Shown here: positions 1 to 64,000 of the stretch, in pieces
Layout: each line of letters starts with the position of its first letter
Position numbering within the stretch: position 1 is the first letter of the stretch
DNA from: Deltaproteobacteria bacterium
GTDB lineage: Bacteria; Myxococcota_A; Polyangia; JAAYKL01
Reading direction: 5' to 3'
DNA length: 64,000 bases
Assembly: GCA_030595125.1 (NCBI GenBank)
Contig: JAUVDV010000002.1
Span: 1 to 64,000 of the forward strand
Notes under the pieces: model-generated
The model's database searches: none
Told to the model about the DNA's origin: nothing
The model's input: the letters and a program-made list of their open reading frames with translations, nothing else
Made by a program: the position numbers and the translations under genes

Positions 1-2
1 CC

Positions 3-893
3 GAACTCTGCGACAACACAGATCTTGACGGCAACACCTGCATAACGGAGGGCTACTACGGAGGCACGCTCATCTGTAACGCCGGATGCAACGGGTTCTT
101 CTACACCAGCTGTACGGGCTACTGCGGCGATGGCACGGTTCAGACGACGGAGGGAGAGGAATGCGACGGCGGCAACCTGAACGGCCACACCTGCCCGACC
201 GAGGGGTACTACTACGGAACCCTCCTGTGCAATGTGTGCAGCTTCGACACGGGCTCTTGCTGGGGCACCTGCGGCGACGGGGTTCTCAATACGTCCGCTC
301 CGAGCACGGAGGTGTGCGACGGCACCGACTTCGGCACGACGACCTGCGCCGATTACGGGTACACCAGCGGGTTCCTGGTATGCAACTCGGGTTGCTCGAG
401 CATCGATTCGTCCAATTGCTACGGCACGTGCAGCCTGTCGGTGCTGGAACAGTTCGGTTCCGCGTCGTTACCGACAGGTTGGACTGTCGAAAACTATGAC
501 GGAGACGGCTACGGCTACACCTGGACCCAATCAACGGCCAGCAACACCACGGGCGGCGCGGGCGGTTACTGGTGGGTGAACGGAGATTTTTACGAAAACT
601 TCGACGACCGACTAGTATCGGCCCTGTATTCGCGTGGAGGATGCTCCACGGTAATTCTCTCGTACAACCACTATTACTATTACTACGATGGCGATTATGG
701 ACAAGTTCAGATCAGTGTCGACGGCGGAGCCTGGCAGACCATAACCACATATGGTTCGACCACGAGCGGATTGGTAACCAATAATATCACGGGGTACTTG
801 GGCGCCACCTCCAGCTTCAGGATTCGTTTCCGTTACGTGGCCTACTATGATTTCCACTGGAAAGTGGACAACTTTACATTGACGGGTTCGTGA
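3..893 (+). CDS. Cys-rich repeat secreted protein, 5'-truncated by window edge
   Basis: The frame is open from the window edge, so the N-terminus is missing. The visible protein has about three modules of roughly 45-50 residues with the pattern C-G-[DN]-G ... E-x-C-D-G-[TG]-[DN]-L ... C ... G-Y/F-x-x-G-x-L-x-C ... C, followed by a C-terminal domain rich in Tyr and Trp that ends VDNFTLTGS. That tail resembles jelly-roll 'choice-of-anchor'/cleaved-adhesin domains. It is a close paralogue of the next gene: the last Cys module and the start of the tail (315-425 versus 1795-1905) are nearly identical in DNA. A role as a surface-exposed, disulphide-stabilised protein is inferred; no ligand can be named. 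Confidence 0.75.
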   Translation, partial: ELCDNTDLDGNTCITEGYYGGTLICNAGCNGFFYTSCTGYCGDGTVQTTEGEECDGGNLNGHTCPTEGYYYGTLLCNVCSFDTGSCWGTCGDGVLNTSAPSTEVCDGTDFGTTTCADYGYTSGFLVCNSGCSSIDSSNCYGTCSLSVLEQFGSASLPTGWTVENYDGDGYGYTWTQSTASNTTGGAGGYWWVNGDFYENFDDRLVSALYSRGGCSTVILSYNHYYYYYDGDYGQVQISVDGGAWQTITTYGSTTSGLVTNNITGYLGATSSFRIRFRYVAYYDFHWKVDNFTLTGS

Positions 894-953
894 CATTCTT
901 TCGTTCCTGAAAGTCGCCTGTTTCAGGGCAAATAAGAACGAGAAAGGCATGAG

Positions 954-2375
954 ATGTGCGTGTTGTTCGATAGCATTGTCAGACTATCTTGCCTGCCGCT
1001 GGCGGTAGTACTGCTTTTCGGTTGCGCTTCGATGGATACGGAAGTCCAGGACGACGACGATTCAAATTCGGACTCCGACTCGGATTCGGATTCGGACTCC
1101 GACTCGGATTCGGACACCGACACTGACACCGATACGGACATCGATACGGATACCGACACGGACGGCGACTTGTGCGGCAACAATACTATCGACTCACCGG
1201 AGGTATGCGACGGAACGGACCTGGACGGCCAGGAGTGCGCTAACTTCGGCTTTGCCGACGGGGGTGTGCTGGAGTGCGGGGATGAATGTGACGAGTTTCT
1301 GCTGGACGACTGTGTGGACGGTTGTGGCAACAACATCCAGGAGGGTTCCGAGGCGTGTGACGGCGCCGACCTGGTAGGGGTGAACTGTGCGTACTTCGGT
1401 TATTCCGGTGGGACATTGGGTTGCGAGACCGACTGCTCCGATTTTGACGTTGCCGGTTGCTCCGACGGTTGCGGAAACAACACCATTGAATTCGGAGAGA
1501 TCTGCGACGGCACGGACCTTGACGGCGAAGACTGTACTACCATGGGGTTCACAGGCGGTACCCTCGCCTGCGCTCTCTTCTGCGATGGTTTCGACGTCAG
1601 TGGATGCACCGGCGGTTGCGGCAACGGCGTGGCCGAGTCCGGGGAGGACTGTGACGGCACAGACCTGGGCGCCGGTGACTGCACAACCGAAGGTTTTTAC
1701 ACGGGAACCCTCGCCTGTGACGGAAGTTGTAACTTCGTCACCACCGGCTGTTCCGAGTATTGCGGCGACGGCACGATGAACGGCCCCGAGGCGTGTGATG
1801 GCACCGACTTTGGCACGACCACCTGCTCGAACTACGGGTACACCAGCGGGTTTCTGGTATGCAACTCGGGCTGCGGGAGCATCGATTCCTCCAACTGTTA
1901 CGGCTCGTGTAGCCTGAACGTGAGCGAGAGCTTCACCTCCTGGCCGGCTGGATGGACAGTGATCGACGGTGGGGACACCACTGGTGATACATGGGCAATC
2001 GGTACGGGTTATTGTGCAAGCGGAAACTGCATGTACGTTGATTCGGATTACGCATCGAGCACGACACGGTTGAATGAGTACCTGATCACACCGCAATACA
2101 CAGTTGGTGGTTGCACGGCAGGAACCGTGGGCTTCGCGCATTATTTTCAATGGTGTAGCAGTACGGACTACGGTGAATTCCAGGTGAGCACCGATAGCGT
2201 GGGCTGGACGACGCTGGAGAGCTGGCAGGTAGATATTTCATTGACCACGGAGAGCTACAATATCAGCTCATACTTGACGGGCGCTTCCTGGATTCAGTTT
2301 CGCTGGCACTATGATGACGACGACACCTGGGCCTGGTACTGGTACGTGGACAGCTTCACGCTTTCGGGTTCCTAG
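954..2375 (+). CDS. Cys-rich repeat lipoprotein with Asp-Ser/Thr linker and jelly-roll-like tail
   Basis: The 473-residue protein begins with a lipoprotein signal (lipobox LFGC near residue 24). An acidic linker of alternating Asp-Ser then Asp-Thr (about residues 35-70) follows. Next come five Cys-rich modules of about 48 residues, each starting CGN/CGD and containing a CDGTDL-like motif, and then a roughly 150-residue aromatic-rich C-terminal domain ending VDSFTLSGS. The architecture suggests an outer-membrane lipoprotein holding a disulphide-rich rod off the surface. It is a tandem paralogue of the truncated gene upstream. Function is unknown. The linker DNA is simple-sequence hexamer repeat. 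Confidence 0.8.
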   Translation: MCVLFDSIVRLSCLPLAVVLLFGCASMDTEVQDDDDSNSDSDSDSDSDSDSDSDTDTDTDTDIDTDTDTDGDLCGNNTIDSPEVCDGTDLDGQECANFGFADGGVLECGDECDEFLLDDCVDGCGNNIQEGSEACDGADLVGVNCAYFGYSGGTLGCETDCSDFDVAGCSDGCGNNTIEFGEICDGTDLDGEDCTTMGFTGGTLACALFCDGFDVSGCTGGCGNGVAESGEDCDGTDLGAGDCTTEGFYTGTLACDGSCNFVTTGCSEYCGDGTMNGPEACDGTDFGTTTCSNYGYTSGFLVCNSGCGSIDSSNCYGSCSLNVSESFTSWPAGWTVIDGGDTTGDTWAIGTGYCASGNCMYVDSDYASSTTRLNEYLITPQYTVGGCTAGTVGFAHYFQWCSSTDYGEFQVSTDSVGWTTLESWQVDISLTTESYNISSYLTGASWIQFRWHYDDDDTWAWYWYVDSFTLSGS

Positions 2376-2387
2376 GATAAGCAAAAA

Positions 2388-3986
2388 TTGGATATCTGGA
2401 AAATACTCGAGCGCGCGGACCGCTCCTTTGGCGGCAACGTGGCGATAATAGACAGGGACGGTCGCTTCACCTACGGCGATCTGATGATGAGATCTTCGGC
2501 GCTGGCCCTCGCCCTTCGTGATCTGGGCGTTCGGCGGGGCGACCGGGTGGCCGTGGTGGAGGTCAACTCCCACGAATATGCCGAGTCGTATTTTGCCGCT
2601 GCTGCCATGGGGGCCATCCTGACACCCGTCAATCACCGGCTCTCGGCAAGGGAGATCGGGTATATTCTGAGGGATTCGGGTGCGCGGGTGATCCTGGCGT
2701 CCACCAGATTTTCGGAGAAGATCGTTTCGGCTATTTCGATGGACGACGTGGAGATCAAGGGCGAGGTCTGGATCGGTGGCGACGGATCTGCGGAGGGCCG
2801 GACCCGGGGTCTGGAGTACGAGAACGTCCTGGGAAAACACATGGGAAAGAGATTGAAGCCGACGGATGTCGACGAATCCGAGGTGGCGCATCTTTACTAC
2901 ACAAGCGGAACAACCGGCGAGCCCAAGGGAGTGATGCTCACCCACAAGAACGTATGTGTCCATGCTCGTTGCACCATCGAAGAACTGGATCTGGCCGAGT
3001 CCGACGTGTGGGCCCATGTGGCGCCGATGTTCCACCTGGCCGACGCCTGGGCAACCTTCGCGATTACCTGGGTCGGCGGGCGGCATGTGATGTTGGAAAG
3101 GTTCGAGGCGCGAGAGGCGCTCGATGCTTTCGAGCGGTACAGGGTCACCGTTACAAATCTCATTCCGACCATGCTCAACCTGATGACCCGTCATCCCCTT
3201 GCGACGAGAAGGGATCTGTCCGGCCTGCGAGTGATCTTAAGCGGCGGCGCTCCCATCGCCAGGGAAGTGGTTCGCAGGACAATGGACCTGTTCGGCTGCG
3301 ACTACATTCAGACGTACGGCATGACCGAGACCAGCCCGTTCCTGACCCTCGGAATCCTCCACGAACATCTGAAAAAACTCTCGTTCGAAGAGCGCCTCGA
3401 TTTCAAGGCCAAGACAGGGAGGCCCTTCTTGCCGATCGAGTTGAAGGTCGTGGACGAGAAAGGCACTCCGGTTGCGCAGGACGAAAAACAGGTGGGCGAG
3501 ATACTGGTCAGGGGGGAGACCGTCACGCCGGGGTATTGGAACCGACCCGAGGAGACCGAGCAGGCGTTCATTGACGGTTGGCTTCGCACCGGCGATCTGG
3601 CGGTGATGGATCGCGAGGGATACGTGGACATAGTCGACCGCAAGAAAGACATGATCATCAGCGGCGGCGAGAACATCTACTCCACCGAGGTGGAGAACGT
3701 GCTTTACGAGCATCCCGATGTGCTGGAGGCGGCGGTGTTCGGCGTGCCCGATCCAAAGTGGGGCGAGGCGGTGGCCGCAGCCGTCGTACGCGTGGAGGGG
3801 GCGGATCTGAGCGCACAGGAGGTAATCGACTTTTGCAGGGAGCGGCTCGCCGGGTTCAAGACGCCCAAGAAGGTGGCGTTCATGGCCGAGCTGCCCAGGA
3901 CCGGTTCCGGCAAGATCTCCAAGCGCGTGCTTCGAGAGCCCTATCTATCTGATACTCGTAGGATGAAAACCCCATCCCGGTCTTGA
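2388..3986 (+). CDS. AMP-dependent acyl-CoA synthetase (long-chain fatty acid--CoA ligase type)
   Basis: Adenylate-forming enzyme of 532 residues. The P-loop-like signature YTSGTTGEPKG lies near residue 171, YGMTET near 311, the GDL/DR...K hinge region (TGDLAVMDREG, DRKKDMIISGGENI) near 400-430, and the C-terminal catalytic Lys in PRTGSGKISKR near 510. The order is that of fatty-acyl-CoA ligases, which activate a carboxylate with ATP and transfer it to CoA; chain length cannot be read. The start is TTG, preceded by AGGAT about 10 nt upstream. The last residues (KTPSRS) and stop are encoded by a dispersed repeat element that begins here, so the native C-terminus may have been altered by its insertion. 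Confidence 0.9.
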   Translation: MDIWKILERADRSFGGNVAIIDRDGRFTYGDLMMRSSALALALRDLGVRRGDRVAVVEVNSHEYAESYFAAAAMGAILTPVNHRLSAREIGYILRDSGARVILASTRFSEKIVSAISMDDVEIKGEVWIGGDGSAEGRTRGLEYENVLGKHMGKRLKPTDVDESEVAHLYYTSGTTGEPKGVMLTHKNVCVHARCTIEELDLAESDVWAHVAPMFHLADAWATFAITWVGGRHVMLERFEAREALDAFERYRVTVTNLIPTMLNLMTRHPLATRRDLSGLRVILSGGAPIAREVVRRTMDLFGCDYIQTYGMTETSPFLTLGILHEHLKKLSFEERLDFKAKTGRPFLPIELKVVDEKGTPVAQDEKQVGEILVRGETVTPGYWNRPEETEQAFIDGWLRTGDLAVMDREGYVDIVDRKKDMIISGGENIYSTEVENVLYEHPDVLEAAVFGVPDPKWGEAVAAAVVRVEGADLSAQEVIDFCRERLAGFKTPKKVAFMAELPRTGSGKISKRVLREPYLSDTRRMKTPSRS

Positions 3987-4046
3987 ACCCCATCCCGGCC
4001 TTCCCCTGATATAGGGGAAGGGGAAGATGATGGAAGCCAGCTTTAA
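3968..4046 (+). repeat. Dispersed palindromic 3'-end element, copy A
   Basis: An 18-mer (AACCCCATCCCGGCCTTC, 3986-4003) is preceded by an imperfect copy of itself at 3968-3985 and followed by a hairpin, TTCCCCT-GATAT-AGGGGAA. A conserved tail (AAGATGATGGAAGCCAGCTT, 4024-4043) follows. The same order of parts occurs in reverse orientation at 63254-63311. The element starts at the stop codon of the acyl-CoA ligase and ends just before the ribosome-binding site of the next gene. Confidence 0.75.
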
Positions 4047-4057
4047 CAGGAGGAAAC

Positions 4058-4621
4058 ATGAAGAAGATCGATCTGGACAGTTCTTCGGCGTACAGTCTGC
4101 TCAACCCGGGCAGCGTGGTGATCGTCAGCGTGGGAGACGGGCAGCGGGATAACCTGTTCTCGGTAACCTGGAACATGCCGATGAGAAAGGATCCGGGCAT
4201 GGTGGCCATAGTGTCCGGCAAGCGTCACTATTCGTATCCGTTCATCGAGAAAACGGGTGAGATGGCGCTCAATGTGCCCACCGCGCGGATGGTCGACGCT
4301 GTGCTTGGCTGCGGTACCGTCAGCGGGCACGACGGCGTGGACAAGTTCGAGCGATTCTCCCTGACGCGGCAATCGTCCTCGGTGATCAAGGCGCCCCTGG
4401 TCGAGGAGGCCTTCGCCAACCTGGAGTGCCGCGTGAGTCAGGTGGTGGATCTGGGTGCGTCGTCCCTGCTCATCGCGCAGATAGTTGCGGCGAAGGTCGA
4501 TGAGAAGCATTTCGTCGATGGCAAGATCGTTTTCGACAACGGACTCGAGTTGCTCCATCATATGGGAGGCAGCCGCTTCTGCGTGAGCGACAGGGTGCTG
4601 GAGGGCAAGAGCGCCGTTTGA
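4058..4621 (+). CDS. Flavin reductase-like / flavoredoxin family protein
   Basis: A 187-residue single-domain protein. The N-terminal half has the split-barrel FMN-binding pattern of the flavin reductase-like/flavoredoxin family: a strand ending NPGSVVIVSVG, the N-L-F-S-V-T-W-N segment, then M-V-A-I-V-S and a later GHDGVDKFER loop. Such proteins bind FMN and pass electrons, often to a partner. A strong ribosome-binding site (AGGAGG, about 4047) fixes the ATG start. It follows the acyl-CoA ligase by 71 bp, most of which is repeat element, so co-transcription is possible but not certain. The electron partner is unknown. Confidence 0.75.
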   Translation: MKKIDLDSSSAYSLLNPGSVVIVSVGDGQRDNLFSVTWNMPMRKDPGMVAIVSGKRHYSYPFIEKTGEMALNVPTARMVDAVLGCGTVSGHDGVDKFERFSLTRQSSSVIKAPLVEEAFANLECRVSQVVDLGASSLLIAQIVAAKVDEKHFVDGKIVFDNGLELLHHMGGSRFCVSDRVLEGKSAV

Positions 4622-4652
4622 GACTTTCGGTTGTTTCCCGAAGTTCCCTCGT

Positions 4653-4686
4653 TTGTCACATGCATGTTACAAACCGGATCTAGATC
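4653..4686 (+). promoter_or_regulatory. Putative Pho box and -10 of phoB-like gene
   Basis: Two half-sites, TTGTCACA and ATGTTACA, have their G residues 11 bp apart (4655 and 4666). The hexamer TAGATC starts 15 bp after the second half-site, the same offset as in the pst, porin and lipoprotein promoters. The gene has no Shine-Dalgarno sequence. Transcription from this promoter would start at or near the ATG codons at 4687/4693, suggesting a leaderless message and autoregulation. Confidence 0.55.
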
Positions 4687-5385
4687 ATGATCATGGCGAC
4701 AAAGAAAATATTGATAGTGGAAGATGAACCCGACCTGGTCGGTGTGCTGGAGTACAACCTCAAAAAAGAGGGCTATTCGGTCGAATCAGCCCTTACGGGT
4801 TCCGAGGCGCTGCGCAAGATCGCGGCGGGACAGTTGCCAGATCTGATTCTTCTCGATCTCATGCTGCCGGACATCTCCGGTGTGGATGTCTGCCGGCAGT
4901 GCAGGTCGCAAGAGAGAACGCGGACGGTTCCAATACTCATGTTGACCGCAAGGGGCGAGGAAACTGATCGTGTCGCCGGATTCGAAGTGGGCGCTGACGA
5001 CTACGTCACCAAGCCGTTCAGCGTGCGAGAGCTGATGCTGCGCGTGAAGGCGTTGCTCAAGAGAACGAGCGCCCCGATCCGTGAGGACGATGAGATCCGT
5101 TTCGGTACCGTGCGAGTTGATGTGCCGGGGCATCGGGTATGGGTGGGCGATGGGGAGATCGGGCTCACCGTTCTGGAGTTCAACCTCCTGACCACGCTCG
5201 TGAGCAGGAAGGGTCGCGTGCAGACCAGGGAGCGCCTGTTGACCGACGTCTGGGATATTCATGCGGATGTCACAACCCGAACCGTCGATACCCATGTCAA
5301 ACGCCTTCGGGAAAAGCTGGGTCAGGCGGGTGAGTATATCGAGACGGTACGCGGTGTGGGTTACCGGTTTGCGCAAAATGATTGA
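4687..5385 (+). CDS. phoB: PhoB-like OmpR-family response regulator
   Basis: A full-length (232 residues) receiver plus winged-helix regulator. The receiver has the acidic pocket E12-D13-E14, phospho-acceptor D57 in LILLDLMLPD, T87 and K109 (YVTKPFS). The C-terminal half matches the OmpR/PhoB DNA-binding domain, including TRTVDTHVKRLREKL and GVGYRF. It is followed after 12 bp by a PhoR-like kinase. The phosphate role is inferred from similarity, from Pho-box-like sites across the window and from the pst operon at 27752. Two ATGs (4687 and 4693) are possible, neither with a Shine-Dalgarno; 4693 gives a start of MATKK. Confidence 0.88.
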   Translation: MIMATKKILIVEDEPDLVGVLEYNLKKEGYSVESALTGSEALRKIAAGQLPDLILLDLMLPDISGVDVCRQCRSQERTRTVPILMLTARGEETDRVAGFEVGADDYVTKPFSVRELMLRVKALLKRTSAPIREDDEIRFGTVRVDVPGHRVWVGDGEIGLTVLEFNLLTTLVSRKGRVQTRERLLTDVWDIHADVTTRTVDTHVKRLREKLGQAGEYIETVRGVGYRFAQND

Positions 5386-5397
5386 ACGGGATCCATC

Positions 5398-7140
5398 GTG
5401 AGGCTCGGCGTACGCGGCAAGCTCCTGGCGATCTTCTTCGCCATAGTGCTGGTGGTAGTTCTCGTGTCGGGGATCATTCTGTCGACGGTGATGAAGGCGA
5501 AGCTCGAGTCAAGTGTTGAGGCGGAGCTGTGGCGTCACGCCAGGATGGCGAGTGTATTGCTCGACAACGCGTCCGGCGACTGGTCGATAAATGCGGCAGA
5601 TGCTCTGGCCGACACCATCGGTGAGGCCATCGGCGATCGAATCACAATCATCCTGAAAGACGGCCGGGTGATCGGTGACTCGGAGCTGACGCCGTTGGAA
5701 GTCGGCCGCATCGAGAACCACAAGAAGCGTTCCGAGATTTCTGGAGCTCTCGATGATGGCCAGGGGATTTCCAGGAGATACAGCACGACGATGGAAGGAG
5801 ACCTGCTCTATTGTGCCGTGCGATTCGGCGTGACCGAAACGGTCGGGGTGGTGAGAGTGGCTCGACCTCTCATGGAGGTCGAACGGGCGGTGACAGCGCT
5901 CTACGGTGTGCTGGTTGTGGCGGGACTGATTGGTCTGGCCCTCGCGCTGCTGATGGGCGCGGCGATCTCGCACTACTTCACGAGGGCCCTGAGAGGGTTG
6001 GTGGACTTTGCAAATAGCGCGGTGAATGGAAAGCACACGCCCGCCCCTCCATACAGAGGAAACGAACTTGGCGGTCTGGCCGGCTCCGTTCAGATCCTTG
6101 CCGAAGAGTTGGGCAGAAGGCTCGACGATCTCGCGGCAGAGCGCAACCTGTTCGGCGCGGTGCTCGACGGCATGAGCGAGGCGGTCATTGCCCTGGACAG
6201 AAATCGGCGCGTCACCCTCATCAACGACGCGGGTATTCATCTGCTGGGTCTGGGCGAGCAGCCCATCGGGAAGACCATCCTGGAGACCATCCGGGTGCCC
6301 GAACTCAACGAATTACTCAACGAGGTGGAGCCTGGGAAGAACGCCGAGATCGAATTTGACTTTGGATCCTCGTTGCGCAGGAAGGTAATGGCGACGGCCT
6401 CTCGCAGGGAGGAGGGCGACTACGTAGTCGTGTTCCTTGACGTCACCGAACTTCGCCGGTTGGAGACTCTGAAAAGGGATTTCGTATCCAACGTTTCCCA
6501 CGAGCTCCGCACGCCGGTCAGCGTGATCAAGGCGAACGCGGAGACCTTGCAGTCCGGGGCCATACACGACAAGGACGCGGCCGACCGCTTCTTGCAGTCG
6601 CTCATCGCCAATGCCGAGCGGTTGTCGAACCTCATATCGGACCTGCTGGATCTCTCCCGCATCGAAGAGGGGAAGTACGACCTCGATATGGAGCCGGTTC
6701 CTCTTGGCCTTTCTCTTCGCCGCGCGGCCGCAGCGCTGGAGACCCAGGCTATCGAGAAGGGGGTCGACGTTACCATAGAGCCCTGCGGAGATCTGAAGGC
6801 CCAGGCTCATGCAAAGGGCCTGGACCAGGTCCTTTTCAACCTCGTCGAAAATGCCGTCAAGTATACCCAGGACGGTGGGAACGTCCACCTCCGGGGCGTC
6901 CTCGAGGATGAAATGGCGAGGATCGAAGTTGAGGACGATGGTCCGGGAATCGAACTGCGATTTCGAGGGCGTTTATTTGAGCGGTTTTTCCGCGTGGACA
7001 AGGGGAGATCCCGCGAGATGGGCGGCACCGGGCTCGGCCTCGCGATTGTAAAACACCTCGTCACCGCGATGGGCGGACAGGTGGGTATGCGGCCCGCAAA
7101 GGACGGTGGGTCGATCTTCTGGGTGGATCTCAAGATCTAG
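5398..7140 (+). CDS. phoR: PhoR-like sensor histidine kinase
   Basis: A 580-residue membrane kinase. A first transmembrane helix (about residues 9-31), a periplasmic loop of roughly 135 residues and a second helix (about 168-192) are followed by a HAMP-like region and a PAS-like segment (about 250-350). The phospho-acceptor is H368 in NVSHELRTP. The ATPase domain shows N box (NLVENAVKYT), G1 (DDGPGI) and G2 (GTGLGLAI). The large periplasmic loop differs from E. coli PhoR, which lacks one, and resembles the extracytoplasmic-sensor PhoR/PhoP-type kinases. The start is GTG, 12 bp after the regulator stop. Phosphate specificity is an inference from partner and regulon. Confidence 0.88.
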   Translation: MRLGVRGKLLAIFFAIVLVVVLVSGIILSTVMKAKLESSVEAELWRHARMASVLLDNASGDWSINAADALADTIGEAIGDRITIILKDGRVIGDSELTPLEVGRIENHKKRSEISGALDDGQGISRRYSTTMEGDLLYCAVRFGVTETVGVVRVARPLMEVERAVTALYGVLVVAGLIGLALALLMGAAISHYFTRALRGLVDFANSAVNGKHTPAPPYRGNELGGLAGSVQILAEELGRRLDDLAAERNLFGAVLDGMSEAVIALDRNRRVTLINDAGIHLLGLGEQPIGKTILETIRVPELNELLNEVEPGKNAEIEFDFGSSLRRKVMATASRREEGDYVVVFLDVTELRRLETLKRDFVSNVSHELRTPVSVIKANAETLQSGAIHDKDAADRFLQSLIANAERLSNLISDLLDLSRIEEGKYDLDMEPVPLGLSLRRAAAALETQAIEKGVDVTIEPCGDLKAQAHAKGLDQVLFNLVENAVKYTQDGGNVHLRGVLEDEMARIEVEDDGPGIELRFRGRLFERFFRVDKGRSREMGGTGLGLAIVKHLVTAMGGQVGMRPAKDGGSIFWVDLKI

Positions 7141-7229
7141 AAAGCTTAGCACGGCGAACGCTGGCCGCTGTCATTCACAAACCAGTCAAATCAGGAAACC
7201 GGTTCCCAGGAAAAAAGGGTTTTGCTGGA

Positions 7230-7274
7230 TTGTCACAAGAACGTGTGCCTGGCGTCATCCTGATATTCCAACAT
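7230..7274 (+). promoter_or_regulatory. Putative Pho box of the second response regulator
   Basis: Half-site starts GTCAC (7232), GTGTG (7243, weak) and GTCAT (7254) are spaced exactly 11 bp. A weak hexamer CAACAT lies 15 bp after the last one. As at phoB, the start codon (7283) would be at the predicted transcription start and no Shine-Dalgarno is present. Confidence 0.4.
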
Positions 7275-7282
7275 TAGAAAAC

Positions 7283-7975
7283 ATGAATGCCACGATATTG
7301 ATAGTGGAGCCCAATGAGCAAGCAGCGAGTCTGATTGAGCAGGCCGTTACAACTGATGGCTGCAGTGCATCGAGGGCGGATGGATACGATACTGCTGTGC
7401 TGGCCATCACCAGGGAGAACCCGGATCTCATTCTGTCAGAGATGTTCCTCGGGAGGAGATCGGGGGTCACTCTGTGCAGGTGGCTCAAACGCACCGCAAG
7501 TACGCACGGGATACCCTTTGTGTTTGTGAGCGACGCAGTCGGGGAAACAGAACGGATTGCGGGATTGGAGGCGGGTGCCACGGACTATATCACCAAGCCG
7601 TTCAGCGTGACCGAGCTTCATTACAGGGTACGGGCGATTCTCGGAAGGATCAGTGCCCCCAAGCGTTCTCTGTCCGTTGCGACCGACTCGTCCCGGCATT
7701 TTCGCGGCAAGGCCGTGCTGACGCTCAATGGAAGGGACATCACGCTCTTTCGATACGAATACAGGCTCTTGATGGCCCTTCTCGATTCGGGCGGGAAGGT
7801 AATGACCAGAAGGGACATCATTGACGTCGTATGGGGACCGGGATCGGTGGTTTCCGAGCGAACAGTGGATGCGCATGTCAAAGGTTTGCGCCAGAGGTTG
7901 GGGCACGATCGAGACCTCCTGGAGACCGTATGTCGGGTCGGCTACAGGCTGCGAACCGATTTTACAAATTCTTAA
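7283..7975 (+). CDS. Atypical OmpR-family regulator with degenerate receiver (Asp to Glu)
   Basis: A 230-residue protein aligned along its whole length with the PhoB-like protein at 4687. The phospho-acceptor Asp is replaced by Glu (E53 in LILSEMF), the acidic triad EDE has become E9-P10-N11, and the switch Thr is Ser (S83). The switch Lys (K105, ITKPFS) and the winged-helix domain (SERTVDAHVKGLRQRL) are kept. It is probably a phosphorylation-independent or constitutively 'on' DNA-binding regulator. The frame extends upstream of the chosen ATG but without start-like context. It ends 16 bp before the Ser/Thr kinase start, suggesting a joint transcript. Confidence 0.85.
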   Translation: MNATILIVEPNEQAASLIEQAVTTDGCSASRADGYDTAVLAITRENPDLILSEMFLGRRSGVTLCRWLKRTASTHGIPFVFVSDAVGETERIAGLEAGATDYITKPFSVTELHYRVRAILGRISAPKRSLSVATDSSRHFRGKAVLTLNGRDITLFRYEYRLLMALLDSGGKVMTRRDIIDVVWGPGSVVSERTVDAHVKGLRQRLGHDRDLLETVCRVGYRLRTDFTNS

Positions 7976-7991
7976 TGGCAATGTGGGCGCA

Positions 7992-10868
7992 ATGAAAACG
8001 AGCAACGGCGAGCTGGGCGACACGGAGAAGGCGTCCACCATCACGCTGGATTGCGATTCGGGGGAGCGAAGAGATCCCTCGTTGAATTTCGAGTTGGGCT
8101 CGAAATTTGAAATAGAGGAAGTTATCGGCTGCGGAGGAATGGGGACAGTACTGAGAGTACGTCATAAGGCCCTCGATCAAAAAAGAGCAATCAAAGTGCT
8201 GAATGCCATATACGGGAAAGCCAACCCCAAGGGTTTTGAGCGGCTACGCCGCGAAGCGATGATAGCTTCGGATTTGTCTCATCCAAGCGTTGTCAGAGTC
8301 TTCGACTTCGATGTTACGGAAAGGGGACAACCGTACATCGTTATGGAGTACCTGGAGGGAAGCGATCTGGAGCAGTTATTGAAAGAAAGAGGGAGGCTAA
8401 AGTTAGAGGAGACTGTTCAGATCCTGGCAGGAGCGGCCAACGCTTTGGATGAGGTGCACCAGAGAGGAGTGGTGCACAGAGATCTTAAACCCGCGAACCT
8501 GTTCGTAACAGGGGAACGGATAACCAAGATTCTGGATTTCGGAATCTCACATGTCGATCGTGCGCGGCTACGATTGACCAATCCGGGCGAGCTGATGGGC
8601 ACTCCGATTTACATGGCTCCGGAGCAGTTTCGAGGTGAAGGAGTAGGAGCCTGGAGCGATATCTACGCGCTGGCTGCCGTGGCCTATGAAATGCTTACAG
8701 GGGAACCGGTTTTCAAGGAGGATACCCCCGGGTTGATAATTGCGGCGGTGCTGGAACAGACGCCCAGACCGGCTGGTGAGACAGTACCCGAGTTACCGCT
8801 TCATGTTCAGGATGCCTTGTCACGCGGACTTGCCAAGATTCCCGAAGAGCGACACGGCACCGCATGGGAGTTCATTGGGCATCTGGCGGGGTCGGACCTG
8901 GATACAATGCTCGCGGATTCGAACATATTCATGACTCCGTCGTCAATTCTGGGGCTTGAGACGGGCACTCTGAAACAAAGGGAAAAGACTCTGAGATGGT
9001 TGCCCGGGGGCGGCATCGCCTTGCTTGTCCTTATAGCTGGATTTCTGGGTGCGCAGTTCGACTGGTTTGGGTTAGCGGGAGTAGATCCTCCGCCGACGAT
9101 TATTGTTCGGCAGTTCAGTATCGAAGGTGAGATGTCGAGGAAGGAATGGACGAACCGCGCAATGACGGAGATGCTATCTGCGTATCTTGCTCTGGATGAT
9201 TGTGTCGAGGCAGTTCGGATTGACAAGGAAGATGAGAAGGCGGCGAGAACAGATGCCTCCAGGGCGACGCCGATTTTGGATACGAGTGTCAGGTATGCGG
9301 AAGAGAAATGGGAAATGGATTTCTCCCTCGACGTGAACAATGACGGCATACCGGAATGGCGTTACAGCGGTCACGGGGGTGGTTACGAAGAACTGATCGA
9401 GGAAGCAACATGGAGCTTGCACTTTGATTTTACGGAAGAACGCTACGAACCCAAAAAGAATATTGTAGGAATTCGATGCGATCCCGAAGACCTGGAGTGC
9501 AGAAGATCCAGAATGGCGAGAGCCGCCGTTATCAATCACGGCCTGCTGGCTCGTGTCGACCGCTTGATACAGGTAGCGGAACACTCTGGTGAAGTGGCGA
9601 TCTGGTGGGATCTGTCCCGGCTGATGAAATGTGTCGCGACGACGGCCGCAAGAGATTGCCTGGCAGTCAAAGAGCGTGGTCCGCTCGAAAAGAGCGATGT
9701 GCCTCTGATGTCGGCGCTATGGAAGTTGTTTGGAGATCAAGAGGCACAGCAGTCCGGCATGGAAGAGCTTTGCGCTCTGAAGGAAGCGGACAGGGTCGCT
9801 CGGGGCATAGTCAACCTTCTGCCTTCGAAAATCCCCTGTGCCGACTCAAAGGAAACGACATGTGCCACGCTTGAGACCTTCCTCGACAGGCTGGCGTGCA
9901 TGTCGGATTCAGGTCTCAGGGATGCTCCGGGAATCGCAGCCGAGTACACCAAACAGATCATGGATAAGGATTGGGCCAACAGCGTCTACGCCAACTCATT
10001 TTCCGTGCTCAGAGAGGAATCCGAGGGAAATCGAAAAGCGCACTGGTACGAGAGAATGAGGAATCGGTACGGGACTTCCGAGCGCCTCCTGGCGGAGGGC
10101 TCTTTCATGAGCGCAATGGTCGAACGGAACAGCACCGCTGCGCTGATATGGGCAAGGCGTACGACGGCGCCTGATTGGAGGGAAGGGCTTGCGCTTCAGC
10201 TGGGAGGATGGCTCAGGTCAGGTATTGAGAGATCAGCTCGTGGGGCGGCCGAAATCGCCCTGAAGCGTGGGGAGCTTTCTGAATGGGAGAAACACCTGCT
10301 GATTCGCCCGGCAGTTCAGCCTGTGCTCCTTGCTGGAAGTCAAGTATTGGCGGAGGTCTGGCTCAATGCGATAGACGATGTCGGGATCCGGGAGGAAGCA
10401 ATTACTGCCGCGCGCAAGTTGGTAGAGGCTCTGGCGAAGGGGAATAGGGATATCTGTATTCATGGAGTCGTGCCGGGAAGCACGTTCGAGGTGGAGCAGT
10501 TGTTTTATTGCGAAGACTGGGAACGGTTGGCGGGAACAAGAAGGAGCGGCAATGAAAAGGGGCAGAAGGGACTCGTCAGTCGATACTATGTCGCCCAGGC
10601 GCTGTTGAAGACCGGGTGCCATGACGACGCCATGCAAGAGTTCACGAGACTCGAATCGGATCCGATGGCACGGGCGCTTCTGCCCCTGTCAGCTTTGTAC
10701 GCGGTGGAGAGAATCAGTCATATTGAGCGTGAGCACGGGAACAAGAAGAGAGGTTGCGAGAGGCTGGTTGAGTTTCTGTCATTGTGGGATGGCCTAGATG
10801 TTCCCCTCGAAAACTACATGGAAGCGCGAGATAGCTTGGAAGCTTGCAGCCCGTGCCTCTCGCAATAG
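7992..10868 (+). CDS. Membrane Ser/Thr protein kinase with large C-terminal domain
   Basis: A 958-residue Hanks-type kinase. The Gly-rich loop is G46-x-G-G-M-G, the ATP Lys is K68 (RAIKVL), the catalytic loop is HRDLKPAN (H162-N169) and DFG is at 182-184, followed by APE; all catalytic residues are present. A single transmembrane helix lies near 337-358. About 600 residues follow, presumably periplasmic, with a Ca-binding-like D-x-N-x-D-G motif and a long helical, Cys-containing region without a recognised domain. It lies directly behind the degenerate-receiver regulator, which may be its target or partner; that link is inference from position. Confidence 0.85.
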   Translation: MKTSNGELGDTEKASTITLDCDSGERRDPSLNFELGSKFEIEEVIGCGGMGTVLRVRHKALDQKRAIKVLNAIYGKANPKGFERLRREAMIASDLSHPSVVRVFDFDVTERGQPYIVMEYLEGSDLEQLLKERGRLKLEETVQILAGAANALDEVHQRGVVHRDLKPANLFVTGERITKILDFGISHVDRARLRLTNPGELMGTPIYMAPEQFRGEGVGAWSDIYALAAVAYEMLTGEPVFKEDTPGLIIAAVLEQTPRPAGETVPELPLHVQDALSRGLAKIPEERHGTAWEFIGHLAGSDLDTMLADSNIFMTPSSILGLETGTLKQREKTLRWLPGGGIALLVLIAGFLGAQFDWFGLAGVDPPPTIIVRQFSIEGEMSRKEWTNRAMTEMLSAYLALDDCVEAVRIDKEDEKAARTDASRATPILDTSVRYAEEKWEMDFSLDVNNDGIPEWRYSGHGGGYEELIEEATWSLHFDFTEERYEPKKNIVGIRCDPEDLECRRSRMARAAVINHGLLARVDRLIQVAEHSGEVAIWWDLSRLMKCVATTAARDCLAVKERGPLEKSDVPLMSALWKLFGDQEAQQSGMEELCALKEADRVARGIVNLLPSKIPCADSKETTCATLETFLDRLACMSDSGLRDAPGIAAEYTKQIMDKDWANSVYANSFSVLREESEGNRKAHWYERMRNRYGTSERLLAEGSFMSAMVERNSTAALIWARRTTAPDWREGLALQLGGWLRSGIERSARGAAEIALKRGELSEWEKHLLIRPAVQPVLLAGSQVLAEVWLNAIDDVGIREEAITAARKLVEALAKGNRDICIHGVVPGSTFEVEQLFYCEDWERLAGTRRSGNEKGQKGLVSRYYVAQALLKTGCHDDAMQEFTRLESDPMARALLPLSALYAVERISHIEREHGNKKRGCERLVEFLSLWDGLDVPLENYMEARDSLEACSPCLSQ

Positions 10869-11019
10869 AAATCTTGCATAACTGCCACATTGCTGTTTCG
10901 AAAACGTAAAGAAAACAATTCAGAATCTCGTGGTGGAGAGTGAGATGGAACACGAGATTCCTATCGTTGAATCGGACAAGCAGCGACCTTCATATAAATG
11001 TCGAATCTTTGCGTTTCAA

Positions 11020-11064
11020 CTGTTGCTTGGTCGTAACGGCAACGCAACCCGGCATGCGCACAAT
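11020..11064 (+). promoter_or_regulatory. Putative Pho box upstream of beta-helix lipoprotein
   Basis: Half-sites GTTGC (11022), GTAAC (11033) and GCAAC (11044) are spaced 11 bp. A -10-like CACAAT (11059-11064) lies at the same 15-bp offset seen at the pst and porin promoters, and the array ends 57 bp before the ATG, as for the porin. The central site is good and the flanking ones are degenerate. Confidence 0.45.
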
Positions 11065-11105
11065 GGTCTCAAAGGGTTTCGCAAAAGATTTCGTAAAAAA
11101 GGAGA

Positions 11106-12557
11106 ATGAAGATGAAAAAGGAAAGATTTTTATTGATTGTGATTTCGTTACTGCTGGCTGTTGCAGCGCCTTTTGTCGGTTGCAGCGACGATGACGATGA
11201 CGCCGACGGAGGCACAGACACGGACACAGACGCGGACACAGACGCGGACACAGACACAGACGCAGACACCGATTCGGATGTCTCATGTCCCGACAACTCG
11301 AATGTCACCGAAGGTGAGCTGGACGGACCGGACGGCACAAAGACCGTGTGTATCATCGGTGCCGCGGAGTACACCGATGACATGACCTGGGGCGCCAACA
11401 ACTATTACTGGTTGGAAGGCGGCGTATTCATCGGGGACGGTACCGGCAGTGCTACCCTGACGATAAACCCCGGTACGGTCATTTTCGGCGGTACTACGGA
11501 AACGAGTTTCCTTTCCGTTCAGAGGAACTCAAAGATAGACGCTCAGGGTTCGGCCACAGATCCTATCGTCTTCACATCTGGAAAAGCCGTGGGAACCAGA
11601 GCTCGTGGGGACTGGGGCGGCCTGGTGATCAACGGCAACGCCAGTCTCAACAGTGGCGAAGAGGCCATGGGTGAAGGTGACACCGGCTGGTATGGTGGCA
11701 CCGATGACAGTGACAACAGCGGTGTTCTCAGCTACGTGCGCGTTGAGTTTGCCGGCAAGCAACTCGGCGTTGACAACGAGCTCAACGGGATCGCCTTCGG
11801 GGGTGTCGGAAGCGGCACGACCATCGACCATGTTCACGTTCACATGGGACAGGACGACGGCATCGAGTTCTTCGGCGGGACGGCCAACTTCAAGTACGCG
11901 ATCACTACCGGCATCGGCGACGACAACCTCGACTGGACCGACGGCTGGAGGGGCAAGGGTCAGTTCTTCGTGTGCCAGCAGTACGATGACGAATCGGATC
12001 AGGGGATCGAGGCCGACAACAACGGTGACGCCAACAGCGCCACGCCTTATTCTCAGCCGACTCTATCCAATATCACGCTGGTGGGGGTTCCGAGTTCGGA
12101 CGCTTCGGACATAGGCATGCTGCTTCGGGAAGGCACGAAGGGCGACATCTCCAACGTGATCGTGACCGGTTTCAACGATGCATGTCTGAATATCGATCAT
12201 GATCAGACCTGGGACAACGCGGGTGATGGGAGCCTCGATCTCAATTACACGATCCTCGATTGCGCGACCAGCTTCAAGGATAACAGCGCGGAGGACGATC
12301 CCACGGGCGCCGATCTGCCCGGGTTCTTCAACGGTGGCACTTCCAACCAGACCGCAGACGCGATGCTCGAGGACGAGTTGAACACCACGAGTCCCAACTT
12401 TGCGCCGGCCGGCGGATCACCGGCCCTCGGTGCGGGCAGTGCGCCTTCGGACAGCTTCTTCGATGACGCAGACTTCATCGGCGCCATCGGCCCCGATGAC
12501 AACTGGGTAGCTCAGGGCATCTCGGACGGCTGGATAAATGTAGACGAAATCAACTAG
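11106..12557 (+). CDS. Beta-helix-like lipoprotein with Asp-Thr linker, first gene of TonB locus
   Basis: A 483-residue lipoprotein. The signal ends at lipobox FVGC, followed by an acidic linker of DDDDD and alternating Asp-Thr/Asp-Ala (about 27-58). The mature part has repeated short strands with the look of a right-handed parallel beta-helix: GGLVINGNA, DNSGVLSYVRVEFAG, then a block with conserved HVHMGQDDGIEFFGG. Proteins of this look are often found beside TonB receptors. Here it precedes the TonB operon by 89 bp and has its own putative Pho box, so a surface role in substrate capture is a reasonable but untested guess. The start is supported by AAGGAGA directly upstream. Confidence 0.78.
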   Translation: MKMKKERFLLIVISLLLAVAAPFVGCSDDDDDADGGTDTDTDADTDADTDTDADTDSDVSCPDNSNVTEGELDGPDGTKTVCIIGAAEYTDDMTWGANNYYWLEGGVFIGDGTGSATLTINPGTVIFGGTTETSFLSVQRNSKIDAQGSATDPIVFTSGKAVGTRARGDWGGLVINGNASLNSGEEAMGEGDTGWYGGTDDSDNSGVLSYVRVEFAGKQLGVDNELNGIAFGGVGSGTTIDHVHVHMGQDDGIEFFGGTANFKYAITTGIGDDNLDWTDGWRGKGQFFVCQQYDDESDQGIEADNNGDANSATPYSQPTLSNITLVGVPSSDASDIGMLLREGTKGDISNVIVTGFNDACLNIDHDQTWDNAGDGSLDLNYTILDCATSFKDNSAEDDPTGADLPGFFNGGTSNQTADAMLEDELNTTSPNFAPAGGSPALGAGSAPSDSFFDDADFIGAIGPDDNWVAQGISDGWINVDEIN

Positions 12558-12582
12558 CGAACCGGTAACAACGGCAGGGGGA

Positions 12583-12608
12583 GCCGGCGTTGGGATTTCA
12601 GCGTCGGT
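12583..12608 (+). promoter_or_regulatory. Intercistronic stem-loop before the TonB operon
   Basis: CCGGCGTTG (12584-12592) can pair with CAGCGTCGG (12599-12607) around a 6-nt loop, giving nine pairs including two G-U. No T-run follows, so it is not a classic terminator. It sits between the lipoprotein stop and the DUF3450 start and could tune read-through or protect mRNA. Confidence 0.4.
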
Positions 12609-12646
12609 TCCTCTACGTGCGCAAGGTGTGTTTGGTGAAAAGCATT

Positions 12647-13429
12647 ATGAAAAAGGACGGGGTTATTGTCTTTCTTGTGGTCGTTGCCGCCGCGGTGTCT
12701 GCTCTGTTCAACAGTGCTGTGGAAGCGGCGACTGACCACGAATCGATGGCAAAACGCATGGCCAAAATGCGTGGGGACGTGGAGGATCTGACGGCGGATG
12801 TCGATGCCGCCAAGGAGGAACTGACCGCCAGGTTGCGTTCCTATTCCGCCCAGAAAGCCGATCTTGAAATGGAGATCCAGCGCGCCCAGATGGTCCTCAG
12901 GCAGTTGGGGGAGGCAAAGGAGAAACGCGCTTTGGAAGTTGGGAAGGACGCAAAGAGGGACGACGCGATACGCCCGGCGGTTCTCTCGTCTATGGGCCTG
13001 ATCAGGAATACGAGCCTTGCGGGGCTTCCGTTCAAGCTGGAGGAGAGAAAGGCGGATTTCGATCGCCTGATCAGGCAGATGGACGAAGGAATCTTGAGGC
13101 CGACGGATGCGGTCGGAAGATTGTGGGACAGGGTGGAGGACGAGCTGAGGCTCTCGAGGGAGAACGGTCTCTACCGGCAGGTCATCGATCTGGACGGAGA
13201 AGAGATGCTGGTCGATATCGCCCGCATCGGAATGATGATGATGTTCTACAAGACTCGCGACGGCCGGGTGGGCAGGACTGCCGGTAAGAGGGGGAGCTGG
13301 AAGTTTGTTCAGATCCGGCACAAGGAGGAGAAGGAGAGGGTGTGGAGTCTGTTCGATTCCTTCAAGAAACAGATAAGGGTCGGTTTCTTCATCCTGCCGG
13401 GGGCTTTGCCGAGTGGTGGCGCGAGATGA
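12647..13429 (+). CDS. DUF3450 family periplasmic protein of TonB operon
   Basis: A 260-residue protein with a cleavable signal peptide (cut after about SAVEA), a long coiled coil (residues 30-110) and a C-terminal region with the IGMMMMFYKTRDG and GSWKF elements typical of DUF3450 proteins. In Vibrio and Shewanella, DUF3450 genes lead operons with TtpC, ExbB, ExbD, TonB and a TPR protein, exactly the order here. Its molecular job is not established; a periplasmic scaffold for the energising complex is plausible. The frame extends to a TTG at 12590; the ATG at 12647 gives a proper signal peptide. The stop overlaps the next start (ATGA). Confidence 0.8.
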   Translation: MKKDGVIVFLVVVAAAVSALFNSAVEAATDHESMAKRMAKMRGDVEDLTADVDAAKEELTARLRSYSAQKADLEMEIQRAQMVLRQLGEAKEKRALEVGKDAKRDDAIRPAVLSSMGLIRNTSLAGLPFKLEERKADFDRLIRQMDEGILRPTDAVGRLWDRVEDELRLSRENGLYRQVIDLDGEEMLVDIARIGMMMMFYKTRDGRVGRTAGKRGSWKFVQIRHKEEKERVWSLFDSFKKQIRVGFFILPGALPSGGAR

Positions 13430-14856
13430 AAACAGGAATAGCGGTATTGGTGGGTTGCTTCGCGACTGTGGCCCTCGTTCCGTCGGTGAGGGCCGACGGG
13501 CTGGAGAAGGCATACAAGAAGGAGTTCGCGTTTCTTGAAGAGGAGAAGAGGGCCCTGGAGGCAAGGCTGGCCGAGATGGTGGAGGACGCCGCTCGACGCA
13601 CCTCCGAAGCGAAGGCCGAGGTGGAGCGTTTGCAATACCATCTTCTGACCCTGAGAAACCAGGCGGATGACCTGGAAACGGATATCCAGGAAATCGAGCG
13701 AGAGAGCGGCGATGGTGAGGAGCGGGGCGATTTATTGATGGAGACTATGAGCCGTGCGGTCGACACTCTGAGGGGGTACGGCTACGATCTGGCGCAGCCA
13801 TCGGATGTTTCGGAGGTACAGGCAACGCAGATCGAGAATCTCTTTCGAACGGCGGCGTTGACAATAGAGAAGGGCGGCGAGGTCCGGACGGAGGAGGGGG
13901 AGTTCTTCCTCGATGATGGCGCCAAGACAAAGGGGAAGGTCACCTGGGTAGGAAGGATTGCCGCTTACGGATTGTCCGACGACGGAGGGGGAGCGCTCGT
14001 GCCGGCCGGGGGAGGTCGCCTCAAGCTCTGGCACGAGCCGGCCCTTCAAACCGCCAGGGATGTTGTCGGCGGTCACAATCCATCGGCTCTTTCCATATTC
14101 CTCTTTGAGGCGCTGGACAAGAGCATCGAGCGCAAGGCCGACAAGACAGCGCTGGAGGTGATCAAGAGCGGCGGGGTCATCGCATGGGTCATCGTTTGCC
14201 TGGGAGCAGTGGCGATACTGATGATAGTTGCGCGGGTATTCATCCTCGCCCGGGCCGGAAGCAGAACCGACAAGTTGGTCGAGCGTGTGGGTGCCCTGAT
14301 TGACCAGGGGTCTCTGGAGGAAGCTCTCGCACATTGCAAGAAGGCCAAGGGGGCTGCTTCCCGGGTGTTGACGGCCACCATCAGGAATCTGAAAAGAGAT
14401 CGGGAGTATCTGGAGGACATCATCTCCGAGGCGATTCTCCACGAGACTCCGACGGTCGAGAGGTTTGGCGCCACGATCCTTGTGGTGGCGGCGGTGGCGC
14501 CCTTGCTTGGTCTTCTGGGGACCGTCACGGGAATGATCTCGACGTTCGATGTGATAACGGAGTTCGGCACAGGTGATCCGAAGATGCTATCCGGCGGCAT
14601 CTCCGAGGCGCTGGTAACCACCGAACTTGGTCTTGTCGTGGCTATTCCGACGCTGTTGATCGGAACGCTGCTGTCCGGCGGTGCGAACAGTATTCTCGAG
14701 GGGATGGAGCGGGCCGCGCTGCAGATCATGAACCGGGCGGATGCCTCACGTGCCGGCAAGAAGAGACCGGATACGAGTACGAGTAAGCGCAAGGAAGCGC
14801 AAGAAGGGCGTGGCGGAGAGCAGCTCAAGGCCGAGCCGGAGGGGGCGCCGGCATGA
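13426..14856 (+). CDS. TtpC-like MotA/TolQ/ExbB proton-channel protein with periplasmic extension
   Basis: A 476-residue protein: signal-like N-terminus, about 220 residues of periplasmic coiled coil (EEEKRALEARLAEM), then a transmembrane helix near 250 (WVIVCLGAVAILMIVA) and a MotA/TolQ/ExbB channel domain with the characteristic VAAVAPLLGLLGTVTGMI segment and a late TTELGLVVAIPTLLIGTLL helix. This fusion of an extended N-terminus to ExbB is the TtpC architecture required by Vibrio TonB2 systems. It overlaps both neighbours by 4 bp (ATGA), so it is translationally coupled. The Lys/Glu-rich C-terminal tail is cytoplasmic. Confidence 0.88.
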   Translation: MKTGIAVLVGCFATVALVPSVRADGLEKAYKKEFAFLEEEKRALEARLAEMVEDAARRTSEAKAEVERLQYHLLTLRNQADDLETDIQEIERESGDGEERGDLLMETMSRAVDTLRGYGYDLAQPSDVSEVQATQIENLFRTAALTIEKGGEVRTEEGEFFLDDGAKTKGKVTWVGRIAAYGLSDDGGGALVPAGGGRLKLWHEPALQTARDVVGGHNPSALSIFLFEALDKSIERKADKTALEVIKSGGVIAWVIVCLGAVAILMIVARVFILARAGSRTDKLVERVGALIDQGSLEEALAHCKKAKGAASRVLTATIRNLKRDREYLEDIISEAILHETPTVERFGATILVVAAVAPLLGLLGTVTGMISTFDVITEFGTGDPKMLSGGISEALVTTELGLVVAIPTLLIGTLLSGGANSILEGMERAALQIMNRADASRAGKKRPDTSTSKRKEAQEGRGGEQLKAEPEGAPA

Positions 14857-15470
14857 GTGAAGGCGTGGATATCGGGTACGTCGATCAGTTGTTCGCATAC
14901 CTTGGAAGCGGGGGAACCGTGATGGTTCCGTTGGTTATACTGGCGATGGTCCTGTGGTTCGGGATCGGATGGCGGCTCCACACCCTGAGACGTGGAAACA
15001 GACGCAGCGTGAGGGTTCTGGTGGAGAAGTACCGGGCCGGGTACGCGCGAAGGCCGAGGGGGATCATCGACTCTGTGGTGGTCAAGGGATTGAAGGTGCT
15101 CGACGAGAGTCTTCCTTACCTCAGGCGTCGACTGGACGACGCCCTTTATGACGATGTGCTGGAGATGACCAGGTTCTCGATGACGGTCCGCGGGATCGTG
15201 GCGGCTGCTCCCCTCCTGGGGCTCCTGGGAACGGTCGCCGGGATGATCGAAACCTTCGACTCCCTGGGAGACATGTCCCTCTTCAGTCAGTCGGGCGGAA
15301 TAGCGGGAGGCATCTCGCTGGCACTATTCACCACCCAGATGGGTCTGGCTGTGGCGATTCCAGGGCTTCTTGTGGGCCGGGTGCTGGAGCACCGGCAGCG
15401 CGCTTTTGAAGCGGAGATAGAGAAGCTCAAGGACATCCTGTGTTCCTGGGGTGATGGAGCGAAAGCATGA
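14853..15470 (+). CDS. exbB: ExbB-family proton channel subunit
   Basis: A 205-residue MotA/TolQ/ExbB protein without the long N-terminal extension. A transmembrane helix lies near 20-42 (TVMVPLVILAMVLWFGIG), and the paired C-terminal helices contain AAAPLLGLLGTVAGMIETF and TTQMGLAVAIPGLLVG. With ExbD it forms the inner-membrane proton channel that energises TonB. The start overlaps the TtpC-like stop and its own stop overlaps exbD (ATGA both times), supporting fixed stoichiometry. Confidence 0.9.
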   Translation: MSEGVDIGYVDQLFAYLGSGGTVMVPLVILAMVLWFGIGWRLHTLRRGNRRSVRVLVEKYRAGYARRPRGIIDSVVVKGLKVLDESLPYLRRRLDDALYDDVLEMTRFSMTVRGIVAAAPLLGLLGTVAGMIETFDSLGDMSLFSQSGGIAGGISLALFTTQMGLAVAIPGLLVGRVLEHRQRAFEAEIEKLKDILCSWGDGAKA

Positions 15471-15871
15471 GGTATTTGAGAAAGAGAGATGTTTCGTCCG
15501 GGGTGGATATCTCCCCCCTGATCGACATGGTGTTCATATTGCTGATCTTCTTCATGGTCTCCACGACATTCGTGAAGGATATGAAACTGGATATCGAGAG
15601 GCCGGGCGCCGCGAGTTCGGAGCGAGCCTCCACCAAGGCAATCCGCGTTCACCTGGAACGCTCCGGCAACCTCTACCTTGAGGGTCAGCCGGTGAAGCCG
15701 TGGATGTTGCAGAGTCGGATAAGGGATCTGTTGAAGGGCGGGGCCTCTGGGCAGGTTCTCGTGGTCACGGACCGGCTGGTCTCGGCCGAGAAGCTGGTCG
15801 ACGTAGTGGACCAGTGTCGGCTCGGAGGGGCTACGGATGTTGGTGTGGCTACCGAGAAAGAAGCCGGTTGA
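15467..15871 (+). CDS. exbD: ExbD/TolR biopolymer transport protein
   Basis: A 134-residue protein with one transmembrane helix directly after the diagnostic VDISPLIDMVFILLIFFMV segment, whose Asp (in PLIDMVF) is the conserved proton-path residue of ExbD/TolR, followed by the periplasmic domain. It overlaps exbB by 4 bp and precedes tonB by 11 bp. Confidence 0.92.
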   Translation: MRYLRKRDVSSGVDISPLIDMVFILLIFFMVSTTFVKDMKLDIERPGAASSERASTKAIRVHLERSGNLYLEGQPVKPWMLQSRIRDLLKGGASGQVLVVTDRLVSAEKLVDVVDQCRLGGATDVGVATEKEAG

Positions 15872-15882
15872 GGAACGCTGAT

Positions 15883-16545
15883 ATGGCGCCGGCATCGCTA
15901 TTCTCACGCAAGGTCGCTCGTCTGATGGTTGCTTTTGCGACCATGTTGGGTGGGTGCGCGCTCGTGCTCTTTCTCCTGCTATTGATGAACTCGCAAAATC
16001 AGCCGCCCCCCAAGGAAGACATTTCCCGGCAGGGGATGGAGGTGGTTGCGGCGAAGAAGAAGCCCAAAAGGAAGAAGAAGCCAAAGCCGCGACCCAGGAA
16101 AAAAGTGACCAGGAGATCATCCAGGCCCGCCCCGGTTCCACAACTGGCCACCGCCCTTTCCGGTATGAGCTTCGGGTTGCCCCAGATGTCGGGGATGGAT
16201 CTGAGCAGCGCAACCGACAAGGTCCTCGGAAATGACACGATCTCGGATACGGTGATGAACGCCGCCACCGTGGACGTGAAACCGAGACCACTCGCGCAAG
16301 CAAGGCCCGTCTATCCGTCGAGAGCTCGGTCGAACAACGTCGAGGGCTATGTGGTCCTCAATATGCTCATCGGCAAGGACGGGCGGGTCAGCCGAGTCAA
16401 GTTGATCGAGTCCGAGCCCCCGGGAGTATTCGACGATGCTGTCATGTCGGTGGCTCAGACGTGGCAATTCGAGCCCGCCCTGTATCAGGGACAACCGGTG
16501 GCGATGCGCGCGACCCAGCGTATTCCCTTCAAGCTGGGAAACTGA
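15883..16545 (+). CDS. tonB: TonB energy transducer
   Basis: A 220-residue protein: short cytoplasmic N-terminus, transmembrane helix (about 15-35), a Lys/Pro/Arg-rich stretch (KKKPKRKKKPKPRPRKK), a linker, and a canonical TonB C-terminal domain (PVYPSRARSNNVEGYVVL, then DGRVSRVKLIES and W-QFEPA). The Pro-Lys segment is short, implying a narrow reach compared with E. coli TonB. The start is ATG with GAGG upstream; the longer open frame overlaps exbD and is rejected. It is the likely partner of the receptor encoded two genes downstream. Confidence 0.9.
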   Translation: MAPASLFSRKVARLMVAFATMLGGCALVLFLLLLMNSQNQPPPKEDISRQGMEVVAAKKKPKRKKKPKPRPRKKVTRRSSRPAPVPQLATALSGMSFGLPQMSGMDLSSATDKVLGNDTISDTVMNAATVDVKPRPLAQARPVYPSRARSNNVEGYVVLNMLIGKDGRVSRVKLIESEPPGVFDDAVMSVAQTWQFEPALYQGQPVAMRATQRIPFKLGN

Positions 16546-16548
16546 GTG

Positions 16549-17724
16549 ATGCGGCGTCTGCGCACGATGCTATGGGTGGCGGTGGTCTTCATCGGCGTGG
16601 AGTGTGTCGCGTTCGGGGCTCCGCAGCACAAGAAGGAAAAGGAGCCGGAGGTGGATCACCTGGCCCTCGCCTCCTTGATGTTGAAAGACGGGCATTACGA
16701 TCGGGCGGCGACGGTGCTGTCCGAAATCGTGCGCAAGGAGCAAGGGGAGGATTTCGACCTCCCCAGATATTACATGATCTTCGGCCTCGTTCAGCTGGAG
16801 AGGCATGAGCACGGGGCGGCGAAGAAGTCGTTCGAGAAATCGATAGAGGCGGGGCAGACCGAGCCCGTGGTTCATGTTTTCCTCGCCCAGGCGCTGTTTG
16901 GTCTCCAGGACTACGCCGGGGTGGTGGAGGAACTGGACAGAGCGAAGGGGGCTGCGGAAGATCTGCCCGGCGCATTCATGATACGCGCCCAGGCCCATTA
17001 CAAGATGGATGACAGGCCGGTGGCCTTCAGGGCGTTGGAGAGGGGCCTGAAGCGACACCCCGGCGATCTGGAATTGCTGCGTTTCCGGGTGCTTCTGCTG
17101 GTCGACATGGAGCTCTTCCAGCAAGCCGTGGTGGAAGGTAGAGCATACCTCGACCGAGAGGAAGTGAAGAGAGAGGACTACGCGGTAGTCTGCGAAGCCT
17201 TCATCAAGGGAGGGGATCCGGACAGTGCGGTGTTGCTGCTGGAGGAGGCCAGACTCCGGTACGTCGAGGATGTCGATATCGCTCTTCAGCTTGCACGCGC
17301 TTACCTGAAAATGGGGAGGATCCTGACCGCGGCGAGGCTCTTTCACAGTGTGGCCAGGGCGGATGTCGGGATGGTGCTGGATGCCGCCGAGCTGTATCGT
17401 CGCGCGGGGAAACTCTCCATGGCCCTCTCCCTGAACGCCGACGTGGCCGCACAGGATGCAAAGGTGCGCCAGCGGCTGGGTATCCTCATCGAGATGGGGC
17501 GCTTCGAGGAGGCGGCGGCTCTCGAACCCAGGCTTACCCGGTTGGGTCTCCTTGAGGAGAACTCGGTCAGGTACGCGCTTGCGTTTGCCCTGTTCAAGAC
17601 GGGGAGATTCGACAGGGTGGAGAGGCACCTCGAACTCATTCGGGATCCAGCCCTGTTCGAGAAGGCGGTGGAGCTGAGGCGGGCAATGGATCTGTGCCGG
17701 GCTTCGGGATGGGAGTGCGAGTGA
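16549..17724 (+). CDS. TPR-repeat periplasmic protein of TonB operon
   Basis: A 391-residue protein with a signal peptide (cut after about AFGA) and tetratricopeptide-type helical pairs throughout, such as LASLMLKDGHYDRAATVLSE and VVEELDRAKGAAEDLPGA. TPR proteins close DUF3450/TtpC/ExbBD/TonB operons in Vibrio-type TonB2 systems, where they are thought to help transport. A GTG three bases upstream (16546) is an alternative start. The stop overlaps the receptor start (ATGA at 17724). Confidence 0.82.
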   Translation: MRRLRTMLWVAVVFIGVECVAFGAPQHKKEKEPEVDHLALASLMLKDGHYDRAATVLSEIVRKEQGEDFDLPRYYMIFGLVQLERHEHGAAKKSFEKSIEAGQTEPVVHVFLAQALFGLQDYAGVVEELDRAKGAAEDLPGAFMIRAQAHYKMDDRPVAFRALERGLKRHPGDLELLRFRVLLLVDMELFQQAVVEGRAYLDREEVKREDYAVVCEAFIKGGDPDSAVLLLEEARLRYVEDVDIALQLARAYLKMGRILTAARLFHSVARADVGMVLDAAELYRRAGKLSMALSLNADVAAQDAKVRQRLGILIEMGRFEEAAALEPRLTRLGLLEENSVRYALAFALFKTGRFDRVERHLELIRDPALFEKAVELRRAMDLCRASGWECE

Positions 17725-20700
17725 TGAGGTTCGCCCGGGCTCCGCAGGTGGTGGTCATTTTCTCGTTAATTATGCTCGCGGCCTCCTCGGCGTCGACCGA
17801 AGATCTGAAGGGAAAGGTGCGGGGGATAGTTTTTGACGACGAAACCTCGGCGCCCATGGCCGGGGTGAGCATGCTCATCGATGGTGTCCGGGTGGGCGTG
17901 ACAAACGAGGATGGCGCCTTCGACCTGGAGCTTGATGTAGGGGAGTACGTATTGGTGCTGGAAAAGGACGGGCAACAATGGCCGCCGATGAAGCCACTGA
18001 CGGTCGGGTCAGGGCAAAGTCAGGAGCTAATTGTGGACGCGGGACCTCATGATGAACCCGTGGAGGTGTCGGTGGAGGGTAGCGAAGGCGAAGCGACGAG
18101 CGCTCCCGTTGTTACGAAGGAAGCTGTCGTTTCCATCGTCGAGGGGGTCGTCATCCATGATGAAGAGGGCATCGGGATAGAAGGGTTCCGCATCTTCGTC
18201 AGGGGTCTTTCCGGGGAAGTGCGGACTGACGGCGAGGGGCGCTTCGCGCTCGAGATTCCGGTGGGGAAATACGACCTGTTCGCGGTGCATCCCGAGTTCT
18301 CGACAGTCTCAAAGGCAGGCGTGGAGGTGAGGGAGGGGGAGTCGAGCTTTGTCGAGATGGAAGCGATCCCGGTGGGCATGCAGTTGGATGATCTGGTGGT
18401 CTCGGCTCCTAAAATCGAAGGTGGCACCGCCGCGCTCATGCAGGAGCGTCAACAGGCGGCCACTGTCAACGATGTGATCGGCGCCGAGCAGATGTCCAAG
18501 GCGGGGGATTCCGATGCGGCCGGCGCGTTGAAGAGGGTGACGGGGGTCACGGTGGTCGACGGGAAGTACATTTACGTGAGGGGGTTGGGAGAGCGATACT
18601 CCTGCACCCTCCTCAACGGCGCGACCCTCCCTAGCCCCGAACCGGAACGGAGGGTCGTTCCTCTCGATCTCTTCCCGACCGGGATACTCGAAAGCGTTGT
18701 GATTCAAAAAACCTTCAGCCCGGACATGCCCGCCGAGTTCGGTGGCGGCGCCGTGATATTGAGGACGAGAAGTTACCCGGAGGAGTTCACCCTGGACATC
18801 AAGCTGTCCGCCGGTGCGACTGTCGGTACGACGTTTACCGAGGGGCTCATGGCGCAGGGAGGTCCAACCGACTGGTTGGGGATCGACGGCGGCTACAGGG
18901 CGCTTCCCGCCGAGGTGGGGAACGCGTCAAAGAAAGATTATCTTCTCGAAGGGGATATGCTCAACCCGGGGTACTCGGCTGATGAACTGGAGCACTTCGG
19001 CGAGGCCATGAGGAACAACTGGCGAACCTATCGCGACACCATCCCTCCGGATCTTGGCGGTTCTGTCACCGTGGGCAACAGATTCAATCTCTTCGGGGCG
19101 AAGCTCGGGTTCCTCGCAGCTTTGATTTATGCGAACGAGTGGGAGCGGGATCGGGCGAAGATAAATATCCTCTCCGGCGGGGCCGAGGGGGAGGGGGCGA
19201 CGGTCTTCCACAGGTATCAGTGGGACGAGACTACAAACGAGATCCGCGCGGCGGGAATCCTCAATATGGGGTTGGAACTGTCGGATGACCACCGCATAGA
19301 ATCGACGACCCTCCTCAACCGGATAACTGACGACGCCGCCCGCAATTACTGGGGCTACAACCGGGATCTGGGGAACGATATCAGGGTGTGGCGAATCCGC
19401 TGGGTGGAGCGGACCCTGATCACTCAGCAGCTTTCGGGGGAGCATGTGATCCCGCCGCTCATGGGGCTGGTGGTGGATTGGCGATACAGCTACTCGAGAG
19501 CAATTCGCACCGAGCCCGACCGGAAGGATGTGGCGTACAACCGGGAGGGTGAGACCGACCTGTGGCTGCTTTCGGACCGGCCCGAGGGGAACATGCGGGT
19601 CTTTAGTGAGATGCTCGAGGATGCTCACGATATGGGGATGGGGTTGTCTCTGCCCTTCAATCAATGGACGGACGAGGAGGCGAAGGTGAAAGTCGGCGGT
19701 TCGATCATGCTCAAGAATCGTAACGTGGACACCAGAAGATATAAGTACAAGTTCAGGTCCCCTGAAGCGGCCGTTTCTTCACTCCCTCCCCACCTCCTGT
19801 TCACGCCGGAGTTTATCGGCATGACGGATCAGTACGGCGTGCACAACAAGTTCGAGGAGGTGACCAGGCCCACGGACAACTACACGGCGGAACACGAAAT
19901 CTTTGCCGGGTACGCGATGACGGACTTCCCTCTGGGGTTTGGGTTCTCCCTGCTCGGGGGGATGAGGGTGGAGCAGTCCAGGCAGTTCGTGCGAACCTAT
20001 GCGCTGTTCGGGGACGAAGACTCGGAGCCGGTGGACGCAACCATCGATACCATCGATTATCTTCCCGGCGTGACGGCGTCGTGGGAGTTTGCGGATGACA
20101 TGGTCGCCCGGGTGGGCGTCAGCCAGACCGTGTCGAGACCCGACTTCAGGGAGATGTCGCCGTCGTCGTTCACCAACGTGATCGGCGGCAGGGATGTGGA
20201 AGGCAACCCCGACCTCGATCGCACATTGATCACCAGCGTGGACGCGCGCTGGGAGTGGTACTTCAGCTCGAGGGAGAGCCTGTCCTTCGGGGGATTCTTC
20301 AAGCATTTCGAGGAGCCTATCGAGCGCATCGTTGTCCTGCGGGCACAACACGCCGAGTCCTACGCGAACGCGAAGGCCGCGAGGAACCTAGGTCTGGAGC
20401 TGGACTTCCGCAAAAACATGGGCTTCATCAACGAGGCTCTGGAGGACCTCTATTTGGCGGGCAACGCCACCTGGGTGTATTCGCGGATCGAGCTGACGGA
20501 CGAAGGCATCCAGACAAACTCCAGGAGGCCGCTTCAGGGGCAGAGCCCGTTCGTCATCAACGCGGTCATCGGGTACGACAATCTGAACTGGGGGACCAAC
20601 ATCGCTCTTTTGTACAATGTATACGGCAAGCGGATCTCCACGGTCGGAGCCCGGGGGGGACAGGGCACCGAGGGTCTTCCCGACGAGTACGAGATGCCCT

Positions 20701-20870
20701 TTCACAATCTGGATTTTGTGGTTTCCCAGACTCTTGGAGCGGGTTTCAAACTGGGTTTCAAGGCGAAGAATCTGATCGATCTTCCTTACAGATACGAGCA
20801 GGGAAGCGAGGTGACCGAGATAGGCAAGAAGGGTCGCTCTTTCAGCCTGTCCCTTGGCTACAGCTACTGA
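17724..20870 (+). CDS. TonB-dependent outer-membrane receptor with N-terminal carboxypeptidase-regulatory-like repeats
   Basis: A 1048-residue receptor. After the signal peptide come two carboxypeptidase-regulatory-like beta-sandwich repeats (about 25-110 and 135-205), a TonB-box-like DDLVVSA near 220, a plug domain (VNDVIGAEQM, YIYVRGLGERY, PAEFGGGAVILRTR) and a 22-strand-type barrel ending in the aromatic FSLSLGYSY. The regulatory-like repeats suggest a receptor of the kind common in Bacteroidota and Deltaproteobacteria. The ligand is not readable; the genomic setting with PhoBR, an OprP-like porin and Pst points to phosphate or a phosphorylated compound. Confidence 0.9.
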   Translation: MRFARAPQVVVIFSLIMLAASSASTEDLKGKVRGIVFDDETSAPMAGVSMLIDGVRVGVTNEDGAFDLELDVGEYVLVLEKDGQQWPPMKPLTVGSGQSQELIVDAGPHDEPVEVSVEGSEGEATSAPVVTKEAVVSIVEGVVIHDEEGIGIEGFRIFVRGLSGEVRTDGEGRFALEIPVGKYDLFAVHPEFSTVSKAGVEVREGESSFVEMEAIPVGMQLDDLVVSAPKIEGGTAALMQERQQAATVNDVIGAEQMSKAGDSDAAGALKRVTGVTVVDGKYIYVRGLGERYSCTLLNGATLPSPEPERRVVPLDLFPTGILESVVIQKTFSPDMPAEFGGGAVILRTRSYPEEFTLDIKLSAGATVGTTFTEGLMAQGGPTDWLGIDGGYRALPAEVGNASKKDYLLEGDMLNPGYSADELEHFGEAMRNNWRTYRDTIPPDLGGSVTVGNRFNLFGAKLGFLAALIYANEWERDRAKINILSGGAEGEGATVFHRYQWDETTNEIRAAGILNMGLELSDDHRIESTTLLNRITDDAARNYWGYNRDLGNDIRVWRIRWVERTLITQQLSGEHVIPPLMGLVVDWRYSYSRAIRTEPDRKDVAYNREGETDLWLLSDRPEGNMRVFSEMLEDAHDMGMGLSLPFNQWTDEEAKVKVGGSIMLKNRNVDTRRYKYKFRSPEAAVSSLPPHLLFTPEFIGMTDQYGVHNKFEEVTRPTDNYTAEHEIFAGYAMTDFPLGFGFSLLGGMRVEQSRQFVRTYALFGDEDSEPVDATIDTIDYLPGVTASWEFADDMVARVGVSQTVSRPDFREMSPSSFTNVIGGRDVEGNPDLDRTLITSVDARWEWYFSSRESLSFGGFFKHFEEPIERIVVLRAQHAESYANAKAARNLGLELDFRKNMGFINEALEDLYLAGNATWVYSRIELTDEGIQTNSRRPLQGQSPFVINAVIGYDNLNWGTNIALLYNVYGKRISTVGARGGQGTEGLPDEYEMPFHNLDFVVSQTLGAGFKLGFKAKNLIDLPYRYEQGSEVTEIGKKGRSFSLSLGYSY

Positions 20871-20887
20871 GGGTTGTGGAGGATGAG

Positions 20888-21481
20888 ATGAGCAGGGTCG
20901 GGTTCCACGTGGTGATATTGACGGCAGCTCTGATGCTTGCTGTGACTGTGGGATGCGAGCAAAAGAAGCAGCATTTCGAGAGCAGTGACTTTTACGGAGC
21001 CTGGTTTCCGTGCCTGGATGAATCCTGTGAGGCGCCAGGAGAGCACGGTATAGCGTTCGCCGGGGATCGGTGGTTTTACCGGGGAAGTTACGAGGCGCCG
21101 TCGGAGCCGGGGGAAGAGGCGATAATGGAGTTCGACGAGAGGGAGTGTTGCTGGGATGTGAAGGACGATCATATCGTTATTGACCTCGGGGATTCGTACC
21201 AGAGCCTGTGGCCGCGCTTCGAAAAGGCCGACGTCATGCAACTGGAGATGCTCAGTTTCAGGGTTCTGGACAGGGAAACACAGGACTGGCACACACATGA
21301 GTGTCACGAAGGTGAAGTATTCGATCCGGTGGACGCCGGCGATCAGGAGGATCCGGAAGCATGGACTCCGGAGGTATGCTGGACAGAACACTGGGCGCCA
21401 CTGGGACGAGCCGCGAGACTTCTGGACGAGCACGATCTCGAGGCGCTGGTTTTCGTTCCTGACGCAGACGGCGATTTCTGA
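20888..21481 (+). CDS. Small lipoprotein following the TonB receptor
   Basis: A 197-residue lipoprotein with lipobox VTVGC and a Cys- and Trp-rich, acidic mature region (YGAWFPCLDESCEAPG, ERECCWDVKDD, PEVCWTEHW). It starts 17 bp after the receptor with GGAGG five bases before ATG, so it belongs to the same operon. Possibly an accessory binding lipoprotein for the receptor; no family was recognised. Confidence 0.75.
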   Translation: MSRVGFHVVILTAALMLAVTVGCEQKKQHFESSDFYGAWFPCLDESCEAPGEHGIAFAGDRWFYRGSYEAPSEPGEEAIMEFDERECCWDVKDDHIVIDLGDSYQSLWPRFEKADVMQLEMLSFRVLDRETQDWHTHECHEGEVFDPVDAGDQEDPEAWTPEVCWTEHWAPLGRAARLLDEHDLEALVFVPDADGDF

Positions 21482-21504
21482 GCGTTCTCTTCACAGTTGT
21501 GACG

Positions 21505-21560
21505 GTTTCACCCACCATTAACTGATTCGTCACCGAGGTGTCACACGCCCTGCCTAGGGT
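21505..21560 (+). promoter_or_regulatory. Putative double Pho box and promoter of OprP-like porin
   Basis: Four half-sites are spaced exactly 11 bp: TTCAC (21507), TTAAC (21518), GTCAC (21529) and GTCAC (21540). A hexamer TAGGGT (21555-21560) lies 15 bp after the last half-site. The pst promoter has four half-sites, and TAAGGT at the same offset. The array ends 57 bp before the porin ATG. Confidence 0.65.
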
Positions 21561-21601
21561 TTTTGCAGCTGGAATCGGTGGTTCCAAAGGAGGACGAATC
21601 A

Positions 21602-22828
21602 ATGAAAAGCATATCGAAGCTATCTCGGATGGCGGTTTCCGTCGTGGTGGCGGTGGTTCTCTCGGTCTTATCCATATCGACGACCGCGTCGGCGCAGGAC
21701 AATCCCGTCGCCGGCTACGACAAGGGTTTCTTCATCCAGGATTCAAAGGGGCTGTTCAAGCTGGTCGTGGGAGCCGCCATGCAGCCGCAGTTCGCTTTTG
21801 AGAGCGGACAGGAGCACGTGGAGGAAGTGGACGACGCGACCGGTGACACCGTCGTCCTTGCGCGGACCGATCGGGAGCCCGAGTACGCCTTCCTGATAAG
21901 GCGGGCCGAGTTGAAGCTGAAGGGTCACGCCTTTTCAAAGAATGTCACCTACGGCTTCATGGCCGATTTCGGCAAGGGCACAGTCGCGCTCAAGGATTAT
22001 TATCTCGACTTCGCGCTAGCCCCCAAGGTCTTCCACATGAGATTCGGCAGCTACAAGAAGCCGTTCTCGCGCCAGCAGATAAATTCGAGCAGCAAGCTCG
22101 AACTCGTCGACAGATCCATCACCGACAAGGCCTTCGGTCAGGGAAGGGATCTCGGTCTCATGTTCCATAACAAGTACACCAAGTCTCCGACCTTCGAGTG
22201 GGCGGTGGGTGTATTCAACGGCACGGGGGTGAAGCCCTGGTTCGAAGGCGACGTGGAGGTAGACCCGGAAACCGGAGAGGGGGAAGTAACAAAGGGAAAG
22301 ACGACGAACGTGCCCGACAGGTTCCATCCGTTGGTCGTGGCGCGCATCGGGTACAACCGAGGCGATCTCAAGGGATACAGCGAGGCGGATCTCGAGGGAG
22401 GGCCCCTTCGGTTCGGTGTGGGACTTTCGGGGATCGCAGATTTCGACTCCGACGAATCGGATGACTCGAACATTCGCTCGCAGCTGGATCTGATCCTCAA
22501 GGTGAACGGCTTCGCCGCCACCGCCGCGGCGTACGTGATGACCGCGCAGGACGGGTCCGGGTTTTCCGATCAGGCATACTCCGCATGGGGAATGCACGCC
22601 CAGGCCGGGTACGTCTTCAACAAGCTCATACAGCCGATAGTGCGCTACGCCATCGTCGACTACGACGGCGAGCACAACAACACCCAGGAGGTAACCGGCG
22701 GCCTCTCGGTCTACATCTTCGGACACAACCTCAAGTGGCAGACAGACGCCGGCGGGCGACTCCACGAGCACGAGATGGGGGACCTGACAGACATCGTGGT
22801 GCGATCTCAGGTGTCGCTGGGGTTCTGA
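21602..22828 (+). CDS. OprO/OprP-like phosphate-selective porin
   Basis: A 408-residue outer-membrane protein with signal peptide (cut after TASA) and the OprO/OprP family pattern: GFFIQDSKGLFKL, F.IRRAELKLKGH, YLDFALAPKVFHMRFGSYK and KPFSRQQINSSSKLELVDRS. The C-terminus ends in a Phe (SQVSLGF), as expected for BAM recognition. Family members form trimeric anion channels, several selective for phosphate or polyphosphate; the Lys/Arg-rich strands fit. Ribosome-binding site GGAGG lies 9-10 bp before ATG. A double Pho-box-like array immediately upstream supports phosphate control. Confidence 0.88.
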   Translation: MKSISKLSRMAVSVVVAVVLSVLSISTTASAQDNPVAGYDKGFFIQDSKGLFKLVVGAAMQPQFAFESGQEHVEEVDDATGDTVVLARTDREPEYAFLIRRAELKLKGHAFSKNVTYGFMADFGKGTVALKDYYLDFALAPKVFHMRFGSYKKPFSRQQINSSSKLELVDRSITDKAFGQGRDLGLMFHNKYTKSPTFEWAVGVFNGTGVKPWFEGDVEVDPETGEGEVTKGKTTNVPDRFHPLVVARIGYNRGDLKGYSEADLEGGPLRFGVGLSGIADFDSDESDDSNIRSQLDLILKVNGFAATAAAYVMTAQDGSGFSDQAYSAWGMHAQAGYVFNKLIQPIVRYAIVDYDGEHNNTQEVTGGLSVYIFGHNLKWQTDAGGRLHEHEMGDLTDIVVRSQVSLGF

Positions 22829-22923
22829 TGCGGGTTTCCGGCTGATGACTTCCCGGCTGATGAGTTGCTTAATCTCCATGCACGCTTTATGTTTTAGTTA
22901 TCGGCCTTAACCGAGGAGTCGAC

Positions 22924-23166
22924 ATGCTGGAAATACTCGAACAAGTCCTTATGCGGCTGCGTAAGAACCCGGGGCGCCCCGTGCGCGCGCGTCTGGACGA
23001 AATGGAAGTGGAAATACGCATGGTGAAATCCCAAGCGCGTTCGAGCCGACTTGGCGATCATATCGCCTCGCTGGGTCCGTGGAGCGGCGAATCGGCCGAA
23101 GAAATTACAGAGCTTATCGCCGGAGCCCGCAAAGATGGCGGCTCGGTGGAACCACCGGTGTTTTGA
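22924..23166 (+). CDS. VapB-like antitoxin of PIN toxin pair
   Basis: An 80-residue protein immediately upstream of and overlapping (TTGA) a PIN-domain toxin gene. A short helical N-terminus is followed by a basic segment and a C-terminal EEITELIAGAR motif that recalls VapB C-terminal toxin-binding tails. The start is supported by GAGG ten bases upstream. DNA-binding fold not assigned with certainty. Confidence 0.68.
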   Translation: MLEILEQVLMRLRKNPGRPVRARLDEMEVEIRMVKSQARSSRLGDHIASLGPWSGESAEEITELIAGARKDGGSVEPPVF

Positions 23167-23606
23167 AATACCTCCTCGATACCAATGCCGTAATAGCCGC
23201 TTTGAACGGAAGACCGCGCCTGATCGACGAGCTCAACGCGCTTCCTCCTTCGGATGAGCTTTTGTTGTCGGTCATCGTCTTCGCTGAATTGAGATACGGC
23301 GCACTTTGTTCTTCTCGCCGGGATGAAAACCTGGCGCGCGTGGAATCGTTGATCTCGGTGTTTGAATTCGTGGACGTTTCGTGGTCCGTCGCCGCCCGTT
23401 TTGCCGATATCAAGGCAGACCTGCGTCGCCGTGGCATCGCCAAGTCCGACGCCGATCTGCTCATCGCGGCCACGGCGCTTGAGGAGAAAGCGGTGTTGGT
23501 AACCAACGACCACGCGATGCTCGATGGATCGATCCCTGATCTCATCTATCGTGATTGGCTGGCTGAACCGCCGGTTCCAAACGGTAGCAAACCGGTCCCG
23601 TCGTAG
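23163..23606 (+). CDS. PIN-domain VapC-type ribonuclease toxin
   Basis: A 147-residue PIN domain. Acidic active-site residues are visible: D6 in LLDTNAVIAAL, E in FAELRYGAL, D in SDADLLIAAT, and D in VTNDHAML. The likely start is TTG overlapping the antitoxin stop (TTGA), so the pair is coupled. VapC toxins cleave specific RNAs and are held inactive by VapB. Confidence 0.85.
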   Translation: MKYLLDTNAVIAALNGRPRLIDELNALPPSDELLLSVIVFAELRYGALCSSRRDENLARVESLISVFEFVDVSWSVAARFADIKADLRRRGIAKSDADLLIAATALEEKAVLVTNDHAMLDGSIPDLIYRDWLAEPPVPNGSKPVPS

Positions 23607-23624
23607 ATCCAAAGAAGACCATCG

Positions 23625-25133
<1,509 letters not shown>

Positions 25134-25466
25134 GGATCTCCATCTACCGCGGGGTAAACCCCACGGCAACGATGTCCTTCGGACAAGTCCAGGCGGACTA
25201 TCGTCGGACAGCCCTCTTGGGCTTGTCGCCTCGGGCGACATCGTTGCCGCGTCATTCATGGCGCGGTCAAAAGCCGGGCGCCTCCCGATACGTCAACGAT
25301 CGTTCACCGTCCGCGCAAAGTCTTTGAAAGTAGTTGACTTTGCTGGGTTTTTTCCCGATTTGGTGTTGACAACTTCCGGGTTCTGTTTCACTGACGGTGT
25401 AATCACTCTACATCATTAACTCCCGCGAGAGGTTCTCGCGGCAAGCTATTAAGAGGAGGTTTTGAG
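25134..25466. other. Intergenic region with hairpin
   Basis: No gene is apparent in 333 bp. It contains a perfect inverted repeat CCGCGAGA-GGT-TCTCGCGG (25423-25441) 26 bp before the next ATG, and TTGACT/TTGACA hexamers at 25334 and 25366 without a convincing -10. The hairpin lies in the probable 5' leader of the next gene. Confidence 0.5.
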
Positions 25467-26219
25467 ATGGTATCAAAAATGGTGACTGACCGGCGGAAGT
25501 CTTCCGATTCGGTTCAGTCGGCCGGGCATGAGTATGAGAACAACATCGTCGAGAGTATCGGGCGGATCTTCGGATCCGAGGCGGGCGTTGCCGCCGGGAC
25601 GCTGGCCAGGGCGGCCGTGGTCACCCTGAAGACGGATACCGACGACATGCTCACGGCCGACAATGTTCATCAGGGCGAGATCGCCGACGACACATCGGTC
25701 ATCGAAGACAAGACCGAGAAGTCCACGGCCGTGCGAGCGAGCCTGGTGGAGACCAGGGAGATGAGCGGCGCCGTGTACGGCCCTGCTTTCGTTCGTGAGC
25801 TCGGCTTCGAGGGCCTGACCCCGGTCGATCCGGTCGCGGTGCATCAACTCGGCGTCCTGGTTCTCGACAAGCTGCGCACGATAGAGGCCCCCAAACCCAA
25901 GAACCCGGCGATCAAAATGGACCTGGGCGCGCTCACCGGACCGCTCGCGGACAGCCTTGGCGAACTGAACGCGGCGATCAAGGTCGTCAGCGACGAGAAA
26001 AAGCAGGCCGTCACGAAGCTCTCGGCGAAGAACAAGTCCATCGACAAATACGATGAGATCTTTTCGGCTGCGGCAAACCTTATCTCAACGATGCTGAGAG
26101 TTTCGGGCGAGGAAGAACTGGCCGGCAAGGTCAGACCGTCCACTCGCCGCCCCGGAAATACCGCCGAAATCGGCGACGTCAAACCCCCGACCACGCCCGA
26201 TACCCCGGATATCGCTTAA
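25467..26219 (+). CDS. Hypothetical protein, 250 residues
   Basis: The product is soluble with no signal peptide or membrane helix. It is Ala-, Asp- and Lys-rich, with a disordered Pro/Thr-rich tail (TTPDTPDIA). The start is supported by GAGGAGG 9-13 bases upstream. I recognise no family. A 42-bp tandem repeat array lies just beyond its stop. Confidence 0.65.
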   Translation: MVSKMVTDRRKSSDSVQSAGHEYENNIVESIGRIFGSEAGVAAGTLARAAVVTLKTDTDDMLTADNVHQGEIADDTSVIEDKTEKSTAVRASLVETREMSGAVYGPAFVRELGFEGLTPVDPVAVHQLGVLVLDKLRTIEAPKPKNPAIKMDLGALTGPLADSLGELNAAIKVVSDEKKQAVTKLSAKNKSIDKYDEIFSAAANLISTMLRVSGEEELAGKVRPSTRRPGNTAEIGDVKPPTTPDTPDIA

Positions 26220-26236
26220 CAAATCGTCTTTCAGTC

Positions 26237-26471
26237 CCCCAATTGCGATCTTATCGCCCAAGAAGGCGAATGGGAAATCCCCAATCGCGAACTTATCGCC
26301 TGAGAAGCCGAATGGGAAATCCCCAATCGAGCACTTTGTACCTAAATAGTAGACTGAGAAATCCCCAATCGCGTACTTTGCACCTGAGAAGGCGAATGGA
26401 AAATCCCCAATCGCGGTCTTATCGCCTGAGAAGCCGAATGGGAAATCCCCAACCCCCGTCTTTGCTCGATA
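26237..26471. repeat. 42-bp tandem repeat, five copies plus partial
   Basis: The boundary CCCCAAT recurs at 26237, 26279, 26321, 26363, 26405 and 26447, an exact 42-bp period. The core GAAATCCCCAATCGCG is conserved; copy 3 is the most diverged. Because 42 is a multiple of three, both strands stay open: the minus strand would read repeats like IGDFPFGFSGDK. Some changes between copies are synonymous on the minus strand (TTC/TTT, GGC/GGT), but there is no ribosome-binding site and I do not call a gene. Confidence 0.85.
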
Positions 26472-26568
26472 AACGCCTCCTCCGACCGGAGAAAGAAAAG
26501 TGACTGGCACCGTTTTGAGGGGGGGGCAAAACCCGATCTTTTAAATGGCTTCTCTCCTTCAATTAGAC

Positions 26569-27219
26569 TCAGAACTCAAAGCTCAACGTCGGCCCCGCCA
26601 GGGCGACCTGCAGGTTCAGGCGTTTGAGGTTCCTGCGGAGCCTTCCCAGACGCTTGCCGGCGACGATGATCATTATCCCACCTGCAACAATGAGAGCGCC
26701 GCATACGGCCAACCCGCCGTCCATTAGCCAGGGCAATAGGTTTTTCTCAGCAGCTGCTTCGTAGATGAGCAACCCCCCGCCCACTACCAGACCTGTCGTC
26801 AAACCCACGATACCAACTATCTTTACTTGTCTCGCCTTCTCCTCGGCGGTGCTCCACATGGAGTGAAGAAAGCCGGGGAAACCCTGCGGATGAGCCGCGC
26901 CTCTGTGCAAGTACTGCGACCACTCATCCATGAGAGGCTTGCCAATCTGCTTTACCGCGAACCAATAGTCAGGCGGGAACCCGCCCTGGTCGGTGTGCAT
27001 AGCCGGTGCCTGCTGTGTAGGTTGTACAGGTGGAGGAGTCGGCGAAGGAGCCGGCGTTTGGGCCGTGGGCAAAACCGGCACGGGCTGTGTAGGTTGGGCT
27101 GGAGGCTGGGCCGCTTGTGTCTCTGTCGGTTGCTGCGAAGGTGGGTCCTGTTGCGCTACCGCGACCGAAGACGTTAGAAAAACCATCGCAAGAAACATCA
27201 GCCAAGATATTTTTTTCAC
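26569..27219 (-). CDS. Membrane protein with Pro/Gln-rich linker
   Basis: A 216-residue protein. A signal peptide (cut after SVAVA) is followed by a long Pro/Gln/Thr-rich linker (about 24-75), a soluble segment with WFAVKQIGKPLMDEW, and two adjacent transmembrane helices (about 145-165 and 172-195) before a basic C-terminal end. The GTG start at 27219 has GGGAGGGG six bases upstream; longer starts lack context. Family and function unknown. Confidence 0.65.
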   Translation of the reverse strand: MKKISWLMFLAMVFLTSSVAVAQQDPPSQQPTETQAAQPPAQPTQPVPVLPTAQTPAPSPTPPPVQPTQQAPAMHTDQGGFPPDYWFAVKQIGKPLMDEWSQYLHRGAAHPQGFPGFLHSMWSTAEEKARQVKIVGIVGLTTGLVVGGGLLIYEAAAEKNLLPWLMDGGLAVCGALIVAGGIMIIVAGKRLGRLRRNLKRLNLQVALAGPTLSFEF

Positions 27220-27751
27220 TTTCCCCTCCCGTTTGCGCCAAAAAAAAAGGCGAATGGATTGGACCCTTGCGAGAAACCCACCCGCCCATCGGCACAAACA
27301 GTCGGGTACCACCCGACTGCGCAACCGCAGCGGAATACAAGGGTCCTTGTCTTGAGCCTTCCGGCGTCTCTCTCCGTCACGGGTGGTGAGTCCGTCGAGC
27401 CCGTTTTGCGGGCGGGAGAACGGTGCCGTTTTGCTCAGAAGTTATTTTCACCGATTGACACGAAATATTCAACCATTGTGAGGGAGAGCGTGAGGCAAGC
27501 TTTAGCCCGTGAAAAGACCGCGTCCCTTCAGGACGCATGTTTCTATGTATTTCCCAAACCTGGGGTTGAAAACCCCAGGCTATATTCCCCCGCCGCTTTG
27601 CGGCGAAAAAAACGACCACCTTTTTTTTCACAGTTCTTGGCTAACGCGAGCCGGGTCGCGGTTTTAACGCCGATGTTTCAAAGGCGTAACTCATTCGTAA
27701 CAAAGAAATCCTAAGGTTGTTTTTGGGGAAAGAGAAAGGAGCCCAACAATC
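27220..27751. other. Intergenic region with three hairpins upstream of pst operon
   Basis: No credible gene in 532 bp. It contains inverted repeats GCGTCC-N5-GGACGC (27520-27536), CCTGGGGTT-GAA-AACCCCAGG (27559-27579) and CGCCGC-TTT-GCGGCG (27591-27605), followed by the pst promoter. The middle hairpin with its short flanks resembles scattered palindromic elements of many genomes, but no second copy occurs in this window. Confidence 0.55.
27662..27717 (+). promoter_or_regulatory. Putative double Pho box and promoter of pst operon
   Basis: Half-sites TTAAC (27664), GTTTC (27675), GTAAC (27686) and GTAAC (27697) are 11 bp apart, the spacing of PhoB-bound direct repeats. A -10-like TAAGGT (27712-27717) lies 15 bp after the last one. 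The array ends about 50 bp before pstS. Confidence 0.65.
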
Positions 27752-28855
27752 ATGAAGAAAGTAATCAATAAATTTGCGGTTGCTCTGGTCCTGGCGATGG
27801 TCTTCGCATTGGCGTGCGGTGAGCAGCCTGCGCCGCAGGCGAAGGGCGACGGGGAAACGAGGGACGCCGAGGAGACTCGCGAGGCGATCACGCTCAACGG
27901 CGCGGGGGCGACGTTCCCGTACCCCATTTATTCCCAGTGGGCCCACACCTACCACAAGGTGGCCGGCACAAAGCTCAACTACCAGTCCATCGGCTCCGGT
28001 GGCGGCATCGCCCAGATAAAGGCGAAGACCGTCGATTTCGGCGCCTCGGACGCCCCTCTGAAGCCCCCGTATCTCGACGGGATAGGGCTCATCCAGTTCC
28101 CGATGATCATCGGGGGAGTAGTGCCGGTCGTGAACATCGAAGGCATCGAGCCCGGCGCCCTGAAGCTCACCAAGAATCTCCTTGCCGACATCTTTCTTGG
28201 GAAGATCAAGAAATGGAACGACAAGCGCATCAAGGATACCAACCCCGATCTGAATCTGCCCGACAAGGAGATCGCCGTGGTTCACAGAGCCGACGGCTCG
28301 GGCACCACCTGGATCTTCACCAACTACCTCGACAAGGTAAGCCCGGAGTGGAGCGAGAAAGTCGGAACGGCAAAGGCGGTTGAGTGGCCGACCGGGATGG
28401 GCGGCAAGGGCAACGAGGGCGTGGCCGCCTACGTGCAGCGGGTCAAGGGGGCCATTGGATATGTCGAGTTTGCCTATGCGCTGCAGAACAAGATGGCCCA
28501 TGTGAAACTCCAGAATACGGCGGGCCATTTCGTGGAACCGACGATCGAGACCTTTCAGGCTGCCGCGGCGGGAGCCGACTGGGTCAATGCCGAGGGTTTC
28601 TACATTGTCTTGACGGACCAGCCCGGCGAGAAGAGCTGGCCCATCACGGGCGCTTCCTTCATCCTCATGTACAAGGAGCAGAAGAACGCCGACATCGCGA
28701 AGGCGGCCCTCGACTTCTTCGACTGGTGTTACGAGCACGGGGCGCAGAAGGCCGAGGAACTGCACTACGTTCCAATGCCGGAGGAAGTGGCTGATATCGT
28801 CCGGAAGCTCTGGGCGGACGAGCTGAAATCGGCCGGCAACCCCATCTGGAAGTAA
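27752..28855 (+). CDS. pstS: PstS phosphate-binding lipoprotein
   Basis: A 367-residue periplasmic phosphate-binding protein with lipobox FALAC, so anchored rather than freely soluble. The conserved phosphate-binding segments are present: GAGATFPYP, SIGSGGGI, DFGASDAPL and HRADGSGTTWIFT. It delivers phosphate to PstCA. First gene of pstSCAB-phoU, with Pho-box-like sites upstream. Confidence 0.96.
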   Translation: MKKVINKFAVALVLAMVFALACGEQPAPQAKGDGETRDAEETREAITLNGAGATFPYPIYSQWAHTYHKVAGTKLNYQSIGSGGGIAQIKAKTVDFGASDAPLKPPYLDGIGLIQFPMIIGGVVPVVNIEGIEPGALKLTKNLLADIFLGKIKKWNDKRIKDTNPDLNLPDKEIAVVHRADGSGTTWIFTNYLDKVSPEWSEKVGTAKAVEWPTGMGGKGNEGVAAYVQRVKGAIGYVEFAYALQNKMAHVKLQNTAGHFVEPTIETFQAAAAGADWVNAEGFYIVLTDQPGEKSWPITGASFILMYKEQKNADIAKAALDFFDWCYEHGAQKAEELHYVPMPEEVADIVRKLWADELKSAGNPIWK

Positions 28856-28864
28856 CCCGCCTCG

Positions 28865-29809
28865 ATGACCGCAATCCGCAAGAAGAACTCCGGGACAAGC
28901 AGATCGGACCTGGTATACCGGGTGGTGGCCGTCGGCGCCGCCGCCCTGGTGCTCATCCTCATGGCCGGGCTCATGCTGGAGCTGATCGTCAACTCGGGAC
29001 CGTCCATTCTGAAGTTCGGCGTCGGCTTCCTGGGCTCCACCTCGTGGAATCCCGTGACCGAGGAGTTCGGCGCCCTCTCGAGCATCTTCGGCACCCTGGT
29101 GAGCACCGTCATCGCGATGATCATCGCCGTGCCACTCAGCTTGCTCATCGCCCTCTTCCTGGTGGAGCTAGCCCCGCCGGCCATATCCAGGCCTGTCGGA
29201 TACGCCATCGAGTTGCTCGCTGCGGTGCCCAGCATCATCTTCGGAATGTGGGGCCTGTTTGTCTTCGCTCCCTTCATGGCCGACCACGTGCAACCGGCTC
29301 TCAAGAACACGCTCGGTTTCCTTCCGCTGTTCGACGGTCCCCCCATGGGCATCGGGATGCTCACCTCCGGTATCATCCTCGCCCTCATGGTGCTGCCGTT
29401 CATCACGGCGGTGATGCGCGACGTGTTCAGGATGGTTCCGCCGGTCGTAAAGGAGGCGTCGTACGGGATGGGCTCCACCACATGGGAGGTGACCCGCAAG
29501 GTGACGGTCAAGTACGGGTTCTCCGGGCTTTTGGGGGCAGTATTCCTGGGACTCGGGCGCGCGGTGGGCGAGACCATGGCCGTGACCTTCGTCATAGGAA
29601 ACAACCACAATGTTTCCTCGTCGCTGTTCGCGGCGGGCAACAGCATCGCGTCGACCCTGGCCAACGAATTCACCGAGGCGTCGGAGCCCATGTATCTGTC
29701 GAGTCTGGTTGAACTGGGTCTGGTGCTGTTTGTAATGACACTGCTGATCCAGATCGCGGCCCAATTGTGGATACGGCGTGTCGCCAAAAAAGCGGGAGGT
29801 GGCCTGTGA
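28865..29809 (+). CDS. pstC: PstC phosphate ABC transporter permease
   Basis: A 314-residue inner-membrane permease with about six transmembrane helices and the coupling loop EASYGMGSTTWEVTRKV typical of PstC. It pairs with PstA. It starts 9 bp after pstS and overlaps pstA by 4 bp (GTGA). Confidence 0.94.
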   Translation: MTAIRKKNSGTSRSDLVYRVVAVGAAALVLILMAGLMLELIVNSGPSILKFGVGFLGSTSWNPVTEEFGALSSIFGTLVSTVIAMIIAVPLSLLIALFLVELAPPAISRPVGYAIELLAAVPSIIFGMWGLFVFAPFMADHVQPALKNTLGFLPLFDGPPMGIGMLTSGIILALMVLPFITAVMRDVFRMVPPVVKEASYGMGSTTWEVTRKVTVKYGFSGLLGAVFLGLGRAVGETMAVTFVIGNNHNVSSSLFAAGNSIASTLANEFTEASEPMYLSSLVELGLVLFVMTLLIQIAAQLWIRRVAKKAGGGL

Positions 29810-30651
29810 AACCCAGACCATCCACCGGGCGAAAGCTCACCGATCTCTTTGTCAAGGGACTGTCCATAGCCGCCTCTCTTCTGGGGATCTTCGTTCTGGG
29901 GTGGATCTTGTTCGAGGTGGGCGCGAGGGGATTCGCTGCTCTCAACTGGGATTTCTTCACCCAACTCCCGACGCCGCCCGGCGTGGAGGGAGGCGGCCTC
30001 TCGAGCGCCATTGTGGGCACCCTCATCATTACGGCTCTCGCCACGGTGATCGGTGTCCCCATCGGTATGATGGCCGGCGTCTACCTGGCGGAGGTGGGAA
30101 AGGGCACGCGCCTCGCGTCTGCGGTGAGGTTCACGGTCAATGTGATGATGGGCATCCCGTCCATCATCATCGGGCTGTTCATCTACACTATCATGGTGCT
30201 GCCGTTCGGCCACTTCTCGGGGCTCGCCGGCGCCGTGGCTCTGGCGATTATCATGCTTCCCGTGGTGGCCCGCACGGCGGACGACATGCTCAATCTGGTT
30301 CCCAACGAGCTGCGTGAGTCGGCGCTGGCGCTCGGGCTGCCGCGCTGGCGGGTTACCTTCGCGGTGGTCTTCCGCTCCGCAAAATCCGGTCTGGTCACCG
30401 GAGTGCTTCTGGCAGTCGCCCGCGTGAGCGGCGAGACGGCGCCGCTGCTGTTCACGTCCCTCAACAGTGTTTACTGGCCCACTTCGTTATCGGAGCCCAT
30501 GAGCAATCTCACGGTTACCATTTTCAACTACGCCATGTCGCCCTACCCGGACTGGCAGCAGGCGGCGTGGGGAGCGTCATTGCTCATCATGGCGGCCGTG
30601 CTGTTCGTCAACATAATTTCTCGTGGAATGTTCAAGGAGAGGAAGAAATGA
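29806..30651 (+). CDS. pstA: PstA phosphate ABC transporter permease
   Basis: A 281-residue permease with six predicted helices and the EAA-type loop [16 protein letters not shown]. The GTG start overlaps the pstC stop, with GGGAGG about 8 bases upstream; the longer in-frame extension into pstC is rejected. Overlaps pstB by 4 bp (ATGA). Confidence 0.94.
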
Positions 30652-31406
30652 ACCCGATCAAGATCTCAACGCGGGGACTCACCTTTTTCTATGGCGAGCA
30701 ACAGGTGCTGTTCGGGAACGATCTGGACATCGCGCAGGGCAAGGTGACCGCCATTATCGGGCCGTCGGGTTGTGGCAAGTCCACCCATATTCGCGTCTAC
30801 AATCGGATCTACGAACTCTACCGGGATCAGAAAGCCGGCGGCCAGGTCTTGATTGACGGCGTGAACATCCTGGCAGATGGAGAGGATCTCATCGAGCTGC
30901 GGCGTCGGGTGGGTATGATCTTTCAGAAGCCCACTCCGTTTCCCATGACCGTCTACGACAACGTGGCATACGGCCTCAAGATGCACTACAAGCTGTCGAG
31001 ATCCGAGATGCGCGACCGGGTTGAAGAAGCGTTGAAGCAGGCGGCCTTGTGGGATGAAGTCAAGGACGAGCTGAGCAGACCGGGCATGGCGCTTTCGGGA
31101 GGACAGCAGCAGAGGTTGTGTATCGCCCGGGCGATTGCGGTGGAACCCGAGGTTCTGTTGATGGACGAGCCCACCTCGGCCATTGATCCGGTGGCCACCG
31201 CCCGCATCGAGGAACTGATCGAATCATTCAAGGGTCGTTACACGGTAGCCATCGTGACCCACAACATGCAGCAGGCGGCCAGGATCTCCGATTACACGGC
31301 ATTCTTTTTCGAAGGGAAGATCGTTGAATTCAGCAGTACAGAAAAGATTTTTACGAATCCGAATGAAAAAAAGACGGAGGACTACATCACCGGCCGGTTC
31401 GGTTAA
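30648..31406 (+). CDS. pstB: PstB phosphate transporter ATPase
   Basis: A 252-residue ABC ATPase with Walker [10 protein letters not shown], signature LSGGQQQRL, Walker [11 protein letters not shown] and switch His in VTHNMQQA. Q-loop [15 protein letters not shown] is the PstB form. Provides ATP hydrolysis for phosphate import. Confidence 0.96.
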
Positions 31407-31436
31407 CCCCGATGTTAGAAACCCCAGGAGATTACC

Positions 31437-32090
31437 ATGGTTAGAGATTCATTGTTGTCCAGGGAGATAGGAAAGCTAAAGGACCAGCTCCTGATCCTCG
31501 GCGGCGAGGTGGAGCGGGCCCTGGGCAACGCCGTCAGATCGGTGGAGGATCGGGACAGGGAGCTGGCGGTGCGGGTAGTTGAGCACGACGCGCAGATCGA
31601 TCGCCTGGAGGTGGATCTGGAGGAGGAGTGCCTCAAGATCCTTGCGCTCTACCAGCCCGTCGCGGCCGACCTGCGCTTCATCGTGACGGTTCTCAAAGTC
31701 AACAACGACCTGGAGCGAATCGGCGACCTGGCGGCAAATATCGCCGAATACACTCTCATGCTGAACGGGGAGGGGGATATCACGTTCTCCTATGATTTTG
31801 CGACCATGGCATCCAAAACCCGGCAAATGCTCACTGCGAGCCTGGATGCCCTGGTCAATCGGAGTTCGGAAATAGCCCACCGGGTGCGAATGGCCGACGA
31901 CGAGGTGGACGAGATCCACTGTCAGATGTACGGCAAGGTGGAGGAGAAGATGAAGGTCCACCCCGAGCTGACAGCCGTCTTGATCAAGCATATCGGGATT
32001 TCCCGTTGTCTGGAAAGGGTAGGGGACCTGGCCACCAATATAGCCGAGGATGTGATCTATCTGGTCACCGGCGAGATAGTTCGCCATTGA
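31437..32090 (+). CDS. phoU: PhoU phosphate signalling protein
   Basis: A 217-residue protein of two three-helix PhoU repeats with the metal-binding motifs E-x3-D-x3-D around VNNDLERIGDLAANIAE and CLERVGDLATNIAED. PhoU links Pst activity to PhoR, damping the response when phosphate is plentiful. Start has AGGAG 7 bases upstream; last gene of the pst operon. Confidence 0.95.
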   Translation: MVRDSLLSREIGKLKDQLLILGGEVERALGNAVRSVEDRDRELAVRVVEHDAQIDRLEVDLEEECLKILALYQPVAADLRFIVTVLKVNNDLERIGDLAANIAEYTLMLNGEGDITFSYDFATMASKTRQMLTASLDALVNRSSEIAHRVRMADDEVDEIHCQMYGKVEEKMKVHPELTAVLIKHIGISRCLERVGDLATNIAEDVIYLVTGEIVRH

Positions 32091-32108
32091 GCAGCAGTCG
32101 CTTGCTAC

Positions 32109-32510
32109 TCATTGCTCCAACCAGTTTTCCACTTTTAGATCTTTTACGCGTGAAAACTCGCGTATGTTGTTGGTTACGATTGTATTGCCGGAGGCGCGTA
32201 CGATAGATGCGATCAATAGATCCATCGGGCCTATCAGGTTTCCGTCGGAAGCCAGGTCGTGCTTGATTTTCGCAAAATGCGCCGCTGATTCATCATCGAA
32301 GGGCAGCACCGCGAGCGGTGCCAGGAACAACGCGACTCGTTCGATGTTTTTCCTTGGGTGCTGCGAGTGAATGGCTCCGTAGCGCAACTCTGCCGCGTTA
32401 ATAGTGGTGGTTCCGATGGTATCCGCTGGAAGGGCGCGAAGGCGATCGACGACCAGAGGGGCTTCCCCCTTGAGCAGGCAGATGGATATGTCGGTGTCAA
32501 GAATGAACAT
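32109..32510 (-). CDS. PIN-domain VapC-type toxin
   Basis: A 133-residue PIN domain with acidic residues D5 (ILDTDISI), E in NAAELRYGAI, D in GPMDLLIASI and the terminal TNNIREF motif, in which the usual last Asp of VTND is replaced by Asn. It lies 6 bp downstream of its ribbon-helix-helix partner on the minus strand. Confidence 0.88.
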   Translation of the reverse strand: MFILDTDISICLLKGEAPLVVDRLRALPADTIGTTTINAAELRYGAIHSQHPRKNIERVALFLAPLAVLPFDDESAAHFAKIKHDLASDGNLIGPMDLLIASIVRASGNTIVTNNIREFSRVKDLKVENWLEQ

Positions 32511-32516
32511 TTTCTT

Positions 32517-32759
32517 TCAGTCGAGCGAGGGGTGAGCCTTGTCGTCGTTGTTGGTTCGGATGTCGTCAAGGATTTCGTCGGCGTTGCGGTCGTCTTCCCA
32601 TGTTCCCAGTACTTCGAAAAAGGTGCGCGGCAGGGTGTTCTTCAGGTGCACCCTGAGCGCTTCCCTGACACAGGCAGAACGGCTGACACCGGCCTTTTTC
32701 GCTGCCTTGTCCAATTGTCGCGCGGTTTTGTCATCTAGATATATAGCAAGTTGCGCCAT
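32517..32759 (-). CDS. Ribbon-helix-helix VapB-type antitoxin
   Basis: An 80-residue protein with a CopG/ribbon-helix-helix N-terminus (MAQLAIYLDDKTARQLDKAAKKAGVSRS), followed by an acidic tail (ADEILDDIRTNN) that would bind the toxin. First gene of the minus-strand toxin pair; typically autorepresses its promoter, which here contains the AT-rich stretch around 32770-32810. Confidence 0.88.
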   Translation of the reverse strand: MAQLAIYLDDKTARQLDKAAKKAGVSRSACVREALRVHLKNTLPRTFFEVLGTWEDDRNADEILDDIRTNNDDKAHPSLD

Positions 32760-32878
32760 TTGGTATTACCTCCAATACTAGTATATGTTTGGGTATATAT
32801 TTGTCAAGCGAGGATAGTGCCCGATTAATGACCTGATTAATGACTCCCAGTCTTTAGAAAGTCTTTAGAAAGGGCCGG

Positions 32879-35227
32879 CTAGTTGTCCTGGAAGAGCCCT
32901 CCAGCCACCCAGTCGGATGCTCCGGCTGCCGTGCGGCTCTGTCCACCGCTAACTGTAGATTGGGAGCCCGAGGCGATGTTATTGCGTCCCCCGCTCACGG
33001 TGGAGTAGTTAGTCGAAGCGGTGTTGCTGTACCCCCCACTCACAGAGGACCAGTAGCCCGTAGCATCATTCTCCCATCCCCCGCTGATGGAACCCCCGGC
33101 GGCGTCGGCGTCGCCGCCCGATGCGTCGTTGCTCTCTCCTCCACCGACCCAGGTGTAGTAGCTACCTGTCAGCGTCTCGTTGAGATATCCTCCGCTTATC
33201 GAGGAACCGTAGCCCGCCGCGGTGTTGCCGGATCCCCCGCTCACCGAGGAAGTGTAGCCCGAGGCGGTGTTGCCGGATCCCCCGCTCACCGAGGATTGCG
33301 AGTACGAAGCGGTGTTGTATATCCCCCCGCTCACCGAGGATCTGAAACTCGAAGCAATGTTGTGGTATCCCCCGCTCACCGAGGAGGAGGATCCCGAGGC
33401 GATGTTATCGCGTCCCCCGCTCACCGAGGAGTATCCACCCGAGGCGGTGTTGTCGGACCCCCCGCTCACGGAACCGCCGGCGTCGTCGGCGTCGCCGCCT
33501 GATGCGTCGTTGGACTCTCCTCCGCCGACCCAGGTGTAGTAGCTACCTGCCAGCGTCTCGTTGAGATATCCCCCGCTTATCGAGGAGCTTTCGCCCGCGG
33601 CGATGTTATTGCGTCCCCCGCTCACCGAGGAGTAGTAGTTCGAGGCGGTGTTGCTGAGCCCCCCGCTCACCGAGGAGTAGTAGTTCGAGGCGATGTTGAT
33701 GTACCCCCCGCTCACCGAGGAGTAGTTGCCCGAGGCGATGTTATCGCGTCCCCCGCTCACCGTGGCGATGTAGCCCGAAGCGCTGTTGTATACCCCCCCG
33801 CTCACCGTGGCGGCGCCACCCGAGGCGGTGTTGCCGTTCCCCCCGCTCACCGACCCTCCAGCGCCGGTGGTGGTGCCACCTGATGCGTCGTTGCTCTGTC
33901 CTCCACCGACCCAGGTGTAGTAACTACCTGTCAGCGTCTCGTTGAGATATCCCCCGCTCACCGAGGAGCTGTTGCCCGTCGCAATGTTACTGTTTCCCCC
34001 GCTCACTGAGGATCTGTCACCGAAAGCTGTGTTGAGGCATCCCCCGCTCACCGTGGAGTAGAAATTCGAGGCGGTATTTTCGCGTCCCCCGCTCACCGAG
34101 GAGCTGTTGCCCGAGGCGGTGTTGAGATATCCCCCGCTCACCGAGGAGTAGAGCCCCGAGGCGGTGTTGTTCCACCCCCCGCTAACCGAGGAGGTGGCAC
34201 TGGCGGTGTTTTTCCACCCCCCGCTCACGGTGGAACTGGTGCCCGTGGTGGAGTTCTCGTAGCCGGCGATCAGGCCGGCGTAGCTGGTGTAGTTGTGGTT
34301 GAGGCCGACCAACATGTTGTGGGATCCGGTCTTGTCGGAGCCCGTGGAGCGGGCCTCGTTGTAGCCGACCACCAGGTTGCCGAGGCCGTTGACCGTTCCG
34401 TCCGTGGTTCCGGTACCGTTGACGATGTTGAGGTTTACGCCGGTGAAGTACACGTCATCTCCCGCCACGCTCATGGAAGATGTAAGCGTCTCCAGGACGA
34501 GGATATCTACCGCGTTCGCCGTGATGTTGCCCGAGTTGGTGGTGATGTTGCTCGTATTTGTGCCGATGGCGGTTGTGTTTGAGGCGATGTCTGCCGCGTT
34601 GGTCGTGATGTTGCCGGTGTTGGTGGTGATGTCGGCTGTGTTGGTGGCAACTCCGGAGGTGTTGGCGTCTATGGCCGTCTGCTGGGAGGTGTTCTCCGTC
34701 TCCAGGGCGGCGATGCGCGCCAGCAGCTCGTCTATCACCGACTGCATGTCAGTGGACGCAAGACCGCTGGACGTGTTGTCGTAGGTCACGCTGTCCGCTC
34801 CCGGGGTGGTGCCGGTCTGGATGTCCGTGGCCGTCTGGCCTCCGAGGGTGTCTGCGTCCGCCGCTCTGAACGCGTACGGCACCGAGTTGAACGGTGTGCG
34901 AGGCAGCAGCCCGGCCCCACCGTCGATGGCGACCTCCAGCCAGTACACGTTACCGTCCAGCACCGGCGTCAGGCTGGTGGTCGCGCCAAGCTCCACGGTG
35001 AACAGACCATCGGTCACGTCCACTCCAACAAACGATTCGCTCCATACCAGGGCTCCGGTGGTCTCGTCGTCGTACAGCTCAAATGAAAGGTTCACCAACG
35101 CATCCGCCGGCACGCCTCCATCTTCCAGGTGACCCGAGTAAGTCAGCCGCTGTGGAACCGCCGCGGATGCCGTCAGCGCAAACAGCGCGCACGCCATAAA
35201 AATCTGGGAAACTAATAATCGTCTCAT
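32879..35227 (-). CDS. Large secreted YadA-head-like repeat protein without membrane anchor
   Basis: A 782-residue protein: signal peptide (after LTASA), an N-terminal beta domain with the PFNSVPYAFRA-ADTLGGQTA transition common in tail-fibre-like surface proteins, a trimeric coiled-coil stretch of [ITN]-rich heptads (about 165-250), then over 30 repeats of 14 residues of the form S-V-S-G-G-x-x-N-x-A-S-G-x-x. This matches the period of YadA head beta-roll repeats. Three near-identical blocks with YYTWVGGG are spaced about 380 bp. There is no YadA C-terminal barrel, so anchoring is unknown. GGAGG precedes the ATG at 35227. Confidence 0.8.
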   Translation of the reverse strand: MRRLLVSQIFMACALFALTASAAVPQRLTYSGHLEDGGVPADALVNLSFELYDDETTGALVWSESFVGVDVTDGLFTVELGATTSLTPVLDGNVYWLEVAIDGGAGLLPRTPFNSVPYAFRAADADTLGGQTATDIQTGTTPGADSVTYDNTSSGLASTDMQSVIDELLARIAALETENTSQQTAIDANTSGVATNTADITTNTGNITTNAADIASNTTAIGTNTSNITTNSGNITANAVDILVLETLTSSMSVAGDDVYFTGVNLNIVNGTGTTDGTVNGLGNLVVGYNEARSTGSDKTGSHNMLVGLNHNYTSYAGLIAGYENSTTGTSSTVSGGWKNTASATSSVSGGWNNTASGLYSSVSGGYLNTASGNSSSVSGGRENTASNFYSTVSGGCLNTAFGDRSSVSGGNSNIATGNSSSVSGGYLNETLTGSYYTWVGGGQSNDASGGTTTGAGGSVSGGNGNTASGGAATVSGGVYNSASGYIATVSGGRDNIASGNYSSVSGGYINIASNYYSSVSGGLSNTASNYYSSVSGGRNNIAAGESSSISGGYLNETLAGSYYTWVGGGESNDASGGDADDAGGSVSGGSDNTASGGYSSVSGGRDNIASGSSSSVSGGYHNIASSFRSSVSGGIYNTASYSQSSVSGGSGNTASGYTSSVSGGSGNTAAGYGSSISGGYLNETLTGSYYTWVGGGESNDASGGDADAAGGSISGGWENDATGYWSSVSGGYSNTASTNYSTVSGGRNNIASGSQSTVSGGQSRTAAGASDWVAGGLFQDN
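32930..34250 (-). repeat. Nested coding repeat: 42-bp units within ~380-bp superrepeats
   Basis: The DNA encoding the repeat protein has a unit near 42 bp marked by the minus-strand equivalent of CCCCCGCTCACCGAGGA. Superposed on it are three longer blocks marked by ACCCAGGTGTAGTAGCTACC near 33147, 33527 and 33909 (about 380 bp apart). Such homology should allow unequal recombination and length variation. Confidence 0.8.
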
Positions 35228-35293
35228 TTCATCCTCCAATTGTCATCGTGCCACCCTGCGAAGCTCGCAAATGCGAGCGAAGCAGGGCAATTG

Positions 35294-35734
35294 TCATCGC
35301 TGGCTCGCGAAGCCCAGGTGTTTCAGCGTCCATGTTGCATCTTCAGAGACCAGGGGCGCGTACGTTGGGGCTATGACGCCCTTCAGGTCGTACGTGCTGT
35401 TGTAGCTACCCCCTCCGGCCGGAACCAACCATCCGGTCAATTTCAGCTCCGTGTCGGTGTTCGTGTCGGTGTCCGTGTCCGTGTCGGTGTCCGTGTCAGT
35501 GTCCGTGTCGGTGTCCGTGTCGGTGTCCGTGTCGGTGTCCGTGTCGGTGTCCGTGTCGGTGTCCGTGTCGGTGTCCGTGTCGGCGTCCGTGTCGGCGTCC
35601 GTGTCGGCGTCCGTGTCGGCGTCCGTATCGGCGTCCGAGCCGGCATCTACACCCGACGACGAACCGCCGTCTCCGCAGGCGGCCAGCAATACGAACACGC
35701 TAAAGAGAAGTAAAACCATGTTCACGTTTTTCAC
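35294..35734 (-). CDS. Small lipoprotein dominated by Asp-Thr repeat
   Basis: A 146-residue lipoprotein (lipobox LLAAC). About 65 residues are alternating Asp-Thr/Asp-Ala, encoded by about 200 bp of hexameric repeat, followed by a 50-residue domain (GWLVPAGGGSYNSTYDL). It is upstream of, and on the same strand as, the YadA-head-like protein, so the two may be co-expressed. Function unknown. Confidence 0.7.
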   Translation of the reverse strand: MKNVNMVLLLFSVFVLLAACGDGGSSSGVDAGSDADTDADTDADTDADTDADTDTDTDTDTDTDTDTDTDTDTDTDTDTDTDTDTDTDTDTNTDTELKLTGWLVPAGGGSYNSTYDLKGVIAPTYAPLVSEDATWTLKHLGFASQR

Positions 35735-35847
35735 TGCAACCTCACTTTCATTGAGTCTCTCTTCCTCGCTAATATCACATGACGACAGAAGTGAGCAAAC
35801 AGGGTCAATTACTTGTGCAAAGTGACAAATTTGGAGGGAAAGAAATT

Positions 35848-35862
35848 GGGGTCAATGACCCC
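35848..35862. repeat. Palindrome between FIST gene and lipoprotein
   Basis: A perfect palindrome GGGGTCA-A-TGACCCC lies 10 bp downstream of the FIST gene stop (minus strand). It could be a small terminator-like or protein-binding site; no T-run follows on the relevant strand. Confidence 0.35.
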
Positions 35863-35872
35863 CGTGTACCTG

Positions 35873-36997
35873 TCAGTCACGTTGTCCGAAGATCACTATT
35901 GTGGAGGTCTGGTTGATGTGCCCGATGTACTGCTCCCCATAGGTGCTGAAGCCGATCGTCGGGATCTCCTTGAACAGTTTGCCGTAGTCCGCCGCGGTGC
36001 CTTGCGCGTCGAGGTCCAGGGTCCTCAGAATGCAGTGGAAATTGATCATGGCCGAGATGGGTCCGAACTCTTGCTGGGTAGTCTGGATGGCCTTCTCGGT
36101 GTCCGCGATGATATCGGTTGATTTCATCACGTTGAGCTTCATGCCTGGAGAGATATTGCAATAGAAGATCACCTGGTCGTCTTGAACTTGCTGGGGGCTG
36201 CGGATAAACGGCTCATTGTCGATCATCAGCCCAAGGGGGTTATTCATGAAGTGATTGGAGAGCGCCTCCGCGTTTGTGTCCAGCGCCCGGGCATAGGCCT
36301 CGGCCGCCGGCCGGTCATCGAACTCCAGCACGGTTCGTTTTTCCACATCCGCCCTGGTGACGGTCAATACCTTGTCGCCGGGTGTAAAGCTTTGAGTCTT
36401 GATGATGTCAAAAGGCACCTGCGGCTTGAGTAGAGCCAGCACCGCTGCGTTGGTGTAAGCCCGACCGTCGTAGAAGACATGGGTGCGCTCGAACTTGACG
36501 TCATCTCCGGCTGAGCCGCCGACGAAGCGAACGTTGGTGAAGTCGCCGACGGCGTCCATTATGGCTTCTTCCTTGCCGCTGAGGCCATCCACGGAGATCA
36601 GGCCCAGGTACTCTTGTGGATCCAATTCATTGGTTCCCACGACACCGAAGTGCTTGGCCTGTGCGCTGAGCGCAGCCTTGATCTTCTCGCGTAGATCGCC
36701 ATCCAGCCCCTCGACAACCTGTATGGACAATCCCCCGGTGTGGGCCTCAGAAAAACCCATGGCGACGATGGAGTTCTTGAGAAGTTGACCGCTGGTGATC
36801 TCGCCCGCGGTGGTACAGCCCATGGTCTTGCACCCGTTGAAGGCCTTGTGCATTTCCCCCGCAAGTTTTTCCGGATTATAATTGGATGATGCAAAGAAAA
36901 GGATCAGACTGTGGTCGTCGCCGCCTATCTGTTCTCGGATCTCCTTGACCGCTTCGTTGATTTCACTCCTGGATGAGTATGCTGTAGTCGCCTTCAT
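35873..36997 (-). CDS. FIST-domain sensory protein
   Basis: A 374-residue protein matching the FIST_N plus FIST_C architecture: GCTTAGEIT early, VRFVGGSAGDDVKFERTHVFYDGR in the middle and STYGEQYIGHINQTSTIVIFG at the end. FIST proteins bind small ligands such as amino acids, usually as input modules. Here it stands alone, behind a short ORF on the same strand, with no kinase or cyclase attached. Confidence 0.88.
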   Translation of the reverse strand: MKATTAYSSRSEINEAVKEIREQIGGDDHSLILFFASSNYNPEKLAGEMHKAFNGCKTMGCTTAGEITSGQLLKNSIVAMGFSEAHTGGLSIQVVEGLDGDLREKIKAALSAQAKHFGVVGTNELDPQEYLGLISVDGLSGKEEAIMDAVGDFTNVRFVGGSAGDDVKFERTHVFYDGRAYTNAAVLALLKPQVPFDIIKTQSFTPGDKVLTVTRADVEKRTVLEFDDRPAAEAYARALDTNAEALSNHFMNNPLGLMIDNEPFIRSPQQVQDDQVIFYCNISPGMKLNVMKSTDIIADTEKAIQTTQQEFGPISAMINFHCILRTLDLDAQGTAADYGKLFKEIPTIGFSTYGEQYIGHINQTSTIVIFGQRD

Positions 36998-37011
36998 GGT
37001 GAACCTCTCTA

Positions 37012-37221
37012 TTAATCGGATTTCAGGGTGACGCCGATCTCCTGCGCCAGAGATTTTAGTTGCCGGATCACGTTCGGGTAATCTTCAGAGGTTTCGCTGT
37101 AGATGTCTGGATCGATGCCCTTCAGCATCAGTTTGGCACGGGTCAAGTGTATCACCAATTTGTTACCATTGGCGCGATCGGTGATGATTGTGTCGATTAA
37201 TTGTTTAATCTTTCCGGGCAT
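37012..37221 (-). CDS. Small hypothetical protein upstream of FIST gene
   Basis: A 69-residue basic/amphipathic protein (MPGKIKQLIDTIITDRANGN...). It starts at the ATG with AAGGTGG upstream and ends 14 bp before the FIST start, so it likely shares a transcript. It may be an output or adaptor subunit of the FIST protein; no family recognised. Confidence 0.6.
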   Translation of the reverse strand: MPGKIKQLIDTIITDRANGNKLVIHLTRAKLMLKGIDPDIYSETSEDYPNVIRQLKSLAQEIGVTLKSD

Positions 37222-37453
37222 TTTAACCACCTTAGGTTGAGATTTTGCCAGCTTCAATATGGAAAAATACACCCTACCCTCACATGGGAGTTGCCGGTAG
37301 TCAACCGGGACGGACGTGGTCTGACGGTTGCACTTCAAAATGAGCCCACCCCAAAAAAAGCGTTTTTTTGTGACACGTCCGGCGGGGACGCTGGCTCCTC
37401 AGGAGTGAGAGTGAAAAAAGGCCCCGGAAAGGGGTGCGGAGAGGAAGGGAAAG

Positions 37454-37846
37454 ATGGGACTCCTGAGCTGGCTTGGATTTGACGGTGGCGCGGAACTGGA
37501 GCCGGTGGCTCTGGACGACAAGAACTTCAACCAGGAGGTCCGCAAGTCGGACATCCCGGTGATGGTGGACGTGTGGTCGAACGGATGCCAGCCCTGCATG
37601 GTGTTGATTCCCACCATCAAGCGGCTCGCCGGCAAGTACGAGGGGCGAGTGAAGGTGGCCCAACTCAATGTGGGCGCGGGCCCGAAGTCGGCGGCCAAGC
37701 TGGGTGTGCGGGGTACGCCGACAGTGCTGTTCTTCAAGAACGGGGCGGTGGTCGAGCGGGTTGTAGGCATGAGGGGGCAGCACTTCTATGAGGAGATCAT
37801 AGAGGAAGATCTGCTCGATCTGGCCCCGAAGAAGGAGGCGGTTTGA
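37454..37846 (+). CDS. Thioredoxin-like protein with CQPC active site
   Basis: A 130-residue thioredoxin fold. The active site is N-G-C-Q-P-C (C at about residues 46 and 49), and cis-Pro is in GTPTVLF. An N-terminal extension of about 15 residues precedes the fold. First gene of a redox cluster; the stop overlaps the next ATG (TGATG). Likely acts in the cytoplasm as there is no signal peptide. Confidence 0.85.
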   Translation: MGLLSWLGFDGGAELEPVALDDKNFNQEVRKSDIPVMVDVWSNGCQPCMVLIPTIKRLAGKYEGRVKVAQLNVGAGPKSAAKLGVRGTPTVLFFKNGAVVERVVGMRGQHFYEEIIEEDLLDLAPKKEAV

Positions 37847-38061
37847 TGGTACACGAGGGGATAAAGACCTGGTGGACGGGACTGAGCACCGCCAGGCGCC
37901 GGATTCTGAGAGGAGGCGTCGGGGTTGCCCTGGGCGCTACGGCAGGCTTTGCCTATTACACGTTTGTGGGGTGCTCCACGGGGGCATGCCCGATCACCTC
38001 GGATCCGATGATTTCAACCACCTGGGGGGCTGTCATAGGCGGCTTCTGGGCCCTGGGATGA
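37846..38061 (+). CDS. DUF6132-family small membrane protein
   Basis: A 71-residue protein with two short transmembrane segments flanking the conserved G-C-S-T-G-A-C-P-I-T-S-D-P motif. It resembles the small DUF6132 proteins seen near thioredoxin-like genes. GGAGG lies eight bases before the ATG. It overlaps both neighbours, so it is translationally coupled to the thioredoxins. The two Cys suggest a redox or metal role (inference). Confidence 0.72.
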   Translation: MVHEGIKTWWTGLSTARRRILRGGVGVALGATAGFAYYTFVGCSTGACPITSDPMISTTWGAVIGGFWALG

Positions 38062-38537
38062 GAGCGAATATGAAAGTTATATTTACGGTCGTCGCCCTGT
38101 TGGTTCTGTCCCAGCCCGGTTGTAACCCCGGAGAGGTCCGGGCCGACGATTCGGTGGCAAGTCGCGCCCTCGAGACCAGGGAGGCCGACACGGGGGAGGC
38201 CTTGCCGAGGATGGTGGGGCTGTACACGCCCTATTGCGCGGCGTGCATGAAGATGAAACCGGTGGTGGAGAGCCTGGTGGGCCAGTGCGACTACCGCGGG
38301 GTGAGACTGGAGATGGTTGACGTCTCCCAGGAGAAGAACGAGAGACTCATGGGTCACTACCGCGTCCGGGCTGTGCCCACGTTCCTGTTCCTGGACGAGT
38401 ACGGGATTGAAGTGGCCCGGCTGGTGGGAAGCCAGACGGAGCAATCGTTGAAACAAGCCCTGTCCGCGCTTCGCGGAAAGGAGTGCCCCGGAATGTCCCT
38501 GGTGGACTACGACGGGGACGTAATTATTGGAGGTTGA
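38058..38537 (+). CDS. Thioredoxin-fold lipoprotein with CAAC motif
   Basis: A 159-residue protein with a lipobox-like QPGC and a thioredoxin fold whose active site is Y-C-A-A-C (TPYCAACMKM), with RVRAVPTFLF as the cis-Pro loop. This is a periplasmic counterpart to the cytoplasmic thioredoxins around it. ATGA overlap with the upstream gene. Confidence 0.8.
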   Translation: MRANMKVIFTVVALLVLSQPGCNPGEVRADDSVASRALETREADTGEALPRMVGLYTPYCAACMKMKPVVESLVGQCDYRGVRLEMVDVSQEKNERLMGHYRVRAVPTFLFLDEYGIEVARLVGSQTEQSLKQALSALRGKECPGMSLVDYDGDVIIGG

Positions 38538-38540
38538 ATC

Positions 38541-38735
38541 ATGCCCATGTACGAATACAAGTGCGACGCCTGCGGAGAGGAATTCGAGGCGATCGTGAGA
38601 ACCACCGAGAAGGACAAGGTGAAGTGTCCCAAGTGTGAGAAGAAGGCGAGAAACCTGGTGTCGGCCTTTTCCGTGCGCGGCGGCTATTTCGGATCGACCG
38701 GGCTTGGAGGAGGAGGCTGCTTTGGCGGTGGGTGA
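38541..38735 (+). CDS. FmdB-type zinc-ribbon protein
   Basis: A 64-residue protein with the FmdB-family motif Y-E-Y-K-C-D-A-C-G and a second C-P-K-C pair, a putative zinc ribbon, followed by a Gly-rich tail (GLGGGGCFGGG). Common small regulatory-type proteins of uncertain function. Starts 3 bp after the upstream gene. Confidence 0.8.
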   Translation: MPMYEYKCDACGEEFEAIVRTTEKDKVKCPKCEKKARNLVSAFSVRGGYFGSTGLGGGGCFGGG

Positions 38736-38747
38736 GGCTGATAACTC

Positions 38748-38770
38748 TCGCCCGTGAGGCGAAGATTTTT
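38748..38770 (+). terminator. Weak intrinsic-terminator-like hairpin
   Basis: TCGCC-CGTGA-GGCGA (38748-38762) is followed by AGA and a run of five T. Only five base pairs, so a partial terminator at best; it lies 13 bp after the zinc-ribbon gene and before thioredoxin. Confidence 0.35.
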
Positions 38771-38793
38771 AAGATGAAAGAAAAACTGTAAAA

Positions 38794-38813
38794 AAGATGA
38801 TGGTGGCCAGCTT
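38794..38813 (+). repeat. Partial copy of dispersed element (right end), upstream of trxA
   Basis: The 20-mer here matches 18 of 20 positions of the tail of copy A (4024-4043). In both places it lies just before the ribosome-binding site of a gene. The 18-mer left end and hairpin are absent. Confidence 0.6.
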
Positions 38814-38830
38814 CAAAAGGAGAGATTAAA

Positions 38831-39163
38831 ATGAGCGCAGTAGTAAATGGAACCGATGCCAATTTCGAGGAGACCGTTGTGAAGAGCGACGTGCCGGTGC
38901 TGGTGGACTTCTGGGCGCCCTGGTGTGGGCCATGCCGTATGGTCGGACCCGTCCTCGAAGAGGTGGCCAGCGACTACAATGGCAAGGTCAAGATAGTGAA
39001 GGTGAACGTTGACGATGAGCAGGGGGTAGCAGGGACCATGGGAGTGCGGTCCATCCCGACCGTCGCCCTGTTCCACAAGGGAGAAGTGCAAGAGGTGCTC
39101 ATCGGCGCGCGCCCCAAGGGCGACTTCACGGCCTTACTCGACAAGGCCATCGCGAATGGATGA
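38831..39163 (+). CDS. trxA: Thioredoxin
   Basis: A 110-residue canonical thioredoxin: FWAPWCGPCRM active site and cis-Pro in SIPTVALF. Strong ribosome-binding site (AAAAGGAGA). The following small frame overlaps its end by 8 bp. Confidence 0.95.
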   Translation: MSAVVNGTDANFEETVVKSDVPVLVDFWAPWCGPCRMVGPVLEEVASDYNGKVKIVKVNVDDEQGVAGTMGVRSIPTVALFHKGEVQEVLIGARPKGDFTALLDKAIANG

Positions 39164-39296
39164 TTTCTGGTGGTACCTGATCATCCTGGCCGGGTGGTTC
39201 GTCCTGCAACGGTGGGTTCTCCCGAAGGCCGGGGTGTCAACGTGAGTGGCCCCTGCCTGCCGTGAGCCGGCCAAGAAGGGGGACGAGGAAAAGTAA
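39156..39296 (+). CDS. Candidate selenoprotein: small single-span membrane protein with in-frame TGA
   Basis: The frame begins at an ATG overlapping trxA by 8 bp: MDDFWWYLIILAGWFVLQRW, a single membrane helix, then LPKAGVST, then TGA (39243-39245), then 16 more sense codons containing APACREPAKK and TAA at 39294. Translation through TGA yields GVST-U-VAPAC, where the TGA sits in a spot that suits a Cys four residues before the next Cys. I read it as Sec by inference. If TGA is a true stop the product is a 29-residue membrane peptide. No clear SECIS was identified by eye. Confidence 0.5.
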
Positions 39297-39357
39297 CGAG
39301 CGGCATTTCCGTGAAGAAATGTCCATGAGGGGATGAATTTTCAGTTGAGGAGAGAGG

Positions 39358-39696
39358 TTACTGAGTGGGCTGTACCGGCTGGGCGGCCTGCTGAAGAGCC
39401 TCGTTGAGACCTTGCTGCATGGCCTGGTCCATTTGCATCTGAAGCGCCGGATCGTCGAAGGCGGCCTCGAGATCACTGGCGAACATCAGTGTCTGGATCT
39501 GCACATACATACCCGTGCCGAAGCCGATGACTCCGAGGATAAGAGAGGCGATGCCCATCCCTTTTTTGCCGCCCTTCAGAGTGAGGACGCCGAGGATGAT
39601 CGCCACCAAAGCGAGAACCACGCCTACCCAGCCTACGAACGGAATCCAACTCAAAATCACGCCGAGGATACCAAGAATCAATGCTGCAATGCCCAT
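39358..39696 (-). CDS. Small membrane protein with Gly-rich hydrophobic N-terminus
   Basis: A 112-residue protein with about three transmembrane helices (two Gly-rich IAALILGILG-type segments), similar in look to DUF4190-type proteins, then a soluble Gln-rich tail ending QPVQPTQ. GGAGAAGAC precedes the ATG. Function unknown. Confidence 0.65.
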   Translation of the reverse strand: MGIAALILGILGVILSWIPFVGWVGVVLALVAIILGVLTLKGGKKGMGIASLILGVIGFGTGMYVQIQTLMFASDLEAAFDDPALQMQMDQAMQQGLNEALQQAAQPVQPTQ

Positions 39697-40023
39697 GTCT
39701 TCTCCTTGTTGCCGGCTTTTTCAAAGCCGAAAATAATAACGAGCCCCCCTTTTCGGGAATGCTCAGGTTCTGTTTTGGCCCTCTTTTGTCCAGAGAGCCG
39801 GTTGACCTTCCACGATGCCTTGCCACAAGTCGCCGCCTCGCCATGAGGACAACTCATTGAAGCGTCTTGAATCGGGTTGGTTGGCGCATAATAGCAATTG
39901 CCTTCGGAATATCAATACGAAGTGAAACAAAAAATATTCATCCCCGCTGACCCGTTTATCGGTGGTTGCGGCACTGCTGTGATAGAGTGCACGAGAGGGG
40001 CGACTTCCGGTGACCATATAAAT
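39697..40023. other. Intergenic region between divergent genes
   Basis: Separates the minus-strand membrane protein and the ECF sigma gene. The sigma-factor frame stays open upstream to 39898, but the most likely start is the ATG at 40024. I see no clear promoter, hairpin or repeat here. Confidence 0.4.
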
Positions 40024-40647
40024 ATGAAAGAGCATGTGAAAAATAGACGTAAGGACGTCGTCCAGCTCCCCCGCACGGTCTCGAGCCCCGCTGAGATCGT
40101 GAAGGGGCTGATCAATAAAGATCCGCGGGCGGCGGCGGATCTGTACGAACGGTACGGGGCCAAGATCAACAGCAAGGTATGGCGGCTCCTCGGCGCGGAC
40201 TCCGAGCATGACGATGTAGTTCATCAGGTTTTCATTCACGTGCTCGCCGGGATCGGGAAGTTGAAAAAACCAGATTCGCTGGAAGATTGGATCTACGGCG
40301 TAACCGTCAACACGGTTCGCAGGGAGATCCGCAGGAGAAAATATCGCCGAATCCTGGTCCCCATGGCCGAGCCGCCTGAGATCACTCGGAAGGACTCCGG
40401 TCCAGACGGCAAGATGTTCGCCAATCAGTTTTATGAGGTCTTGAGAACGTTGAAGCCGGATGACCATATTGTTTTTGTGTTGCGATTCGTCGAGGGGCGT
40501 TCCCTCGGGGAGGTGGCCGCCATCGGTGGATACTCGTTGTCCACGGCGAAACGGCGGCTTGCGCGGGCCAAGAAAGAATTTGCAAAGAGAGCCGCCAAGA
40601 ATCCGGTGCTTGCGTCGGTGATAGAGGAAATCAAAAATGCCCGATGA
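40024..40647 (+). CDS. ECF-type RNA polymerase sigma factor (module 1)
   Basis: A 207-residue sigma-70 family protein. Region 2 is at ADLYERYGAKINSKVWRLL and DDVVHQVFIHVLAGI; region 4 is at LKPDDHIVFVLRFVEGRSLGEVAAIGGYSLSTAKRRLARA. Without regions 1 and 3 it is an ECF sigma. The stop overlaps the FecR-TPR gene by 11 bp, so sensor and sigma are co-made. No Shine-Dalgarno at 40024. Confidence 0.85.
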   Translation: MKEHVKNRRKDVVQLPRTVSSPAEIVKGLINKDPRAAADLYERYGAKINSKVWRLLGADSEHDDVVHQVFIHVLAGIGKLKKPDSLEDWIYGVTVNTVRREIRRRKYRRILVPMAEPPEITRKDSGPDGKMFANQFYEVLRTLKPDDHIVFVLRFVEGRSLGEVAAIGGYSLSTAKRRLARAKKEFAKRAAKNPVLASVIEEIKNAR

Positions 40648-41962
40648 CATGAAAAACCTGGAACGGATGGGAGAACGAGTCGCCCAGAAGCTTGGCGACG
40701 GCCCCTCCGAGTTGCGGCGCGAGGCTCAGAAACGCGCGTTGCTTTCCCTGGTCGCCGCGTCGAAGCCTGAGGGCGAGGGCAGGATCCTGCCCAACCTCAT
40801 GGTCGCCGCTGCGGTGTTGCTCGTGTTCGCACTCGGAGCGATGTTGCTGTACGGGCAGGAGACCCCGCTCAAGTTCTGGGTCGGAGAGCAGGAAACGGTG
40901 GGAAGTGAGGGCAGCTGGGTGAAGGCCTCCAACGATGGGGTCGTGCCCATCAGATTCGACAACGGAAGCCGGTTCGAACTCGATACGCGGACTGCTGTGA
41001 GAGTGCTGGCGTCCAACATGGAGACCGTTAAGGTAGACCTGAGCAAGGGACTTTTACACGCGGACATCAAGAAGAACGGGGAGACCAATTGGATCATCAG
41101 CGCCGGACCGTACCAGGTGACGGTGCTGGGAACCGCTTTCTCCGTGGACTGGGACTCGGACAGCTCGATTCTGGGCGTCTCGGTTGACAGGGGGAAGGTG
41201 TTGGTTCGCGGAGGTCACCTGAGCGAGCACGGGATAAGTGTTCAGGCGGGCAAGCGCCTTGTGGCTGACGGAGACAAGGGCAGCGTGGCGATGGAGTCCA
41301 TTTCGGGAGATAGCGATACGGCGAATGACCAGGAACTCGCGTCCGCGACGGATACAGGGTCCCCTCAGGATCGTCAGGGAACGACGGATGAGGGCGTTGC
41401 GGCACTGGAGGTCGACCGATCGATCCCGACGCCTGCAAAAGAAGGCTCCCGTATCGCCGTGAAAAAATCCTCGAGCACGGTCACTCCGGCGGAGGATTCA
41501 CCCTCCTGGAAGGATCTCAGCGACGCTCGCGAGTTTGCGGCCGCCGTGGCCGCAGCCAGACGGCAGGGGCTCGACGAGCTGCTGACAACTCTCGACGTCA
41601 ATGATCTGTGGGTTCTCGCCAACGCGGCCCGGTACGCGCGTGATGCAAATGTATCGGAGCGGGCGCTCCTGGCGGTGAGAGAGCGATTCGCAAGTTCTAA
41701 AAGGGCTTCTACGGCGGCGTTCATGCTGGGTCGGCTGAAACTCGATCTGGAGGGTAATCCCACGGCGGCGACAGCCTGGTTCGAGACCTACCTGACAGAG
41801 AAACCATCGGGCCCCCTTGCCGAAGAAGCGCTTGGCAGATTGATCGATGCCTGCGATAAGGCTGGAAGAAAGACGGAATCCGCAAGGAACGCGGAGATCT
41901 ATCTTTCCCGATACGATGGCGGTCTCTTTACCAAGCTGGCCAGATCGATCTTACGGAAGTAA
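40637..41962 (+). CDS. FecR-domain anti-sigma/sensor with TPR tail (module 1)
   Basis: A 441-residue protein: short cytoplasmic N-terminus, transmembrane helix near 49-72, a FecR domain (about 80-215; KFWVGEQE, SRFELDTRTAVRVL, VLGTAFSVDW), a linker, and helical tetratricopeptide-type repeats at the C-terminus (about 300-440). FecR proteins usually carry signals from outer-membrane partners to ECF sigma factors. The TPR tail suggests it binds a periplasmic partner. The next gene encodes an envelope protein overlapping by 47 bp. Confidence 0.85.
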   Translation: MPDDMKNLERMGERVAQKLGDGPSELRREAQKRALLSLVAASKPEGEGRILPNLMVAAAVLLVFALGAMLLYGQETPLKFWVGEQETVGSEGSWVKASNDGVVPIRFDNGSRFELDTRTAVRVLASNMETVKVDLSKGLLHADIKKNGETNWIISAGPYQVTVLGTAFSVDWDSDSSILGVSVDRGKVLVRGGHLSEHGISVQAGKRLVADGDKGSVAMESISGDSDTANDQELASATDTGSPQDRQGTTDEGVAALEVDRSIPTPAKEGSRIAVKKSSSTVTPAEDSPSWKDLSDAREFAAAVAAARRQGLDELLTTLDVNDLWVLANAARYARDANVSERALLAVRERFASSKRASTAAFMLGRLKLDLEGNPTAATAWFETYLTEKPSGPLAEEALGRLIDACDKAGRKTESARNAEIYLSRYDGGLFTKLARSILRK

Positions 41963-43052
41963 CCTCGGTTTTCTTGCGACGGCGGCGTTGTGCGCCGTCC
42001 TTCTTCAACCATTCACGTCACGGACACAGGAGCGGTTTGCTCCCCTGGTGGTTCTCGTGAGCATCGAGAAGTGTTGCCCCCCCCACGCATGGCCCGAGGC
42101 GCAGGAAGTGCTCCTCGATGAGCTGGCCGCCATGTATGTGGAAGTGGAGAAGGTCGACGGTGTCGGCGCGGGCGTCACGGAACAGCGCGCAAATCTGGGG
42201 GTGATCGCGAAGGAGAAGGGCGCGGTTTGTGCGATCATGATCACAAGAGAGCCGCAGACCGATCGCGGAGCCGTGGACCTCTGGACCGTGGACAAGAGGT
42301 CGGGCAGCTCGGTGGCCAGGCACCTGTCATTGAGGGTGGAAGAGGGCGCGCAGGGAGCGGCCATCGCGGCGATCAAGGCTGTGGAGGCGTTGAGGGCCGG
42401 CCTTCAGGAACTGGATCTCCATCTCGAGGGGCCTGACGAGACTCCGGCCATCGAGGACGTGGCGGTGGAGGAGCCCGTGGTGAAGAAAGAGCCGGTGGTT
42501 CCAGAGCCGGTCGATGAAGGTGACAGGGATACTAATTCCGTGCTCGGGCTGGGGCTCGCCGGTGTGGGGATGGGATCTCCCGGCGGGATCGGAGGCATGT
42601 TCGGCGCTCAAATTTCGCTCGCATGGCAGCCGGTGAGGCTTCTGTCTACCCAGGCGGACGTCTGTTTTTCCGTATGGGTGCACGATATCGATGAGGAAGG
42701 ATCTCAGTCTTCGTTCGATATTGCGGCTTTCAGGGCCTGGGCTCAGCTGGAGTTCTTCGATCGCGGGGTCTTCCGACCGTCCATGGGGATCGGGGCCGGC
42801 CCTGTGGTGGCGTGGGCGCAGGGAGAGGGTGGAGAGGATGTCGAGTCCGTGAAGGATCGGGTGACGGTGGCGTATCTCGGCGGGACGGTTCAGCTGGGTT
42901 TTGTCCTGACCCGGTGGTTTCGGCTGCGGCTCGGCGTCAAAGTAGGCGCGCTACTCCCTGCGGTGGAGGTGAGCTTCGCCGGGGACAAGGTGGCCGAGAT
43001 GGGGCTGCCCCTGATTGAGGGTTTCGGGGGAGCTGAGGTATACTTTTTCTGA
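41916..43052 (+). CDS. Envelope protein with C-terminal beta-barrel-like domain (module 1)
   Basis: A 378-residue protein with a signal-like hydrophobic segment, a globular N-terminal region, a Glu/Pro-rich linker (EEPVVKKEPVVPEPV) and a C-terminal domain of alternating hydrophobic strands (GGMFGAQISLAWQPV, VQLGFVLTRWFRLRLGVKVG) ending in Phe. That fits a small outer-membrane barrel. A gene of the same plan, with its own sigma/FecR neighbours, lies at 49442, so this may be the outer-membrane partner of the FecR system. Confidence 0.65.
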   Translation: MAVSLPSWPDRSYGSNLGFLATAALCAVLLQPFTSRTQERFAPLVVLVSIEKCCPPHAWPEAQEVLLDELAAMYVEVEKVDGVGAGVTEQRANLGVIAKEKGAVCAIMITREPQTDRGAVDLWTVDKRSGSSVARHLSLRVEEGAQGAAIAAIKAVEALRAGLQELDLHLEGPDETPAIEDVAVEEPVVKKEPVVPEPVDEGDRDTNSVLGLGLAGVGMGSPGGIGGMFGAQISLAWQPVRLLSTQADVCFSVWVHDIDEEGSQSSFDIAAFRAWAQLEFFDRGVFRPSMGIGAGPVVAWAQGEGGEDVESVKDRVTVAYLGGTVQLGFVLTRWFRLRLGVKVGALLPAVEVSFAGDKVAEMGLPLIEGFGGAEVYFF

Positions 43053-43086
43053 GCTGCTATTGGTTTTGGAGAAACTAGTATTAATA

Positions 43087-43575
43087 ATGAAGGGTATGAT
43101 CGACTTTAATCTCCTGACTGTGCTCGTTGTGGTTCCGATTCTCGGCGCGGCGGTTTTTTTTGGATGTGACGGAGTGCTGGAACCGGTAACTTTTGGTGAT
43201 GACGACACAGATGGAGGAACCGACGGCGATACGGACGGCGACACGGATACCGATGCCGATGCGGAGCCGTGCACGGTTGTTGCGTGGGATAATCCGGTGA
43301 TTTACGTGGACGGCGTGTGTCAGGAAGAAGGGGAATCCTGCTCCGGCGGCTATGTTTATCACAGCCCCGAGGGCAACTGTTCGGGCGGGAAATGGTGCTG
43401 TGTGGGCGACGATCAGTGCGTGGTGCAAGCCGAGCAATATGATGATATATATACTTGGTGCGAGCCATACTCGGGAGACGGTACGACCTGTGATGGAGCA
43501 TGGATAGGGATCAGCTACGTGGGCTGCCCCCCCAACGCAAAGTACTGTTGTATAGGTTATGCAGGTGAAAGATGA
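43087..43575 (+). CDS. Cys-rich lipoprotein with short Asp-Thr linker
   Basis: A 162-residue lipoprotein (lipobox VFFGC), an Asp/Thr/Gly linker (about 45-60) and a Cys-rich mature domain (about 11 Cys after the linker). The ATG at 43087 or 43096 may be used. Immediately follows the module-1 envelope gene. Function unknown. Confidence 0.7.
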   Translation: MKGMIDFNLLTVLVVVPILGAAVFFGCDGVLEPVTFGDDDTDGGTDGDTDGDTDTDADAEPCTVVAWDNPVIYVDGVCQEEGESCSGGYVYHSPEGNCSGGKWCCVGDDQCVVQAEQYDDIYTWCEPYSGDGTTCDGAWIGISYVGCPPNAKYCCIGYAGER

Positions 43576-43588
43576 AAAGAGGTTTTCG

Positions 43589-43915
43589 ATGACTGGAATA
43601 CGATTTGGAATGTTTGGATTACCCGTTCTTGTGTCGATTATTTCCATGATTGGATGCGGCCAGCAGCAATTCACGACTCCGGGTGACGATGGCGGCATGG
43701 ATCTGGACACTGATACGGACGCCGACACCGACGCCGATTCAGACAGCGACACGGATTCGGACACCGACGCCGACACGGATTCGGACACCGACACGGATAC
43801 CGAGACGGGCTACAAGGCCAAGGCCTGGCGTTGTCTTATCTGTGACGATTTCGGCGAAGAACTCGCGCCTCCGGGACACAACCGGGACATGCCCACCATG
43901 AAGCTCTGGGAGTAA
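43589..43915 (+). CDS. Small lipoprotein with Asp-Thr/Ser linker
   Basis: A 108-residue lipoprotein (lipobox MIGC). A roughly 40-residue Asp-Thr/Ser/Ala linker is followed by a short domain with a C-L-I-C-D motif (WRCLICDDFGEELAPPG), a possible redox or metal pair. Follows the previous lipoprotein by 13 bp. Confidence 0.7.
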   Translation: MTGIRFGMFGLPVLVSIISMIGCGQQQFTTPGDDGGMDLDTDTDADTDADSDSDTDSDTDADTDSDTDTDTETGYKAKAWRCLICDDFGEELAPPGHNRDMPTMKLWE

Positions 43916-43924
43916 ATTCCGGCG

Positions 43925-44611
43925 TCAAGGTTGCAGGATAAAATCCAGGTCGAGAGTCCTTCGAGCCGCGTCCGCCAGCTCATCATCACTATTTGAATTT
44001 ACGGTAGGGAATTCTCCCAGCACCCTGACCTTGCCGTGGTGCGAGATCGCGTCCGCGTTTCCCAACTCGACAGGGGGTGTTCGGTTGAGGATGACGCCGG
44101 CTACTTCAATACCTCGGGATCTGGCGGCCTCCAGCGTCAAGAGGGTCGCGTTGATAGTGCCGAGCACATTGGGGGAGACCAGCAACAGTGAAAAGCCGGT
44201 TGCGGCGATCAGATCCGCGTACAGGAGTGTGCTCGAGAGAGGCACCATCAGGCCGCCCGCCCCCTCCGCAACGATCAGATCGAAATTGTTTCGATGTCTT
44301 TCCAGAATTTCGAGGATACGATCCTGCTCGATGGTTACGCCTTCCCTGGCCGCCGCGAGATGCGGCGATACCGGATCCGGGAAGCTGTAGGCGCAGACAT
44401 CCGGCACTTCATGCCCCGAGCGCGCCGCGCGAATGAGGGCGCTCGCATCTTCGGGAACCAGCCGGCCGTCGATCTCCGGGGCGCCGCTCTCCACCGGCTT
44501 GAGGGCGGCCACGCGCATTCCCTTGTCGACGAGGGCGCGAACCAGGGCTCTGGTCACGATGGTTTTGCCGACTTCGGTGTCGGTCCCCGTTACAAAAATT
44601 CCCTTGTTCAT
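43925..44611 (-). CDS. bioD: Dethiobiotin synthetase
   Basis: A 228-residue P-loop ATPase with TGTDTEVGKT at the N-terminus, KPVESG and EGAGGLMVPLS, all diagnostic of BioD. It closes the ureido ring of dethiobiotin using CO2 and ATP. Overlaps bioF (ATGA) upstream on the minus strand, so the two are co-expressed. Confidence 0.93.
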   Translation of the reverse strand: MNKGIFVTGTDTEVGKTIVTRALVRALVDKGMRVAALKPVESGAPEIDGRLVPEDASALIRAARSGHEVPDVCAYSFPDPVSPHLAAAREGVTIEQDRILEILERHRNNFDLIVAEGAGGLMVPLSSTLLYADLIAATGFSLLLVSPNVLGTINATLLTLEAARSRGIEVAGVILNRTPPVELGNADAISHHGKVRVLGEFPTVNSNSDDELADAARRTLDLDFILQP

Positions 44612-45786
44612 TTGTTTTTGGTTTCCGTTTCCAGGGCGTCTGCAAGCGCCCCGACGAGATCCTCGATTTGTTGTTCGGTGTGCGCCGCACAGAGGGTCAC
44701 TCGAAGTCGCGAAGTACCGGCCCGGACGGTGGGGGGGCGAATTCCCTGAACGAAGAAGCCCATGTCCCAGAGCGACCTGGAGACGGCCATGGCGCGGTCC
44801 GACGGACCGATTGGAACAGGTTGTATGGGTGTGTCCGAAGGGATCAACTCCACTCTGGCCTTGTGAGCGAGATCCTTGAAAAACGAGACATTGCCCGCTA
44901 GCCGTGCACGCAGATCGTCGGCCCTCTCCACGATTTTCAGGCTTTCGATCAGCGCTTCGACGAGGGGTACCGGCGGTCCCGTGCTGTAAAGGAGGCTGCG
45001 GGCGCGACTCACCAGCATTCCGGCCGCGTCGGAATCACAGGCCGCAAAAGCTCCCGCCACACCGAATGCCTTTCCCATGGTGCCGATCCTGACAGCCGTC
45101 CGGTCCGCAAGGCCTTTTTGGGCCGCGAGCCCACGTCCGCCGGGGCCGATTACGCCGAGGGAATGCGCCTCGTCCAGATAGATTTGGGCGCCGTGCCTGT
45201 CTGCCACCGAGCAGATGTCCTCGATTGGTGTGAGATCCCCGTCCATGCTGAAGATCGCGTCCGTGACGACTAGCCGGATGCCCGTAGTTGGAGGTTCATC
45301 TTGTAGCAGCTGTTCGAGGTGGTGCGAGTCCCCGTGCCGATAGATCCGCACCGGGGCGTCGGACAGGCGGGAACCGTCGATGAGACTCGCGTGGTTGAGC
45401 TCGTCGGAGAAGATGACATCTCCCTCGCCCACAAGGGCGGGGAGTGCTCCCACGTTGGCCTGAAACCCGGTCGGGAACAGCACGGCCGCCTGCGTGCCCA
45501 TGAACCGCGCCAGACGTTTCTCCAACTCGAAATGAGAAGACGTGTTTCCGCTGATGAGCCTGGATGCCGCCGTTCCCGAGCCCCACTTTTGGGCCGAGCG
45601 GGCAACGGCGTTGCCTATTCGCGGATCTGCCGCCAGGCCCAGATAATCGTTGGAGCAAAAGAGCAGCTTGGGCCCGTCGGGGGTCTCCACGGAAGGCCCC
45701 ACGGGGCTCGTGATGATGCGCATCTCGCGATCGAGGCCCTGATCGACAAGCGCATTGAACCGTTCGTGCCACGGTGAGACGGACAT
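44608..45786 (-). CDS. bioF: 8-amino-7-oxononanoate synthase
   Basis: A 392-residue PLP enzyme of the alpha-oxoamine synthase family. YLDEAHSLGVIGPGGRG and the PLP-Lys motif TMGKAFGVAG are present. It condenses pimeloyl thioester with Ala in biotin synthesis. No other bio genes occur in the window. Confidence 0.93.
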   Translation of the reverse strand: MSVSPWHERFNALVDQGLDREMRIITSPVGPSVETPDGPKLLFCSNDYLGLAADPRIGNAVARSAQKWGSGTAASRLISGNTSSHFELEKRLARFMGTQAAVLFPTGFQANVGALPALVGEGDVIFSDELNHASLIDGSRLSDAPVRIYRHGDSHHLEQLLQDEPPTTGIRLVVTDAIFSMDGDLTPIEDICSVADRHGAQIYLDEAHSLGVIGPGGRGLAAQKGLADRTAVRIGTMGKAFGVAGAFAACDSDAAGMLVSRARSLLYSTGPPVPLVEALIESLKIVERADDLRARLAGNVSFFKDLAHKARVELIPSDTPIQPVPIGPSDRAMAVSRSLWDMGFFVQGIRPPTVRAGTSRLRVTLCAAHTEQQIEDLVGALADALETETKNK

Positions 45787-45801
45787 GGGGTCAAGCTAGA
45801 C

Positions 45802-45832
45802 GAAGGGACAGTTCGTGCCAATTGTTTTCTTT
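45802..45832 (+). repeat. 31-bp direct repeat, left copy
   Basis: This 31-bp sequence beginning GAAGGGACAGTTCGTGCC is identical to 48132-48162. The two copies flank exactly the AlbA_2 and ParA genes, 2.3 kb apart. Confidence 0.95.
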
Positions 45833-45947
45833 ATATGGCTTATGCGCTTGTTCGGATTTCACGCACTTTCACGCGACTTCTTTGATATAGTCGAACCTCG
45901 AATGAAGGGAAGATCAAACGGCACGACGGAGTATTGGGGGTCTTGGA

Positions 45948-47141
45948 ATGATTGACGATAAGGAACTGATAGCATTGCTGGCCGATATGGAGTCGGATCG
46001 AGTAGAAAGAACGACCTCCACAGACAACACGGACAAGTTCTGTGAAGCTATCTGTGCGTTTGCCAATGATATGCCCGGGAACAACGCGCCGGGTTATCTT
46101 ATTCTCGGCGCGCGTGACCGTGATGGTGGTATCGACGGTGTCAACGTGACGGACAACTTGCTCATGAAGCTGTCTCACTATGCGGACTCGGGGCAAATCG
46201 TTCCATTGCCGTCAATCACAGTACAAAAGCGGTCCCTTCCGGGAGGTGATTTGGCTGTGGTTGAAGTATTGCCGTCCGATATGCCACCCATTCGCTATCG
46301 CGGACGCGTATGGATTCGGCGTGGGCCTCGAAGGGCAATCGCCAATGAGCAGGAAGAGCGACTCTTGACGGAAAACCGCGTTTATCATGCGCGAACGTTC
46401 GATATGAGACCTTGCCGAGGATGCGATGCTGACGAATTGGCGATGGACCTGTTCCAGCTTACATATCGCAATGCGGCTGTTGCCCCGGAACTGATCGAGG
46501 AGAACAACCGAGACATGTTGCTACAGATGGCCTCGCTCGGATTCTGGTGCACTCAAGAAGGTTGCGCGACAAATGCAGGCGCAATTCTGTTTGCACGGGA
46601 CCCGCTGAACTGGTTTCCTGGTGCGGCGGTCCAGTATGTACGTTATTCTGGAGACGGGCTGGACAGCGATCCTCTTGATGAGCGACGTTTCGCGGGTGAT
46701 CTAATCACGGTGCTCCGTGAACTCGATAGCTTCCTGAAGACACTCTTTCCTTCGCAGCTAGAGGCAGTCTCATCGCTTAAGGAGGAGAGTCGTAGTCCAT
46801 ATCCGATGCATGCGGTCAGGGAGTTGCTGATGAATGCCGTGATGCATCGTGACTACGAGTCCAATGCATCGATACGTCTGTACTGGTTCAAGGATCATAT
46901 GGAGATTCAGAACCCCGGAGGACTGTACGGTGCTGTTACGCCCGAAACGTTTCCCGACCAGAATGACTACCGCAATCCAAAGGTTGCGGAAGCCATGAAA
47001 ATTCTTGGCTATGTCAACACCTTTGGGCGGGGCATTGCCAGGTCACAACGTTTTTTACGGGAAAACGGGAACCCGGAGGCATCCTTTGACGTAACCGAAC
47101 CCGCTTTCTTTCTCGTGACAATGCGGGAGGCGTCCGCATGA
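45948..47141 (+). CDS. AlbA_2 (Schlafen-like) plus HATPase domain protein
   Basis: A 397-residue protein with an N-terminal AlbA_2/Schlafen domain (AICAFANDMPG, ILGARDRDGGIDGV, IRYRGRVWIRRGP) and a C-terminal ATP-binding region of the HATPase_c_4 type (RELLMNAVMHRDYES, FGRGIARSQRFL). Such proteins occur as regulators or as defence and mobile-element factors. Translationally coupled (ATGA) to a ParA gene. Its base composition appears less GC-rich than its neighbours. Confidence 0.82.
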   Translation: MIDDKELIALLADMESDRVERTTSTDNTDKFCEAICAFANDMPGNNAPGYLILGARDRDGGIDGVNVTDNLLMKLSHYADSGQIVPLPSITVQKRSLPGGDLAVVEVLPSDMPPIRYRGRVWIRRGPRRAIANEQEERLLTENRVYHARTFDMRPCRGCDADELAMDLFQLTYRNAAVAPELIEENNRDMLLQMASLGFWCTQEGCATNAGAILFARDPLNWFPGAAVQYVRYSGDGLDSDPLDERRFAGDLITVLRELDSFLKTLFPSQLEAVSSLKEESRSPYPMHAVRELLMNAVMHRDYESNASIRLYWFKDHMEIQNPGGLYGAVTPETFPDQNDYRNPKVAEAMKILGYVNTFGRGIARSQRFLRENGNPEASFDVTEPAFFLVTMREASA

Positions 47142-48115
47142 AAACCATCGCATTTTTCAACAACAAAGGCGGTGTCGGCAAGACAACACTTGTCTATCAT
47201 GTGGCTTCGATGGCCACGGAACTGGGGTACAGTGTTCTTGCCATCGACCTGGATCCACAGGCCAATCTGACCACCATGTTTTTGCCTGATAATACGTTGG
47301 AATCGATCTGGCCGGAATCTGGTGACAACAAGAGCGTGTTCACCTGTATAAGGCCGATTATTGAAGGCCTGGGGGATATCGCGGATGCGCCGCTTCAACG
47401 GATGAGCGACAGTCTTCACCTCGTCCCAGGCGATTTGGGGCTGTCGCGGTTTGAAGATAAACTGTCGGACAGTTGGCCACGCTGTATGGATGCGGATCCA
47501 GCGGCGTTTCGGGTTATGACCGCTTTTTATCGGATCATTCACAACGCGGTCGCCGCAGTTGATGCCGATCTGGTATTGATGGATGTAGGGCCCAATCTGG
47601 GATCAATCAATCGCGCGGCTCTCATTGCATCAGATCACGTGGTTATCCCGCTTGCCCCCGGACTTTTCTCGCTCCAAGGCATACGCAACCTTGGACCGAC
47701 CTTGACATCGTGGAGGGATAGTTGGACACAGCGCGTGAACGCAAAGCCCGATACCTTAAATATACCCATGCCCATTGGAGCCATGCAACCCGCAGGTTAT
47801 GTTGTCATGCAGCATATTGAACGAAGGAATCGCCCTGTAAAAGCCTATCAGCGATGGGTATCCAAGATTCCTTCCGCTTATCAGGAATATGTGCTCCGTG
47901 ATGGAGCGGACATTTTTCCTGCGGACCAGGATCCCAATTGCATAGGTTTCATCAAGAACTACCAAAGCCTGATGCCGTTGGCCGAGGATGCCCGGAAACC
48001 CATCTTCAGGCTGACGGCTGCCGACGGTGCCATCGGTGCGCATGCGACTGCGGTATCGAAGTGTTATTTGGACTTCAAGTCCCTCACACAGGACATCATT
48101 CAAAGGACCGCATAA
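47138..48115 (+). CDS. ParA/CobQ-type ATPase
   Basis: A 325-residue P-loop ATPase with the deviant Walker A FNNKGGVGKTT, IDLDPQANLT and VLMDVGPNLGSINRAAL, that is, a ParA-family protein as used in plasmid partition or positioning. There is no adjacent parB. Coupled to the AlbA_2 gene and sandwiched between direct repeats, which suggests a mobile cassette rather than the chromosomal par locus. Confidence 0.82.
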   Translation: MKTIAFFNNKGGVGKTTLVYHVASMATELGYSVLAIDLDPQANLTTMFLPDNTLESIWPESGDNKSVFTCIRPIIEGLGDIADAPLQRMSDSLHLVPGDLGLSRFEDKLSDSWPRCMDADPAAFRVMTAFYRIIHNAVAAVDADLVLMDVGPNLGSINRAALIASDHVVIPLAPGLFSLQGIRNLGPTLTSWRDSWTQRVNAKPDTLNIPMPIGAMQPAGYVVMQHIERRNRPVKAYQRWVSKIPSAYQEYVLRDGADIFPADQDPNCIGFIKNYQSLMPLAEDARKPIFRLTAADGAIGAHATAVSKCYLDFKSLTQDIIQRTA

Positions 48116-48131
48116 CGGGTTCGAAAAAGAT

Positions 48132-48162
48132 GAAGGGACAGTTCGTGCCAATTGTTTTCTTT
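48132..48162 (+). repeat. 31-bp direct repeat, right copy
   Basis: Identical to 45802-45832, same orientation, starting 16 bp after the ParA stop. Confidence 0.95.
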
Positions 48163-48222
48163 TTGAACAGCCAGGGTGAACTTCGTAACAAAGGAATATA
48201 TGAATAAAACAAAGGAGAAGCG

Positions 48223-49329
48223 ATGCGTTTGTTTTGCTTGAGATCGGTTGTTGTTTTGGCGGCGCTCTGCCTGATCTTGACGTCGCAGGGCTGTGAGGAG
48301 GATACGGGATCTCGTCCCGACGGCAGCGATGTGGATACCGACACCGATTCCGATACGGATGTCGACGGCGACTCGGACAGTGACACCGATTCGAGCACGG
48401 GATGCGACGAAATAGATTTCCCGGTGGCCGGGCATCCGCCGGACATGCTCATCATGCTGGATCGATCCCTGAGCATGAGTTGGGGAACGCCATCGTACTG
48501 GTCTACGGTGACTTCGGCTCTCAGTACGGTGACCACTCAGATGGACTCTCAGATACGGTTCGGTTTGATGATTTTTCCCGAGGGCTCCATCCAGTGTACG
48601 CCGCCTTCTCCAATGCCTGTTGTTGAGATTGACGATACGAATTCCACTGCCATTTCGACTGCCCTTGGTGCGGCGTATCCCGATGGAGGTGGAACCCCCA
48701 CTACCGCCGCGCTGGAAGTTGGAGCCGCCTACCTGAGTTCTATTCTCGATGCGTCGCCGAAATACATATTGCTCGCCACGGACGGAGCTCCAAATTGCTC
48801 CACCGATCCGGGCCTCGTTTGTCCAGGATGTGTCTCCACACAACTGGACGGCAACTGCTGGACGAGCACGGACTGCCTCGATGATGTGATGGCGGTGGAT
48901 ATTGCGCAGGACATCCATACATTGGGAGGAATCGATATTTTTGTTGTCGGCGTCGGTGGAGTTGTAGGCGAGTGGGACACAACCATGGACGCAATTGCGA
49001 ACGCAGGTGGGACCGGGGCGTATTATCCGGCGGGTGACGCTACTGCCTTGCAGAATGCACTTGCGATTATTACTGCCGGAACGGTCGACTGCACGTTCAC
49101 TATTAATTGGGATGATTTGGCGGAAGGGACTTCCACGGACCCCAATCTCGTAAACCTTTTTGGCGATGGGGATGTCATTCCATATGACGAAGGTTGTCTT
49201 TCAGGCAACGGCTGGCAATGGCTTGACAATGAAACCATCGAATTGTGTGAGCAAATCTGTGATGATTACGCCGATGGCACCATTTCGACAATTACCGCGA
49301 CATTTGGTTGTGAAACGATTGTGGAGTAG
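48223..49329 (+). CDS. Lipoprotein with von Willebrand A domain and Asp linker
   Basis: A 368-residue lipoprotein (lipobox SQGC) with an Asp-Thr/Ser linker (about 35-60) and a von Willebrand factor A-type domain whose MIDAS motif is D-R-S-L-S (MLDRSLSMS). The later region contains LLATDGAPNCS and Cys pairs. Probably a surface adhesion or scaffold protein. AAGGAG precedes the ATG. Confidence 0.85.
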   Translation: MRLFCLRSVVVLAALCLILTSQGCEEDTGSRPDGSDVDTDTDSDTDVDGDSDSDTDSSTGCDEIDFPVAGHPPDMLIMLDRSLSMSWGTPSYWSTVTSALSTVTTQMDSQIRFGLMIFPEGSIQCTPPSPMPVVEIDDTNSTAISTALGAAYPDGGGTPTTAALEVGAAYLSSILDASPKYILLATDGAPNCSTDPGLVCPGCVSTQLDGNCWTSTDCLDDVMAVDIAQDIHTLGGIDIFVVGVGGVVGEWDTTMDAIANAGGTGAYYPAGDATALQNALAIITAGTVDCTFTINWDDLAEGTSTDPNLVNLFGDGDVIPYDEGCLSGNGWQWLDNETIELCEQICDDYADGTISTITATFGCETIVE

Positions 49330-49441
49330 GAGCCGCAGAGCCTATCCCAATTGTTTAGGGATGGGGGGCAAAGATCCATCACACGCCCAAGTATATATCT
49401 CGACGATCTGGACACTTTCGCTGTAAACTTGCGTTGTGCCA

Positions 49442-50542
49442 ATGCAGCGTTATACCCAGATTCCCGAGACCTCAATTATTGTGTTCAGCCTGACAGTCCT
49501 TCTGCGCCTGGGCGTTGGCAACGCCGCCGACTTGCAGGAGATCTCCGCGAAGGACGGCTCGGCGGATAGACCGGTCTTGGTCGTCTTCCTGGTGACGGAC
49601 AGCGCCGAGGACAGGACACGTGAACAGCGCTTCGTCAATCAACTGAGGCTGGCCCTCGATGACTTCGACATCGAGCCCGTCGAGTTGAGCGTCGAGGAAT
49701 ATGAGTTACTGCCACTGTACCGGAAGCTGGCTCTGGTCAGGAAGCATTCCGACCGGCTCGATGCTGTGGCCACAACCTGGCTCGAGAACGCCGGCGCGGA
49801 TACCGTCATGCTCCACATGGTGGCCCTGAGCACGGGACGCGCGTTCGTCCGCATAGTCGAGGCGCACAGGGGTCCGGCCGCCGAAGAAGAACTGGCCTTT
49901 GCGGCCCAGGAGCTGATCGGACAGGTCTACATGCTCAGCCCGCCTCATGATGGCCGACCCGTGGAGCGAGCGGTTGAGGCGGTGTTGGAGGAAGCCGTTT
50001 CGCTGAGAGAACCACAGGTGGATCTGGGCTGGGCGGTCATGCCGTTTTTACGAGTGAGCGGAGGTATCTGGGGACACAAGGGGCAGTGGTTCAGGTTTGG
50101 CGGCGGAATATCCCTGGAGGCTCGGGTGGCGGAGCATTTTCATCTAGGGGCCTCTCTGGCTGGTTTGGCCGGGCCGTTCCATGAGCCGCACGACGGAGTG
50201 GTACGCGGCTGGGGATTGATGCCTGGTCTCCACTTCGGATTCGACTGGACCGCAGGTTTCCTCAGGATCGGCCCTGTAGTGGGAGCTTCGCTCGTTCGCT
50301 CCATTTTTTATTCGACCATGGGAACTGGTGATAGTCAGACCTATAGTTGGTGGGACTTCCGGGGCTCACTCGGAATCGACCTGAGCTGGTCTCTGAAGAA
50401 GGTCGTGTCCATTGTGGCTACCCCTTCGGTGGGTGTTTGGACCAACCACCGAACCTTCGTGAGGATATCGGACGATAGCAACATCATTTCGTCACCTCTC
50501 GTCGACTGGAGTTGCACTCTCGGACTGTCGATCCCCATATGA
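49442..50542 (+). CDS. Envelope beta-barrel-like protein (module 2)
   Basis: A 366-residue protein with a signal-like N-terminus and a C-terminal half of amphipathic strands (GGGISLEARVAEHFHLGASLAG, LGIDLSWSLKKVVSIVATPS) ending LGLSIPI. The layout resembles the module-1 gene at 41916. Its stop overlaps the ECF sigma gene (ATGA), tying it to the sigma/FecR pair. No Shine-Dalgarno was seen; an upstream GTG at 49436 is an alternative start. Confidence 0.65.
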   Translation: MQRYTQIPETSIIVFSLTVLLRLGVGNAADLQEISAKDGSADRPVLVVFLVTDSAEDRTREQRFVNQLRLALDDFDIEPVELSVEEYELLPLYRKLALVRKHSDRLDAVATTWLENAGADTVMLHMVALSTGRAFVRIVEAHRGPAAEEELAFAAQELIGQVYMLSPPHDGRPVERAVEAVLEEAVSLREPQVDLGWAVMPFLRVSGGIWGHKGQWFRFGGGISLEARVAEHFHLGASLAGLAGPFHEPHDGVVRGWGLMPGLHFGFDWTAGFLRIGPVVGASLVRSIFYSTMGTGDSQTYSWWDFRGSLGIDLSWSLKKVVSIVATPSVGVWTNHRTFVRISDDSNIISSPLVDWSCTLGLSIPI

Positions 50543-51225
50543 CCAGGCCTCGCGCAGGGAACATTTTGGGGCCGACACGCAATGTTACTTACAAGAAAGA
50601 TGAACATCGGGAGAAATTGAGAGACCGCACCAGCAATTCGCCAGAAACGTACTCTGACGAGCAACTGATGTCTCGCCTGGCAGGCGGTGACATGGATGCC
50701 CTTGGACTGCTGTATGAACGTCACGACGGTTTGGCCAAAGCCGCAGTGAGCAGGTTGGCTCCGGAGATCCCCATAGCCGAGATCGAGGAGCTGGTTCAGG
50801 ACGTCTTCCTCGCTCTGAGTAGCACTGCGAAACGGTTTCCCCAGAGCGCGGGGCTCAGGCCATGGCTGTACGGGATTGCCGCTAACAAGGCCCGGCTCTG
50901 GCGGCGCAAGACCTGGCTGCGTCGGCGGCTTCTCGAACAGCACCACGGAGTCGGTGTGGGGCTTGCTCTGCGGACCAATGCCTCGCCAGCTGACCGGGCC
51001 GAGTTCAGGGAGACAATCTCCCAGGCGCTGTCGAGCCTCCCACAGAGCCAGCGGGAGGTCCTCTTGCTGCATGCAGCGGAGGGCTTCAAGGGCGAGGAGA
51101 TCGCACGGATCCTGGGGATTAGACACAAGACGGTCCGCACCCGTCTCCATCGCGCCCGAAAGAAGCTGTTGTCGGAAATGCGCGCCTGCGATGTTTCCGA
51201 AACATTAAAGAGGGAAAGAAGATGA
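50539..51225 (+). CDS. ECF-type sigma factor (module 2)
   Basis: A 228-residue ECF sigma with region 2 (ALGLLYERHDGLAKAAV, EELVQDVFLAL) and region 4 (LPQSQREVLLLHAAEGFKGEEIARILG). Coupled upstream to the envelope gene and downstream (ATGA) to the FecR-TPR gene. The order differs from module 1, in which the envelope gene is last. Confidence 0.88.
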   Translation: MTRPRAGNILGPTRNVTYKKDEHREKLRDRTSNSPETYSDEQLMSRLAGGDMDALGLLYERHDGLAKAAVSRLAPEIPIAEIEELVQDVFLALSSTAKRFPQSAGLRPWLYGIAANKARLWRRKTWLRRRLLEQHHGVGVGLALRTNASPADRAEFRETISQALSSLPQSQREVLLLHAAEGFKGEEIARILGIRHKTVRTRLHRARKKLLSEMRACDVSETLKRERR

Positions 51226-52724
51226 AATCTTGTGATCGATTCGACGAGTTCATGAGCAGCTATGGCAATGTCGATCAGCAGGAGGCTTTCGAGGCCCATC
51301 TCGCTGTGTGCCCCGACTGCGCCACCGCGTTGTCCGAGCTGAACGCGATCGAGAAGGAGCTATTCGTTATGGCGGCGCAAGGGGCGCAGGACCTGCAGTC
51401 CTGGAGCCCCGGGGCTCGCCAACGGCTGATCGAACGCGCCGCCGCACCTCGTCGGTGGCTACTACAGCGGGCGGCGGTGCTCCGCTGGGCGGCGGTTTCT
51501 GTCACGATGATCGCTGTAGTCGTGGGAGCATTCTGGGGAGTGATTCTACTGTCGCGGCAGGGCGAAACGGACCGTGGGCCAGTAGCCGAAAACGATCCGG
51601 GAGTTGCTCTTTCGGCTCAACTGTTCCTGGGTACCGGGGTCGAACCGGTCGCGGTGTCGTACAAACCGAGAATGCCGATCCGATCTCCGATCGGTGGGCG
51701 CATACTCATACACGTCGGCGAGGATCGGATCGGCCTTGACGGCGGAGGCGAGTTCCGTTTGGTCGAGGTCGATTCCACACGACGGCGCATCAGTCTGGAG
51801 AGGGGCACAGTCGCCTGCTTCGTATCTCACCGGACGAGGGGAGGCGAGTTCGTTGTCGAGGCCGGCCGGATAGAGGCGCGGGTTGTCGGCACCCGCTTCG
51901 CGATCACCCGGACAGACGCGGAGGTAGAGGTGCTGGTATCCGAGGGACAAGTGGAGGTAACCGCCCCGGAGCAAGAAGCGATATTGGTGGCTGCGGGCGA
52001 AGTACTGATCTTTTCAGCGGGTGGCGAAGCCGCTCCTGACGTATTGGACGACGGATCGAAAGAGTTGATCGAAAAACTTCTGAGCGATGCGATATCGTTC
52101 ATCCGCCATAGCCCGAAGGGCGACGGCGGGCAACGTCAGACGTCGGACGTCAATGTCGATGACGCTTGTCCGCCTTCGCGATCAAGAGGACAGGCTACGG
52201 CGGATGAACGAGACGTTACCGCCAAAGACCTGGACACCTTGCGCGGCTGGGTAATAGAGGGGCGACTCAAGGACGCCACGCGTGGTCTAAGAACCTACCT
52301 GAAACAGAAGCCAAAAGACCCGGATGCCTGGTTGTTGATGGCCGACTGCCAACGCAAGGCTGGTGGCTGGGCACAAGCAGTGGAGGCATACCGTCAGGTG
52401 ATCGCAGTAGCCCCCCTATCGCGGGCCGACTTGGCGCGGTTCAGGGCCGGGGCCATCCTCCAAGAGAAGCTGGGGAATCATCGGGAAGCGGTGAAGATGT
52501 TCAAGGCTTATCTGCAATCGGGCGACGGGAAAAAGTTCCGGGCCGAAGCCATGGTGCGGCTCGGACGCTCCCTGCTCGTGCTGGGCAGGAGGGGCGAGGC
52601 GAGCCGGACACTCGAGGAGGTGGTCGAACTTTACGGCGGCAACCCGGCGGTCATCGAAGCGCGGGATCTACTGGAGAGTCTGGGAAACGAAAAGATGGAA
52701 CATAATACCGATCTCGCGCAATGA
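51222..52724 (+). CDS. Anti-sigma FecR-domain protein with zinc-finger N-terminus and TPR tail (module 2)
   Basis: A 500-residue protein with an anti-sigma zinc-finger-like N-terminus (H-L-A-V-C-P-D-C, residues about 26-33), a transmembrane helix near 90-110, a FecR domain (FRLVEVDSTRRRISLERGTVACF, VVGTRFAIT) and a TPR region (LRTYLKQKPKDPDAWLLMADCQ, GNHREAVKMFKAYLQ). The zinc finger would bind the sigma factor. A 3'-terminal piece of this gene has been duplicated at 54540-54593. Confidence 0.87.
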   Translation: MKSCDRFDEFMSSYGNVDQQEAFEAHLAVCPDCATALSELNAIEKELFVMAAQGAQDLQSWSPGARQRLIERAAAPRRWLLQRAAVLRWAAVSVTMIAVVVGAFWGVILLSRQGETDRGPVAENDPGVALSAQLFLGTGVEPVAVSYKPRMPIRSPIGGRILIHVGEDRIGLDGGGEFRLVEVDSTRRRISLERGTVACFVSHRTRGGEFVVEAGRIEARVVGTRFAITRTDAEVEVLVSEGQVEVTAPEQEAILVAAGEVLIFSAGGEAAPDVLDDGSKELIEKLLSDAISFIRHSPKGDGGQRQTSDVNVDDACPPSRSRGQATADERDVTAKDLDTLRGWVIEGRLKDATRGLRTYLKQKPKDPDAWLLMADCQRKAGGWAQAVEAYRQVIAVAPLSRADLARFRAGAILQEKLGNHREAVKMFKAYLQSGDGKKFRAEAMVRLGRSLLVLGRRGEASRTLEEVVELYGGNPAVIEARDLLESLGNEKMEHNTDLAQ

Positions 52725-52917
52725 ATGATTCAAGCGGTGTTACTTGGGCGACAAATCACGATATCGGGCGCTCGAAAGGAATAAGGAAGAAACCCATGAG
52801 AACGATACAATTAGTAGTTGCTGGTGAGCTGATGGTTTTCGTCGCCCTGTTCGGGCTCGTACAGATCACTGGGTGCGAGGCAAAGGTCAGATTGGATGAC
52901 CTCGGCGATACGGACAC
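52671..52917 (+). repeat. Segmental duplication, original copy
   Basis: About 245 bp covering the end of the FecR-TPR gene, the spacer and the signal sequence plus linker start of the next lipoprotein. It is matched at 54540-54784 with scattered substitutions and small indels. Confidence 0.85.
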
Positions 52918-53662
52918 GGATACCGAAACCGATGGAGATCCGCTGCCACCGGCCTGGTTCCTGATGGATGCGGCTCGCATCGGTGACACCGACGAGGGTT
53001 GCGATCTCGACGGTGACGATGAGGTGGACAATCAGTTCAGTGTCATGGCGACCTTCATGGCCGACGAGGGGTACCTCGACGAGCACCTCAACGACAGCAT
53101 CGCGACCGACATCGACACCGGAGAGTTCCTCATAGTGATCAGCCTCACCGACCTCAACGACATGATCGACGACGCTTCGATCTCCACCAGCTTGTACGAC
53201 GGCAAGCTCGAGGATCAGGACGCCGGTGTGCCCGACGACCTCTACAGTGGACACGGCACCGTGCTCATCGAGGATGCGGCTAACGCCATGATCGAGGATT
53301 CAACCATCGCCTCCAGTCACCTCTCGATGCTGGTGGGCGAGATCACAATAGCTCTTTCGATAAACAGCAACCCGATCGATATCACCATATACAACGCTCT
53401 GCTGTCTGCCGACATCGATCCCCTGCCCGACGAAGAGATGCTCGAGGGCGGGATGACCGCCGGCACGATATGCGGCTCGGTCGACTGGAGCGATCTGGCC
53501 GATGGGCTGGCCCTGATACTGGAGTTGGAACAGACCGAACAGATGACCCTGTCGGCCTACCTAAAGAGCATCGCTGACATCGACTGCGAGGATACCGACT
53601 GCAAGCAGATCTCGATCGGCCTCCTCTTCTCTGCGGTCAGTGTGATCGCCACCGACCCCTGA
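52796..53662 (+). CDS. Lipoprotein with Asp-Thr linker (duplicated signal segment)
   Basis: A 288-residue lipoprotein (lipobox QITGC). Its leader and first about 40 codons match the lipoprotein at 54663, but the mature domains differ: this one is an acidic, beta-rich domain (DDEVDNQFSVMATF, SLTDLNDMIDD). AAGGA lies upstream. An in-frame ATG at 52721 overlapping the FecR stop is a weaker alternative start. Confidence 0.75.
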   Translation: MRTIQLVVAGELMVFVALFGLVQITGCEAKVRLDDLGDTDTDTETDGDPLPPAWFLMDAARIGDTDEGCDLDGDDEVDNQFSVMATFMADEGYLDEHLNDSIATDIDTGEFLIVISLTDLNDMIDDASISTSLYDGKLEDQDAGVPDDLYSGHGTVLIEDAANAMIEDSTIASSHLSMLVGEITIALSINSNPIDITIYNALLSADIDPLPDEEMLEGGMTAGTICGSVDWSDLADGLALILELEQTEQMTLSAYLKSIADIDCEDTDCKQISIGLLFSAVSVIATDP

Positions 53663-53755
53663 GCCCTCGGTCGTCGCCAGACGCCCGATCTCTGCCCGCA
53701 GACAGCTTCCGCATGACCAAGCCCCGTGTAGGGAAGGAAAAAAGGAGGAATGGAA

Positions 53756-54454
53756 ATGCGAGTAACAGTTAGGCTTGTTTGCATAATTGCAGCAATGCTG
53801 ATCATTGTGTCGGTTTTGCCGTACTGTGACAGTGATTCCAGACAGGGGTTCTCCAACTCAGATTCCGACTCGGACTCAGATTCAGATTCAGATTCCGATT
53901 CAGATTCAGATTCCGACTCGGAATGCGACAACCTCACGTGGGGTAATTCCTGGGTAATTGGCCAGAAGACTTTCAACTTCCAGATCGACGGGTATGCCGA
54001 CTCCGACGGAGATCACATCGTTGAGCAGACCGAAACCACCTTCTCTCTGGAGGACATGGCTTGTGCCGGAGAACAATCAGTGCTCCTGGTGTGGTCCAGC
54101 TGGTGCTCGACGTGACAGAGCGAAGTCGAGCAACTCAGTTGGGTTGAAAACAACACATCGGCCATTCATGCGGCAAAAGGCGTTGTTCTCGGAGTGGTGT
54201 ACGGGGAAAGTGACGGCAGTGCAGTCGACGTCAGTACGGCGTCAGCCTACTCCACGATCAATGAACAGATGGCAACCGACTTTGTCTCCGGCAGCGGCGT
54301 TTCGGACATTCTTCCGTTCATGGGCCTGGGTTCCATCCTGTTCCCCATCTATGCGGTGATCGATCTCCAGACAGCGGAATTGCTATATTACCAGAACGGA
54401 AACGGAAGCGGGCCGCAGGGATCCCTCGCATCTATCCAGCAGGCCAATCAGTAG
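53756..54454 (+). CDS. Candidate selenoprotein: thioredoxin-like lipoprotein with WC-S-T-(TGA)
   Basis: The ATG at 53756 has GGAGG seven bases upstream. After a hydrophobic signal and an Asp-Ser linker comes a redoxin-like domain: FSLEDMACAGEQSVLLVWSSWCST, then TGA (54113-54115), and the same frame continues QSEVEQLSWVENN ... LLYYQNGNGSG to TAG at 54452. The TGA sits at the second Cys of a W-C-x-x-C site, giving WC-S-T-U at residues 116-120. This is the signature expected of a CxxU selenoprotein. A nonsense mutation is the alternative. No SECIS could be confirmed by eye. Confidence 0.65.
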
Positions 54455-54539
54455 CGCCAAACGCCATTCTTTATTTCTGTGGGCTCATTCTGTTTTTTTT
54501 GAAGCTTCGGGGACCACTCCAAAGCTCGCGTTGGATTTG

Positions 54540-54593
54540 TTGGAGAGTCTGAGAAAAGGAAAGATGGAACATAACACCCATCTCGCGCAATGA
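54540..54593 (+). pseudogene. Fragment of FecR-TPR 3' end
   Basis: Codons LESLRKGKMEHNTHLAQ followed by a stop match the end of the FecR-TPR protein (LESLGNEKMEHNTDLAQ). There is no upstream coding sequence, so it is a stranded piece of the segmental duplication. Confidence 0.85.
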
Positions 54594-54784
54594 ATAATTC
54601 AAACGGTATTGTCTGGTAGACAAACCAAGAAATCGGAAGATCGAACGGAACAGGAGGAACTCATGAGGAAGATACAATTGGTAGTTGCTGATAAGTTAAT
54701 GATTTTTATCGCCCTGGTCGGACTCGTACAGATTATTGGGTGCGAGGAAAAGGTCAGATTGGATGACGTCGGCGATACGGACAC
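54540..54784 (+). repeat. Segmental duplication, second copy
   Basis: Matches 52671-52917 and carries the FecR gene end, leader and signal sequence in front of a different lipoprotein body. Confidence 0.85.
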
Positions 54785-56345
54785 CGCCACCGACACCGCC
54801 ACCGACACCGATGTGGATGGCGACACCGATGGAGACACCGATGGAGACACTGACACCGATACCAGCTACAACGGACCGCCGATCCCTGAAACTTGCGAGC
54901 AGGCGGCACAGATTCGCACCTCCGTGGGGTGCGACTTTTTCTCTGCCGATCTAGACAACTACGTCGACGCCGACCCGCTGACCTACGCGGTGGTGGTCTC
55001 CAACCCACAACAGGACAGTGACGCCACGGTACACATCGAGGATCTGCGCGGGCCCGGGGACTCCCTGCGCACCGTCCCGGGGATGGAGGCGATCCTCGCC
55101 CCCGGAGAACTGGTGATCTTCGAGTTGACCTGCGAAACCACTTGCCCCGAACAGACGACCAACATCAACCTGACCGGGCTAGGACCCAAGAGTGCCTTCC
55201 GGCTGCTCGCAGACGTGCCGGTGCTTGCCTATCAGTGGAACACTTACGGCACCGGTCTCGAGACCGTCGATGCGTCGTTGCTGCTCCCGACCACCAGCTT
55301 GGGCGATTTGTACATCGGCGCTGCCTGGAACTACGGTCCCTACACCAACGACCGTGCCTCCCTCACGGTGGTGGCCATAGAGGACGACACCTCGGTTACC
55401 TTCACACCATCGGTAGACATCCCGGCGAATGGCGCCGTCCCGGCGATGAGCGCGGGGATCGCGTCTATCGCGATTGGGTTGGACGCCTACGACGTGGTGC
55501 AGATCTCTCCAGCAGTAAAGAACGCTGAACTGAGCGGCACACTGATCTCGGCCACCAAACCGATCGCCGTCTTCGGTGGCCACTCCTGCGCGATGGTGCC
55601 CAACGACTCGTACTATGCTTGCGATCATGTAGAGGAGCAGCTGCTTCCGTTGGTAGCCTGGGGCTCCGAGAGCGTGCTTGCCCGCTACGCGATCCGCGAG
55701 GGTGCTACCGAGTTGACTGATCCGGCGCTATGGCGCATCATCGCCGGCACCGACGATATGACCGTCACCTTCGACCCGCCGGTGGCCGACGTCGCAGTTG
55801 GCAGCGCCTACCACTTTGACACCCAGGGTCAGATGCTCGAGTTTCAGAGCCCTATCGACCACTACGCCAGCGCGACCCTCGACAATCCTCCCGATCCGAG
55901 CGAACCCGAGGCGCCGTTCTTCGCGTTCCAGATGATGACCGGGCGGAACTACGTCGACGGATCGTTCCAACTAGGCGATCCGATGATGATGCTTTCGCCT
56001 CCAGCCGGCCAGTATCTCGATCGCTACGTGTTCAACACCGATAATAAATTCGATTTCGATTACGACCGCATTATCGTCGTGCGCAGTGCAGGAGTGTGGG
56101 TGGAGGTCGACTGCATCGGGATCATCGATGATAGCGTGTTCATGCCGGTCGGTTCGTCGGGCTGGGAGGTGGCACGGATTGACCTCGACAATCCGCTCGG
56201 CGTACCCGGCTGCATCGATGGAGCGCACTGGATCGAGGCCGGGCAGCCGGTCGGTTTGTCAGTTGTCGGTGAGGATTTCGCCAACTCGTATGGTTATCTC
56301 GGCGGCGTCGGCGTCAAGATGATAAACCCGGTGATCGTGGAATAA
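54663..56345 (+). CDS. IgGFc-binding-like lipoprotein with Asp-Thr linker
   Basis: A 560-residue lipoprotein (lipobox QIIGC) with an Asp-Thr/Ala/Gly linker (about 40-68) and a large domain matching the IgGFc-binding-protein N-terminal-like family: LTYAVVVSNPQQ, ADVPVLAYQWNTY, ASLLLPTTSLGDLY, KPIAVFGGHSCAMVP and CDHVEEQLLP. Members are secreted or surface proteins of Bacteria and animals; binding partners are mostly unknown. Strong AGGAGGA ribosome-binding site. Confidence 0.8.
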   Translation: MRKIQLVVADKLMIFIALVGLVQIIGCEEKVRLDDVGDTDTATDTATDTDVDGDTDGDTDGDTDTDTSYNGPPIPETCEQAAQIRTSVGCDFFSADLDNYVDADPLTYAVVVSNPQQDSDATVHIEDLRGPGDSLRTVPGMEAILAPGELVIFELTCETTCPEQTTNINLTGLGPKSAFRLLADVPVLAYQWNTYGTGLETVDASLLLPTTSLGDLYIGAAWNYGPYTNDRASLTVVAIEDDTSVTFTPSVDIPANGAVPAMSAGIASIAIGLDAYDVVQISPAVKNAELSGTLISATKPIAVFGGHSCAMVPNDSYYACDHVEEQLLPLVAWGSESVLARYAIREGATELTDPALWRIIAGTDDMTVTFDPPVADVAVGSAYHFDTQGQMLEFQSPIDHYASATLDNPPDPSEPEAPFFAFQMMTGRNYVDGSFQLGDPMMMLSPPAGQYLDRYVFNTDNKFDFDYDRIIVVRSAGVWVEVDCIGIIDDSVFMPVGSSGWEVARIDLDNPLGVPGCIDGAHWIEAGQPVGLSVVGEDFANSYGYLGGVGVKMINPVIVE

Positions 56346-56433
56346 AAGACGGCTTCAAACGACCGGAAACTCAGCAACCGCGCGGTTGCTCAGGAGAATA
56401 TCGGGTTGTTTGGGACAGGAGGTAGGTACGATT

Positions 56434-57525
56434 ATGAGAACGTGGGATCGTCATCTCATAGCGATGTTGTTTTTGTTGAGCGGGTGTGTAAGCACCAGCA
56501 TCGACACCAACCATAGATCGGACACCGACATCGATTCCGACACCGACACCGACACCGACACCGATACCGATACCGACACCGATACCGACACCGATACCGA
56601 CACCGATACCGACACCGATACCGACACCGATACCGATACCGACACCGATACCGACACCGATACCGACACCGATTCCGACACCGATTCCGACTCGGATACG
56701 GGCTCCGATCCGTGCGACGGCGTGGTCTGCGATTCGCCGGACCCGGATTACTGCGTGGATGAAGACACGCTGCGGGAATACTCTGACACTGGAACGTGCG
56801 ACGAAGGGTTGTGCGATTACCCCTACACCGACACCCCGTGCGGCGTCGCCACGTGGTGCGATACCGATGAATGCATCGCGTGTGATTCCGACTTGCACTG
56901 CGGGGACACCTGCGAAGATTGCACGTTGGCGGGAGAGACGTGCATCTCCGGTACTTGCGTGGGCTCGGTTATTTTCTTTGAAGATTGGGAGGATGGCAAC
57001 TCTCTCGGGTGGTATACCGGAGGAGGCTCGTACAGCATCTCCGTCACGAACACTACAGCGGCGGACTTGACCACGTACAGCCTCACCATCAGCGGCGGCT
57101 CCGGCGGCAACTATGACGGTCTCAACCACACCTTCTCGAGCCTCACTCCCTCCACCATTTCGTTCTGGGCGAGATCCGGCTCGACCTCATCATCCGACAC
57201 CTATTTCGTGGTGCACGGCCCCGGAGCCACAGGTACCGCCAACCAGATGGTGATGCTCTATTTCAAGGACGATGGCAACATCCGCGCCGACGCGTCATCG
57301 GCCACCTCGACGGACCTCATGTCCTATTCGGCCAACACCTGGTATCACATAGAGTTTTTAAATATCAACTGGTCGAGCCACATGTTCGACGTCCATGTAG
57401 ATAGCACATCCATCGCCACAGGGCTGGTTTTCAGATCGACCAGCGTCTCCAGCCTTGGTCGCCTGGACTTCTACAATTTCGACTCCTCCCAGGGTTGGTG
57501 GGACGAGATCCTTTTGGTGAATTGA
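56434..57525 (+). CDS. Lipoprotein with very long Asp-Thr linker, Cys-rich and LamG-like domains
   Basis: A 363-residue lipoprotein (lipobox LLSGC). The linker of roughly 60 residues of Asp-Thr is encoded by a near-perfect 6/12-bp repeat (about 56520-56700). It is followed by a Cys-rich segment ([14 protein letters not shown] ... CTLAGETC) and a C-terminal beta-sandwich of LamG/concanavalin type ([16 protein letters not shown] ... [10 protein letters not shown]). AGGAGGT lies upstream of the ATG. Confidence 0.78.
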
Positions 57526-57568
57526 ATGTAGAGGGTTTGGGTCCCTTGTGGAGTAGGAGGCGCAGAGT

Positions 57569-58255
57569 CTAAACTTCTTCCTCATCTTCCAGCCATGCGA
57601 AGAACGGAATGCTGTCGAGTACCGACCAGATGCAGTCATCCACATCGTCGAACTCGGAGCAGGTCGGGTCCCCGTCGAGGCAGTCCATCAGGTCATCCAC
57701 GTAGTTGCTTTCCAGGAAGAGGAAGAACGTCTCCTTGGCCATTTCGTCGAGGCAGTCCTGCATGGTCCAGCCGGGATCGCAATCGGTCATGTACTGGCAA
57801 TAGGCATCGACAAAGTCTTTGTTGTCCTGGGGAACATCCGTCTCGTCTCCAGCGATCCAGAAGCATTTATCGAAGGGGTCGTCTTCCTCCGGGCCGGCGT
57901 CGGTCTCGTCAAAATCGTCACATTCGTAGCCGGCGATACATTCGACGAAGTTCTCCACGAACTCATCGATCATCGCGTCGTCCATATCCTCGCAAAACTC
58001 TTCGACCATATCGATTTCACTTTGGGGAGCGCCGCAGCCCTCGAAGAACTCGACCAGATCGTCGCAGGGGTCCGAATCGGAATCGGTGTCCGTATCGGTA
58101 TCGGAGTCCGTGTCGGTGTCGCTGTCGGTATCGCTGTCGCCGTCGGTGTCGGTATCGGTTCCACCATCCATGTTGAGGTTCGGCGGGTCGCTGCTACATC
58201 CGAGTGCGAGCAGGCACGCAATGATCATTGCCCGAAGACCAATATTGATTTTCAT
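57569..58255 (-). CDS. Acidic Cys-containing lipoprotein with Asp-Thr linker
   Basis: A 228-residue lipoprotein (lipobox ALGC), Asp-Thr/Ser linker (about 31-62) and a very acidic helical mature domain with regularly placed Cys (CDDLVEFFEGC, CEDMDD, CIAGYEC, CQYMTDC, CLDEMAK, CLDGDPTC). GGGAGG precedes the ATG. It is convergent with the preceding lipoprotein gene. Confidence 0.72.
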   Translation of the reverse strand: MKINIGLRAMIIACLLALGCSSDPPNLNMDGGTDTDTDGDSDTDSDTDTDSDTDTDTDSDSDPCDDLVEFFEGCGAPQSEIDMVEEFCEDMDDAMIDEFVENFVECIAGYECDDFDETDAGPEEDDPFDKCFWIAGDETDVPQDNKDFVDAYCQYMTDCDPGWTMQDCLDEMAKETFFLFLESNYVDDLMDCLDGDPTCSEFDDVDDCIWSVLDSIPFFAWLEDEEEV

Positions 58256-58433
58256 TTCAAGCCTCCCTTAAAAAGAATTCTTTGCCTTGTTTGACCCGCA
58301 TTTCCGTTTTTTGTGTTCTCCCCGTCCACCGCTGGACAATATTAGCATGGTTCGCGGCCGATGAGTGAAATTGACGGGCGAGGGCCGAGCGTTCAAACTA
58401 CGAACACGCGTTCACCATTGGAAAACAAAAATA
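58256..58433. other. Divergent promoter region
   Basis: Lies between the minus-strand lipoprotein and murD. No clear operator or hairpin seen. Confidence 0.35.
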
Positions 58434-59813
58434 ATGAATGAAGCAGAAGCGAAAATCGAAGGACCGATCGGTGTCATCGGCGTCGGCGTTGAGGGCAGGG
58501 CCACGATACAATATCTCCTGTCCCACGGAGTGAATGAGATCACCGCCCTGGATGCGAAGCCGGTGGAGGGTTTGCCCCCCGAGGTGGAGACCGTGTTCGG
58601 CGAGGGGTACGATTGCTACCTTGATCGGTTCGCCACTGTCTTTAAATCCCCGGGTATCCGACCGGACAATCCCGAGATCGAGAAGGCGCGCGATTCGGGC
58701 ACCCATATCACCTCGGCGCTCTCGTTTTTCCTGGAGAGATGCCCGTGTCCGGTGGTGGGGGTGACCGGAACGGTTGGAAAAGGAACCGCTTGCAGCCTGA
58801 TCGACGCGGCGCTGAAGGAGGCCGGGTTCACGGTCCATCTCGGTGGCAACATCGGCAGGAGCCCCATGGAGTTCCTCGATATTGTGAAAGATGACCATCG
58901 AGTGGTGCTGGAGATCTCCAGCTTTCAAGCCATGGATATATCGACCTCCCCGGACGTGGCGGTGATCTTGAAAACCACATCGGAGCATCTGGATTGGCAC
59001 CGTGACACGTCGGAGTACAGGATGGCCAAGGCGCGGTTGCTCGCCCACCAGGACAAAGACGACACCGTGATCTTCAACGGGGATTCCGTCGGTTCCATTG
59101 AGATCGCTCGTCAAAGTCGAGGAAAGGCTCTGGAGTTCTCCATCGGTGGTGAGGTGGAGCGCGGAATTTTTATCTGCGACGGCGCCATGTACCTGCGTCT
59201 GGGTGATTCAAAGGAGAGGTTGCCCATAGATATCAATGAAGTTTGTCTGCCGGGAAAGTTCAACCTGGAGAACGTCGCCGCCGGTGTGCTCGCCGCTATT
59301 TGCGTTCGGGGAGATCCAGAGGCGGTTTGCCGGGCCGCGCAGAATTTCGGGAGCTTGCCCCACAGGTTGGAGCTGGCGGCGTATGGCGGCGGCGTGCGAT
59401 ACTATAACGATTCGTATGCCACGCGACCGGAGGCTGCCTTAGGCGCGCTCTCCGTGTTTGACGAAAAGCTGGCGCTCATTGCAGGAGGGTCGGAGAAGAA
59501 TGCAGATTTCGACGAGTTGTTTCGCGCGATCCTGGTAAAACCCAATCTGGTCCATGTGGGTCTCATCGGCGCCACGGCCTCTCGCCTGGAGGAGGGCTTG
59601 AGAGGCGCGCGACAGACGGGTTTTCGTCTGGAGAGGTTTGAGGACCTGGAGTCTGCCATGGAGGCGGGGTCGGCTTTCCTCCAGGGAGAGGGAGTCCTCT
59701 TGATGGCCCCCGCCTGCGCGTCCTTCGGCATGTTTCCCAACTACAAGGTGCGTGGAGAGCGCTTCCGCGCAAAGGCCGTCGTTCTTGCCAGAGACCAGGA
59801 AATCAAGAAATAG
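58434..59813 (+). CDS. murD: MurD-like UDP-N-acetylmuramoylalanine--D-glutamate ligase
   Basis: A 459-residue Mur ligase: N-terminal Rossmann-like GVIGVGVEGRATIQYL, central ATPase (GVTGTVGKGTACSLI), LEISSFQAMDI and the C-terminal domain with YYNDSYATRPEA, IAGGSEKN and LMAPACASFGMFPNYKVRGERF. These match MurD, which adds D-Glu to UDP-MurNAc-Ala. The P-loop reads GKGT rather than the usual GKTT, a form closer to folylpolyglutamate synthase. It stands alone, outside a dcw cluster, so it may be the only copy or a specialised paralogue. Confidence 0.82.
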   Translation: MNEAEAKIEGPIGVIGVGVEGRATIQYLLSHGVNEITALDAKPVEGLPPEVETVFGEGYDCYLDRFATVFKSPGIRPDNPEIEKARDSGTHITSALSFFLERCPCPVVGVTGTVGKGTACSLIDAALKEAGFTVHLGGNIGRSPMEFLDIVKDDHRVVLEISSFQAMDISTSPDVAVILKTTSEHLDWHRDTSEYRMAKARLLAHQDKDDTVIFNGDSVGSIEIARQSRGKALEFSIGGEVERGIFICDGAMYLRLGDSKERLPIDINEVCLPGKFNLENVAAGVLAAICVRGDPEAVCRAAQNFGSLPHRLELAAYGGGVRYYNDSYATRPEAALGALSVFDEKLALIAGGSEKNADFDELFRAILVKPNLVHVGLIGATASRLEEGLRGARQTGFRLERFEDLESAMEAGSAFLQGEGVLLMAPACASFGMFPNYKVRGERFRAKAVVLARDQEIKK

Positions 59814-59970
59814 GGAACTTATGCTCAGGTAGGTTTTCCGATCACATTTCGCCACAAAATTTGATATGTTCCTCCGACATCCGGTAGAATGTTCATGTCG
59901 GGTATCGTCCTACATCGGGGCGACGCCAGGAGAGGTCGACTTGGGCCTGCTGCAATAAGGAGTATTAGAT

Positions 59971-60309
59971 ATGGAACTTCATGAGCTTCAAGAGAGAATT
60001 CAACGCTGGAAAGCGCGCCAGGCCGGGGAGGCCGTAGAGGAAGTGGAGGCTATAGAAGAGGTGGATGCGGTCGAGGAAATGGAGGCCGTAGAGGAAGTGG
60101 AGGCCGTAGAGGAAGTGGAGGCCGTCGAGGAGGTGGAGGAGGTCGAGGAAGTCGAGGCCGTGGAAGAAGTGGATGCGGCTGAGATGGAAGTCGAGGACGC
60201 GGAGGTAGAAGAAGAGGAAATCGAAGCCGAGGAAATGGTGGAATCTGAAGAGGTTCTGGAAGACGCCACCTCCGAGGTGTCCATTGATGAGATTGAAGAA
60301 GTGGAATAA
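59971..60309 (+). CDS. Highly acidic Val-Glu repeat protein
   Basis: A 112-residue protein. An amphipathic basic start (ELQERIQRWKARQ) is followed by about 50 residues of E-V-E-A-V-E-E-V repeats and an acidic tail, so over a third of residues are Glu. AAGGAG lies upstream. It resembles repeat-expanded acidic coiled coils; the DNA is a tandem repeat of GAGGCCGTAGAGGAAGTG-type units (about 60050-60165). Function unknown. Confidence 0.68.
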   Translation: MELHELQERIQRWKARQAGEAVEEVEAIEEVDAVEEMEAVEEVEAVEEVEAVEEVEEVEEVEAVEEVDAAEMEVEDAEVEEEEIEAEEMVESEEVLEDATSEVSIDEIEEVE

Positions 60310-60425
60310 CCCTCCACCTCTTTAAAAAGGGCTTCGCTGTTGCGGCGTTGGCCACATGAGATTATATTTCCTTGCGGTCGCATGTGGGCGGCATTCCCTG
60401 CGCCTCGACGAAAGGTGGTGCGACG

Positions 60426-61379
60426 GTGGTCTTCGGCGAACGCCAGACTAAATTGTTTCAAACCGCGATCCTGTTGCTAGGCGTCGCTCTTTTCTTTTCC
60501 GGTTGTCCGCGTACGGAGGCTCCCGAGACGAAGGGGGCCGATCCGGTGATCCTGTCCGAGGGAATCATCACCGCAAAGGTGAGCCGGTTTTTCGAGAGCG
60601 GATCGGAAGAACCATTCGAACAGTTTGAGATTGTGGGCGTTTTCCCCCGTTTCGATCTGGAGAAGATCAATGTGGTGGACAGCCTCCTGGGATCTCGCGT
60701 TCCCCAATCTGATGATCTGGCGCTGGACACATGCTCAGCCCCGGCGCCCGTTCTCGGCTCACGAGCAAGGAGAGGCGCGGACGACGAGACAGCCATCGAA
60801 CTCATCGACGTTGGTGACGTTTCCCTGGAGTACCGCGGAGTTCTAAGGACGGTGCCCACCAGAACTTTCCCCGACCTGCTCAAGGTCATCGACGGTGTCA
60901 TCTATTCCGCCAATGAGAGCCGTGGAGTGCATTTCCTGCCGGGCGAAACCTATACTTTCCGCGCTACCGGCACGGACGAGATCGACCAGTTCGATGTTGT
61001 GCTGGATGCGCCGGACGACCTCGGTGACGTCAAGCTCGATGGAGATCTGTTGGTGGACCACGTGCCCATCATTCGAAGAGGGCGCGATCTGGAAATCTCC
61101 TGGGAGGGAGAGGGCTACGGCGACGAAGTGGTCGCCACGGTGAACTGGACCAGCATGGGGCTTCCGTGGTCACTGACGTGTCGAATGCGCGATGACGGTT
61201 ACTTCGTCATCCCCGGTCGATTCACCGCCGGCATGTACGATCCCCTCGCCAGTGATGATCACGAGATGTCGCTATCGCGGATTCGCCAGGTTTCTTTTCG
61301 GTCCAGCGGGCTCTCTAGCGGCGAGTTTCTCTTTGTTGTGTCCACGAACTTTATGGTGAGATTCGAATCAGCTCGTTGA
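60426..61379 (+). CDS. Lipoprotein of unknown function
   Basis: A 317-residue lipoprotein (lipobox FFSGC). The mature part is all-beta-like with no repeated Cys and no Asp linker. The GTG start has AAAGGTGG about 8 bases upstream. No family recognised. Confidence 0.7.
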   Translation: MVFGERQTKLFQTAILLLGVALFFSGCPRTEAPETKGADPVILSEGIITAKVSRFFESGSEEPFEQFEIVGVFPRFDLEKINVVDSLLGSRVPQSDDLALDTCSAPAPVLGSRARRGADDETAIELIDVGDVSLEYRGVLRTVPTRTFPDLLKVIDGVIYSANESRGVHFLPGETYTFRATGTDEIDQFDVVLDAPDDLGDVKLDGDLLVDHVPIIRRGRDLEISWEGEGYGDEVVATVNWTSMGLPWSLTCRMRDDGYFVIPGRFTAGMYDPLASDDHEMSLSRIRQVSFRSSGLSSGEFLFVVSTNFMVRFESAR

Positions 61380-61446
61380 ACTTTTTCATGTTAAACAAGT
61401 CAAAAGAATGAGTATGTTAGTGAACACCTTTTTTGGGAGGTAAGTC

Positions 61447-62223
61447 ATGACGCGCGCTATTTCGATGGTGACACTTACTGCGATGATCGTTCTTCTGGCG
61501 ACTTCCGGAGTCGACGCGAGGAGAAAAGCGCTCAAAGTGATCATGAACAAGGAAGGCGTAAATCTGGCCGCCCGGACGATCACGTTCAAGCTCAACAACG
61601 CTGCGGAGATGACCGAACTCAAGATCTTCAACCTCGACGGGGATCTTCTCGAGGAGAAGATTGAGATGCACGATGGAGCCCCGGCGGGTACAGAGCTCAA
61701 GATCAGCTGGCCCAAGCTCATCGACGATCCAGATAACTTTGTCATAGAACTCAAGATGCACGATGTGGACGAGTTCTGGGCGGGCATGTCCATCTGTCGC
61801 TTCCATGGCACCATTCCTCACGAAGAGGTCGTGTTCGAATCGGGGAAATGGGAAATCCGCCCCAAGGAGGCGCCCAAGCTGGACAAGGTGATTCCCGACA
61901 TCATCGAGATGCTCGAGCGTTTCAAGGCTTGTTCCGAAAACGATCGGGCGCTGTATGTGGCAGGATTTACCGATACGGTTGGCTCGCGCGCCGACAACAG
62001 GGAACTATCCCGCAAGAGAGCCCGGGCCATTGCGCAGTACATCATCAATAACGGGCTCAAACAGCGCAAGATCTCGGTGTACGTGCGCGGGTTCGGTGAG
62101 GAGGTGCTGGCCGTGGAGACCGGTGACAGCGTGGACGAGGAGAAGAATCGTCGCGCGGACTATATCATCTCCAACTTCCATCCGCAGATGTCCGGGCCGG
62201 GTTCGTGGGTGAAGATAAAGTAG
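61447..62223 (+). CDS. OmpA-family C-terminal domain protein
   Basis: A 258-residue protein with signal peptide, an N-terminal beta domain and a C-terminal OmpA/Pal peptidoglycan-binding domain (YVAGFTDTVGSRADNRELSRKRARAIAQYI ... NRRADYII). Conserved D and R residues for meso-DAP binding are present. GGGAGGT is upstream of the ATG. Confidence 0.88.
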   Translation: MTRAISMVTLTAMIVLLATSGVDARRKALKVIMNKEGVNLAARTITFKLNNAAEMTELKIFNLDGDLLEEKIEMHDGAPAGTELKISWPKLIDDPDNFVIELKMHDVDEFWAGMSICRFHGTIPHEEVVFESGKWEIRPKEAPKLDKVIPDIIEMLERFKACSENDRALYVAGFTDTVGSRADNRELSRKRARAIAQYIINNGLKQRKISVYVRGFGEEVLAVETGDSVDEEKNRRADYIISNFHPQMSGPGSWVKIK

Positions 62224-62231
62224 TTAAGGCC

Positions 62232-62249
62232 GAAGGCCGGGATGGGGTT
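62232..62249 (-). repeat. Dispersed 3'-end element, short copy
   Basis: The reverse complement of these bases is the 18-mer AACCCCATCCCGGCCTTC found at 3986 and 63294, here directly after the stop of the minus-strand gene and followed by a small GGCC-TTC-GGCC hairpin. Confidence 0.7.
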
Positions 62250-63240
62250 ATTTTTTTACCGACTTGATGACGGCCTTGCCATCTCGGATGATAACCTTAA
62301 AATCCACGGCGCCCTTTTCGGTCATCTGTTTCTTGAGCAACTTGGACACCTTGGCGTAGTTGATATTTTCAGTGGACTCGGTTGTCTTCTTTCGCGCAAA
62401 CACGTAGGCCCGATATATGGCCTGCATCCTCTCATCATCGAGTCTGGACGCCGGCTTCGTCTTCGCCTTCGACCTGGGCTCAGGCTTTGCTTTCGCCTTT
62501 GGCTTCGCCTTCGGCTCGGGCTCAGGCTTCGGCTTCGGACTGGGCTCAGACTTGGGTGGCGGCGGTGGGATGGATTTTCTTGTGGCGAAGAAGCCCGATA
62601 AAACGTCTTCCTCGTTTCCGGTCTCGCCGTTTCTCGCTTCGGAGATAAGGCGTTCGTGCAGCTTATGAATACCCGAGCCCGCCATTGGGACCGGTGTCTT
62701 GTCCGGGTCCGAGGCCGTTGGTGTTGCGTGCAGGGGTTGTGATGGAGAATCGATCGGGGGTGGCGGCGCGGTGGTGGGAGCGTCGAGCGTGCCTGTCGGT
62801 GCCGCGAACGGATCGTCGAGATCCATCCCCATTTCATCGCTCAGATCCACCACCGGGGGTGGTGCATCCGAATAGCCGGCTCCGAGTTCGCGAAGAGCAT
62901 CAGAAGCTATCTCGCCCTCGTCTCGCCGGGCCGTACGTTTCTTGGCCCGCATCACATCGCGCTGATACGTGCCCTCCTCGATCTGACGGCAGATCCGGCG
63001 CCAGTAGTTGGACTGGGTGTTGTACTTCTGGACCTGGGTCTGGAAGCGAAACCGAATGGCGGTGTTGTTGATCTTCTCTTTTCTCAGAAGCTGGATCTTT
63101 CGATTCACCTCCTTGTGCGGAATGGTGGGCTCCAGCTTCTCCATGCCCATGAAGTACTGGTTGTACAAAGCCTGGAGCCGGTCCAGCGCCGTTTCCAGCT
63201 CGCTCACCAGCAGTTCCTGGTCTTTTGCTGTCAACGCCAT
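62248..63240 (-). CDS. MXAN_5187-like protein with charged C-terminal region
   Basis: A 330-residue protein. The N-terminal part (LDRLQALYNQYFMGMEKLEPTIPHKEV, TAIRFRFQTQVQKYN, YWRRICRQIEEGTYQRD) matches a helical domain I associate with the Myxococcus MXAN_5187 family. This is followed by a Pro/Lys-rich linker (PEPEPKAKPKAKAKPEP) and a short C-terminal domain. Role unknown; taxonomically suggestive of myxobacterial relatives. Confidence 0.72.
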   Translation of the reverse strand: MALTAKDQELLVSELETALDRLQALYNQYFMGMEKLEPTIPHKEVNRKIQLLRKEKINNTAIRFRFQTQVQKYNTQSNYWRRICRQIEEGTYQRDVMRAKKRTARRDEGEIASDALRELGAGYSDAPPPVVDLSDEMGMDLDDPFAAPTGTLDAPTTAPPPPIDSPSQPLHATPTASDPDKTPVPMAGSGIHKLHERLISEARNGETGNEEDVLSGFFATRKSIPPPPPKSEPSPKPKPEPEPKAKPKAKAKPEPRSKAKTKPASRLDDERMQAIYRAYVFARKKTTESTENINYAKVSKLLKKQMTEKGAVDFKVIIRDGKAVIKSVKK

Positions 63241-63253
63241 TGCGCGCGATCCA

Positions 63254-63311
63254 TAAAGCCGGCCTCCATCATCCTTCCCTTCCCCTCGCAGGGGAAGGCC
63301 GGGATGGGGTT
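63254..63311 (-). repeat. Dispersed palindromic 3'-end element, copy C
   Basis: Reverse complement of copy A (3986-4046): 18-mer, hairpin TTCCCCT-GCG-AGGGGAA, GATGATGG tail. It starts at the stop codon of the gene at 63310 and ends 14 bp before the start of the next minus-strand gene. Confidence 0.8.
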
Positions 63312-63945
63312 AGAGTTCGTAAACGACTAGATCGTCGAAACGAACGTCCGCTTCCCAGTTGTTTATCGCAAAATGATCGTGTCCGGGGCCCTCGAGGGGT
63401 TCCGGGTCGTTCATCTCGAGAAAGGGTTCACCGTCGACCAACCATGACACGAGATTCCCCCTTCTGATTATTTCGAATGAGTATTTCCTACCCTTGACGC
63501 CCGCCGGTTCCTCTCTCAGCTTTCTGTCCGATCCGTGTTCGTCCATCCTCGCGATGATAGACCTGGAATTGTTCCAGCCACCGAGAATGAACACATAACT
63601 CGTAGATGTGTACGACGCTTGCCTGGCGAAGGACACGCCGTCTCCGAAAGCCTCTATCTTGATGTCCACCGCCGGGCTCAGGGAGCGCGCCGTAAGCTTG
63701 ATCCGTGCGTCCCTCGGGAGCTTTGTTTTTAGCCACAAGGGCTTGTTGTGGGCGCCTCGGGCTCTTACCTCGCCGTCGATGATGGAGTATTTCCCGCCGC
63801 TTGTGTCCAGCCAGTGATCCGACAGAGCGGCGGAGTCGAAATGATCTTCAAAAACGATACGGCCCTTGGGGAAGGATTCCTGCTTTGTTCCGGAGCACGA
63901 CCATACAGTCGCGGCTGCGAGAACAATTGTGAAAATTCGCAACAT
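63310..63945 (-). CDS. Lipoprotein with concanavalin/LamG-like domain
   Basis: A 211-residue lipoprotein (lipobox VWSC) with a beta-sandwich pattern: FEDHFDSAALSDHWLD, then IKIEAFGDGVSFARQ, and a C-terminal RFDDLVVYEL. Typical of concanavalin-like carbohydrate or matrix-binding domains. Last gene of the window on this strand. Confidence 0.75.
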   Translation of the reverse strand: MLRIFTIVLAAATVWSCSGTKQESFPKGRIVFEDHFDSAALSDHWLDTSGGKYSIIDGEVRARGAHNKPLWLKTKLPRDARIKLTARSLSPAVDIKIEAFGDGVSFARQASYTSTSYVFILGGWNNSRSIIARMDEHGSDRKLREEPAGVKGRKYSFEIIRRGNLVSWLVDGEPFLEMNDPEPLEGPGHDHFAINNWEADVRFDDLVVYEL

Positions 63946-64000
63946 CGCGTTCTTTTTTCCTTTGAAACGGATCCTAAAAGTTATCAGACGTTTGGCGAGA

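Follow-up and report, generated by a model that had tools for sequence, protein, structure and literature searches.

The porin gene found in the window, i.e. in the whole stretch of 64,000 nucleotides analysed here, is preceded by what is most probably a Pho-regulon promoter with two tandem Pho boxes. According to this reading, to which we assign a probability of roughly 0.92, PhoB would induce the porin gene together with pst, phoBR and a distant Na/Pi-cotransporter-like gene, and the porin would take part in phosphate supply. The evidence consists of the motif and its spacing, their statistical excess, their conservation in relatives, the gene neighbourhood and the presence of phoB and phoR in the window. 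It agrees with the initial annotation, which had placed the porin in the phosphate regulon, the regulation itself being deduced from sequence.

All four half-sites of the porin array and the TAGGGT hexamer, as they had been annotated, are present on direct reading (Table 1). The half-sites follow each other with a period of 11 bp and are predicted to form two tandem 22-bp boxes. With 20 of 20 consensus letters, this is the sole perfect array of four KTMAC units in the window, and the tandem direct repeat is seen at period 11 only. The annotated distance of 15 bp between the last half-site and TAGGGT holds if counted from start to start; the intervening gap is 10 nt. TAGGGT is thus located where a sigma-70 -10 element (TAnnnT) is expected in Pho promoters, about 10 nt downstream of a last repeat that replaces the -35. 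Half-sites of the GTCAC/GTAAC type fit the (c/t)GT(n)AC half-site known from PhoB of Desulfovibrio vulgaris. Within the window genome, the motif recurs at central phosphate genes, namely pstS, phoB and the Na/Pi-cotransporter-like gene. Transcription is predicted to start at approximately 21565-21568. The start codon is ATG 21602, with an AGGAGG ribosome site about 10 nt 5' of the gene.

The initial annotation held that the pst promoter carries the same array. Number of units, 11-bp period and -10 offset are indeed identical, with the exception that the second pst unit, GTTTC, is degenerate and agrees with the consensus at 3 of 5 positions. TAAGGT of pst could also be read directly at the offset of TAGGGT, and pstS starts with ATG 27752. 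Since the match between the two promoters is confined to half-sites and the -10, they are not copies of each other.

Table 1. Features of the phosphate-related region of the window
Feature	Position	Strand	Basis
phoB array GTTTC, TTCCC, GTCAC, GTTAC (weaker) with -10 TAGATC	4633..4686	+	third-best matrix match, 18.7
phoB, OmpR/PhoB-family response regulator	4687..5385	+	TIGR02154, 254.7 bits; Response_reg and Trans_reg_C
phoR, sensor histidine kinase	5398..7140	+	TIGR02966, 269.5 bits; sCache, PAS, HisKA, HATPase
Porin Pho-box array: TTCAC 21507-21511, TTAAC 21518-21522, GTCAC 21529-21533, GTCAC 21540-21544	21507..21544	+	sequence
Porin -10 hexamer TAGGGT (predicted)	21555..21560	+	sequence; same offset at pstS in 9 genomes
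Porin gene, Porin_O_P (PF07396), 408 aa, signal peptide	21602..22828	+	Pfam, 34.7 bits (cut-off 20.9)
pstS Pho-box array: TTAAC 27664, GTTTC 27675, GTAAC 27686, GTAAC 27697	27664..27701	+	sequence; best matrix match in window
pst -10 hexamer TAAGGT (predicted)	27712..27717	+	sequence; offset shared with relatives
pstS-pstC-pstA-pstB-phoU operon	27752..32090	+	Pfam PBP, BPD_transp, ABC_tran, PhoU

The pstS array occurs in all nine family genomes that possess this pstS, invariably with TA at the -10 position (+15); this survey scored half-sites alone, with the -10 unscored and divergent genome G003 excluded. Box-like arrays with the same offset also precede the porin genes of G002, G012, G009, G005, G013, G045 and, in weaker form, G030, each with A at the second -10 position. 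The porin -10 is weak in several relatives (CAGAGT, CATTGT, GAGAGT, GATATC). No box was found upstream of homologous porins of G004, G038, G029, G053 and G008. G004 contains a C-terminal porin remnant of about 75 residues between phoR and pstS (L062 3340-3564, G004:C327), where the pst array is kept, and a full-length porin without array on a separate contig. In G009, two Pho arrays are arranged back-to-back 5' of the porin, one directed toward the porin and the other toward the contig end (L060 6245-6302, G009:C207).

Gene order in relatives links the porin to phosphate genes as well. G002 displays the unbroken order phoB-phoR-porin-pstS-C-A-B-phoU, and the order porin-pstSCAB(-phoU) is found in G012, G005 and G006. 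The porin also lies within the pho/pst cluster in G009 (convergent with phoU), G037 and G045, the last two of which belong to another family and have phoBR, pst and porin together. The pst-adjacent porin copy of G037 sits downstream of pstB and may share the pst operon promoter. Most of the relatives with such a linkage have a box-like array of their own at the porin gene.

What the porin carries is less certain than how it is controlled; this neighbourhood points to phosphate, or to some other phosphorus anion, as the cargo. Alternatively, the promoter could be under Pho control while the porin carries some other anion (pyrophosphate, phosphonate, sulfate, selenite) or serves as a general porin. 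We consider this less likely than not, with the following points in its favour. Its score exceeds the Porin_O_P gathering score, but the match covers only profile positions 24-146 of 370, i.e. the N-terminal third. Comparison of the porin family profile with OprP (2o4v) provides a weak link with E = 0.0036 over approximately 120 residues. ExtI, a putative Geobacter porin that is discussed alongside OprP in its paper, is reportedly implicated in selenite and tellurite reduction. Against this stands the stable linkage of the porin to pstS and phoBR. The AlphaFold model of the porin, built from two sequences only, has a pLDDT of 29.

The candidate regulators are encoded in the window. The phoB product has the receiver (PF00072) and winged-helix (PF00486) domains of the OmpR/PhoB family, and its closest solved full-length chain is RegX3 (2oqr). 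It is the best PhoB match of the genome, yet it stays below the TIGR02154 equivalog cut-off of 296.2 bits, which was reached in just 2 of 14 control genomes. Similarly, the phoR product is the best PhoR match of the genome, yet below the TIGR02966 cut-off (334.2 bits). The matrix score of the phoB array taken alone is not significant genome-wide, 2.2 such matches being expected; the array was accepted because of its position and because the orthologous G002 site scores equally. It predicts autoregulation of phoB. Both at phoB (4681-4693) and at the Na/Pi-cotransporter-like gene (L074 8369-8357, minus strand) the predicted -10 lies six nt before an ATG, so that these transcripts would be leaderless. 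G002 phoB shows the same arrangement of -10 and ATG. The true phoB start is probably ATG 4693 rather than 4687. The strict-pattern site (defined below) six nt upstream of the Na/Pi-cotransporter-like gene is kept in G002; the product of this gene is read as a Na/Pi cotransporter from the translation, not from a profile.

From these features we infer PhoB binding, the direction of the response, the transcription start and the porin substrate. At low phosphate, PhoR would activate PhoB, and two phosphorylated PhoB dimers would sit side by side on the four 11-bp direct repeats. The last repeat would stand in for the -35, with PhoB recruiting housekeeping RNA polymerase to TAnnnT 10 nt downstream. 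The porin gene, pstSCAB-phoU, phoBR and the distant Na/Pi-cotransporter-like gene would thereby be switched on jointly, and the porin would pass phosphate (or another phosphorus anion) over the outer membrane to PstS. Two PhoB~P dimers and polymerase at TAGGGT are proposed on account of the top-scoring PhoB/PhoR pair, the array at phoB and the fit with published facts.

It is improbable that the array is instead bound by another OmpR/PhoB-family regulator responding to a different signal, e.g. the one encoded at 7106-7975 and adjoining phoR. The genome codes for five full-length PhoB-like regulators, the gene at 7106-7975 is close by, and tandem direct repeats are common binding sites in this regulator family. 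However, the same motif is also located 5' of pstS, phoB and the Na/Pi-cotransporter-like gene, and at pstS it is kept across the family. Moreover, G002 keeps the boxes while having no homology to the block 7131-21684 that holds the second regulator.

The predicted PhoB sites were compared with chance expectation. Genome-wide statements given here are derived from pattern searches and composition-based expectations. When both strands of the window were searched for sets of four KTMAC units that agree with the consensus in 18 or more of 20 letters, each period of 7 to 15 bp being tried, exactly two matches were obtained, at the porin gene and at pstS, both with period 11. The strict pattern KTMACN6KTMACN10TANNNT (two half-sites plus -10) has 4 matches in the 5.39-Mb genome versus 0.85 expected from base composition and 1 in the reversed control. 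The four matches are the porin gene, pstS, the Na/Pi-cotransporter-like gene (L074) and one uninterpreted site close to the beginning of a small contig. A three-unit pattern search returned the porin gene and one other place. When the wider class is considered, the strict pattern shows no excess above the reversed control, so it is usable as a detector only in combination with position and context.

A position matrix was trained on pstS promoters of eight other family genomes, the present genome being left out in order to avoid circularity. The best scores in the window are those of pstS (33.3), porin (29.4) and phoB, followed by 12.3; the top score in 100 dinucleotide shuffles of the window was 18.3. 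The porin score corresponds to p = 5.6e-11 per position, or 0.0006 matches expected per genome. No comparable array was found upstream of the three other Porin_O_P paralogues of the same genome. The likeness of porin and pst promoters therefore exceeds chance, as the initial annotation had argued. A fortuitous resemblance, in which four pentamers and a -10 just happen to be in phase, could appeal to short and degenerate half-sites and to a two-site pattern with -10 expected about once per genome, but it is refuted statistically by the four-site array with -10 (7e-6 expected per genome from base composition), by the rarity of the porin matrix score and by arrays found independently upstream of porin genes in relatives, and retains next to no probability.

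The two promoters were considered unrelated in the initial annotation, which does not hold with respect to their context: relatives have the porin immediately 5' of pstS, and, judged by comparison with G002, the ancestral phoBR-porin-pstSCAB-phoU cluster is split by insertions in the window. Relative to G002, the window contains two extra blocks, 7131-~21684 and 22825-27659. In G002 (L056), the first half-site of the pstS array, TTAAC, contains the stop codon (TAA) of the porin gene. The second, 4.8-kb block of the window starts exactly at this overlap of stop codon and half-site (22820-22828, 27660-27668), and the pst array is spared. Porin proteins of the window genome and G002 are about 90% identical. 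Their promoters share the array alone, and the window porin promoter has no alignable counterpart in G002. Two processes could have led to such divergence: the sequence around the boxes may have drifted fast while selection preserved them, or a second Pho promoter may have taken the place of the original one. A search of 58 relatives for the source of the present promoter detected no homologue, just a 26-base chance-like match. With somewhat less than even odds, we suggest that the outer-membrane route of phosphate in this uncultured deltaproteobacterial lineage is a Porin_O_P porin of a separate branch that became fixed 5' of pstS, and that an insertion which cut the ancestral cluster was followed by replacement or rebuilding of the Pho promoter of the porin gene, the four-unit architecture being kept.

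Between phoR and the porin gene, the window contains a TonB/ExbB/TPR/TonB-dependent-receptor cluster (11106-21481) that is absent at the corresponding site of G002. A homologous TonB-dependent receptor gene is located immediately 5' of pstS in G003 (L072), a genome with no close homologue of the porin. A role of the TonB system (11106-20870) in the phosphate route is not claimed, because a homologue adjoins pstS in G003 alone; visual inspection of other genomes revealed no phosphate gene immediately adjoining a TonB-system homologue. The region 26240-26470, behind the open reading frame 25467-26219, contains short repeats of gcctgagaagccgaatgggaaatccccaat type.

Taken together, the data support the view that the porin gene has a classical Pho promoter, so that a further organism would be added to those with this well-known type of control. 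A predicted Pho regulon can now be defined for a lineage represented here by assembled genomes only, comprising the porin, pstSCAB-phoU, phoBR and the Na/Pi-cotransporter-like gene. The divergent Porin_O_P branch is flagged as a likely phosphorus channel, which is directly testable.

In E. coli, the tandem repeats bound by PhoB are separated by 10 bp from a downstream -10 element of the form TAN3T/A (PMC1906773). The promoters described here resemble E. coli Pho promoters: half-sites of TGTCA type are repeated directly every 11 bp and form one or two tandem boxes, the last unit is at the place of the -35, 10 nt before TAnnnT, and pst and phoB, targets in E. coli, are predicted targets here as well. 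Unlike CTGTCAT of E. coli, the predicted half-site is KTMAC (GTCAC/GTAAC/TTAAC). Search with the E. coli consensus CTGTCATN4CTGTCAT gave no match at the porin site even when 3 mismatches were allowed, hence the E. coli consensus would overlook this promoter. The present case shows that half-sites of the GTnAC kind, and the distance of 10 nt between the last of them and the -10, have a distribution well beyond E. coli.

A likeness also exists to the deltaproteobacterium D. vulgaris, where the PhoB (DVU1083) box determined by DAP-chip is a tandem (c/t)GT(n)AC upstream of pstS-C-A (PMC3333781). The same GTnAC half-site is found in tandem and before pst genes in both organisms; our arrays differ in having four units and a constant distance to the -10. 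In the passages of that study considered here, no porin is named among the PhoB targets (PMC3333781).

With regard to the porin, the closest known counterparts are OprP and OprO of Pseudomonas. To our knowledge, oprO and oprP of P. aeruginosa are not adjacent to pst. They correspond to PA3280 and PA3279, respectively, and phosphate limitation raises both porins by a factor of more than 80 (PMC9769906). The porin of the window resembles them as an outer-membrane Porin_O_P porin, and induction by phosphate limitation, established for OprP and OprO, is predicted for it. It differs from them in that similarity is recognisable in its N-terminal third alone and that in this lineage the porin gene is placed in or beside the pst operon.

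Follow-up and report, generated by a model that had tools for sequence, protein, structure and literature searches.

The locus described here raises the question of whether an in-frame TGA in the middle of a thioredoxin-like gene ends the protein or encodes selenocysteine (Sec). The gene lies in the window, by which we mean the whole stretch of 64,000 nucleotides that was analysed. Standard table-11 ORF calling ends its frame at 54115. When the frame is read through, the TGA becomes residue 120 (VLLVWSSWCSTUQSEVEQLSW) and is followed by 112 sense codons and a TAG, and the translation thus confirmed what an earlier note on this DNA had described, a frame open except for a TGA at the second redox Cys of a W-C-S-T-x motif. 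The gene very probably encodes an exported thioredoxin-like selenoprotein with the active site C117-S-T-U120 (Table 1). Frame conservation, Sec machinery, the family alignment, a positional swap of Sec and the predicted fold form the computational basis of this reading, from which we infer Sec insertion itself, lipidation, the chemistry and the substrates.

Table 1. Positions in the window of the probable selenoprotein gene, its parts and the flanking repeats.
Feature	Position	Strand	Basis or remark
Gene of the probable exported thioredoxin-like selenoprotein	53756..54454	+	232 aa if the TGA encodes Sec; homologues
Shine-Dalgarno AGGAGG	53743..53748	+	direct reading; 7 nt 5′ of ATG 53756
Hydrophobic N-terminal signal sequence ending at Cys24	53756..53827	+	LPYC, imperfect lipobox, Tyr at -1
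Ser-Asp repeat linker, from lipid-anchor region to redox domain	53858..53923	+	translation
Thioredoxin-fold (redoxin/TlpA-like) domain	53924..54451	+	weak PF08534/PF00578, AlphaFold2, Foldseek
TGC, first active-site Cys of CxxU	54104..54106	+	alignment A1; column is Sec in other TGA-bearing paralogues
In-frame TGA, probable Sec, second active-site position, predicted N-terminal edge of helix 1	54113..54115	+	translation, alignment A1, model
Putative bacterial SECIS hairpin CAACUC-AGUU-GGGUUG	54131..54146	+	21 nt spacing from TGA, loop from +22
Upstream copy of flanking repeat	52659..52931	+	80-85% identical to 54528-54798
Downstream copy of flanking repeat	54528..54798	+	80-85% identical to 52659-52931

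The TGA codon is identical in a paralogue in the same genome (G000:C200) and in orthologues in two other genomes (G001 and G002), which are 77-81% identical to the window copy, and it is kept in all four of these copies with Sec at the second position (CxxU), drawn from three assemblies. Among the four copies, dN/dS amounts to 0.13-0.48 upstream and 0.23-0.47 downstream of the TGA. Purifying selection acts on both halves of the gene, and the codons after the TGA behave as the normal continuation that had been claimed for them.

In regard to the machinery, the genes that a selenoprotein reading had led one to look for, selA, selB, selC and selD, are all present in the window's genome (G000, a 95% complete draft of 203 contigs), in which SelA, SelB, SelD and a tRNA-Sec with the anticodon tca were found. 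The SelD gene of this genome itself carries an in-frame TGA. At the same time, TGA is the ordinary stop in 6 of the 11 neighbouring genes, including the one just upstream, which rules out a reassignment throughout the genome. No SelA was found in G001 or G002, probably as a consequence of assembly incompleteness, because SelB and tRNA-Sec are present in both.

A SECIS element downstream of the TGA could be represented by a short hairpin with an AGUU loop. According to the published model of the bacterial element (bSECIS; quoted in PMC13188914), the loop has 3-9 nt with a G in its first two bases, the stem at least 4 bp and the spacing 16-37 nt; in our strict test, a hairpin energy of at most -7.5 kcal/mol was added. 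The window hairpin agrees with the rules for loop, stem and spacing (AGUU, 6 bp, 21 nt), and its loop and position recur in 4/4 CxxU copies, but the hairpin alone reaches only -4.7 kcal/mol, with -8.1 to -8.3 for the surrounding region, and so falls short of the threshold, which is attained by the hairpin alone in two of the four copies. Moreover, the 51-nt RNA downstream of the TGA in the window copy is no more stable than its shuffles (z 0.20), and its fold energy was for this reason left out of the evidence; the SECIS proposed for this copy would rest on conservation, not on stability. A comparison of synonymous sites within the hairpin carried no signal either way, with 4/4 codons invariant against 82/115 overall (p=0.32). 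An Rfam search of the window gave no match. Across the family, the strict test was passed by 26 of 49 TGA sites, by 0 of 7 sites in Cys homologues and by 84 of the 1990 TGA triplets in the window (4%). Most TGAs of family members are followed by a hairpin of this kind, its loop being either GGUU, placed at +17/18, or AGUU, placed at +22, +26 or +30. The mean [AG]GUU-hairpin score is 15.5 for CxxU and 12.7 for UxxC members, compared with 1.8 in dinucleotide shuffles, and 1.6 for Cys homologues, compared with 0.9 in shuffles. In both the AGUU and the GGUU class the base pairs of the stem vary in a compensatory manner; pair 3 of the AGUU class is CG, AT, GC or TA in 14/14.

All genomes compared are draft assemblies. 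When the full-length protein was used as a query, many matches were confined to the Ser-Asp repeat, and the core alignment A1 was therefore used instead. As a query for the contig search A1 was too divergent; A2, used next, found five loci in the assemblies CSMAG_220 and CSMAG_2956, in which CSMAG stands for cold-seep MAG. The A1 search covered 14 genomes from the taxonomic family of the window's genome, of which eight had matches at E <= 1e-5. Extraction and de-duplication left 4 CxxU, 44 UxxC and 17 Cys members, which were used for the tree; a few of the Cys members belong to the same class but lie outside this taxonomic family, and two doubtful matches, L103 and a second weak one in L055, were excluded. 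At the CxxC columns, the 48 or so TGA-bearing members line up with the 17 Cys members; the residues that homologues show at the redox positions are Cys or Sec, as a selenoprotein reading needs. TGA-bearing members occur in six of the 14 genomes, all with SelB and tRNA-Sec, and the numbers of Sec and Cys members differ strongly among them: 6 and 2 in G000 (the window gene being one of the six Sec paralogues), 5 and 1 in G001, 7 and 2 in G002, 22 and 3 in G003, 1 and 1 in G006, and 7 and 2 in G007. None of the seven SelB-negative genomes of the taxonomic family holds a TGA-bearing member. G009 has SelB, yet only a Cys member. Outside the taxonomic family, matches in the class (318 genomes) and in the phylum (379 genomes) had no internal stop; scoring there covered only the top candidates of each genome. 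The 22 Sec paralogues of one redoxin family in the single draft G003 lie at L006, L044-L058, L061 and L097-L102; in one of them (L046:913-1431, minus strand) UxxC is replaced by UxxxC (UGALC).

The position of Sec within the motif divides the family. In alignment A1, the TGA stands at the first Cys column in nearly all paralogues (UxxC, for example SUPSCPSW) and at the second in the clade of the window protein, comprising four proteins. In the tree, the CxxU proteins form one group (support 100/97) inside the part dominated by UxxC, which makes a direct shift from UxxC to CxxU likely, not proven, as the deeper forks of the tree are poorly resolved. Alternatively, Sec could possibly have been lost via a Cys form and then regained. 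The nearest relative of the CxxU clade, its sister in the tree (L057, G003:C129), has lost both redox positions (WATTN).

Several other explanations of the TGA have to be weighed. As a real stop, it would mark a pseudogene with a nonsense mutation, or a truncated secreted protein; this is what the table-11 ORF implies at face value, and the unexceptional stability of the RNA downstream of the window copy agrees with it. Such a stop is nevertheless hard to reconcile with the same TGA in four diverged copies under purifying selection beyond it, with about 45 paralogues having TGA at the redox Cys column, and with the association with SelB. It would also cut the thioredoxin fold just before helix 1 of the AlphaFold2 model, in agreement with the earlier expectation of a protein cut in mid-fold, and altogether we consider a real stop highly improbable. 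Slightly less probable still is that TGA is recoded to Cys or Trp through an altered code or a tRNA variant: Cys would work functionally, given that homologues have it at position 120, but TGA terminates neighbouring genes, the SelA/B/C/D set is full, with a tRNA-Sec of anticodon tca, and TGA members are confined to SelB-positive genomes. In a 203-contig draft, an error of assembly or sequencing might be suspected of having changed TGC or TGT into TGA, but the codon recurs in G001, G002 and the second locus of G000, in four copies from three assemblies, which effectively refutes it and leaves it a negligible probability. A changed genetic code, an assembly error and a pseudogene were thus rejected on the TGA stops nearby, the recurrent TGA and the purifying selection. 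The selenoprotein proposed in the earlier note is supported by the sel genes, the Cys/Sec homologues and the recurrence of the TGA.

What such a selenoprotein would do is suggested by its fold. The redox domain of ~175 residues, with the motif W-C-S-T-U, scores below the Pfam gathering cut-offs (22.6 vs 26.6 bits for PF08534, Redoxin, and 20.0 vs 26 bits for PF00578, AhpC-TSA), and its best NCBIfam match is DsbE (TIGR00385), at 19.8 bits against a cut-off of 123 bits. AlphaFold2 on 26 sequences gave a model with pLDDT 77.6 and pTM 0.79. In model numbering, a strand at 67-73 precedes the C76/U79 pair, which opens the first helix (80-91); a CxxC-type pair is thus predicted after a beta strand and at the N-terminus of the first helix, as in the thiol-disulfide oxidoreductase fold. 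The top solved structure in Foldseek is 4nmu, a thiol-disulfide oxidoreductase (prob 1.00), followed by AhpC and peroxiredoxins. The role is likely to be thiol-disulfide or peroxide redox chemistry outside the cytoplasm, at the surface. That the selenoprotein carries out peroxiredoxin-like peroxide reduction instead of thiol-disulfide exchange is the less likely alternative, although one with appreciable weight: most Foldseek matches after the first are AhpC or peroxiredoxins, and PF08534 and PF00578 are the nearest profiles, but WCxxU resembles TlpA, DsbE and ResA, not peroxiredoxins, and both the best NCBIfam match and the top fold match belong to the thiol-disulfide side.

That thioredoxin-fold proteins can contain Sec, in CxxU and UxxC motifs among others, is already well known (PMC13188914, PMC1794560). 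Redoxin-family selenoproteins (PF08534, UxxC) and TlpA-type/thiol-disulfide isomerase-like ones (cd02966) likewise have a thioredoxin fold with Sec for an active-site Cys (PMC13188914), but they are listed with first-position Sec or as UGC, whereas the window protein has CxxU, a Ser-Asp linker and scores below the Pfam cut-off. DsbE/CcmG, ResA and StoA (TIGR00385, NF002854, NF041202) share the strand-helix WCxxC motif and the fold, but with Cys only. Second-position Sec is likewise found in the Trx7/PDZ selenoprotein (NF041199) and in SELENOW-like and AhpD-like proteins (PMC13188914); NF041199 is absent among the NCBIfam matches of 26 members, and the SELENOW-like and AhpD-like CxxU selenoproteins are different families. 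The selenoprotein-linked redoxin models NF040769 (SelL-related) and NF053656 (TUGYCR motif) weakly match 2-3 of the 26 members, with best E-values of only 5e-4 and 9e-3, and family members are not assigned there. No family member passes a curated Pfam or NCBIfam cut-off. Judged by the libraries that were searched, three things are new: the family itself, the number of its copies in a single genome, and the occurrence of Sec at either redox position among its members, bearing in mind that absence from Pfam/NCBIfam does not prove a family undescribed. What is unusual about the window protein is CxxU where its paralogues are UxxC, together with the size of the expansion.

It had also been proposed that the protein is a lipoprotein, and that an extracytoplasmic location is unusual for a Sec thioredoxin. 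A lipobox was accepted with G/A/S at -1 before the Cys. Canonical boxes are found in many paralogues (LSGC, MVAC, MVGC), and lipoproteins are likely for the family; the box of the window copy is imperfect. Within the family export is the rule, and Ser/Thr/Asp-rich linkers are present in most members. A literature search for exported lipoprotein selenoproteins returned nothing relevant. In the window, the selenoprotein gene has a lipoprotein gene on either side, the 5′ ends of these two being duplicated, and the ~270 bp repeat pair suggests a segmental duplication of these ends around it. The lipoprotein-like gene at 54609-56345 has a strong match to the IgGFc_binding domain (PF17517, E 1.8e-64) and a Thr-Asp linker. 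Directly 5′ of the lipoprotein cluster, an ECF-type sigma factor gene is followed by a gene for a FecR-domain/TPR protein (50512-52724), and this pair possibly regulates the cluster.

Two genomes, G003 (C30, C341, C441, C421) and G007 (C97, C114), hold two SelA, two SelB and two tRNA-Sec each (loci L148-L152, L140, L145), and in both, one set is clustered as selA-selB-selC. Between the two clustered sets, SelB identity is 59%; compared with the SelB type of the window's genome it is about 33%, falling to 15-21% in the C-terminal third. It is this C-terminal third of SelB that binds SECIS. The AGUU(+30) hairpin class was found only in G003 and G007, and its association with the extra set is a correlation across two genomes, for which contamination of the drafts (4% and 6%) could be a source. 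A scenario that we put forward only tentatively, and regard as rather doubtful, is that the exported redoxin family radiated mainly as selenoproteins, that Sec changed position, from UxxC to CxxU, along with a recoding hairpin that fits the UGA at its new place, and that the extra SelB in the two genomes may read the AGUU(+30) class, giving two partly separate Sec-insertion systems per cell.

For the window gene, the ribosome would read the UGA as Sec, which SelB would bring in on tRNA-Sec under the direction of the putative hairpin. The product would be exported and probably lipid-anchored via Cys24, on its Ser-Asp linker, and its Cys/Sec pair would most likely form a selenenylsulfide, acting outside the cytoplasm in thiol-disulfide exchange or in the reduction of peroxides. 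The host is an uncultured sediment bacterium, the named relatives of which come from cold-seep sediment, and the family is lineage-specific, with Sec usually at the first position and at the second in the four-member clade. Table-11 calling cuts the genes of this family at the TGA and, across six genomes, would overlook some 48 genes for selenoproteins, with 22 in a single genome; by comparison, the two largest complete selenoproteomes of bacteria comprise 57 and 63 genes (quoted in PMC13188914). The family allows Sec at one position of a redox motif to be compared closely, in natural proteins, with Sec at the other and with Cys, which is relevant to the question of why Sec is employed, and the genomes with two divergent Sec-insertion sets represent a test case for SelB-SECIS specificity.
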